Virus record (IMG/VR): IMGVR_UViG_3300037189_005067
Coordinates: 1 to 27,240 of that record
Direction: 5' to 3' (one strand)
DNA from: a virus
DNA: 27,240 nucleotides
In this document: one piece after another, positions 1 to 27,240 of the stretch
Layout of the letters: each line of letters starts with the position of its first letter
Position numbering within the stretch: the stretch's first letter is position 1
Program-made: the position numbers and the translations under genes
The notes under the pieces: generated by a model
The model's database searches: none
Seen by the model: the letters and a program-made list of their open reading frames with translations, nothing else
Told to the model about the DNA's origin: nothing

Positions 1-56
1 TCTTCTGACGCCCAGTTAGCCGCTGTGTCTCTTCTTAATTTAATCTGCGTTGCCAT
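1..56 (-). CDS. N-terminal fragment of a tail/structural protein (runs off the left edge)
   Basis: The minus strand reads ATG from base 56 and stays open to the window edge, giving 18 codons, MATQIKLRRDTAANWASE. This opening (MATxIKLRRDTAANW) is a recurrent N-terminus of phage tail fibre and structural proteins in T4-like marine phages. A GAGGAT Shine-Dalgarno sits just upstream, immediately after the stop of the preceding minus-strand gene, so the two are probably co-transcribed. The rest of the protein lies outside the window, so its length and exact role cannot be given. The reading frame and ribosome site are seen directly; the structural role is inferred from the N-terminus and the neighbour. 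Confidence 0.7.
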   Translation of the reverse strand, partial: MATQIKLRRDTAANWASE

Positions 57-67
57 TGTTAATCCTC

Positions 68-346
68 TTAATATGTGGTTGCGGCATTGCCGCCGTCAAT
101 TAAAACTGTCAAATTTAACTTATTGTCTGCATCAACGTATGTTGCTGTTATGCCGCTGTGTGTACCGTTGGTAAACATCAATGCCGCATAATCCTGGGCT
201 AATTCCTGTAATTCTGCCGCAGATCCCTGCCCTGCAAGAATGTATAATTCTTCAAAATTTTGATTTGTTTTGTTAAAAGCATCGCGTACTGTGTCGCCAT
301 CTTTAGCGTTTAGCGCAGTACCGATATTAATTGTTTGTTTGGCCAT
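68..346 (-). CDS. Small phage structural / tail-fibre-associated protein
   Basis: The product is 92 residues. It starts MAKQTINIGTA and continues with a GDTVRDAFNKTNQNFEELY stretch. That pattern (NIGTAxNxxxGDxxRxAFxKxNxNFxELY) is common at the N-terminus of tail-fibre or structural proteins of T4-like marine phages, where it probably forms the virion-attachment part. Here almost nothing follows it except a short Gly/Thr/Ala-rich tail, so this may be a stand-alone adaptor or short fibre piece. It reads away from the baseplate gene at 403 and has its own GATAAATA box 28 bases upstream of its ATG. The Shine-Dalgarno is weak (GGGACGAA). It has no enzyme motif, signal peptide or membrane segment. 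Confidence 0.8.
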   Translation of the reverse strand: MAKQTINIGTALNAKDGDTVRDAFNKTNQNFEELYILAGQGSAAELQELAQDYAALMFTNGTHSGITATYVDADNKLNLTVLIDGGNAATTY

Positions 347-374
347 GATTTCGTCCCAATAAGCTCGCTATCAG

Positions 375-382
375 TATTTATC
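375..382 (-). promoter_or_regulatory. Putative T4-type late promoter -10 box (GATAAATA), leftward
   Basis: The minus strand carries GATAAATA, one mismatch from the T4 gp55-dependent late consensus TATAAATA. It lies 28 bases before the ATG of the leftward structural gene, a normal leader length. T4 late promoters need only this -10 element. The assignment rests on consensus match and position. Confidence 0.6.
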
Positions 383-387
383 GTAGC

Positions 388-395
388 GATAAATA
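388..395 (+). promoter_or_regulatory. Putative T4-type late promoter -10 box (GATAAATA), rightward
   Basis: GATAAATA ends only 7 bases before the ATG at 403. With the usual distance from -10 box to start site, the transcript would begin at or beside the start codon. No Shine-Dalgarno precedes that ATG, which fits a leaderless or near-leaderless message. Confidence 0.55.
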
Positions 396-402
396 TATTA
401 CT

Positions 403-2007
403 ATGCCAAGATTAAGCCTTTACAGACCCGAAAAGGGCAATGATTATAAGTTTTTTGACCGCAACATCTACGAGATGTTTCAAGTGGGCGGCGTCGACGT
501 CTTTATACACAAGTATATTGGCACCGATGACGGCACGGCTGTTAAAGATCACACCCAGATTCAAGACTTGTTGTTCTTAGAAAATCGTGATAGAAAATAC
601 AGCGAAGACATTTATACGCTTCGAGGACATTATCAAGTAGCGGACATTGACTTTAACCTCAGTCAGTTTGGTTTATTTTTAAGCAATGATACAATTTTTA
701 TGACAGTTCACATTAATAACAGTGTGGATATTTTAGGTCGTAAAATTATGAGTGGCGATGTTGTAGAACTGCCCAACTTAAAAGACGAATATGCCGCAAA
801 TAATTATGCGGCTTCACTAAAACGCTTCTATGTTGTAGAAGAAGTTAATCGCGCCGCAGAAGGATTTTCAGCAACTTGGTACCCGCACTTATATCGTGTA
901 AAATTAAAAAGCATCGTTGACAGTCAAGAGTACAAAGATCTGTTGGATCGTCCAACAGAAACAGACAACTATGCTGGGGATTATGATCCTACAATAACTT
1001 ACTATCCTGGACAAATTGTAAAATATAAAGGTGTACTCTACGAAGTTATACAGGAAGTTACAGGCAATGAACCAGGAGTCAGTGAAACCAGTGTAGAGCC
1101 AACAGTCACAGACGGCTGGCAGGATTATTATGTAGTTAGTACTACAGATACCTTACGTGATCTAATGAGCACCTATGAAAAAGAAAAGGCCATAGGCGAA
1201 GCAGTAGTGGCGGAAGCAGAAGCCAATGCTAAGAAAAGCGGTTATGAAACCAGTCACTTTTATACATTAAATGTTGATGAGAATACTGGAACAGTCGATT
1301 TAACACTGGTAACATCAGATACTAATGTATCCGTAGATACTAATGTCACAGGCAGTGCATTGCCAATTCGTGACGGCTATGCTGGATATTTGTTAGGGGA
1401 CGGTATAGCACCCAACGGTCCTATTGTTAATGTCGACGATGTCACTATACCTGAAGGACAGGTAGATGCACAGTTTGGTTTTGGTATACAATTTCCCAAT
1501 GGTGCTGCCAGCGGTGATGTATTTTTAAGAACAGATTTTATGCCTAATCGTATGTTTAGATACGATGGACGTCGATGGGTTAAACAGGAAGATAATGTGC
1601 GTATGACATTGAGTAACACAGATGATCGTCAGACACAGAAAACTGGGTTTGTTAATAACACAGAAAAATCTGGAATTAGACAACTGGCATCTGACGTTAT
1701 CTATATTGATTTACTGGGTGATCCAATTTGGGAAAGCGATGGTATCACACAGGATCTACAACTAACAGCAACATCTACAACTGTTACAACCAATGTACCA
1801 TACAATAAAGATTATTTCATTGAAGTATGGATTGACGAACAGAGTAAAGCAAAGAAAGTTACAATGTCAAATACGGGCGGAACTATTGTATTCACAATAG
1901 GACATCCTATACAGGATAACAGCGTAATTAGATATACTATCTTCGATCGTGTAGTAACACAAAGACAGAGCCTAAGTAAAGCTCTTAGACCACAGGCGGA
2001 CAACTAA
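403..2007 (+). CDS. Baseplate wedge-like virion protein (T4 gp8-like, tentative)
   Basis: This 534-residue protein begins MPRLSLYRPEKGNDYKFFDR and continues through a VGGVDVFIHKYIG segment and a QDLLFLENRDRKYSEDIY segment. I recognise this N-terminal half as a conserved virion protein of T4-like marine phages, usually labelled a baseplate wedge subunit (gp8 type). It is longer than T4 gp8 (334 residues). The middle carries a Y-x-PG-x-x-V-x-Y-x-G-x-x-Y stretch (about residues 196-216) that resembles small carbohydrate-binding modules, which may reflect an added surface domain. The gene overlaps the next by one base (TAATG), implying translational coupling. No Shine-Dalgarno is visible before the ATG, but the start matches the family N-terminus. 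It could be another baseplate protein, since no structure comparison was possible. Confidence 0.72.
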   Translation: MPRLSLYRPEKGNDYKFFDRNIYEMFQVGGVDVFIHKYIGTDDGTAVKDHTQIQDLLFLENRDRKYSEDIYTLRGHYQVADIDFNLSQFGLFLSNDTIFMTVHINNSVDILGRKIMSGDVVELPNLKDEYAANNYAASLKRFYVVEEVNRAAEGFSATWYPHLYRVKLKSIVDSQEYKDLLDRPTETDNYAGDYDPTITYYPGQIVKYKGVLYEVIQEVTGNEPGVSETSVEPTVTDGWQDYYVVSTTDTLRDLMSTYEKEKAIGEAVVAEAEANAKKSGYETSHFYTLNVDENTGTVDLTLVTSDTNVSVDTNVTGSALPIRDGYAGYLLGDGIAPNGPIVNVDDVTIPEGQVDAQFGFGIQFPNGAASGDVFLRTDFMPNRMFRYDGRRWVKQEDNVRMTLSNTDDRQTQKTGFVNNTEKSGIRQLASDVIYIDLLGDPIWESDGITQDLQLTATSTTVTTNVPYNKDYFIEVWIDEQSKAKKVTMSNTGGTIVFTIGHPIQDNSVIRYTIFDRVVTQRQSLSKALRPQADN

Positions 2008-3437
2008 TGCAATTCTTTTACGATGGTCAAATAAGACGATATATTGGTCAGGTAATTCGCATGTTAAGCGGATTTAAGTATCAAGCCGCAGACGGAACAC
2101 AACGTACTGTGCCAGTGATGTACGGAGATATGACCCGTCAAGTTGGCAGTATTATCAAAGAAAACTCAGAGAATAAATTATCTAGTGCTCCAAGGATAGC
2201 AGTTTATGTAACTGGCTTGGCCATGGATAAAACAAGACTAAGCGATGCAACTTTTGTCAGCAAAGTACATATTCGTGAACGTGAGTATAACGAAATCACT
2301 GGAGAATATACTGCTAAACAGGGCAACAATTATACTGTAGAACGCTTAATGCCTACGCCATATAAACTGACATTAAAAGCAGATATATGGACCACCAACA
2401 CTGACATGAAATTACAGATCATGGAACAGATATTGATGTTGTTTAATCCAAGTTTAGAAATACAGACCACAGATAATTTCATCGACTGGACTAGTTTAAG
2501 TGTTGTAGATTTAACTGATATAACTTTTAGCAGTCGTAGTGTTCCTGTAGGCGCTGAAACAGAAATCGACATTGGAACTTTAACTTTTGAAACACCAATC
2601 TGGATCAGTCCTCCTACTAAAGTTAAAAAATTAGGTGTAGTTACAGATGTACTAATGAACATATTCGATGCCACTGGCAAAGTCACTCCTGATTTTGTCA
2701 ACGGCAAACCAGTCGCTACAGAATATAATAATACCGGTGGCTTTGGTTTACTAGTTTATAATAATAAATTAAGTCTTCTTAAAGGACGAGAGCCTATTAT
2801 AGAAGATGATGCCGCCGACAGTGTGTTTACTAAAATAGGTGCAGACATCAGTTGGGATTATATTTTTGAACAATACCCAGGAAAATTCCGTACCGGAATC
2901 AGCCAAGTATTTTTAATTCAAGACAACGGCAATCAGATTGTAGGCACACTCAGCGAAGATCAAGATGACAGCACAATATTACATGTGAATTGGGATCAAG
3001 ATACATTTCCAACCAACACATTAATAGCCAACGATGCAAATACTGTATTGCGTGGCACTGTGGATGCTATTGTAGATCCAACAAGATTTAATCCTCGTCC
3101 AAGATTGCCTGGTGGTGCGTTAGACTGGCCTGATATTACCAGTGGTCCGATTAGATACATCATACTAGACAGCATTGGAGACGAAGTAAATGACGACGGC
3201 CCCGATGGCTGGAAAAATCAAGACGGCAGCGATTTTTATGCACAGGCAAACAGTATCATCGAGTGGGCGGGTACACACTGGGAAGTAGTTTTAGATCCTA
3301 ACGATCCTGCATTGGTTGATACACCTGTATACATTACTAATCTAAGAACTGGTATACAGTATAAATTCTTAGAGGGCGAATGGACTAAATCATTTGAAGG
3401 CGAGTATCCTAAAGGTACTTGGCGCATGATATTCTAA
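2007..3437 (+). CDS. Tail sheath stabiliser-like virion protein (T4 gp15-like, tentative)
   Basis: The product is 476 residues. Its first 220 or so (starting MQFFYDGQIRRYIGQVIRML, then VPVMYGDMTRQV, IIKENSENK, PTPYKLTLKADIWTTNTD, LFNPSLEIQT and WISPPTKVKKLGVV) match a conserved T4-like phage protein. That protein is annotated as the proximal tail sheath stabiliser or completion protein, which caps the contractile sheath at the neck. T4 gp15 is 272 residues; here about 230 extra C-terminal residues, rich in Asp and Gly, follow the conserved part. The start codon shares a base with the stop of the upstream baseplate gene, so the two are made together. No Shine-Dalgarno is evident, consistent with coupling. 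The family is fairly clear, but the gp15 assignment itself is by memory of annotated relatives. Confidence 0.7.
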   Translation: MQFFYDGQIRRYIGQVIRMLSGFKYQAADGTQRTVPVMYGDMTRQVGSIIKENSENKLSSAPRIAVYVTGLAMDKTRLSDATFVSKVHIREREYNEITGEYTAKQGNNYTVERLMPTPYKLTLKADIWTTNTDMKLQIMEQILMLFNPSLEIQTTDNFIDWTSLSVVDLTDITFSSRSVPVGAETEIDIGTLTFETPIWISPPTKVKKLGVVTDVLMNIFDATGKVTPDFVNGKPVATEYNNTGGFGLLVYNNKLSLLKGREPIIEDDAADSVFTKIGADISWDYIFEQYPGKFRTGISQVFLIQDNGNQIVGTLSEDQDDSTILHVNWDQDTFPTNTLIANDANTVLRGTVDAIVDPTRFNPRPRLPGGALDWPDITSGPIRYIILDSIGDEVNDDGPDGWKNQDGSDFYAQANSIIEWAGTHWEVVLDPNDPALVDTPVYITNLRTGIQYKFLEGEWTKSFEGEYPKGTWRMIF

Positions 3438-3450
3438 AATAAGTAAGTGC

Positions 3451-3885
3451 ATGAAAGAACAGATTGTCTGCTCTGGCGCACTATTTTATGCCAAAACTAC
3501 TCGAAGATTTTTACTGCTACAAAAAGCAGAAGGTAAACACGCAGGTACTTGGGGATTAGTCGGCGGCACCAACGTTGAAGGCGAAAGTGCTTGGCAAGGA
3601 CTTCAAAGAGAAATTGAAGAAGAAATTGGCAGTGTTCCCAGCATCATTAAAACTATTCCCATAGAGACATTTGTCAGCAACGACAGCGTGTTTAATTTCC
3701 ACACTTATCTCTGCGTAATTGAAAACGAGTTTATTCCTGTATTAAGCAAAGAACACAACGGGTGGGCATGGGCTACAGTAGACAGTGCTCCTAAACCCCT
3801 ACACCAAGGACTGCGTAGTAGTTTTAGTAATAAAATATTACGTACAAAACTTCAAACAGTTTTTGATATAGTAGATTTAATTTGA
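3451..3885 (+). CDS. Nudix hydrolase (MutT/NudE-like)
   Basis: The product is 144 residues, the size of a single Nudix domain. A complete Nudix box (G-x5-E-x7-R-E-U-x-E-E-x-G-U) runs from the Gly of VGGTNVEGES (about residue 37) to REIEEEIGSV (about residue 58), including the metal-binding REIEEE core. These enzymes hydrolyse a nucleoside diphosphate linked to another moiety, for example damaged nucleotides, ADP-ribose or nucleotide sugars; T4 encodes one such enzyme, NudE. The exact substrate is not visible. It follows the virion gene pair by 13 bases in the same direction, with only a weak ribosome site. Its 3' end overlaps the convergent oxygenase gene by 9 bases. Confidence 0.92.
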   Translation: MKEQIVCSGALFYAKTTRRFLLLQKAEGKHAGTWGLVGGTNVEGESAWQGLQREIEEEIGSVPSIIKTIPIETFVSNDSVFNFHTYLCVIENEFIPVLSKEHNGWAWATVDSAPKPLHQGLRSSFSNKILRTKLQTVFDIVDLI

Positions 3886-4494
3886 TAATCTCCACTGATT
3901 ATAAACTTGACTAACAGCCTGTGGTGGGCCGTGTTCTGTATTAAAACTAACAACCACCCGTCTAGTACTACAATTAGCATCAGTGCTGTGCTCTAGCCAA
4001 CTAGGAAATAATATTAACTGTCCTTCCTTGCACTCAACTATGTGATGATTTTCATTTAATTCATTAGATCCTAAAATCATTTCAGCCATTCTACACTGTG
4101 CCACGGGACTGTGAAATTTTAAACCTACAGACCTTTCGGGTGCTTCCACATATAATGCTCCTGAAATTACACTAAGTTCATGCCTATGAGGTTTCACTGC
4201 GTGTCCAGTTTCCATGATATTGAACCAACTGTTGGTTATCTGCACTGGCGCCATTTGTAAATCTAGTGCCATGTCTTTTACCAAACTTTCTATTTTGGCT
4301 CTAAGCCTCCTCACACTAAAATGACTTAAAATTGGAGTCATTGGAGTATTATAAGAACTGCCAGCATCACTAACTAGGCCGTGTGGTCGCAAATTTTTTT
4401 CACTTTGTTTTACCAAATCTTTAAGATTTTGCCACTCGGGCTCAGTGGATAAATCGTGAATATCTATACGTACTGGAAAAATTAATTTCTGCAT
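3877..4494 (-). CDS. 2OG-Fe(II) oxygenase-like protein (PF13759/TIGR02466 type)
   Basis: This 205-residue protein has the double-stranded beta-helix signature of the phage 2OG-Fe(II) oxygenase group. It contains SWFN near residue 89, the iron-site motif PHRHELSVISGALYV (H103, H105), then GQLILFPSWLEHS (distal H169) and RRVVVSFN (R178 or R179 for the 2-oxoglutarate carboxylate). The first ligand pair is HxH rather than HxD, as usual for this subfamily. I chose the ATG at 4494 because MQKLIFPVRI matches the family N-terminus (a short FP-x-x-(I/V) strand). The longer frame from 4569 would start inside the ribosome site of the divergent co-chaperonin gene. It is the only oxygenase on the minus strand, facing the Nudix gene and back to back with the large operon. 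Its substrate is unknown. Confidence 0.85.
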   Translation of the reverse strand: MQKLIFPVRIDIHDLSTEPEWQNLKDLVKQSEKNLRPHGLVSDAGSSYNTPMTPILSHFSVRRLRAKIESLVKDMALDLQMAPVQITNSWFNIMETGHAVKPHRHELSVISGALYVEAPERSVGLKFHSPVAQCRMAEMILGSNELNENHHIVECKEGQLILFPSWLEHSTDANCSTRRVVVSFNTEHGPPQAVSQVYNQWRLSN

Positions 4495-4501
4495 TTGGTG
4501 A

Positions 4502-4509
4502 TATTTAGT
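4502..4509 (-). promoter_or_regulatory. Possible weak late promoter box (ACTAAATA) for the minus-strand oxygenase
   Basis: The minus strand reads ACTAAATA, keeping the TAAATA core of the T4 late box with two mismatches. It ends 7 bases before the ATG at 4494, the same spacing as the box before the gene at 403. No Shine-Dalgarno lies between. The evidence is weak on its own. Confidence 0.3.
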
Positions 4510-4542
4510 ACTCTGTTTTGCTGTAAACAGCGGTTGTGACTC

Positions 4543-4550
4543 TATAAATA
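4543..4550 (+). promoter_or_regulatory. T4-type late promoter -10 box (TATAAATA) heading the oxygenase operon
   Basis: TATAAATA is an exact match to the T4 late promoter consensus. It lies 21 bases before the ATG of the co-chaperonin gene, with a strong GAAAGGAGA Shine-Dalgarno (4558-4566) in between. It is the best promoter candidate for the whole plus-strand unit that ends at the terminator near 17340. Confidence 0.75.
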
Positions 4551-4571
4551 TTCTACAGAAAGGAGACATCG

Positions 4572-4886
4572 ATGTTACTAAAACCAGTACATGATAGATT
4601 AATTGTTAAACGAGACGACCCTGAAAAAGTCAGCAAAGGGGGAATTGTTATACCTGATCAAGCTCAAGAACGTGCAACTCGCGGCACAATTCTAGCCTCG
4701 GGTCCAGGAAAATATGCTGAAAAAACCGGCGTGTTCATCCCTACAACCCTACAACCAGGCACAAAAGTTTTATTTCATCCTTATGCTGGCAGTGAAATGA
4801 AGGTAGGTGAAGAAATATTCTACAATATGCCAGAAGGCGATATTTGGGCTATCATAGAAGAAGATGAAGAACCAACTGCTGTCTAA
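4572..4886 (+). CDS. groES: GroES-like co-chaperonin
   Basis: The product is 104 residues, close to the 97 of bacterial GroES. It opens LKPVHDRLIVKRD, followed by a mobile-loop-like SKGGIVIPDQAQE that would contact GroEL. It ends with a GTKVLFHPYAGSEMKVGEE roof/strand region and a DIWAIIEE C-terminus, matching DILAIVE of bacterial GroES. The role would be capping the host GroEL chamber so phage proteins fold, as T4 gp31 does for the capsid protein. It is clearly GroES-type in sequence rather than gp31-type. It has the clearest promoter and ribosome site in the window and heads the oxygenase operon. Its last 23 bases overlap the next gene. Confidence 0.93.
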   Translation: MLLKPVHDRLIVKRDDPEKVSKGGIVIPDQAQERATRGTILASGPGKYAEKTGVFIPTTLQPGTKVLFHPYAGSEMKVGEEIFYNMPEGDIWAIIEEDEEPTAV

Positions 4887-5421
4887 AGATTATATTATAC
4901 ACCAGATTGATTTTGTTAAAAATAATCAACAGTTATATTCGAATCAATGTATAGAATTACATAAGGCATTGATTCGAATAAATGGGAATATCGATACAAC
5001 TAAATCGTATTGGAAATATAATATTTTTAATGTTAGTTGTAGCAGTTTAGCGTTCTACAGGCTATGGAAGGAACTTAATTTAAAAATAAGAGAATATGTT
5101 GGAGACGATCGTCCATTATGGATGTCTGGGTGGTTAAATTTTCATAAGAGTGATCAAGTTTTAGATTGGCACAATCATAAATTATCTATTTGTCACGGTT
5201 ATGTTAGTATTGATCCAAAAAATACTGTAACAGAATTTGAAAATTATAAAATTACAAATTTGCCTGGGCAGTTGTATCTTGGTCCTAGTGAAAGAATGCA
5301 TCGTGTTTTAGTTTTAGAACCATATTCTGATTATAGGATTACTATAGGATTCGATGTAAGCGATAAGCAAAACGAAGATCATATTAATTCTAATTTTCAT
5401 TCTTTTATACCGGTATTTTAA
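4864..5421 (+). CDS. Divergent 2OG-Fe(II) oxygenase-like protein
   Basis: The product is 185 residues. The C-terminal half has the oxygenase layout: MSGWLNF (about 87-93), DWHNHKLSICHGYV with H103 and H105, GQLYLGPSERMH with distal H146, and YRITIGFDV with R158. The N-terminal half is Asn/Lys-rich and matches nothing I recognise. The first metal pair is HxH. The ATG overlaps the end of the co-chaperonin gene by 23 bases, and the ribosome site is only a weak GAAGAAG, so coupled translation is likely. Base composition becomes strikingly A+T-rich from here. It is assigned as a member of the same superfamily as its neighbours, with moderate certainty that it is active. Confidence 0.75.
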   Translation: MKNQLLSKDYIIHQIDFVKNNQQLYSNQCIELHKALIRINGNIDTTKSYWKYNIFNVSCSSLAFYRLWKELNLKIREYVGDDRPLWMSGWLNFHKSDQVLDWHNHKLSICHGYVSIDPKNTVTEFENYKITNLPGQLYLGPSERMHRVLVLEPYSDYRITIGFDVSDKQNEDHINSNFHSFIPVF

Positions 5422-5422
5422 T

Positions 5423-5911
5423 ATGTTTAAATTTTTAGAAGATCAAGATTTTATTAACAGTAGACAAAATAATAAACATTTTGTTTTTAGAAATCTTGAT
5501 CTAACTACTCCTACCTGGAGTGAAATATTAGAGAATTTAAACCAAACGATTGTTTCTAAATCAAAAATAAAAATTTTAGAGAATCTTGGATTTGTATTTT
5601 TTAATGCAGAAAGAATGTTGTCTGTAAACAGTTTATTAACTGAAATTAAAAAACTTACAGATAGGCCCTGTACAGCACATTGTTATATTTCTTTGTTAGA
5701 AGTATCGCATACATTTGGTAGACATAACGATACATCGGATGTATTTTTTTGGCAAGTACAGGGTCGCACACTATGGAAAGTTGAACAAGGCACAACAACC
5801 TATGAGTATGAATTATTTCCTAATGATTTAATTTATATTCCTAGATTTATATTTCATGATGTAGTACCGCTTGAGCCAAGGGCGGGTATATCTATAGGAA
5901 TTGATTACTAA
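5423..5911 (+). CDS. Mini cupin / JmjC-like oxygenase (Cupin_4 type)
   Basis: The 162-residue product has a cupin core near its C-terminus. FGRHNDTSDVFFWQVQGRTLW (about 98-118) supplies H101 and D103 of an HxD metal site. It is followed by the tight FPNDLIYIPRFIFHDV turn with H145. This arrangement, with FxxQVxGRxxW after the HxD, resembles the Cupin_4 (ROXA/YcfD) ribosomal-protein hydroxylases, which are 2OG-Fe(II) enzymes. It is far smaller than YcfD (about 370 residues) and lacks their C-terminal domains, so only the catalytic barrel is kept. It starts 1 base after the previous stop, with no good Shine-Dalgarno. Hydroxylation of a protein side chain is plausible but inferred. A non-enzymatic metal cupin is the main alternative. 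Confidence 0.75.
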   Translation: MFKFLEDQDFINSRQNNKHFVFRNLDLTTPTWSEILENLNQTIVSKSKIKILENLGFVFFNAERMLSVNSLLTEIKKLTDRPCTAHCYISLLEVSHTFGRHNDTSDVFFWQVQGRTLWKVEQGTTTYEYELFPNDLIYIPRFIFHDVVPLEPRAGISIGIDY

Positions 5912-5912
5912 G

Positions 5913-6503
5913 ATGTTAGAAAATATTAAAGATTATATTTTTGTAAAGAATGTTATACCAAAAGATGTCTGCGAATCTATGGTTAAAGATGTTGCCACAC
6001 GAGCACCGTGGACTAAACATCAATGGCAAAATTACGGGATCGTTAAGGATAGAAAAACAAGTTTTCCGTCTACAGAATTAGACATAGCAGAATCAACTCC
6101 AGAACAAAATAATATACTATACCCATATATGGGCGAAGTATTAAAGGCATATGAAGAACGAATAAAAGAAAATAACAGTTTTGATAGTTTTGTTTCTAAC
6201 TGCGGATTGCATATTGCTTGTCCGGTAAGATTTAATAGATACACAGTGCATACGCAGATGTTAGCACATCATGATCACATACACAGTCTCTTTGACGGTG
6301 AACGTAAAGGAATACCAATTTTATCTATTGTTGGATTACTGAATGATGATTACGAAAAGGGCGGATTTTTCTTTTTTGACGATTACGAAGTAAAGTTATC
6401 TGCTGGAGATATTCTAGTATTTCCTTCTGTGTTTATGTATCCGCATCGCGTTGAAAAAGTATCTAAAGGTACACGATATAGTTTTGTAAGTTGGGCATGG
6501 TAA
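5913..6503 (+). CDS. 2OG-Fe(II) oxygenase, prolyl-4-hydroxylase-like (copy 1 of a tandem pair)
   Basis: This 196-residue protein has the canonical HxD...H...R set: LAHHDHIH (H119, D121), YPHRVEKV (H178) and GTRYSFVSW (R188, 2-oxoglutarate binding). A GGFFFFDD strand lies after the iron site and a GDILVFPS turn before the distal His. This is the classical prolyl-4-hydroxylase layout. The ATG at 5913 is preferred over the TTG at 5901 because MLENIKDYIFVKNVIP aligns with MDKLIDFVRIENAIP of the next gene. It follows the previous stop by 1 base. The next gene is a clear paralogue, so this is a tandem duplication. The protein or peptide substrate is not evident. Confidence 0.92.
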   Translation: MLENIKDYIFVKNVIPKDVCESMVKDVATRAPWTKHQWQNYGIVKDRKTSFPSTELDIAESTPEQNNILYPYMGEVLKAYEERIKENNSFDSFVSNCGLHIACPVRFNRYTVHTQMLAHHDHIHSLFDGERKGIPILSIVGLLNDDYEKGGFFFFDDYEVKLSAGDILVFPSVFMYPHRVEKVSKGTRYSFVSWAW

Positions 6504-7087
6504 TGGATAAGTTAATAGATTTTGTTCGTATTGAAAATGCAATACCTGAAGAATTTTGTGATGAGATTGTAAAAGAAATCTCAAATAATCCTCACTGGGG
6601 TACACATTCCTATCATCCAGGTTTTAATAGACCCACCGTAACACATTTTCCTCCTACAGAATTTGAATTTCTCGATGCAGAAGAACAGTTAAGTTTAAAA
6701 TTAATGCCGTATGTAGAACGTGTTATGAGATCCTACAACACATTCATTAATCAAAATAATAGTTTTGAAGGGTATGATTCTGAAACTGGGGTTACTACCT
6801 GCACTCCTATACGGTTTAATCGCTGTCGAATTCACACACTTGTTGAAGCACACCACGACCATATACACGAATTATTTGGAAAAGGAAACAAAAGTATACC
6901 TTCAGTTTCAGTAGTTGGACTGCTTAATGATTCATTTACTGGTGGCGAATTTGTTATGTTTAAAGACACTGATATGAAATTGAAGAAGGGCGATATTATT
7001 GTATTTCCTTCTAACTATCTGTACCCGCATCGTGTTGAAAAAGTTAAAAGCGGAGTTAGAGTAAGTTTTGTTACTTGGGCGTTTTAA
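6503..7087 (+). CDS. 2OG-Fe(II) oxygenase, prolyl-4-hydroxylase-like (copy 2)
   Basis: This 194-residue paralogue of the preceding gene shares the (L/V)xAHHDHIHxLF iron-site motif (H117, D119), a GLLND segment, the GGEFVMFKD strand, the GD-I-x-VFPS turn, YPHRVEKV (H176) and the terminal SFV(S/T)WA(W/F) (R186 just before). Sequence drift is greatest in the N-terminal third, suggesting different substrates on a shared catalytic core. Its ATG shares a base with the upstream stop (TAATG), so translation is coupled. An in-frame ATG at 6497 is possible but lies inside the upstream gene and does not extend homology. The catalytic set is complete, so activity is likely. Confidence 0.92.
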   Translation: MDKLIDFVRIENAIPEEFCDEIVKEISNNPHWGTHSYHPGFNRPTVTHFPPTEFEFLDAEEQLSLKLMPYVERVMRSYNTFINQNNSFEGYDSETGVTTCTPIRFNRCRIHTLVEAHHDHIHELFGKGNKSIPSVSVVGLLNDSFTGGEFVMFKDTDMKLKKGDIIVFPSNYLYPHRVEKVKSGVRVSFVTWAF

Positions 7088-7767
7088 TGACCGATGATTT
7101 TAAAAACATGGTTTTTTCTAAGGATAATTTTTTTATAAATCCTGATAAAATTCTCACGCTGTTTGATCGAGAACAGTTTTTTCAGTCAGCCGCATATCCA
7201 GGACAGCGTACAGGCAATTTATTAGAATCTAATAAAGACATTTCAAGAAATTTTGGTTTGTTTTGTTCTAAAAAAATATGCGATGAAATATTTCCAGGAA
7301 TTCACGGACTTATGATTGACATCAGATTGCATATCAACACCGTGTACCATGACAGTGAACTTAATCAAGGATGGATTCATGCAGACGATGCTGATCTGGC
7401 TGGATTAATATATCTGTCAAAGAACGAAGATTGTTTAGATACTGGCACTTCAATTTTTAATAAAAAAATAAAAGAAAACTTTTCATCGAGGGATATTACA
7501 TCTCGTCAAGAGTTTAATGTCACTGGTGTTGCAACTGATGAATATAAAAAAGATTTGTATGAAAATCATAGTATGTTTTCTGAAACAATACGTATAGGCA
7601 ATGTTTACAATCGATTAGTGGCCTATGATGCTACATTATTTCATCGACCGAATCGTTATAACTTAGATTCTTTAGAATTGAGAAGGAGTATTGTATTTTT
7701 TATCAAAGGTTTCAAAAGAACATACGAATCAAAAATTAATATTATGTCGTCTTGGGAGGATGTATGA
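7087..7767 (+). CDS. DUF6445-like 2OG-Fe(II) oxygenase-fold protein
   Basis: The product is 226 residues. WIHADDADLAGLIYLS (H98, D100) supplies an HxD pair. YNRLVAYDATLFHRPNRY carries the distal H186, and ELRRSIVFFIKGF gives the Arg (199 or 200). The YDAxxFHxPNRY pattern resembles the uncharacterised family I know as DUF6445, related to the 2OG oxygenases; the family name is from memory. The ATG shares a base with the previous stop (TAATG), and the TTG at 7075 is rejected for that reason. Unlike its neighbours it has a long insert (about 115-165) between the HxD strand and the distal His. Function is unknown; hydroxylation is inferred from the intact metal triad. Confidence 0.82.
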   Translation: MTDDFKNMVFSKDNFFINPDKILTLFDREQFFQSAAYPGQRTGNLLESNKDISRNFGLFCSKKICDEIFPGIHGLMIDIRLHINTVYHDSELNQGWIHADDADLAGLIYLSKNEDCLDTGTSIFNKKIKENFSSRDITSRQEFNVTGVATDEYKKDLYENHSMFSETIRIGNVYNRLVAYDATLFHRPNRYNLDSLELRRSIVFFIKGFKRTYESKINIMSSWEDV

Positions 7768-8393
7768 TTTATAAAACTCCGTTATTTGAAGTACCAATGT
7801 ATAAAATGAAAGCATCTAGACATGCTGAGATTAAACAATGGATGCTGGACAATGTGTTTACTGAATATGAAAAACATGGCCCTAATGAGTCGTCTAGAAA
7901 TCTTTATAGCAGTTACTTTCCCGGTGCTCCTAAATTAGATAACAAGACATTTTCTAATTTTTATACCAAAGATATTAACAATTTTATAGATAAGGCAGGT
8001 TTTTCAAAATTACATAAGTGGGAAACACGTTTGAACTTTTGGTATAATTTAACGTTTAAGGGATCCTATCAGGAAGTTCACGACCACTTAGGAGGTCCTA
8101 TACCAATTTCCTATGCGGCAATTCATTATGTTGTCTTTGACAAAGCAGAACACATTTCAACAGTATTCTATAATCCGTTAGAATCTATTTTAAAAACATT
8201 ACAACCAACTACAAAGGATCAGTTTAGACCTACCGATTATCAAGGTTTACAAAAAATATTTAATGTTGAGGAAGGAGATTTAATAATATTTCCGTCTTAT
8301 GTACCGCACTCTGTGATGACGCAAGTTAGCGAAAACCCCAGACTTACTGTAGCATTTAATCTCAGCATTTACGAAAAGGAAGCATATGAGTAA
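7764..8393 (+). CDS. 2OG-Fe(II) oxygenase-like protein (HDH type, copy 1 of a tandem pair)
   Basis: This 209-residue protein begins MIYKTPLFEVPMYKMKA, the short N-terminal strand usual for the phage oxygenase group. WYNLTFKG (93-100) precedes VHDHLGGPIPISYAAIHYV (H106, H108). VEEGDLIIFPSYVPHSV holds the distal H182, and NPRLTVAFN has R193. The start codon overlaps the previous stop (ATGA) with a strong GGGAGGA ribosome site at 7754-7760. The next gene is a paralogue with the same HGPN, HDH-x-GGP and VEEGDLI-x-FPS motifs. The Gly-Gly-Pro after the iron pair sets this couple apart from the other oxygenases in the operon. Confidence 0.87.
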   Translation: MIYKTPLFEVPMYKMKASRHAEIKQWMLDNVFTEYEKHGPNESSRNLYSSYFPGAPKLDNKTFSNFYTKDINNFIDKAGFSKLHKWETRLNFWYNLTFKGSYQEVHDHLGGPIPISYAAIHYVVFDKAEHISTVFYNPLESILKTLQPTTKDQFRPTDYQGLQKIFNVEEGDLIIFPSYVPHSVMTQVSENPRLTVAFNLSIYEKEAYE

Positions 8394-9030
8394 TGTATCT
8401 ACAATACCTTTATTTCCTGTAAACATTTACAAAATAAAAGTAACTAATCACGAAAAAATTAAAAAGTATCTTATGGATAATGTGCATCCTTATTTTGAAA
8501 AACACGGACCCAACGATCCAGTACAAAATACATTAACAGACTACGGGTTTATGCACGATGCGGCATTCTGTCATTGGCCGTATCTTATTGATTGGTATAA
8601 GCCAGATATCCATTCTATATTAGAAACAATTGGTTTCAATTTTAAACGCCATCCTTGGAAAATAAAAATGAAAGGATGGTATAATTTTTCTACCAGCAAT
8701 ACTGCGGCATTTGTACACGATCACGCCGGAGGACCTAGTACAATACAATTTTCTGCTGTACATTATGTAAAGTTAGGAGAAGGCGCTAAACCAACTGTGT
8801 TTAATAATCCATGGAGCAAACTGTTAAAAGCAACTACTCCTACTAAAAACTTTGATTTTCTCCCGCCTTATTTCTGTGATTTTTCTCGAATGCCCGAAGT
8901 AGAAGAAGGAGATTTAATATTATTTCCTAGTTGGCTCGATCACTTTGCTCCTCATTTTACTTCAGGATCGTTGCGTGTTACCACTGCTCTCAATATTATG
9001 ATGCGTGTAGATGATGGAGACGGAAATTAA
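8386..9030 (+). CDS. 2OG-Fe(II) oxygenase-like protein (HDH type, copy 2)
   Basis: This 214-residue paralogue of the upstream gene shares (L/M)DNV, FEKHGPN, GWYNF, VHDHAGGP (H111, H113), (I/V)HYV, VEEGDLILFPSWLDH (H186) and LRVTTALN (R197). The overlap with the previous gene is 8 bases, and AAAAGGA provides a ribosome site. The region between the iron pair and the distal His (about 130-170) is the most diverged part relative to copy 1. In this fold that region covers the active-site mouth, so the two copies may act on different substrates (inference). Confidence 0.87.
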   Translation: MSNVSTIPLFPVNIYKIKVTNHEKIKKYLMDNVHPYFEKHGPNDPVQNTLTDYGFMHDAAFCHWPYLIDWYKPDIHSILETIGFNFKRHPWKIKMKGWYNFSTSNTAAFVHDHAGGPSTIQFSAVHYVKLGEGAKPTVFNNPWSKLLKATTPTKNFDFLPPYFCDFSRMPEVEEGDLILFPSWLDHFAPHFTSGSLRVTTALNIMMRVDDGDGN

Positions 9031-9031
9031 A

Positions 9032-9694
9032 ATGAAATTCAGTGAATTAGCCAATGTTGGCATGGTGCTCGAAGACTTGAATCCGTTTTTAGTTAAGCGT
9101 ATTCAAAAAGTTACACAAACATTTAAAGATATGTTTAAAGAAAATAGTTCTCCTGATATGTTATATCAGTTTCATAGAAGAATAGACGGGTACGATCTAG
9201 ATTATTTAATACCCGAAGATTTAAAAAAAGATATTGAAAACGAAGCACTTAAATTAATAATTGCACACGAGCATACATATCAATATTTTAATAGAATGTA
9301 TAATTTTATAACATCAATTCCACCAAAAGAAGTTCAGTTTGAATTAGAACGTATGTGGGTTAATATTCAACGCAAGGGAGAATTTCTACCTATACACGAA
9401 CATTCAGGCATCTATAGTTTTGTTTTATGGACTGATGTTCCGTTTAACATAGCAGACGAAGGGTTATATAGTCCTAATCCTACTACAGAAAAAAACAGAG
9501 CAGGACATTTTCAATTTTTATACATAGATATTCTTGGAAAAATCAGCACATTAAACCTACCAGTGGACAAAACATGGGAAGGAAAAATGTGCATCTTTCC
9601 ATCTGCTATGAATCATCAAGTTTATCCATTTTATAGTTCTAATGGTATTAGAATTTCTATATCTGGGAATTTTAGGGTGCGTATAGGTGATTAA
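9032..9694 (+). CDS. 2OG-Fe(II) oxygenase-like protein (MWVN...HEH type)
   Basis: The product is 220 residues. ERMWVNIQRKGEFLPIHEHSG (H122, H124) is followed by SFVLWTDVPF, an NRAGHFQFLYIDILGK strand pair, a GKMCIFPSAMNHQVYPFY turn (H195) and GIRISISGNF (R207). This pattern, with VYPFYS after the distal His, is a known marine-phage oxygenase subgroup. A second member with the same landmarks lies 5 kb away at 14400. I place the start at 9032, one base after the previous stop and behind GGAGACGGAAA; in-frame ATGs at 9011 and 9014 are alternatives. The N-terminal 90 residues are charged and probably helical. Confidence 0.87.
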   Translation: MKFSELANVGMVLEDLNPFLVKRIQKVTQTFKDMFKENSSPDMLYQFHRRIDGYDLDYLIPEDLKKDIENEALKLIIAHEHTYQYFNRMYNFITSIPPKEVQFELERMWVNIQRKGEFLPIHEHSGIYSFVLWTDVPFNIADEGLYSPNPTTEKNRAGHFQFLYIDILGKISTLNLPVDKTWEGKMCIFPSAMNHQVYPFYSSNGIRISISGNFRVRIGD

Positions 9695-10295
9695 TTTTAA
9701 ACCGTTATCTCGAACTCTTGCTGATAAAAATTTAGTCTATGAATTTTTAGACCCGCTACCTACATGGGCTGTAAAATCAGGAGAACTATATTTTAAAAAG
9801 TTTGCATTTGAATACGGTCATCATGCGGCATCATTAGACGACGGAGAACCATATTTTGGAAAAATGCTGTTGCTTAGAGAAGCAAATCTTGATTTATCTG
9901 TACCTTACTTAATACAAAATCTCTGCGACTGCATTCAACTATCACTGTTACCACAAATTGATCCTAATGGAAAATTTGTAGAATTACAGAGAATTGCCGT
10001 CAATGGTCAAACTTCAACACAGAACCCTGCACCTCATATTGATACCGATACAGATTCCAGTTTATGGACTGCGGTATATTACGTTAATAACAGTTCGGGC
10101 GATACTGTATTTTATCGCTCTATTCTTAATCAAGAAGAAATATACAGAAGTACATTTCAGCAAGGAAAAATAGTAATATTTCCTGCAAGTTTTTGCCACA
10201 GAGCAGTTGCGCCTCTAAGTGGCTGGCGAATATCAGTAGGCATCACTTTTGAATGGCATACTGATTTATCTAAACAATGTCGGATGGATGTATGA
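9687..10295 (+). CDS. 2OG-Fe(II) oxygenase (HxD type)
   Basis: The product is 202 residues. The site is canonical: APHIDTDTDSSLWTAVYYV (H117, D119), GDTVFYRS, GKIVIFPASFCHRAV (H171) and GWRISVGITF (R181). It starts at a GTG with an AGGGTG ribosome site upstream and overlaps the previous gene by 8 bases; the next in-frame Met is past residue 60, so GTG is the only sensible start. It has no close paralogue in the window and is more like cellular HxD oxygenases than the HxH genes around it, so it may have joined the cluster separately. Confidence 0.88.
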   Translation: MINFKPLSRTLADKNLVYEFLDPLPTWAVKSGELYFKKFAFEYGHHAASLDDGEPYFGKMLLLREANLDLSVPYLIQNLCDCIQLSLLPQIDPNGKFVELQRIAVNGQTSTQNPAPHIDTDTDSSLWTAVYYVNNSSGDTVFYRSILNQEEIYRSTFQQGKIVIFPASFCHRAVAPLSGWRISVGITFEWHTDLSKQCRMDV

Positions 10296-10909
10296 TTAAT
10301 ACGTTTGCATGGAAAACTAATTCTAATGTAATAGAACATACCAGTGTTTTACAAATAAAAAATGCTGTTAGTTCACAATCAAGAGAACAGTTAATAAAAG
10401 AAATTTTAGATTATAAAAGTGTAACTGTTGATAACTCTGGCAGTGAAAAAAATTGCTGGCGTGGACGACCTGAATTGCCAAAAGAATACATTAATGATTT
10501 AATTCTTACTGCTGTGAATGCTTATATTAATTCATTGCCCAATTCTGCTATGCTGTCAAGAAATGAAAATCCTTCAGATAGATTTGATTATGATAAACCG
10601 TTAATTCATTATTGGGTCAACGTAAATGCAAAAGACGGATACAATGTATCGCACAATCATGCAGGATCTGTAATAAGCGGAGTTATATATCTACAGGCTA
10701 GCCAAACCGGAATAATAGAATTTCAGCCGTTAAATTACATATATAAAATTAACCATCCTTGCTGGTTTTATAACGGCAGTATGCAGTATCATCCCGAAGA
10801 CGGTGATATAATTATATTTCCGTCTTATCTATTGCACAGCGTAGAGCCAAATCCAATAGATAAAGAAAGAATTAATATTGCTTTTAACATAAATTACACA
10901 CCTAAATGA
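10292..10909 (+). CDS. 2OG-Fe(II) oxygenase-like protein (PF13759/TIGR02466 type)
   Basis: This 205-residue protein has HYWVNVNAKDGYN (about 106-118), then SHNHAGSVISGVIYL (H121, H123), the strand GIIEFQP, GDIIIFPSYLLHSV (H182) and ERINIAFN (R193). HNHxGSxxSGVxYL is the hallmark of the TIGR02466 group. The ATG at 10292 overlaps the previous stop (ATGA) behind a GGATGGAT ribosome site, and is preferred to the upstream in-frame ATG at 10277. It is the last oxygenase before the block of four DUF6065-like genes. Confidence 0.9.
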   Translation: MINTFAWKTNSNVIEHTSVLQIKNAVSSQSREQLIKEILDYKSVTVDNSGSEKNCWRGRPELPKEYINDLILTAVNAYINSLPNSAMLSRNENPSDRFDYDKPLIHYWVNVNAKDGYNVSHNHAGSVISGVIYLQASQTGIIEFQPLNYIYKINHPCWFYNGSMQYHPEDGDIIIFPSYLLHSVEPNPIDKERINIAFNINYTPK

Positions 10910-11616
10910 ATATAGAATTTTTCTGCGAAGATAGTCATGTTTCAGAATATTGGCCACCAGTGCCTGCCAAGGATTGTATACCCGAAGAGTATGCTAATCT
11001 TCCTGCGGGTAAAGAAAAATATCAAATAAAAGAAGAACCTATTCATAACATAAAGGGCTGTTTGCCTGCTATGGATTTTATGTCCGCCGGTTATATTATT
11101 TTTAATTCTTATGAATTAGAGTTAGATACAAAATTTAAACAATTTAGAGAAGATCTAAATTTAAAAACAGCAAGAACCATCACAGAGTCCGAACATGAAT
11201 CAAATATTCATGCTAGAAAAGCTCTTGCAATATATTATGAAAATGCCTGCCCTGTAATTAATGAGCAAAAAAAGCAACGAGTATATTTTAAAGTTAAGAC
11301 ATCTTGGGCGGTACGAACACCGCCTGGTTATAGTTGTTTGGTAATGCAACCTTTTTACTTAAATGAAAAAAGATTTACAATTATGCCTGCTATAATAGAT
11401 ACAGACACGTATCATTTACCAATACCTATCACTGGCTATTTAAACATAAAAGAAAATACTAGAATACGACCAGGCACGCCTTTAGTACAGATAATTCCAT
11501 TTAAAAGAGACGACTGGAATATGTCTATATCCGACAAGATTCCTAGCGACAAATCAAAATTCTTTATTTGGAATTCCTATAAACGATTATTCCATTCAAT
11601 TAAAAAGTATATATGA
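10906..11616 (+). CDS. DUF6065-like protein, copy 1
   Basis: The product is 236 residues. Landmarks are YWPPVPAKDCIPEEYANLP (15-33), IKGCLPAMDFMSAGYII (49-65), SWAVRTPPGYSCLVMQPF (133-150), IIDTD (163-167) and a GTPLVQIIPFKRDDW turn (190-204). This series matches an uncharacterised phage and bacterial family I know as DUF6065; the name is from memory. Cys52 and the TPPGYS loop are shared with the next gene. There is no iron triad, so it is not one of the oxygenases. The conserved Trp and Pro loops suggest a beta-rich binding fold, possibly a substrate- or partner-binding subunit (inference). The start overlaps the previous stop (ATGA). Confidence 0.75.
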   Translation: MNIEFFCEDSHVSEYWPPVPAKDCIPEEYANLPAGKEKYQIKEEPIHNIKGCLPAMDFMSAGYIIFNSYELELDTKFKQFREDLNLKTARTITESEHESNIHARKALAIYYENACPVINEQKKQRVYFKVKTSWAVRTPPGYSCLVMQPFYLNEKRFTIMPAIIDTDTYHLPIPITGYLNIKENTRIRPGTPLVQIIPFKRDDWNMSISDKIPSDKSKFFIWNSYKRLFHSIKKYI

Positions 11617-12320
11617 CCAAAGAAATTAATATTAAATTTACCTGCGAGGACGAGGATACGGCTAAATTGTTTCCTCCCGTTCCGGCGGCTAAATTAATTC
11701 CCGAGTGGTATAAAAACATTCCTGTAACTGCATCAAGGGCAGAAGGATATATCGATGGCGATCAAGTTCCTACTATAAAAAGATGTATGCCGGTGTTAGA
11801 TTATCTAACTTCAGGGTACATTCTAAGAAACTCCTACGAAATAAATGCGTGGCCTGCAAATAAGGACGGTATAAAGAGTTTTAATCTTGAGTGTAATAAG
11901 AAAAATTATGTAGGAGCACATCCGTGGCATCAGGCTACAACTGAAATTAACGGTGTTAAAAACCATTATTTTAAAATTAATCAAGAATGGCATATTAAAA
12001 CTCCGCCTGGATATAGTTGCTTAATTTATCAACCTCATTATTTGTTTAGAAAAGAATTTCAAATGTTTCCCGCTATAGTTGACACCGACAAGCATGACGA
12101 CTTTACTGGGTTAGTAGGGATTATCAACAGCGAAACTGATTTTACTATTGCTCCTGGAGATCCGCTGGTAACTATTTTTCCGTTTAAACGAGAAGAATGG
12201 AAAATGGACGTAGAGTATGATAAAAATATTGGATCTAACAGTAGTTTTAAATATTTTTTACACGGTGTTTGGCATGGGTTTTACTCCAAAATGTTACACA
12301 CCAAGAAGACGTATCGATAA
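11613..12320 (+). CDS. DUF6065-like protein, copy 2
   Basis: This 235-residue paralogue of the preceding gene keeps FPPVPAAKLIPEWYKNIP (20-37), TIKRCMPVLDYLTSGYI (54-70), WHIKTPPGYSCLIYQPHY (126-143), IVDTDK (155-160) and GDPLVTIFPFKREEW (182-196). It is coupled to the preceding gene by an ATGA overlap. The C-terminus is basic and aromatic. The shared CxP...SGYI and TPPGYSCL loops are the strongest candidates for a functional surface. No known catalytic motif, signal peptide or membrane segment is seen. It is followed by one of the few gaps in the operon (23 bases). Confidence 0.75.
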   Translation: MTKEINIKFTCEDEDTAKLFPPVPAAKLIPEWYKNIPVTASRAEGYIDGDQVPTIKRCMPVLDYLTSGYILRNSYEINAWPANKDGIKSFNLECNKKNYVGAHPWHQATTEINGVKNHYFKINQEWHIKTPPGYSCLIYQPHYLFRKEFQMFPAIVDTDKHDDFTGLVGIINSETDFTIAPGDPLVTIFPFKREEWKMDVEYDKNIGSNSSFKYFLHGVWHGFYSKMLHTKKTYR

Positions 12321-12343
12321 CGGCTAGTGTAGGTATATAGTAT

Positions 12344-13072
12344 ATGTTTACATTTTTCTTTAAGAAGTCCACGGTTCATATAGATATCTTTACTTTCTAT
12401 CCTGGTATTATTGAACTGTTCCCGATTAGGGAAGCCGACGATGTAATGCCATCGTGGTTTAAAGCAGTGCCAACTAGCACCAAATCTCCGTCGGGCTCCT
12501 CAGTGGCAACAGTACGCACTTGTCCGGGCATGGTAGAATTATTTAAAGAAGGTCTAATTATTCCGTCCTGGTGCGATTTATACCTAGACTGGAGTAGGGG
12601 ATCTTTATATCATGAGCCCGACGAAATGGGCAAACAACATCCTGATTGGCAGTGGAATAAGAGTCCTGCTTTCAAAGATTTTCATCATTTAAAAATTGGA
12701 AGTCCGTGGAAATTTAAAGAAAAAACAGGTTCTAAATTTATGATGACTAACACTTGGTGGAATAAACCTGGGGTTAAACATTTTGTGCCTAATGGTTTAA
12801 TAGAATTTAAATATCAGCACTCGTCTAATGTTAATTTATGGCTTCCTAAAGCAGGGTTCCCGCAAAATTATACAATAACTGCGGGTGATCCTTTATGTCA
12901 AATTATTAATATAGACGGAAAGAAAATAAAATTTCATATGCATTACACTGATAAGAACGAAATAGATCATGATGTAAACGATTTACTTTTTTCCCAAGTA
13001 GGGCAATACTATAAACGAAAAAAATTAATAGAAGAAAACTGTCCAAACTGGACTCCGGATACAAAAAAATAA
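12344..13072 (+). CDS. DUF6065-related protein, copy 3 (diverged subtype)
   Basis: The product is 242 residues. It follows the same order of landmarks as the two genes upstream in altered form: FPIREADDVMPSWFKAVP (26-43), TVRTCPGMVELFKEGLIIP, SPWKFKEKTGSKFMMTNTWW in place of the TPPGYS loop, FKYQHSSNVNLWLPK, and AGDPLCQII. The CPGM Cys corresponds to the Cys of copies 1 and 2. I therefore place it in the same superfamily as a separate subtype, shared with the next gene. A 23-base spacer precedes it with only a weak AGG, and no clear promoter is visible. The C-terminal 40 residues are Lys-rich. Confidence 0.65.
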   Translation: MFTFFFKKSTVHIDIFTFYPGIIELFPIREADDVMPSWFKAVPTSTKSPSGSSVATVRTCPGMVELFKEGLIIPSWCDLYLDWSRGSLYHEPDEMGKQHPDWQWNKSPAFKDFHHLKIGSPWKFKEKTGSKFMMTNTWWNKPGVKHFVPNGLIEFKYQHSSNVNLWLPKAGFPQNYTITAGDPLCQIINIDGKKIKFHMHYTDKNEIDHDVNDLLFSQVGQYYKRKKLIEENCPNWTPDTKK

Positions 13073-13073
13073 T

Positions 13074-13766
13074 ATGTTTACAATTTTTAGACGACCATCA
13101 AAAATTTACGTTGACTGTTTTACAGATTTAGAAGAACTTCCAAAGTTTTTTCCTATTCAACACGCTTCTGAACGACTGCCTACATATTGGAAAAATCTGC
13201 CAACTACTGTGCCTTATATGGGTCCTCATCGAGGAACTATGAAGACATGTCCAGGAGTAAGTAGTTTATATAGAACAGGATTTATAATTCAAAATTGGCA
13301 CGACATATGGCTTAGTGTTGACAATAATAACCTTTCCTGGCAACCTCAACCGGCCGCAGAATCACACGATCCAGGACAATGGGGCGATGCATTTAAAAAT
13401 CATTATCATTTAAAAATGGTCAGTCCATGGCGCATTAAAGAAAAAACCGGTGTTAAATTTATGTTTACTAACACACTTTGGCACGATGAAGATTTTAAAC
13501 CTAAAGTGGTAAATGGTATAGTAGAATACAAATATCAGCACACAAGTAGTGTTAATATGCTTATTCCTAAAAATATGTTTCCTAAATCTCAACTAATACC
13601 TGCAGGTAAAGAACTGGTACATGTTGTACCGTTATCCGATAAAGATGTAGTAATTAAGATGCACGTAGTTGATGCAACAGAATTAAAAAAATTACAAAAT
13701 TGGGTTTTTACATTTAACGGTCATTATTTTAAACGTAAAAAACTATTACAAGATCGTGGAGAATAA
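13074..13766 (+). CDS. DUF6065-related protein, copy 4 (diverged subtype)
   Basis: This 230-residue paralogue of copy 3 starts MFTIFRRPSKIYVDCFTD, against MFTFFFKKSTVHIDIFTF in copy 3. It then keeps FFPIQHASERLPTYWKNLP, TMKTCPGVSSLYRTGFII, HYHLKMVSPWRIKEKTGVKFM, VEYKYQHTSSVNMLIPK and a final GHYFKRKKLL, matching GQYYKRKKLI in copy 3. Even the DNA of the first five codons is near-identical (ATGTTTACA-xTTTT), a sign of tandem duplication. It begins 1 base after the preceding stop. It has no recognised enzyme motif. Confidence 0.65.
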   Translation: MFTIFRRPSKIYVDCFTDLEELPKFFPIQHASERLPTYWKNLPTTVPYMGPHRGTMKTCPGVSSLYRTGFIIQNWHDIWLSVDNNNLSWQPQPAAESHDPGQWGDAFKNHYHLKMVSPWRIKEKTGVKFMFTNTLWHDEDFKPKVVNGIVEYKYQHTSSVNMLIPKNMFPKSQLIPAGKELVHVVPLSDKDVVIKMHVVDATELKKLQNWVFTFNGHYFKRKKLLQDRGE

Positions 13767-13767
13767 C

Positions 13768-14403
13768 TTGCAGGAATTTACAAAATTATTATCGTCTGGT
13801 GCGGCTGTTACAGGAATTTTTCCAAATCCAGTTTATAAAAAAAATATAGGAAGGCCGCTGACCGAGTTAGAATTAAAAGCATCCTTGCCTGAATCATACA
13901 ATTTAAGACCTGGCAGTGATAATCTGCGAGCAGACAGTACAAAAATTCTAACTAATCCAGCATTTTTTGGAATTAAAAATTTTATTGACAGTTGTTTAAA
14001 AGATTTTTTAAAAGAAATTGTTTCACCTTCTACTGATTTTAATCTATATGTTACACAGAGTTGGATTAATTTTAACAGAGAGGGCGATAAACATCATCAA
14101 CATTTTCATGCTAACAGTATTGTCAGCGGTGTCTTTTATCTAAACACCAGTGAAAATGATATGATATCATTTTATATTCCCCAACGCAGTCAGATTCATA
14201 TTATGAATACTCCTAATTGGTGGAACATGCGTAAGATTGGAGTGCCTGTGCGTCCTGGAGATTGTGTTTTGTTTATGAGTGATTTAGAACACGGCGTTGA
14301 AAGACAGGGCATACCCGATCACACTCGTGTAAGTCTTGCATTTAATACATGGTTCAAAGGCGAGATCGGCAGCGAAGAAGGTCTGACACATCTAAAGCAA
14401 TGA
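13768..14403 (+). CDS. 2OG-Fe(II) oxygenase-like protein (PF13759/TIGR02466 type)
   Basis: About 211 residues from a TTG start at 13768, which follows the previous stop by 1 base and has GGAG 6-7 bases upstream. A GTG at 13756 in the same frame is the alternative but lacks a ribosome site. Numbered from the TTG, the motifs are VTGIFPNPVYKKN near the N-terminus, SWINFNREGDKHHQHFHANS with the H112xH114 pair, SGVFYLN, GDCVLFMSDLEHGV (H175) and TRVSLAFNTWF (R187). The His-rich run HHQHFH makes the exact ligand pair slightly uncertain; alignment of SGVxYL favours the last two His. The gene overlaps the next by 4 bases (ATGA). Confidence 0.87.
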   Translation: MQEFTKLLSSGAAVTGIFPNPVYKKNIGRPLTELELKASLPESYNLRPGSDNLRADSTKILTNPAFFGIKNFIDSCLKDFLKEIVSPSTDFNLYVTQSWINFNREGDKHHQHFHANSIVSGVFYLNTSENDMISFYIPQRSQIHIMNTPNWWNMRKIGVPVRPGDCVLFMSDLEHGVERQGIPDHTRVSLAFNTWFKGEIGSEEGLTHLKQ

Positions 14404-15047
14404 ATATTTCCAGTTTAGAAACTATTGATTTACCTAACATAGGTGTTATACGCGGTAAATTAAGCGATGATGCCTTGCAGGTATTAAAAGAAGAAATTAA
14501 TAAAATTCAACAAGACTTTTCTAAAGCAAAACCTTGGAACAAAGATCTTGCAGGGCATATTAGAAAAGAATTTTTGTTACAGGACAGCGTAAAAATTCTA
14601 GAACCAATGCTAATTAATATGGCTCTTGAACATAACGAAAAGTACAAATACGTTGATCCCACATTTGATGTTGAGCTAGGAAAAAAATATAGATTTGCTA
14701 TGGAAACTATGTGGGTCAATTTTCAGCAAAAGCACGAATTTAATCCGTTACATAGACATACAGGAATTTATAGTTTTGTTATATGGGTTGAAATTCCTTA
14801 TTTTTTAAATTTTGAAAAAGAGATCGGTCCGGGTAAAAACGCCAATGTTAATCGAGCAGGTATGTTTGAATTCACCTACACAGATATCTTAGGAAATCTA
14901 AGAGGTGAATCAATTGGTGTAGATAAATCCTATGAAGGTTGTATTATTATGTTTCCTGCAAGACTGCATCATATGGTGCATCCTTTTTACAGTACTGAAA
15001 ATTACAGGATCTCCGTTGCTGGAAATATAAAAGTTATTACAGAATAA
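14400..15047 (+). CDS. 2OG-Fe(II) oxygenase-like protein (MWVN...HRH type)
   Basis: This 215-residue protein is a clear paralogue of the gene at 9032. It shares MWVNxQxKxEFxPxHxH (H118, H120), TGIYSFVIW, an NRAGMFEFTYTDILGN strand pair, VDKSYEG, IIMFPARLHHMVHPFYS (distal His at 191 by alignment) and YRISVAGN (R203). The start at 14400 forms an ATGA overlap with the previous stop; the longer frame from 14349 only adds an Arg-rich shadow of the upstream gene. The two copies are separated by four other-type oxygenase or DUF genes and more, so this pair is dispersed rather than adjacent, unlike most pairs in the operon. Confidence 0.87.
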   Translation: MNISSLETIDLPNIGVIRGKLSDDALQVLKEEINKIQQDFSKAKPWNKDLAGHIRKEFLLQDSVKILEPMLINMALEHNEKYKYVDPTFDVELGKKYRFAMETMWVNFQQKHEFNPLHRHTGIYSFVIWVEIPYFLNFEKEIGPGKNANVNRAGMFEFTYTDILGNLRGESIGVDKSYEGCIIMFPARLHHMVHPFYSTENYRISVAGNIKVITE

Positions 15048-15048
15048 T

Positions 15049-15684
15049 ATGACTATTCATGCTATTTTTCCTACGCCCATATACGAACACGTCGGCACCG
15101 TAGAAGAAACATTTTTAGTACAACACGAAATTAAAAATTTTCTTCCTAAAATCACTACAACAGATGAATTCAATAATCCGCCAGGATGGGACGACGGTGT
15201 AAAAACAAATATCAAACTCAGATATAATACTATTGTAGATTTTCAAATGAAAAATCTAGAAAATTATATTGAGTCTCATGTTAAAAAATATATTCAATCT
15301 GTTGGAGCATGGGAACCTATGCCAAATAAACTAGCACATAGTTGGATTAATTTTGTTGAAACAGGTGCTAGGCAAGATTGGCATCAGCATCAAGATGCTG
15401 TTATTGCAGGAACTTATTATTACCAAACATCCGAAGATGACGGAGACATAGTATTTAGAACTCCAAATCAATTTGTAGAATTGGAATTATTTCCATTAGG
15501 ATCTACTGTAGATAAGTTTTATAATATAAAACCTAAAGTTGGAAAAATAGTGCTTTTTCCAGGATGGCTTGCACACTCTGTAAGAAAAAACACACAGGAT
15601 AATACTAGAATATCCATATCGTTTAATTATATGAGAGATAACTTTGCAGCCAGAACTGAAACGAATCATAAAAACAACAAGTAA
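15049..15684 (+). CDS. 2OG-Fe(II) oxygenase-like protein (PF13759/TIGR02466 type)
   Basis: This 211-residue protein opens MTIHAIFPTPIYEHV, the standard N-terminal strand of the TIGR02466 group. It then has SWINFVETGARQDWHQHQD (H112, H114), AGTYYYQT, GDIVFRTP, GKIVLFPGWLAHSV (H176) and TRISISFNY (R187). The iron pair is HxH. It starts 1 base after the previous stop with no clear Shine-Dalgarno. The C-terminal tail is Asn/Lys-rich and likely disordered. It is the last oxygenase of the array and the immediate neighbour of the halogenase. Confidence 0.9.
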   Translation: MTIHAIFPTPIYEHVGTVEETFLVQHEIKNFLPKITTTDEFNNPPGWDDGVKTNIKLRYNTIVDFQMKNLENYIESHVKKYIQSVGAWEPMPNKLAHSWINFVETGARQDWHQHQDAVIAGTYYYQTSEDDGDIVFRTPNQFVELELFPLGSTVDKFYNIKPKVGKIVLFPGWLAHSVRKNTQDNTRISISFNYMRDNFAARTETNHKNNK

Positions 15685-15687
15685 ATA
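15680..15687 (+). promoter_or_regulatory. Possible internal late promoter box (AGTAAATA) before the halogenase
   Basis: AGTAAATA keeps the TAAATA core of the late consensus with two mismatches. It lies 20 bases before the halogenase ATG and is followed by the good ribosome site GAGAGGAA. Promoter, site and spacing together resemble the arrangement before the co-chaperonin gene. It may give the halogenase an extra transcript. Confidence 0.35.
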
Positions 15688-15707
15688 TGTCCAAGAGAGG
15701 AATTTAG

Positions 15708-17324
15708 ATGAAAAACAAAATTAATAAAATTATAATAGTTGGTGGCGGTAGTGCTGGATGGATGAGTGCCGCTATGCTATCTAACGAGTTTCCTGATAAG
15801 GAAATTGCTGTAATTGAAAGTCCTGATATTCCAATCATTGGTGTCGGCGAAAGTACCTTAGGTACAATTAATCAATTCCTAGGCACACTAGGTCTAGAAG
15901 ATAAAGATTGGATGGAATATTGTAAAGCCACTTATAAATTATCTATTAAATTTACAGATTTTTTTGCCAAGGGAGAAGAATTTTACTATCCGTTTGGTAT
16001 TAAAGACATGCAAAATTGTCAACAAGGAATCGCCGACTGGTTTGTTAAAAAAGTACAACAACCAGATACTCCTATTATAGATTTTTATGAAAATTTCTAT
16101 AGCACTATGCCTTTCATCACACAGAGTAAAATATATGATAATGCAGATGGACAGTTGCCTGGTTTTAGTTGGAAAAACGATGCCGCATATCACATGGATG
16201 CCGCATTGTTCGGTGAATTTTTAAGAGAACGTTTTTGTGAGCCAAGAGGTGTTGTTCATATTAAAGAACACATAGACGACATTTTGCTTGCAGACACTGG
16301 AGAAATTGACGGGCTAGTACTACGTAATGGCGATACACTGGAAGCAGATTTATACTTAGATTGTTCTGGTTTTAAATCTATGCTGTTAGGAGACAAGTTG
16401 GGTGTTAAATTCGATTCATTCAGTAGATGGTTACCTAATAACAAAGCATGGGCTGTTCAAGTTCCTTATGAAAACAAAGAACTTGAAATGGAAAATACGA
16501 CTGATTGCGTGGCTGTTGATAATGGCTGGATATGGAACATTCCTCTATATCATAGAATTGGTAAGGGTTATGTATTCTGCGATCAGTTTACTACCGAAGA
16601 ACAGGCGTTGGAAGAGTTTAAACAATTTATTATGACTAGAATGAAAGTGTTACGCACTAGAGAACAAGTGGATGCACTAGATTTTAGATTAATTAATATT
16701 AAAAATGGTGTGCATGAACGTTGCTGGCACAAAAACGTAGTAGCAGTAGGACTATCATACGGATTTATTGAGCCATTAGAAAGTACAGGATTATTAAGTG
16801 TTCAGGAAATTCTATTAAGATTATGCCACACACTACATTATGATACTATTAATAAAATACATATTGATAATTTTAATCACATTGTTGGCGGTATCATGCA
16901 GAGTTTTAAATTCTTTGTAGCGTATCATTATACTCTAAGTTCACGAAGAGATACTCCTTATTGGAAGCATGTCACTGAAAATATTGAAATGGACAGCGAA
17001 ATGTTAATTCCGGGTAATCAGATGCCTAGTCAAGTGGGCGAGTTGGCTGTAAGATTGTTACAGAGTCATCATCTACCTGGAGATTTTTCAATGGGAGGTG
17101 TACCTGATATATTTGTAGGTATGCACATGGGTCCAGTTAATAATACTCAACTTAAAGTTTTAAGTTCAATTTTATTAGGACGTAATGGAACAGTTCCTGA
17201 ATTTTTTAGTAATCAAACACAAGATTATTGGAATCAGAAAAAAGAATACATTCTTGGGCTTGCTTCGACTGCTCCTAGTCATTATCAATATCTCAAAGAA
17301 AAGATATATAACAACGAAGCATAA
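15708..17324 (+). CDS. Flavin-dependent halogenase (tryptophan halogenase family)
   Basis: At 538 residues it is the length of PrnA. It has the FAD-binding VGGGSAGWMSA (11-21) and a GVGES motif (45-49). K77 in ATYKLSIKF aligns with the catalytic lysine of PrnA (K79). The WIWNIP signature (274-279) that blocks mono-oxygenation is intact, and FIEPLESTGL carries E358, equivalent to PrnA E346. With FADH2, O2 and halide such enzymes make HOX, which the lysine delivers to an electron-rich carbon. Whether the substrate is tryptophan is open: a cyanophage relative, VirX1, prefers iodide and accepts varied substrates. No flavin reductase partner is in the window, so reduced flavin must come from elsewhere. 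GAGAGGAA precedes the ATG and a strong terminator follows the stop by a few bases. Confidence 0.95.
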   Translation: MKNKINKIIIVGGGSAGWMSAAMLSNEFPDKEIAVIESPDIPIIGVGESTLGTINQFLGTLGLEDKDWMEYCKATYKLSIKFTDFFAKGEEFYYPFGIKDMQNCQQGIADWFVKKVQQPDTPIIDFYENFYSTMPFITQSKIYDNADGQLPGFSWKNDAAYHMDAALFGEFLRERFCEPRGVVHIKEHIDDILLADTGEIDGLVLRNGDTLEADLYLDCSGFKSMLLGDKLGVKFDSFSRWLPNNKAWAVQVPYENKELEMENTTDCVAVDNGWIWNIPLYHRIGKGYVFCDQFTTEEQALEEFKQFIMTRMKVLRTREQVDALDFRLINIKNGVHERCWHKNVVAVGLSYGFIEPLESTGLLSVQEILLRLCHTLHYDTINKIHIDNFNHIVGGIMQSFKFFVAYHYTLSSRRDTPYWKHVTENIEMDSEMLIPGNQMPSQVGELAVRLLQSHHLPGDFSMGGVPDIFVGMHMGPVNNTQLKVLSSILLGRNGTVPEFFSNQTQDYWNQKKEYILGLASTAPSHYQYLKEKIYNNEA

Positions 17325-17352
17325 AAAAAGCCACCCTAAGGGTGGCTTTTTT
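17324..17352. terminator. Strong bidirectional intrinsic terminator
   Basis: GCCACCC (17330-17336), loop TAA and GGGTGGC (17340-17346) form a perfect stem, flanked by six A on the left and six T on the right, so the pairing can extend to 13 bp. It sits between the end of the plus-strand operon and the convergent end of the minus-strand tail genes, and would stop transcription both ways. It overlaps the last base of the halogenase stop codon. Confidence 0.95.
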
Positions 17353-17367
17353 GTATATTAAATTATA

Positions 17368-17709
17368 TTATACAGAAGGCTTTACTGAAACATTGGTTGG
17401 AATTTTCTGTGCTTCAGGATCATCTGGATCCGCAACAAATTTTAACATTCTTTCTGTATCTTCCTTTTGTAATTGCAAAGCACTCTTTAAAATTAAGGAA
17501 TCAAAAATTGCAGTTTTGTCTGCAGGAATCGGTTCAGTCCAATTTGGATCTGCAAGACGACGTTTAATCTCTAAAGCGGCTATTTCGTCCATAGATTCTT
17601 TAATTCTATTTGTAACAAAATCATCAATGTGTTGATGTGGGTTAACATATTTCCATGCCAATGCTTTCCATTCTAAATCTGTTACTTCTACTGTAAATCT
17701 TTTTGCCAT
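17368..17709 (-). CDS. Small conserved phage protein (paralogue of the gene at 17720)
   Basis: The product is 113 residues. MAKRFTVEVTDLEWKALAWKY is followed by HIDDFVTNRIKESMDEIAALE, KRRLADPN and IPADK. The order TD-x-E...LA...FIDN-x-x-x-R...AMDEI...ADPN...IPxD is shared with the next upstream gene and with small proteins found beside tail-fibre genes of T4-like marine phages. It has a largely helical, acidic character and no known catalytic motif. It lies last in the minus-strand tail unit, just before the terminator. A fibre-assembly chaperone or accessory role is possible from position alone; I do not know its function. The C-terminal extension (about 75-113) is absent from the paralogue. 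Confidence 0.8.
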   Translation of the reverse strand: MAKRFTVEVTDLEWKALAWKYVNPHQHIDDFVTNRIKESMDEIAALEIKRRLADPNWTEPIPADKTAIFDSLILKSALQLQKEDTERMLKFVADPDDPEAQKIPTNVSVKPSV

Positions 17710-17719
17710 GATTTATTCC

Positions 17720-17965
17720 TTATCCTTGTTCTCTTTCAGCCGCTGGTATCAAATCAGCATCTTGTACTATTTGATCTCTATCTGACGGGATAGTTGCAGT
17801 GTTTGGATCAGCAATCATACGTGCTATTTCCATTTCAACAATTTCATCCATGGCCAATCTTGCTCGCCATGTTGCCAAATTGTCAATAAAATCTAATGGA
17901 TCTAGAGCAATGTGCGCTAGTACCATGGCTTCTACGTCTGTTAATTCAAATGTAATTTGTGGCAT
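17720..17965 (-). CDS. Small conserved phage protein (TDxE...AMDEI type)
   Basis: The product is 81 residues, with the run FELTDVEAMVLAHIALDPLD, then FIDNLATWRARLAMDEIVEME, RMIADPN and IPSDRDQIV. It is a shorter paralogue of the following gene. AAGAGAGAA provides its ribosome site, and a GATAAATA late box lies 23 bases upstream of the ATG, so this pair can be expressed apart from the fibre genes. Function is unknown; relatives sit beside tail-fibre genes in other marine phages. Confidence 0.8.
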   Translation of the reverse strand: MPQITFELTDVEAMVLAHIALDPLDFIDNLATWRARLAMDEIVEMEIARMIADPNTATIPSDRDQIVQDADLIPAAEREQG

Positions 17966-17988
17966 TCTAATTCTCTCTTATCAATATA

Positions 17989-17996
17989 TATTTATC
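17989..17996 (-). promoter_or_regulatory. Putative late promoter -10 box (GATAAATA) overlapping a stop codon
   Basis: GATAAATA on the minus strand is identical to both boxes of the 375-395 inverted repeat. It begins inside the final Gly-stop (GGATAA) of the fibre gene upstream and lies 23 bases before the ATG at 17965, with an AAGAGAGAA ribosome site between. Confidence 0.6.
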
Positions 17997-18951
17997 CGAT
18001 CAGGTACCCAGCAAAAACACTATGGCTTCCGTGTACACGACTTGGTCCGCCTGCCCAGAAGAAAAACTGACTAGTATATTCTCCGGAACTCAAGTATAAA
18101 TCTAAACTCATTGACACTCCGCCTGCATGATTATTACTTGTTCCGTGCATCCACATTCCGTGAGGGTGTCTTCCGCTCCATGCTCCCAAACCACCGCTAC
18201 GACTAAATCCTAAGTGAACATAGTTTGGAGTATTGTTATCGTCGTTATAGTTATAACTTTGCCATGTTAGATGATAAAATCCGCTTACAGGTGCTGTAAA
18301 TCTACCGTTGTTGTCAAAATTTGATCCGCCACGCTGATAAACGTCCCAGCCCATGCCTGAACCAATCTCTCTCCAACCATAGCCACCATAACTGTTAGCA
18401 TAAGTCCATCCCGATGTTCCCATAGCGTTCCACATAATACTACCGTTAGTACTATCTGTACCTACAGTTTTATGTCCATTAGCATTAATACGCATACGTT
18501 CGGCGCCGGCAACAGTAAATACCACATTGTTTGCACTGTCAAAATATATACCAGTGTTTGATTGACTACCGCTTTGAATTGCTGGGGCGCCAGCACTACC
18601 GTTTGGTAAACGTAATACGCCAGTCATTGCATTACTGTTATTATTGCTCAAAGGTGTATAACCAATGTTTGTAGTCATTGCTCCGCTGGCCATACGATCA
18701 GCAGTAATACCTGCACCTGAAGAAATATCCCCGTCTACAATAGTTCTGTATGTAACTGTTCGTCCACTTAAATCTACGCTGGCTGCTAATTGTGTAGCAC
18801 CGACTGCTCCTGTACCAATTTTTGCCGAGGTAATTGAATCTGCGGCAAATTTTCCAGTAACAACTGCATTATCAGCAACATCGCCTGCGGCAACAGAACC
18901 ATCAATAATTGCCTCAGAATCTATGCGTTTAAAACTATTATACGTTGGCAT
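17992..18951 (-). CDS. C1q-tipped tail-fibre / receptor-binding protein, copy 3
   Basis: This 319-residue protein has an N-terminus MPTYNSFKRIDSEAIIDGS shared with the two genes upstream and likely the virion attachment part. It is followed by short repeats of the GAVGATQLAASVDLSGRTVTY kind, an NTGIYFDSANNVVFTVAG-like strand block with ERMRI (about 130-155), and a C-terminal domain from FTAPVSGFYHLTWQS to HSVFAGYLIG. FxAPVSGxY...FxGxLIG is the C1q/TNF-like jelly-roll pattern used in trimeric phage receptor-binding tips. It has a distinct Gly/Asn/His-rich surface (SGRHPHGMWMHGTSNNHAGG). Its ribosome site, AGGATAA, is formed by the last codons of the upstream paralogue. Confidence 0.85.
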   Translation of the reverse strand: MPTYNSFKRIDSEAIIDGSVAAGDVADNAVVTGKFAADSITSAKIGTGAVGATQLAASVDLSGRTVTYRTIVDGDISSGAGITADRMASGAMTTNIGYTPLSNNNSNAMTGVLRLPNGSAGAPAIQSGSQSNTGIYFDSANNVVFTVAGAERMRINANGHKTVGTDSTNGSIMWNAMGTSGWTYANSYGGYGWREIGSGMGWDVYQRGGSNFDNNGRFTAPVSGFYHLTWQSYNYNDDNNTPNYVHLGFSRSGGLGAWSGRHPHGMWMHGTSNNHAGGVSMSLDLYLSSGEYTSQFFFWAGGPSRVHGSHSVFAGYLIG

Positions 18952-18956
18952 TTAAA

Positions 18957-19898
18957 TTATCCTATTAAAAATCCGCACCATAGGCTATGGTCTGCATGGA
19001 ATCTTCCAGGTCCATTAGGTTGGTAAGGTTGTGGGCTAGCCCAGTCGCCTGCGCTCATATAAAACTCCACAGGAACCATAATGCCTGGAGCATGATGGTT
19101 TGGTAATCCGTGTGCAAAAATTGTGTGCGGGTGTCTACCACTTACACCTGTATTCGGCGCACCGTTACGTCCAATGTTCCAGTGTACATATCCAGGAGTA
19201 CTGTTGTTATCATTATACCAATAAGATTGTACATAAAACCAATAATATCCCGATACAGGCGCTGTTACTCGAACGTTACTAGTAACACTGATACCGCCTT
19301 GTGTTTGAAATTGCCAACCAATACCTGTTAATTCTCTCCAACCTGCTCCACCAAATGAGTTCCAGTAGTACCACCCACCTAATCCGCAGGCAAAAAATGC
19401 AGGTCTATTAGGTTCAATAGCACGGCCGCCGCCATCAACTAGCATCTGTTGATTGCCAGATGTGGTAATTGCTACTTGGTTAGTAGTTGGAAAATATATT
19501 CCAGCATTATCATTACCGCTTCGGCCAATCGCATTACTACCAGTACTACCGCCGGCAAGTCTTAACTGACCACTGCTAACTGTGCCACCTGCTTTATTAA
19601 CCGGTGTAAATCCTATATTGTTAACTGCCGCACCGCTGGCCATTTTGCCGCCAGTGATAGTACTATTGGCAATGTCTGCATTCACTATAGGACGGTATGT
19701 TACTGTTTTAGCACTTAGATCTACTGAAGCGGCTAATTGTGTGGTTCCTACAGAACCGTTTAAAATATCCGCAGTAGATACTGCATTGTTATTAATTTTT
19801 GCGCTTGTAATAGAATCTGTGCCTAATTGTGTACCAGTAATTGCACCGTCGACAATTGCTTCTGTATTGATTCTTTTAAAACTATTATATGTTGGCAT
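18957..19898 (-). CDS. C1q-tipped tail-fibre / receptor-binding protein, copy 2
   Basis: This 313-residue middle member of the triplet has MPTYNSFKRINTEAIVDGAI at the N-terminus, VGTTQLAASVDLSAKTVTYRP, IGFTPVNKAGG, NAGIYFPTTNQVAIT, and a C1q-like end from VTAPVSGYYWFYVQSYWYND to HSLWCGFLIG. Compared with the neighbours, the N-terminal 110 residues and the final LIG are conserved, whereas the middle and the loops of the C-terminal domain differ. That is the pattern expected when tips diverge to bind different receptors. It has no enzyme motif. The ATG is 4 bases after the upstream gene's GGATAA. Confidence 0.85.
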   Translation of the reverse strand: MPTYNSFKRINTEAIVDGAITGTQLGTDSITSAKINNNAVSTADILNGSVGTTQLAASVDLSAKTVTYRPIVNADIANSTITGGKMASGAAVNNIGFTPVNKAGGTVSSGQLRLAGGSTGSNAIGRSGNDNAGIYFPTTNQVAITTSGNQQMLVDGGGRAIEPNRPAFFACGLGGWYYWNSFGGAGWRELTGIGWQFQTQGGISVTSNVRVTAPVSGYYWFYVQSYWYNDNNSTPGYVHWNIGRNGAPNTGVSGRHPHTIFAHGLPNHHAPGIMVPVEFYMSAGDWASPQPYQPNGPGRFHADHSLWCGFLIG

Positions 19899-19902
19899 TA
19901 TA

Positions 19903-20850
19903 TTATCCTATCAGGTGTCCGCTAAAAATTTGGTGTCCAGCATGATGACGACTGTTGTAACTGTGCCAACGAATCCATACACTGCCATATTCTCCGGCAT
20001 TTAATCTAAATACAGAACTTTGACAACCACCGTCGTCGTAGTTATTTCTGTTACCGTGCATGTGTATGTTATAAGGTGTGCGTCCACCAGGTAACCAATC
20101 AACGTTGCCGTTTCTAGCAATCCAAGTATGTACATAACTAGGAGTACTGTTATTATCGTTCAATCTGTACCACACTGTGTGAAATACATAAAATCCAGAT
20201 ACAGGCGCAGTATATCTTCCGTTACTAGGATTCCAATTCGAGCCGCCAGTTTGGTGTGCGGCATTATTCCAACCCATTACACCGCCACATTCAAATGTAC
20301 CTGTTCCACCATAGTTACTGGCGTATAACCAACCTGTGGTTGCTGACACAGCAAATGCTGGATGATTTGGTCTAAGAACACGACCACTGTTATTGATAAC
20401 AATGGCTTCACTACCGCCGCCTGTGATTCTAATAGCATTGGCTTCTAAACTTATACCGGTATTTGTATTACCGTCTCTAGTAATACTAGGAGCACTGGCA
20501 CTGCCTGCTGGAACTGTCAATACGCCAGTCATTGTATCGCCGGAAGTATTTACTGGAGTAAAGCCTATGTTAGTTACGGCAGCACCAGAAGCAAATTTTG
20601 CTCCAGCAACAGCAGCCGATGATGATATATCACTGTTAACTATAGGACGGTATGTTACAGTTTTACCACTTAAATCTATGGTTGCATTTAATTTTGCTGA
20701 TGTAACTACTCCAGACATATCTGCGGCTACAACAGCACCGTCTTGAATATCCCCAGTTACAATAGTTGTGTTAGCGATGTCTGCAGATTGTACAGTTAAA
20801 TCAACGATTGCTTCGCTGGAAATTTTCTTAAAACTAGAATAACTAGGCAT
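19903..20850 (-). CDS. C1q-tipped tail-fibre / receptor-binding protein, copy 1
   Basis: This 315-residue first gene of the triplet in transcription order starts MPSYSSFKKISSEAIVDLTV. It has SAKLNATIDLSGKTVTYRPI, IGFTPVNTSGDTMTGVLTVP, a shortened NTGISLEANAIRI block, and a C-terminal domain from YTAPVSGFYVFHTVWYRLND to HQIFSGHLIG (C1q-like). A stretch of about 20 bases around 19684-19703 (in copy 2) recurs at 20639-20658 in this gene, showing the duplication at the DNA level. Its own ribosome site is AAGGATAAGAG just after the upstream stop. Confidence 0.85.
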   Translation of the reverse strand: MPSYSSFKKISSEAIVDLTVQSADIANTTIVTGDIQDGAVVAADMSGVVTSAKLNATIDLSGKTVTYRPIVNSDISSSAAVAGAKFASGAAVTNIGFTPVNTSGDTMTGVLTVPAGSASAPSITRDGNTNTGISLEANAIRITGGGSEAIVINNSGRVLRPNHPAFAVSATTGWLYASNYGGTGTFECGGVMGWNNAAHQTGGSNWNPSNGRYTAPVSGFYVFHTVWYRLNDNNSTPSYVHTWIARNGNVDWLPGGRTPYNIHMHGNRNNYDDGGCQSSVFRLNAGEYGSVWIRWHSYNSRHHAGHQIFSGHLIG

Positions 20851-20859
20851 CTCTTATCC

Positions 20860-21471
20860 TTAAATTGTGAAGATTCTCCAACCTCTAGTTGCGTCATAGT
20901 AAACTATTTCCAATGCCGCTCCCTGTGTTGTAATTTGTAAATCTCCTGCCTGACCCATTATTGGTTGACCGTTTCTTAATAATTGACATTGATTTGTATT
21001 AAATGTATTTGCAATATCATAAATTCGAATTGTGTCGCCTTTGGCAGGTGCCGCTGGCAACGTTATATTGATTGATGCAGATGTTGTATTAACCCACAAT
21101 GCCTGGCTTGCGGCAGCGGTGTATGTTGTAGTAACATCAACGTTAACATATCCACCAGCAACTGCGCCAGATAAAATATAATTTGTTCCGTCTGATGTTA
21201 AAAACGCCACTGTTTGATTTTGTAAAACAAAAGTCGAAGCAACGTTAGCACTGGGACCTTTAATAGTTCCGCTTGGTGTGCTAAGTGTAACTACTCCACC
21301 TGTGTTGTTATAGAACCCTTGTTGAGAACCGTTGGCCGCGGCAGGCGTAGCCAAAGTTACAGTATAGGGTGCAGTTCCTGTTAAAGTTGTAAACAGTCCT
21401 TGTGCGGGTGATGATAGGACAGCCGCACCGCTTTGAGTTGTAACTGACGCTACTGTGTTATATCGTGCCAT
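20860..21471 (-). CDS. Phage structural / fibre protein
   Basis: This 203-residue protein of low complexity is rich in Thr, Ala and Gly and has two beta-rich halves. The first has GTAPYTVTLATPAAANGSQQ and GTNYILSG. The second has LWVNTTSASINITLPAAPAKG, TIRIYDIANTFNTNQ, RNGQPIMG and a terminal YYDATRGWRIFTI. The LPAAPxxGDxIRIxDxANTF and GWRIFxI segments recur in T4-like marine phage virion proteins near tail fibres. It lacks cysteine-rich, catalytic or membrane segments. A ribosome site (TAAGGA) lies 11 bases before the ATG, slightly far, with an out-of-frame ATG six codons long in between. The precise place in the virion is unknown. Confidence 0.8.
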   Translation of the reverse strand: MARYNTVASVTTQSGAAVLSSPAQGLFTTLTGTAPYTVTLATPAAANGSQQGFYNNTGGVVTLSTPSGTIKGPSANVASTFVLQNQTVAFLTSDGTNYILSGAVAGGYVNVDVTTTYTAAASQALWVNTTSASINITLPAAPAKGDTIRIYDIANTFNTNQCQLLRNGQPIMGQAGDLQITTQGAALEIVYYDATRGWRIFTI

Positions 21472-21488
21472 GTCTCATTGTTTCCTTA

Positions 21489-21818
21489 TTAAGCAGTTGA
21501 TGTTTCAATACCGTAGACTGTACAGCCTACGTTTGCGGCACTTGAATACACTACAACGTTTAATCCTGCCTGTGCTACTAAACCTGTACGTTCAAAAACA
21601 CCGTTGGCGATAATTGTAGTATCGTACTCTAAATAATCTTGTACGTTTGGTGTACTAGTTGCTGCCAATGCAAGGCGTATCTGTACCGCTGTAGCGTTTC
21701 TATTAGTAATAGAAACGTTAAACACTCCGTAGTTGCCTGTAGGAACTGTATATGCTACAGTGCCTGCTCCTGTTGTTCCTGCGGGGATAGCCGCTACTCC
21801 TAATCTTCCTGTTGCCAT
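21489..21818 (-). CDS. Small virion protein (MATGRLG family)
   Basis: The product is 109 residues: MATGRLGVAAIPAGTTG, VPTGNYGVFNVSITNRNATAV, YLEYDTTIIANGVFERTGLVA and a terminal VYGIETSTA. The MATGRLG start and the ExD-xxIxxNGVxERTGxV core are familiar from small proteins beside fibre genes in T4-like marine phages, predicted as all-beta structural pieces. GGAGAAA serves as ribosome site. It directly follows the giant protein in the same transcript. Function beyond structural is not known. Confidence 0.82.
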   Translation of the reverse strand: MATGRLGVAAIPAGTTGAGTVAYTVPTGNYGVFNVSITNRNATAVQIRLALAATSTPNVQDYLEYDTTIIANGVFERTGLVAQAGLNVVVYSSAANVGCTVYGIETSTA

Positions 21819-21836
21819 GTTATAATTTCTCCATTT

Positions 21837-24800
21837 TTATCTTTGCATAAAGAACGCAAGTGCAACGGGAGACCCGTCGATACCACCTGTAAAGTTCATT
21901 CTACTTGTTACGTTAATACCTTCACCTGTTGTAGTACTAATGCTGTTACCAGCAATATATATCACACCGGATGTCAGTGTATTTACGTTCAATGAGCTCT
22001 GTCCACCACCAATCTGTGCTGTAATATAAGCTCTAATTGCTCTTTGTGTTGGTACAACATTATCGCTGTCCGCTGTAAAGAACGGATCTGTACTGAATTG
22101 CGTAATAATTGCACTGTCAATACCTAATTCAATTGAACCTAACTGCAAACTATTTAATCCGCTTAGGTTGAACGCTGACGCATTCAATGTAGCAGTACCA
22201 GTTGCCTGTTGTACTCCAAACAAGTTACCAACGTTAAAGTTACCGTCTTGGTCAGTACTTGTAAAGAACACTCGTCCACCGTTGGTAAACAGTGCCTGAT
22301 TAGCCTGTATTGCTGTAGCAATATCTACATACGGATAATTTGTCTGAGTTTGATTTCCGGTACCAATGTATAGGTAATCATGGCCAGTTAAACGAACCTG
22401 ACTGTATTTCAATCTTGTTGTAATAGCGTCACCGTGTCTTGGTGCATTCAATGTTGTTAGACTTGGGTTAATTTGGAACGTTGCTTTGTATGTTCCCATG
22501 TTATCTAAATCTTCAACAAAGTTTGTCACAGTAACTAGTTTGTAGTATTCTCCAGGAATATTTGCAAATTCAACGTTTGCACCTGCTGTAGGTACTTCAG
22601 ATAATCCGTAAACGTTAACAAATGTGCTTACTTGGAACAAGTCACTGTAACCGTCACCTACAGTATCGCTGGTAGCAGTTGCATTATCAGCACCTCTGTT
22701 ACTGAAACTTGGATTTCCTAATGCGCCGTCACCTGTACGAGCTCTAAACGCTGCCACTTTAACCTTGTTAGGATCAGTAACGGTGAACACTGGTGCCGCA
22801 CGATAAGTCATTCCTGATATAGTTGCAGTTTCTAATGTCACTGCTGTTGCACTATATTGTGTTGCACTAACTTTAAACTGTGTGCTGGTAATTGTTGAAC
22901 CAATTACATAGTAAGTTTGCTCTTCAACTAGTCCGCCTGCGCTAGTTCCAAAGAACTCAACTGGTTGTCCGTCAACTAAATTCACTGTATTATCTACAGT
23001 AATTAAATTTGTTGTAACTGCGGTAGCACTCACTGTACCGTATGGATAACCTGATCCAGGTTCTACCATACGTGTTTCTATAACTACACCCGATGCAACC
23101 TTAACACGACCTAAAGCCTGTGCACCAGTTCTAATACTTGCGGCAATAGTTCCTGATGTATTTGAAATTGCAACCCATAATGGACGGTTGTTGATGTTAC
23201 CAAACACCACAGAGTTCCAGTTACTAGAACTTGGCATTGCACGTAATGTCCAGTTAATACCGTCCGGGCTAGTAGCGGCTGTAGTGCCTCCGCTAGCCAC
23301 TGCAAAGAATAGACCTTGACCGTAGCCAATTTCTGTCCATGTGGCTGCTGAAGGCAGTTGGCTTACACTTAATACCCAAGATGTACCTTTGTCATAACTT
23401 ATAGCAACGTTTCTTGTTCCTGTAGCGATTGCTACAAAACGTCCATTACCATAAACAACATGACTCCATGTTGAGCTAGTTGGCAAATTACCGCCTGCTG
23501 TCCAAGCACTGCCGTTACTCGATACTGCTGTGGCTACGTTACCTGTTGTAATTGCAACGAATGTTCCGTTACCGTAGGCTACGCCACTGTAAGTTCCTGA
23601 ACCCAGTGTTGGAATTGTTCTAGTAGTCCATAAACTTCCTGTTACACTAGAAGCCGCGCTGGCTGTACCACCAACAACTACATACACACCATTGCCGTAG
23701 GCAATTGATGTGAAGTCACTGGCTGGTAATGCTGTTCCTGCTGTCCATGCACTGGTTCCAGCAATACCAGTTCTAGTTGTGTAGGCATTGTTTGTACTAC
23801 CAGTTGCAATGGCTACATAACGAGCACCTGTATCTAATATTGTAATTGCAGGAGTAGTTGTGTAACCCTGTCCACTATAGTTAATAGTGAAACTACTGAC
23901 ACCAGCGTTGGTTAAACTTGGCGTTGCTACTGCTGTAGTACCAATGTATAGTAATGTGGCTGTTCCGTTAGATGCAGAACCGCTGGTATGTGTTGGCCCG
24001 GTAGTAGTTAATGTACCACCTGCGGTTACTTGATACCAATTTTTACGGTTTGGTGTAACTGTTGTATTAGTGTAGAAAATTTTATCATTTAATGCAACAG
24101 TACCGCCTGAACTCCATGCTGTTCCTGTGTATGGATCATCAATAGTTACACTTGGTGCGCTGAAATAATTCTTACCCCAAGAATTAACTACAATATCTGT
24201 AACACGATCTGTTGCTACGCTGACAGTAGGTACAGCATTATATCCTGAACCAGGAACTGTAACTGTTATAGTTGCAATAGCACCATTTAAAACTGTACAA
24301 GTAGCAACTGCTCCTGAGCCGCCGCTTACTGGAGTGAATACAATCACAGGAGGAGTATTAAAGCCCTCGCCGCCGTCAAATATTGTCACTGTGGCTACTT
24401 GATCTTGTGTTGCGGCGCCTGTAGTGTTAGGCACGCCCAATACTGCTTGTAAAACTGCACCACGTCCGCCGATACCGCCAACGATTGTTGTAGCAGTTGC
24501 ACCTTCTCCGCCCCCGTAGACTACATCTATCCAGTTTGCACTGGCTGGTAACACACCTGCACTAGCCCATGTTGTTCCGGTGGCGCTAAATGATGTTGTA
24601 GTCGAACTACCTCCAGATACTGCAACGTATTTGTTATCTCCAAAAGTTGCTTCAGTCCATGTGGCTGTTGCACTTAATGTTCTTGCTGTTGCTGTGTAAC
24701 CAGGTGCGGCATAACTAATTTTTGGTTCGATAATATATGTTGTGGTTAAATCTAATGCACTAACTATAGGTGTTCCTGGAACAACGTGATCCCAACCAGC

Positions 24801-27240
24801 AGCCAATATTGGTAATGATACAACGCCAGTTGCACTGATACTTACTGCGGTGCCACCTGCACCCGTAGTACTAATTGAGAATTGTGTAGCAGTTAAACCT
24901 GAAGTTCTTACATAATATATTCTGTTTGCTTCTACACCATTGGCCGCACTGGTAAACCAAATTGGCATGCCTGCGTATAGAGTTACTGTGCTTGGAACTG
25001 TGATTAAATTGGTTCCTGTTGTTGTTGCAGTAGCAGTTATCGAAGTGAAACTATCTTTGTAAACTTTTGCAATTTTACTTCCAGTTTCATATGTTAGAAT
25101 ATTAGCATACTGTCCAACACCTGTACCAGCAGTAATTTGAATACGCATACCAATATATGCGGCACTTAATGCTTGGTCTGTTGCGGCAATAGTAATTGTT
25201 GTAGCATCACCTGTCTGTGCCGCGTTGGCCGCAGTAACATAGTTAGTACCACCAACTCCGTCACCGTTGTCTAAGTCAATAACTCTAGTTTCAAATATTG
25301 CTCCATCACGGAATTCATCGCCAATCGCTGTGGCATTATAACCAGAACCATTGATTGTGTGTGATGTATTTGTGTAATTTGTACCAGCATTACCATATTC
25401 AAAACGTAATACTTCCATTACACCGTCTGTTACAGTTTGTGTAATCTGTGCCTGAGCACCACGATTATTTAAACGTGCATATAGTGGAACTTCTTGACTG
25501 TTTACACCTTCAGCAATAACACCATAAACACCGTATGAGCTGTTACCGTTAGTAGCACGGATACGTCCACCTAGTTCTGCTAGGTACCCTGCATATGAAT
25601 AGTATGCGAATACAGAAACAAGTTCTGTTAACGAATCAGCACCAGTACACCACACGCCAATACCGTCGCTTAGAATTGTTGTAAAGTCGTTCTTAACCAT
25701 TGACTTGTTACCGCCGGCATGTAGACTAGAATCAATCTTAGCACCGGTACAGCCATAACCAAACATAGTTACGTTCTGACTATAATGCGAACGTGTCTGT
25801 ACCCATACTTTGCTGTCGTTTGGACCAAATCCTGGGTTCAATGCTACATAAGCACCGGCAGTTGGTCGCTTGGTTCCGTAGGCATTTTCGTCTGATAGAT
25901 CACCTTCTAATCCTCTTAGAGTGCAGTTACGTAAGCCAGTTGCGTTGCTTACATGGAACATGTCGCTCATTTCAGAACCTTTAACAGCATTGTTGTACAA
26001 TACTGCGCTTCTAGCAGATTTATAATTACCTGGCCAGTTCAAGTCGTATATGATTGAACTGATATATTCTCTCATGTCTCTCTTACATGCGTCTTCATCA
26101 AATGAGTATGCTGTCTGCATTACACCAGTACTGGTTGTTAATGCTACTGGTGTTGTTGAATCTACCATTTCGCCAATAGTAAATGTAGTTGTAGTTGGTG
26201 TTGTTAATACATAGTACTGAACACCATATGAAATGCCACCCCATGCGGTACCAATAGTAACACCGGCAAGTCCTGTGGCAGTACCTGGATCAATTGCTGG
26301 ACCTCCTACACTGCTACTTACTTTAACTGTTGTTGGGTTTACTACTGCTTGAACATAGTAAATTCCTGCTGTTAATGTTCCAAGACCTGTACCAGTTACT
26401 ACAAATCTCATATTAGTAGTAACGCCCGCCGCAGTTCTTAGTGTAACATTCTTTGTTCCGGAATCAACTGCTTCAATTAATGTAGTAAGTTCTGTAGAAC
26501 TAAATGTAACAGGATCTCCTACAGTTAATCTATGAGATGCAGATGTTGTAAATTCATCAGTGGTTGCATCTGTTGATGTAACTGTGCCTCCAAACTGACT
26601 CTTGATCCATGCTGTGGCTTCGTTTTCTAAGAAAGTACTGTTATTTCTTAAAATTTCAGCGGCATTGATAATGCCAACGTCATTCATATATGACAATGTA
26701 CCGTTGACTTCTGGAGTTTCTCCTACACCTTTGTCAATAATATCAATAATAATTGACATCATCTTTCTAACGTATGTTTCAGCATCAGCATTGTTGTCAA
26801 TAACAGCGGCAACTAACTTTTTCATGTATCTAAATGCTTGTAGAGTTGCACGTTTTTGATCATCAAGCACTACACTGGCTTGTGCTTGATAGTAACTCAT
26901 ACCTGCTTTTACTGAACGGAAATTGCTGTTCATCATTAAGTCATAACGAATAGCATCAATGATATATCCAACATCGCGACTGCATGTTGCAGAATTGTAA
27001 TTTAAATTTGGATAGTTATCTGTAATGTAAGTAATAACATTATTTTGAATTGTTGATTTGTTTACTGATAATAATGTATTTTGATTTACTAAATTAGCAG
27101 TTACCCAACTTGTTCCTGGTAGGTTTGTAATCTCAACTGCAATACTTAACCCGGTTCCGTTGGTGAATGTTGCTATTGCTGTTCCGTTATATGTTGCAGC
27201 CAATCTAAATTGTGTACTGGTTAAACCAGCACTGATAACA
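21837..27240 (-). CDS. Giant repeat-rich tail-fibre / structural protein, 5' end outside the window
   Basis: About 1800 residues are visible. The frame has no stop before the right edge. The TTG at 27203 is not a true start: 12 further codons upstream read VISAGLTSTQFR, completing a repeat module. From the visible N-terminal side: several YYV-x...TTF/TQF modules; a conserved Ser/Tyr-rich segment (CSRDVGYIIDAIRYDLMMNS, then a DDQKRATLQAFRYMKKLV segment); a block around RNCTLRGLEGDLSDENAYG and SHYSQNVTMFGYGCTGAKI typical of T4-like marine phages; GxGY-x-x-x-P repeats; propeller-like repeats with YGNGxFVAIxTG; and a C-terminal FNVGNLFGVQQATG and DNVVPTQRAIRAYI end. It is probably an extended fibre or baseplate-peripheral protein. 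Adsorption or carbohydrate binding is inferred from the module types. Confidence 0.88.
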   Translation of the reverse strand, partial: VISAGLTSTQFRLAATYNGTAIATFTNGTGLSIAVEITNLPGTSWVTANLVNQNTLLSVNKSTIQNNVITYITDNYPNLNYNSATCSRDVGYIIDAIRYDLMMNSNFRSVKAGMSYYQAQASVVLDDQKRATLQAFRYMKKLVAAVIDNNADAETYVRKMMSIIIDIIDKGVGETPEVNGTLSYMNDVGIINAAEILRNNSTFLENEATAWIKSQFGGTVTSTDATTDEFTTSASHRLTVGDPVTFSSTELTTLIEAVDSGTKNVTLRTAAGVTTNMRFVVTGTGLGTLTAGIYYVQAVVNPTTVKVSSSVGGPAIDPGTATGLAGVTIGTAWGGISYGVQYYVLTTPTTTTFTIGEMVDSTTPVALTTSTGVMQTAYSFDEDACKRDMREYISSIIYDLNWPGNYKSARSAVLYNNAVKGSEMSDMFHVSNATGLRNCTLRGLEGDLSDENAYGTKRPTAGAYVALNPGFGPNDSKVWVQTRSHYSQNVTMFGYGCTGAKIDSSLHAGGNKSMVKNDFTTILSDGIGVWCTGADSLTELVSVFAYYSYAGYLAELGGRIRATNGNSSYGVYGVIAEGVNSQEVPLYARLNNRGAQAQITQTVTDGVMEVLRFEYGNAGTNYTNTSHTINGSGYNATAIGDEFRDGAIFETRVIDLDNGDGVGGTNYVTAANAAQTGDATTITIAATDQALSAAYIGMRIQITAGTGVGQYANILTYETGSKIAKVYKDSFTSITATATTTGTNLITVPSTVTLYAGMPIWFTSAANGVEANRIYYVRTSGLTATQFSISTTGAGGTAVSISATGVVSLPILAAGWDHVVPGTPIVSALDLTTTYIIEPKISYAAPGYTATARTLSATATWTEATFGDNKYVAVSGGSSTTTSFSATGTTWASAGVLPASANWIDVVYGGGEGATATTIVGGIGGRGAVLQAVLGVPNTTGAATQDQVATVTIFDGGEGFNTPPVIVFTPVSGGSGAVATCTVLNGAIATITVTVPGSGYNAVPTVSVATDRVTDIVVNSWGKNYFSAPSVTIDDPYTGTAWSSGGTVALNDKIFYTNTTVTPNRKNWYQVTAGGTLTTTGPTHTSGSASNGTATLLYIGTTAVATPSLTNAGVSSFTINYSGQGYTTTPAITILDTGARYVAIATGSTNNAYTTRTGIAGTSAWTAGTALPASDFTSIAYGNGVYVVVGGTASAASSVTGSLWTTRTIPTLGSGTYSGVAYGNGTFVAITTGNVATAVSSNGSAWTAGGNLPTSSTWSHVVYGNGRFVAIATGTRNVAISYDKGTSWVLSVSQLPSAATWTEIGYGQGLFFAVASGGTTAATSPDGINWTLRAMPSSSNWNSVVFGNINNRPLWVAISNTSGTIAASIRTGAQALGRVKVASGVVIETRMVEPGSGYPYGTVSATAVTTNLITVDNTVNLVDGQPVEFFGTSAGGLVEEQTYYVIGSTITSTQFKVSATQYSATAVTLETATISGMTYRAAPVFTVTDPNKVKVAAFRARTGDGALGNPSFSNRGADNATATSDTVGDGYSDLFQVSTFVNVYGLSEVPTAGANVEFANIPGEYYKLVTVTNFVEDLDNMGTYKATFQINPSLTTLNAPRHGDAITTRLKYSQVRLTGHDYLYIGTGNQTQTNYPYVDIATAIQANQALFTNGGRVFFTSTDQDGNFNVGNLFGVQQATGTATLNASAFNLSGLNSLQLGSIELGIDSAIITQFSTDPFFTADSDNVVPTQRAIRAYITAQIGGGQSSLNVNTLTSGVIYIAGNSISTTTGEGINVTSRMNFTGGIDGSPVALAFFMQR
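23160..24680 (-). repeat. Beta-propeller-like (BNR-type) protein repeats, interrupted
   Basis: Within the giant protein, about six units of roughly 42-50 residues follow the pattern W-(S/T/N)-x-(V/I)-x-(Y/F)-G-N-G-x-(F/Y)-V-A-(I/V)-x-(T/S)-G-x-x-x-x-A-x-S-x-x-G-x-x-W. Examples are SHVVYGNGRFVAIATG and TEIGYGQGLFFAVASGG. One unit lies at about 24500-24680 and the rest at about 23160-23850. The gap holds GxGYxxxP repeats. Such repeats form propeller blades in sialidase-like and fibre proteins. Confidence 0.65.
23850..24400 (-). repeat. GxGYxxxPxVxI protein repeats between propeller blades
   Basis: Units GEGFNTPPVIVF, GSGYNAVPTVSV, GKNYFSAPSVTI and GQGYTTTPAITI follow one another with linkers of about 25-80 residues. 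They are a common beta-structured spacer in marine phage fibre proteins. A further related unit, GSGYPYGTVSA, lies nearer the C-terminus (about 23030). Confidence 0.65.

Follow-up and report, generated by a model that had tools for sequence, protein, structure and literature searches.

A compact block of fourteen predicted oxygenases beside the tail-fibre genes of a T4-related jumbo phage: a candidate late virion-modification module

Why would a phage place 14 distinct oxygenase genes, one halogenase gene and genes for four helper-like proteins in a single block adjoining its tail-fibre genes? Such a block lies in the DNA analyzed here (the window: 27,240 nucleotides, positions 1 to 27,240 of IMG/VR record IMGVR_UViG_3300037189_005067). 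The customary view of phage 2-oxoglutarate (2OG) oxygenase genes is that they are auxiliary metabolic genes affecting host nitrogen metabolism or DNA repair. The position of a late promoter, a repeated linkage to tail genes and a recurrent companion with a dUTPase fold point instead to one late module, by which the phage may chemically modify its tail or some other product made late in infection.

The phage and the extent of the block

Judged by its neck genes, the source is a large aquatic bacterial virus that groups with T4-related jumbo phages. On the + strand, a gp14-like virion structural gene of the neck (403-2007, phrog_11591) is followed by a gp15-like tail sheath stabilizer (2007-3437), nearest to those of jumbo phages PA5oct, Atu_ph07 and Phosso (33-34% identity), and by a NUDIX hydrolase gene (3451-3885) that lies directly 3' of gp15 in jumbo relatives too. 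The affinity of gp15 rules out a marine cyanomyovirus origin; the first-pass annotation had compared the array with marine T4-like phages. A DNA similarity search of the block against phage records covered 3% of it, with Synechococcus phages at 68% identity. Past the block, the - strand encodes three tail-fibre-like proteins in tandem, convergent with the block (17992-20850), a tail-fibre-like protein with a phrog_31104 domain (20860-21471), a family that adjoins such cassettes in unrelated phages too, and more tail fibres (21489-27203), including one of 1,788 amino acids.

The array of 14 oxygenases that had been proposed from the sequence alone is real: every open reading frame (ORF) lies where it had been placed, and the ORFs, the Pfam and PHROG matches and an H-x-[D/H]...H...R motif agree. 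The interval given for it, 3877-15684, also holds, except that 10906-13766 within it encodes four phrog_7084 proteins that are not oxygenases, and that the block is larger, beginning with a GroES/gp31-like co-chaperonin (4572-4886, +; phrog_3188) and ending with the halogenase (15708-17324, +). The oxygenase gene at 3877 is the only one of the 14 on the opposite strand, just upstream of the block. Block genes overlap or abut, with intergenic gaps of at most 23 nucleotides, which leaves no room for a RiPP precursor gene inside the block and ruled out that candidate. Other starts are possible upstream for some ORFs (9011, 10277, 13756 and 14349).

Predicted enzymes and their companions

Twelve of the 14 oxygenases scored above Pfam curated cut-offs, with PHROG profiles as a second source. 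Eight matched PF13759: 3877-4569 (-, E 4e-22) and, on the + strand, 7764-8393, 8386-9030 (similar in build to 7764), 9032-9694 (also phrog_81), 10292-10909, 13768-14403, 14400-15047 and 15049-15684 (E 6e-22; solved relatives 2RG4/3BVC). The remaining genes are likewise on the + strand: 5913-6503 and 6503-7087 share PF13640, 5423-5911 encodes a JmjC_2 protein (PF08007) and 7087-7767 a DUF6445 protein (PF20043). Two fell below the cut-off and carry the motif, namely 4864-5421 (PF13759, 18.3 bits; phrog_2696) and 9687-10295 (PF13640, 19.8 bits), the latter matching phrog_274 and the PHROG 2OG family phrog_81 (E = 4e-6).

Orthologues could be usefully aligned for 13 subfamilies, and in all of these the metal- and 2OG-binding residues, H-x-[D/H]...H...R, did not vary, including the C-terminal Arg after the distal His; 4864 had too few orthologues for this comparison and its Arg was read by eye. 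The canonical metal triad of 2OG-Fe(II) oxygenases is 2-His-1-carboxylate, HxD/E...H. Five of the proteins carry HxD (5423, 5913, 6503, 7087 and 9687), while the other nine carry HxH instead, which makes the 2OG dependence of the oxygenases uncertain; HxH is also found in 2RG4/3BVC. On sequence, most of the enzymes probably use Fe(II) and 2-oxoglutarate. The jelly roll was predicted with AlphaFold2 for 7087, whose model (mean pLDDT 74) has the double-stranded beta-helix of prolyl-hydroxylase type and is nearest to the protein prolyl hydroxylases, PHD2/P4H-like (Z 12.9); in the remaining oxygenases this fold is expected from family membership. Every gene that could be tested is under purifying selection (dN/dS 0.03-0.21).

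Between the oxygenase genes lie the four + strand phrog_7084 genes, assigned by PHROG profile (10906-11616, DUF6065-like and of a dUTPase-fold family; 11613-12320; 12344-13072; 13074-13766). The AlphaFold2 model of 11613 has the fold of dUTPase and dCTP deaminase (Z 11.6, rmsd 2.5 over 125 residues), although identity is about 14% and the sequence match to dUTPases was not significant (E 0.14). The catalytic Asp of dUTPase motif 3 is not kept in all four paralogues: 10906 and 11613 have VDTD/IDTD, and 12344 and 13074 have Glu. A sample of 79 loci, chosen only for carrying phrog_7084, shows oxygenases concentrated near this family: 4.3 per 10 kb at distances up to 1.5 kb and 1.1 beyond. Distant Caulobacterales relatives had no oxygenase in flanks of only about 1.3-1.5 kb, which are too short to judge, and chromosomal operons were dropped as a functional hint on that account. 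No mention of DUF6065 was found in the literature searched, mostly papers available without subscription.

The last gene encodes a flavin-dependent halogenase (Pfam Trp_halogenase, 363 bits against a cut-off of 21) that carries the motifs GxGxxG and WxWxIP, as GGGSAG and WIWNIP. Its nearest solved structure is VirX1 (6QGM; E 1e-112), a full-length match aligned over residues 4-536, with about 38% identity. VirX1 has an open active site that accepts large phenolic substrates and halogenates many free aromatics (PMC8407142); the passages of that review consulted here state no natural substrate.

Promoter, synteny and gene counts among relatives

The T4-type late promoter element TATAAATA (4543-4550, +) occurs once in the window, 22 nucleotides upstream of the co-chaperonin gene that opens the block, and also heads the block in the related contigs G002, G003, G004, G005 and G007/G008, as in a T4-type late unit whose promoter is kept in relatives; the blocks of G006 and G009 showed no such element at their head. 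In G003, it also precedes the probable tail-sheath start. Scans for sigma-70 promoters and terminators gave results near chance level.

Gene order is near-identical across the window and the independent contigs G002-G006, whose blocks hold only oxygenases, phrog_7084, halogenase and, where its gene was called, co-chaperonin. G002 lacks 4864 and 14400, and in G007-G009 about half of the oxygenases are absent and halogenases are more numerous. The first-pass annotation had offered stepwise hydroxylation of one target or a diversity-generating set of hydroxylases with different targets. Since single genes come and go between relatives, enzymes that act independently of one another are a better fit than a single obligatory pathway, and nothing in the analysis shows diversity generation.

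Whether so many oxygenases are unusual, as had been claimed, depends on the measure. Among 39 contigs sampled by gp15 that extend at least 4 kb beyond it, 22 carry none at the corresponding position, the maximum number of oxygenases is seven, and slot content is highly variable; absence from the 22 indicates that the function is dispensable. Per genome, the number is not unique: PF13759 alone gave 4-14 matches in every one of the 12 T4-like aquatic phages that had any, and cyanophage S-SCSM1 encodes 24 2OG genes (PMC9602691), though such genes are in part dispersed. Oxygenase number per genome thus has precedent, and density in one block does not.

Candidate roles and comparable phage loci

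Our analysis computed protein families, two folds, active-site conservation, purifying selection, a promoter match, synteny and linkage to tail or neck genes. The account that we tentatively prefer, at somewhat less than an even chance, is that this T4-related jumbo phage expresses the block late, as a module that modifies tail or fibre proteins. The late promoter would drive transcription of the co-chaperonin, 13 of the 14 oxygenases, the four dUTPase-fold proteins and the VirX1-type halogenase. Most of the oxygenases would add hydroxyl groups to side chains in virion proteins, with the products of the adjoining opposite-strand tail-fibre genes as the likeliest targets, the halogenase would place halogen on exposed aromatic residues, and the phrog_7084 proteins may be non-hydrolytic partners or substrate-recognition subunits. 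In this scheme we infer the 2OG chemistry, the protein substrate, the tail fibre as target and the role of phrog_7084. A collagen-like (GXY) substrate, considered for S-CREM1 ORF67, was ruled out (longest G-x-y run, 9 residues), and no long GXY run was found in relatives of the window. A search of titles and abstracts, mostly of papers open without subscription, returned no link between tail fibres and oxygenases.

Insertions are known to concentrate at tail loci, g15-g18 of cyanomyoviruses among them (PMC2984593), which counts against such a module. Unrelated auxiliary genes might simply have gathered in a variable slot and influence the metabolism of the host, perhaps through their use of 2-oxoglutarate; the varied slot content of gp15-sampled loci and the 2OG and nitrogen effects proposed by Sullivan et al. 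(PMC3037559) agree with this, but the window and G002-G006 share one restricted gene set in one order and phages unrelated to these carry those families again; we consider this reading quite unlikely. Tailoring of a host-derived or phage-made small molecule, hydroxylated and halogenated as an antibiotic, signal or protectant, is unlikely too: the free aromatics accepted by VirX1, carbamoyltransferases beside phrog_7084 in some sampled loci, and the predicted halogenated metabolite of the S-SSM6a halogenase/2OG/cupin cluster (PMC7824862) speak for it, against which stand the late promoter, the fibre linkage and a block that lacks any scaffold-forming enzyme, carbamoyltransferase, methylase or phosphatase.

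Two further readings seem decidedly improbable. Modification of the host envelope or of glycans, to block superinfection or change the receptor, would suit tail-locus linkage equally well and is one option put forward for S-SSM6a (PMC7824862), but would be of little use when a late operon acts, and no block gene has a glycosyltransferase match in Pfam. We give similarly little credence to modification of nucleotides, RNA or ribosomes, in which the dUTPase-fold proteins would act on nucleotides and the JmjC_2 protein 5423 like a ribosomal oxygenase. The fold itself, the JmjC_2 match and a phrog_7084 gene adjoining ribonucleotide reductase in halovirus HF2 favour it; the Glu in two of the four paralogues, the non-significant dUTPase match and the lack of a base-modifying partner in the block do not.

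The proposed late virion-modification module may have counterparts elsewhere. In several unrelated phage groups, oxygenase arrays sit at tail-fibre or neck loci: in Syn9/Syn10, S-RIM44, S-CREM1, HTVC008M, Mosig, HTVC027P and phage 023Pt, on two phage-like contigs of a Maricaulis bin, and in 58 of 58 fibre-sampled pelagiphage-like loci, which are close relatives (84-98% identical) and not 58 independent events. It is possible, if rather doubtful, that a tail-linked module of oxygenases, dUTPase-fold partner and often halogenase hydroxylates and halogenates receptor-binding proteins post-translationally in many unrelated aquatic phages; if so, VirX1, in use as a biocatalyst, would gain a candidate class of natural substrate.

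Of the compact examples of this candidate tail-linked module found here, the window holds the largest. S-SCSM1 shares PF13759 and PF13640 and a high 2OG number with it, but its 2OG genes are scattered over the genome, many amid replication genes and outside tail loci, which speaks against the module, and phrog_7084 was not found there. The ten-gene S-SSM6a cluster, predicted to produce a halogenated metabolite or polysaccharide decoration (PMC7824862), likewise combines a halogenase with several hydroxylating enzymes, but has carbamoyltransferases, a HemK-like methylase and HAD phosphatases, for which no gene of the window block has a Pfam match. S-CREM1 ORF68-80, with TATAAATA at its head, combines a halogenase and phrog_7084 with seven to eight 2OG genes and adjoins a Gly/His-rich fibre-like protein; it differs in belonging to a cyanophage and in having half the number of oxygenases. 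In Syn9/Syn10, gp40-gp54, which includes VirX1, directly follows tail-fibre genes, resembling the tail linkage of the window, and comprises two halogenases, one phrog_7084 gene (gp43) against four in the window, and about ten 2OG-type genes, fewer than in the window, in phages of the Kyanoviridae.

Oxygenase families, motifs and predicted folds

All fourteen open reading frames that the first-pass annotation had described as a 12-kb array of predicted 2-oxoglutarate (2OG)-Fe(II)/cupin oxygenases were present in the window, and 12 of the 14 encoded proteins scored above the curated Pfam cut-offs (eight in PF13759, two in PF13640, and one each in JmjC_2 [PF08007] and DUF6445 [PF20043]). The proteins encoded at 4864 and 9687 (genes are named by start coordinate) fell under the Pfam cut-off and matched PHROG families tied to 2OG oxygenases. 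The proximal metal motif was HxD in five proteins and HxH in nine; HxH was also found in 2RG4 and 3BVC, solved-structure relatives of PF13759 that were deposited as uncharacterised proteins. In orthologue alignments the proposed combination of a proximal HxD/HxH, a distal His and an Arg after it was invariant in 13 subfamilies, a count that excludes 4864 because its orthologues were too few. Because DUF6445 was the weakest assignment, 7087 was chosen for modelling; the predicted structure (mean pLDDT 74, alignment of nine sequences) resembles PHD2 and bacterial prolyl-4-hydroxylase (Z 12.9).

Proteins that PHROG names 'minor coat protein' (phrog_1644) and 'DNA endonuclease V' (phrog_274) are, judged by their fold or motif, oxygenases of the 2OG type (in the window, 7087-7767 and 9687-10295). 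Both names have passed into RefSeq entries for cyanophages, as in syn9 gp51-gp53. Relatives of phrog_2954 'ferrochelatase' that adjoin such cassettes have an HKD...H pattern and resemble a further oxygenase family (locus L089, 5955-6491, + strand).

Organization and conservation of the proposed late operon

From 4572 to 17324 the block lies on one strand throughout, with genes overlapping or abutting. The first-pass annotation had omitted several of its members, namely the first gene, a GroES/gp31-like co-chaperonin (4572; PHROG match), the last, a flavin-dependent halogenase whose closest solved structure is VirX1 (15708-17324), and four mid-block paralogues matching PHROG family phrog_7084 (10906, 11613, 12344, and 13074). 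Structure prediction for 11613 gave a dUTPase fold (Z 11.6), and both 10906 and 11613 show weak likeness to DUF6065 in Pfam. Sequence comparison of phrog_7084 with dUTPases gave no significant match, and the motif-3 Asp is replaced by Glu in two of the four window paralogues.

The only copy in the window of TATAAATA, the -10 element of T4 late promoters, lies 22 nt upstream of the co-chaperonin; 4.5 copies would be expected by chance, and therefore its position counts and its number does not. Among the related contigs compared gene by gene, it was found at the equivalent position in G002, G003, G004, G005, and G007/G008, and in G003 also upstream of the probable tail-sheath start. A late-type promoter also precedes an uncharacterised gene (~170-177 aa) located between a NUDIX hydrolase gene and the 3877-type oxygenase in three contigs (G003:16786, - strand; G004:16603; G005:1796).

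The virus record that makes up the window spans 27 kb; a longer record, G001, encodes proteins 100% identical to those of the window. Gene order was nearly unchanged in G002-G006, with per-gene identities of 43-94%; G007-G009 kept about half of the block genes and carried three to five halogenases, the five of G009 lying within 19 kb. Every testable gene had a dN/dS of 0.03-0.21, values that rest mainly on the closer G003/G004/G005 pairs, dS being saturated in some window/G002 pairs.

Upstream of the block lies gp15, a tail sheath stabiliser-like neck gene followed directly by the NUDIX gene. Sampling by gp15 gave 39 loci that extend 4 kb or more past this gene; among them, the slot after NUDIX held oxygenases in 17, halogenases in eight, and phrog_7084 in four; it was oxygenase-free in 22, and the highest count was seven, contig ends cutting some loci. 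Five loci (L337, L339, L321, L318, and L316) carried two or three tandem halogenases right after gp15-NUDIX or close by, with few or no oxygenases. The nearest gp15 relatives, at 33-34% identity, belong to the PA5oct-like, Atu_ph07, and Phosso jumbo phages, whose whole genomes gave no match to PF13759 and at most one to PF13640. Paride has kept gp15-NUDIX and the block is absent.

Linkage to tail genes in other phages

Comparable arrays stand beside genes for tail fibres or the neck in Syn9/Syn10, S-RIM44, S-CREM1, HTVC008M, Mosig, HTVC027P, phage 023Pt, and two phage-like contigs from a Maricaulis bin, each of the latter with a single phrog_7084 gene and a single halogenase alongside approximately eight to ten oxygenases. 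In loci sampled by phrog_7084 alone, oxygenase density was 4.3 per 10 kb at distances of up to 1.5 kb from that gene versus 1.1 farther away. When loci were sampled by a fibre protein alone, oxygenases and phrog_7084 adjoined the collar gene in 58 of the 58 with enough sequence, these loci being close relatives of one another.

The phrog_7084 family is also common to haloarchaeal tailed viruses (HF2, locus L043, and other haloviruses); in HF2 it adjoins a ribonucleotide reductase, and the genome has no PF13759 or PF13640 matches. A second context with few oxygenases places phrog_7084 after a carbamoyltransferase and before a carbon-nitrogen hydrolase (L106, L109, L110, L111, and L097).

Putative substrates and comparison with known phages

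Several roles can be envisaged for the block. Its enzymes may tailor small molecules (PMC7824862), or modify the envelope, nucleic acids or the ribosome, and the region may be a metabolic-gene hot spot (PMC3037559; PMC2984593). We favour modification of virion proteins, with the fibres as the probable substrate, because of the late promoter, the co-chaperonin, the fibre linkage in unrelated phages, and the protein-hydroxylase-like folds. The active site of VirX1 is open (PMC8407142), which would permit a polypeptide substrate. The first-pass annotation had offered stepwise hydroxylation of one target or a diversity-generating set of hydroxylases with different targets; gene-by-gene turnover among relatives argues for oxygenases acting on separate sites or targets, and not in one pathway.

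Three tandem fibre-like proteins, ~43-44% identical, are encoded at 17992-20850 (- strand) in the window. Their C-terminal region contains His (e.g., GRHPHGMWMHG..NNH) and is a possible substrate or metal site.

In the searchable literature we found no description of a compact late oxygenase array, of dUTPase-fold phrog_7084 as its companion, or of tail linkage recurring across phage groups. Phages with many 2OG genes are already known: S-SCSM1 has 24 (PMC9602691) and S-CREM1 ten (PMC9964418).
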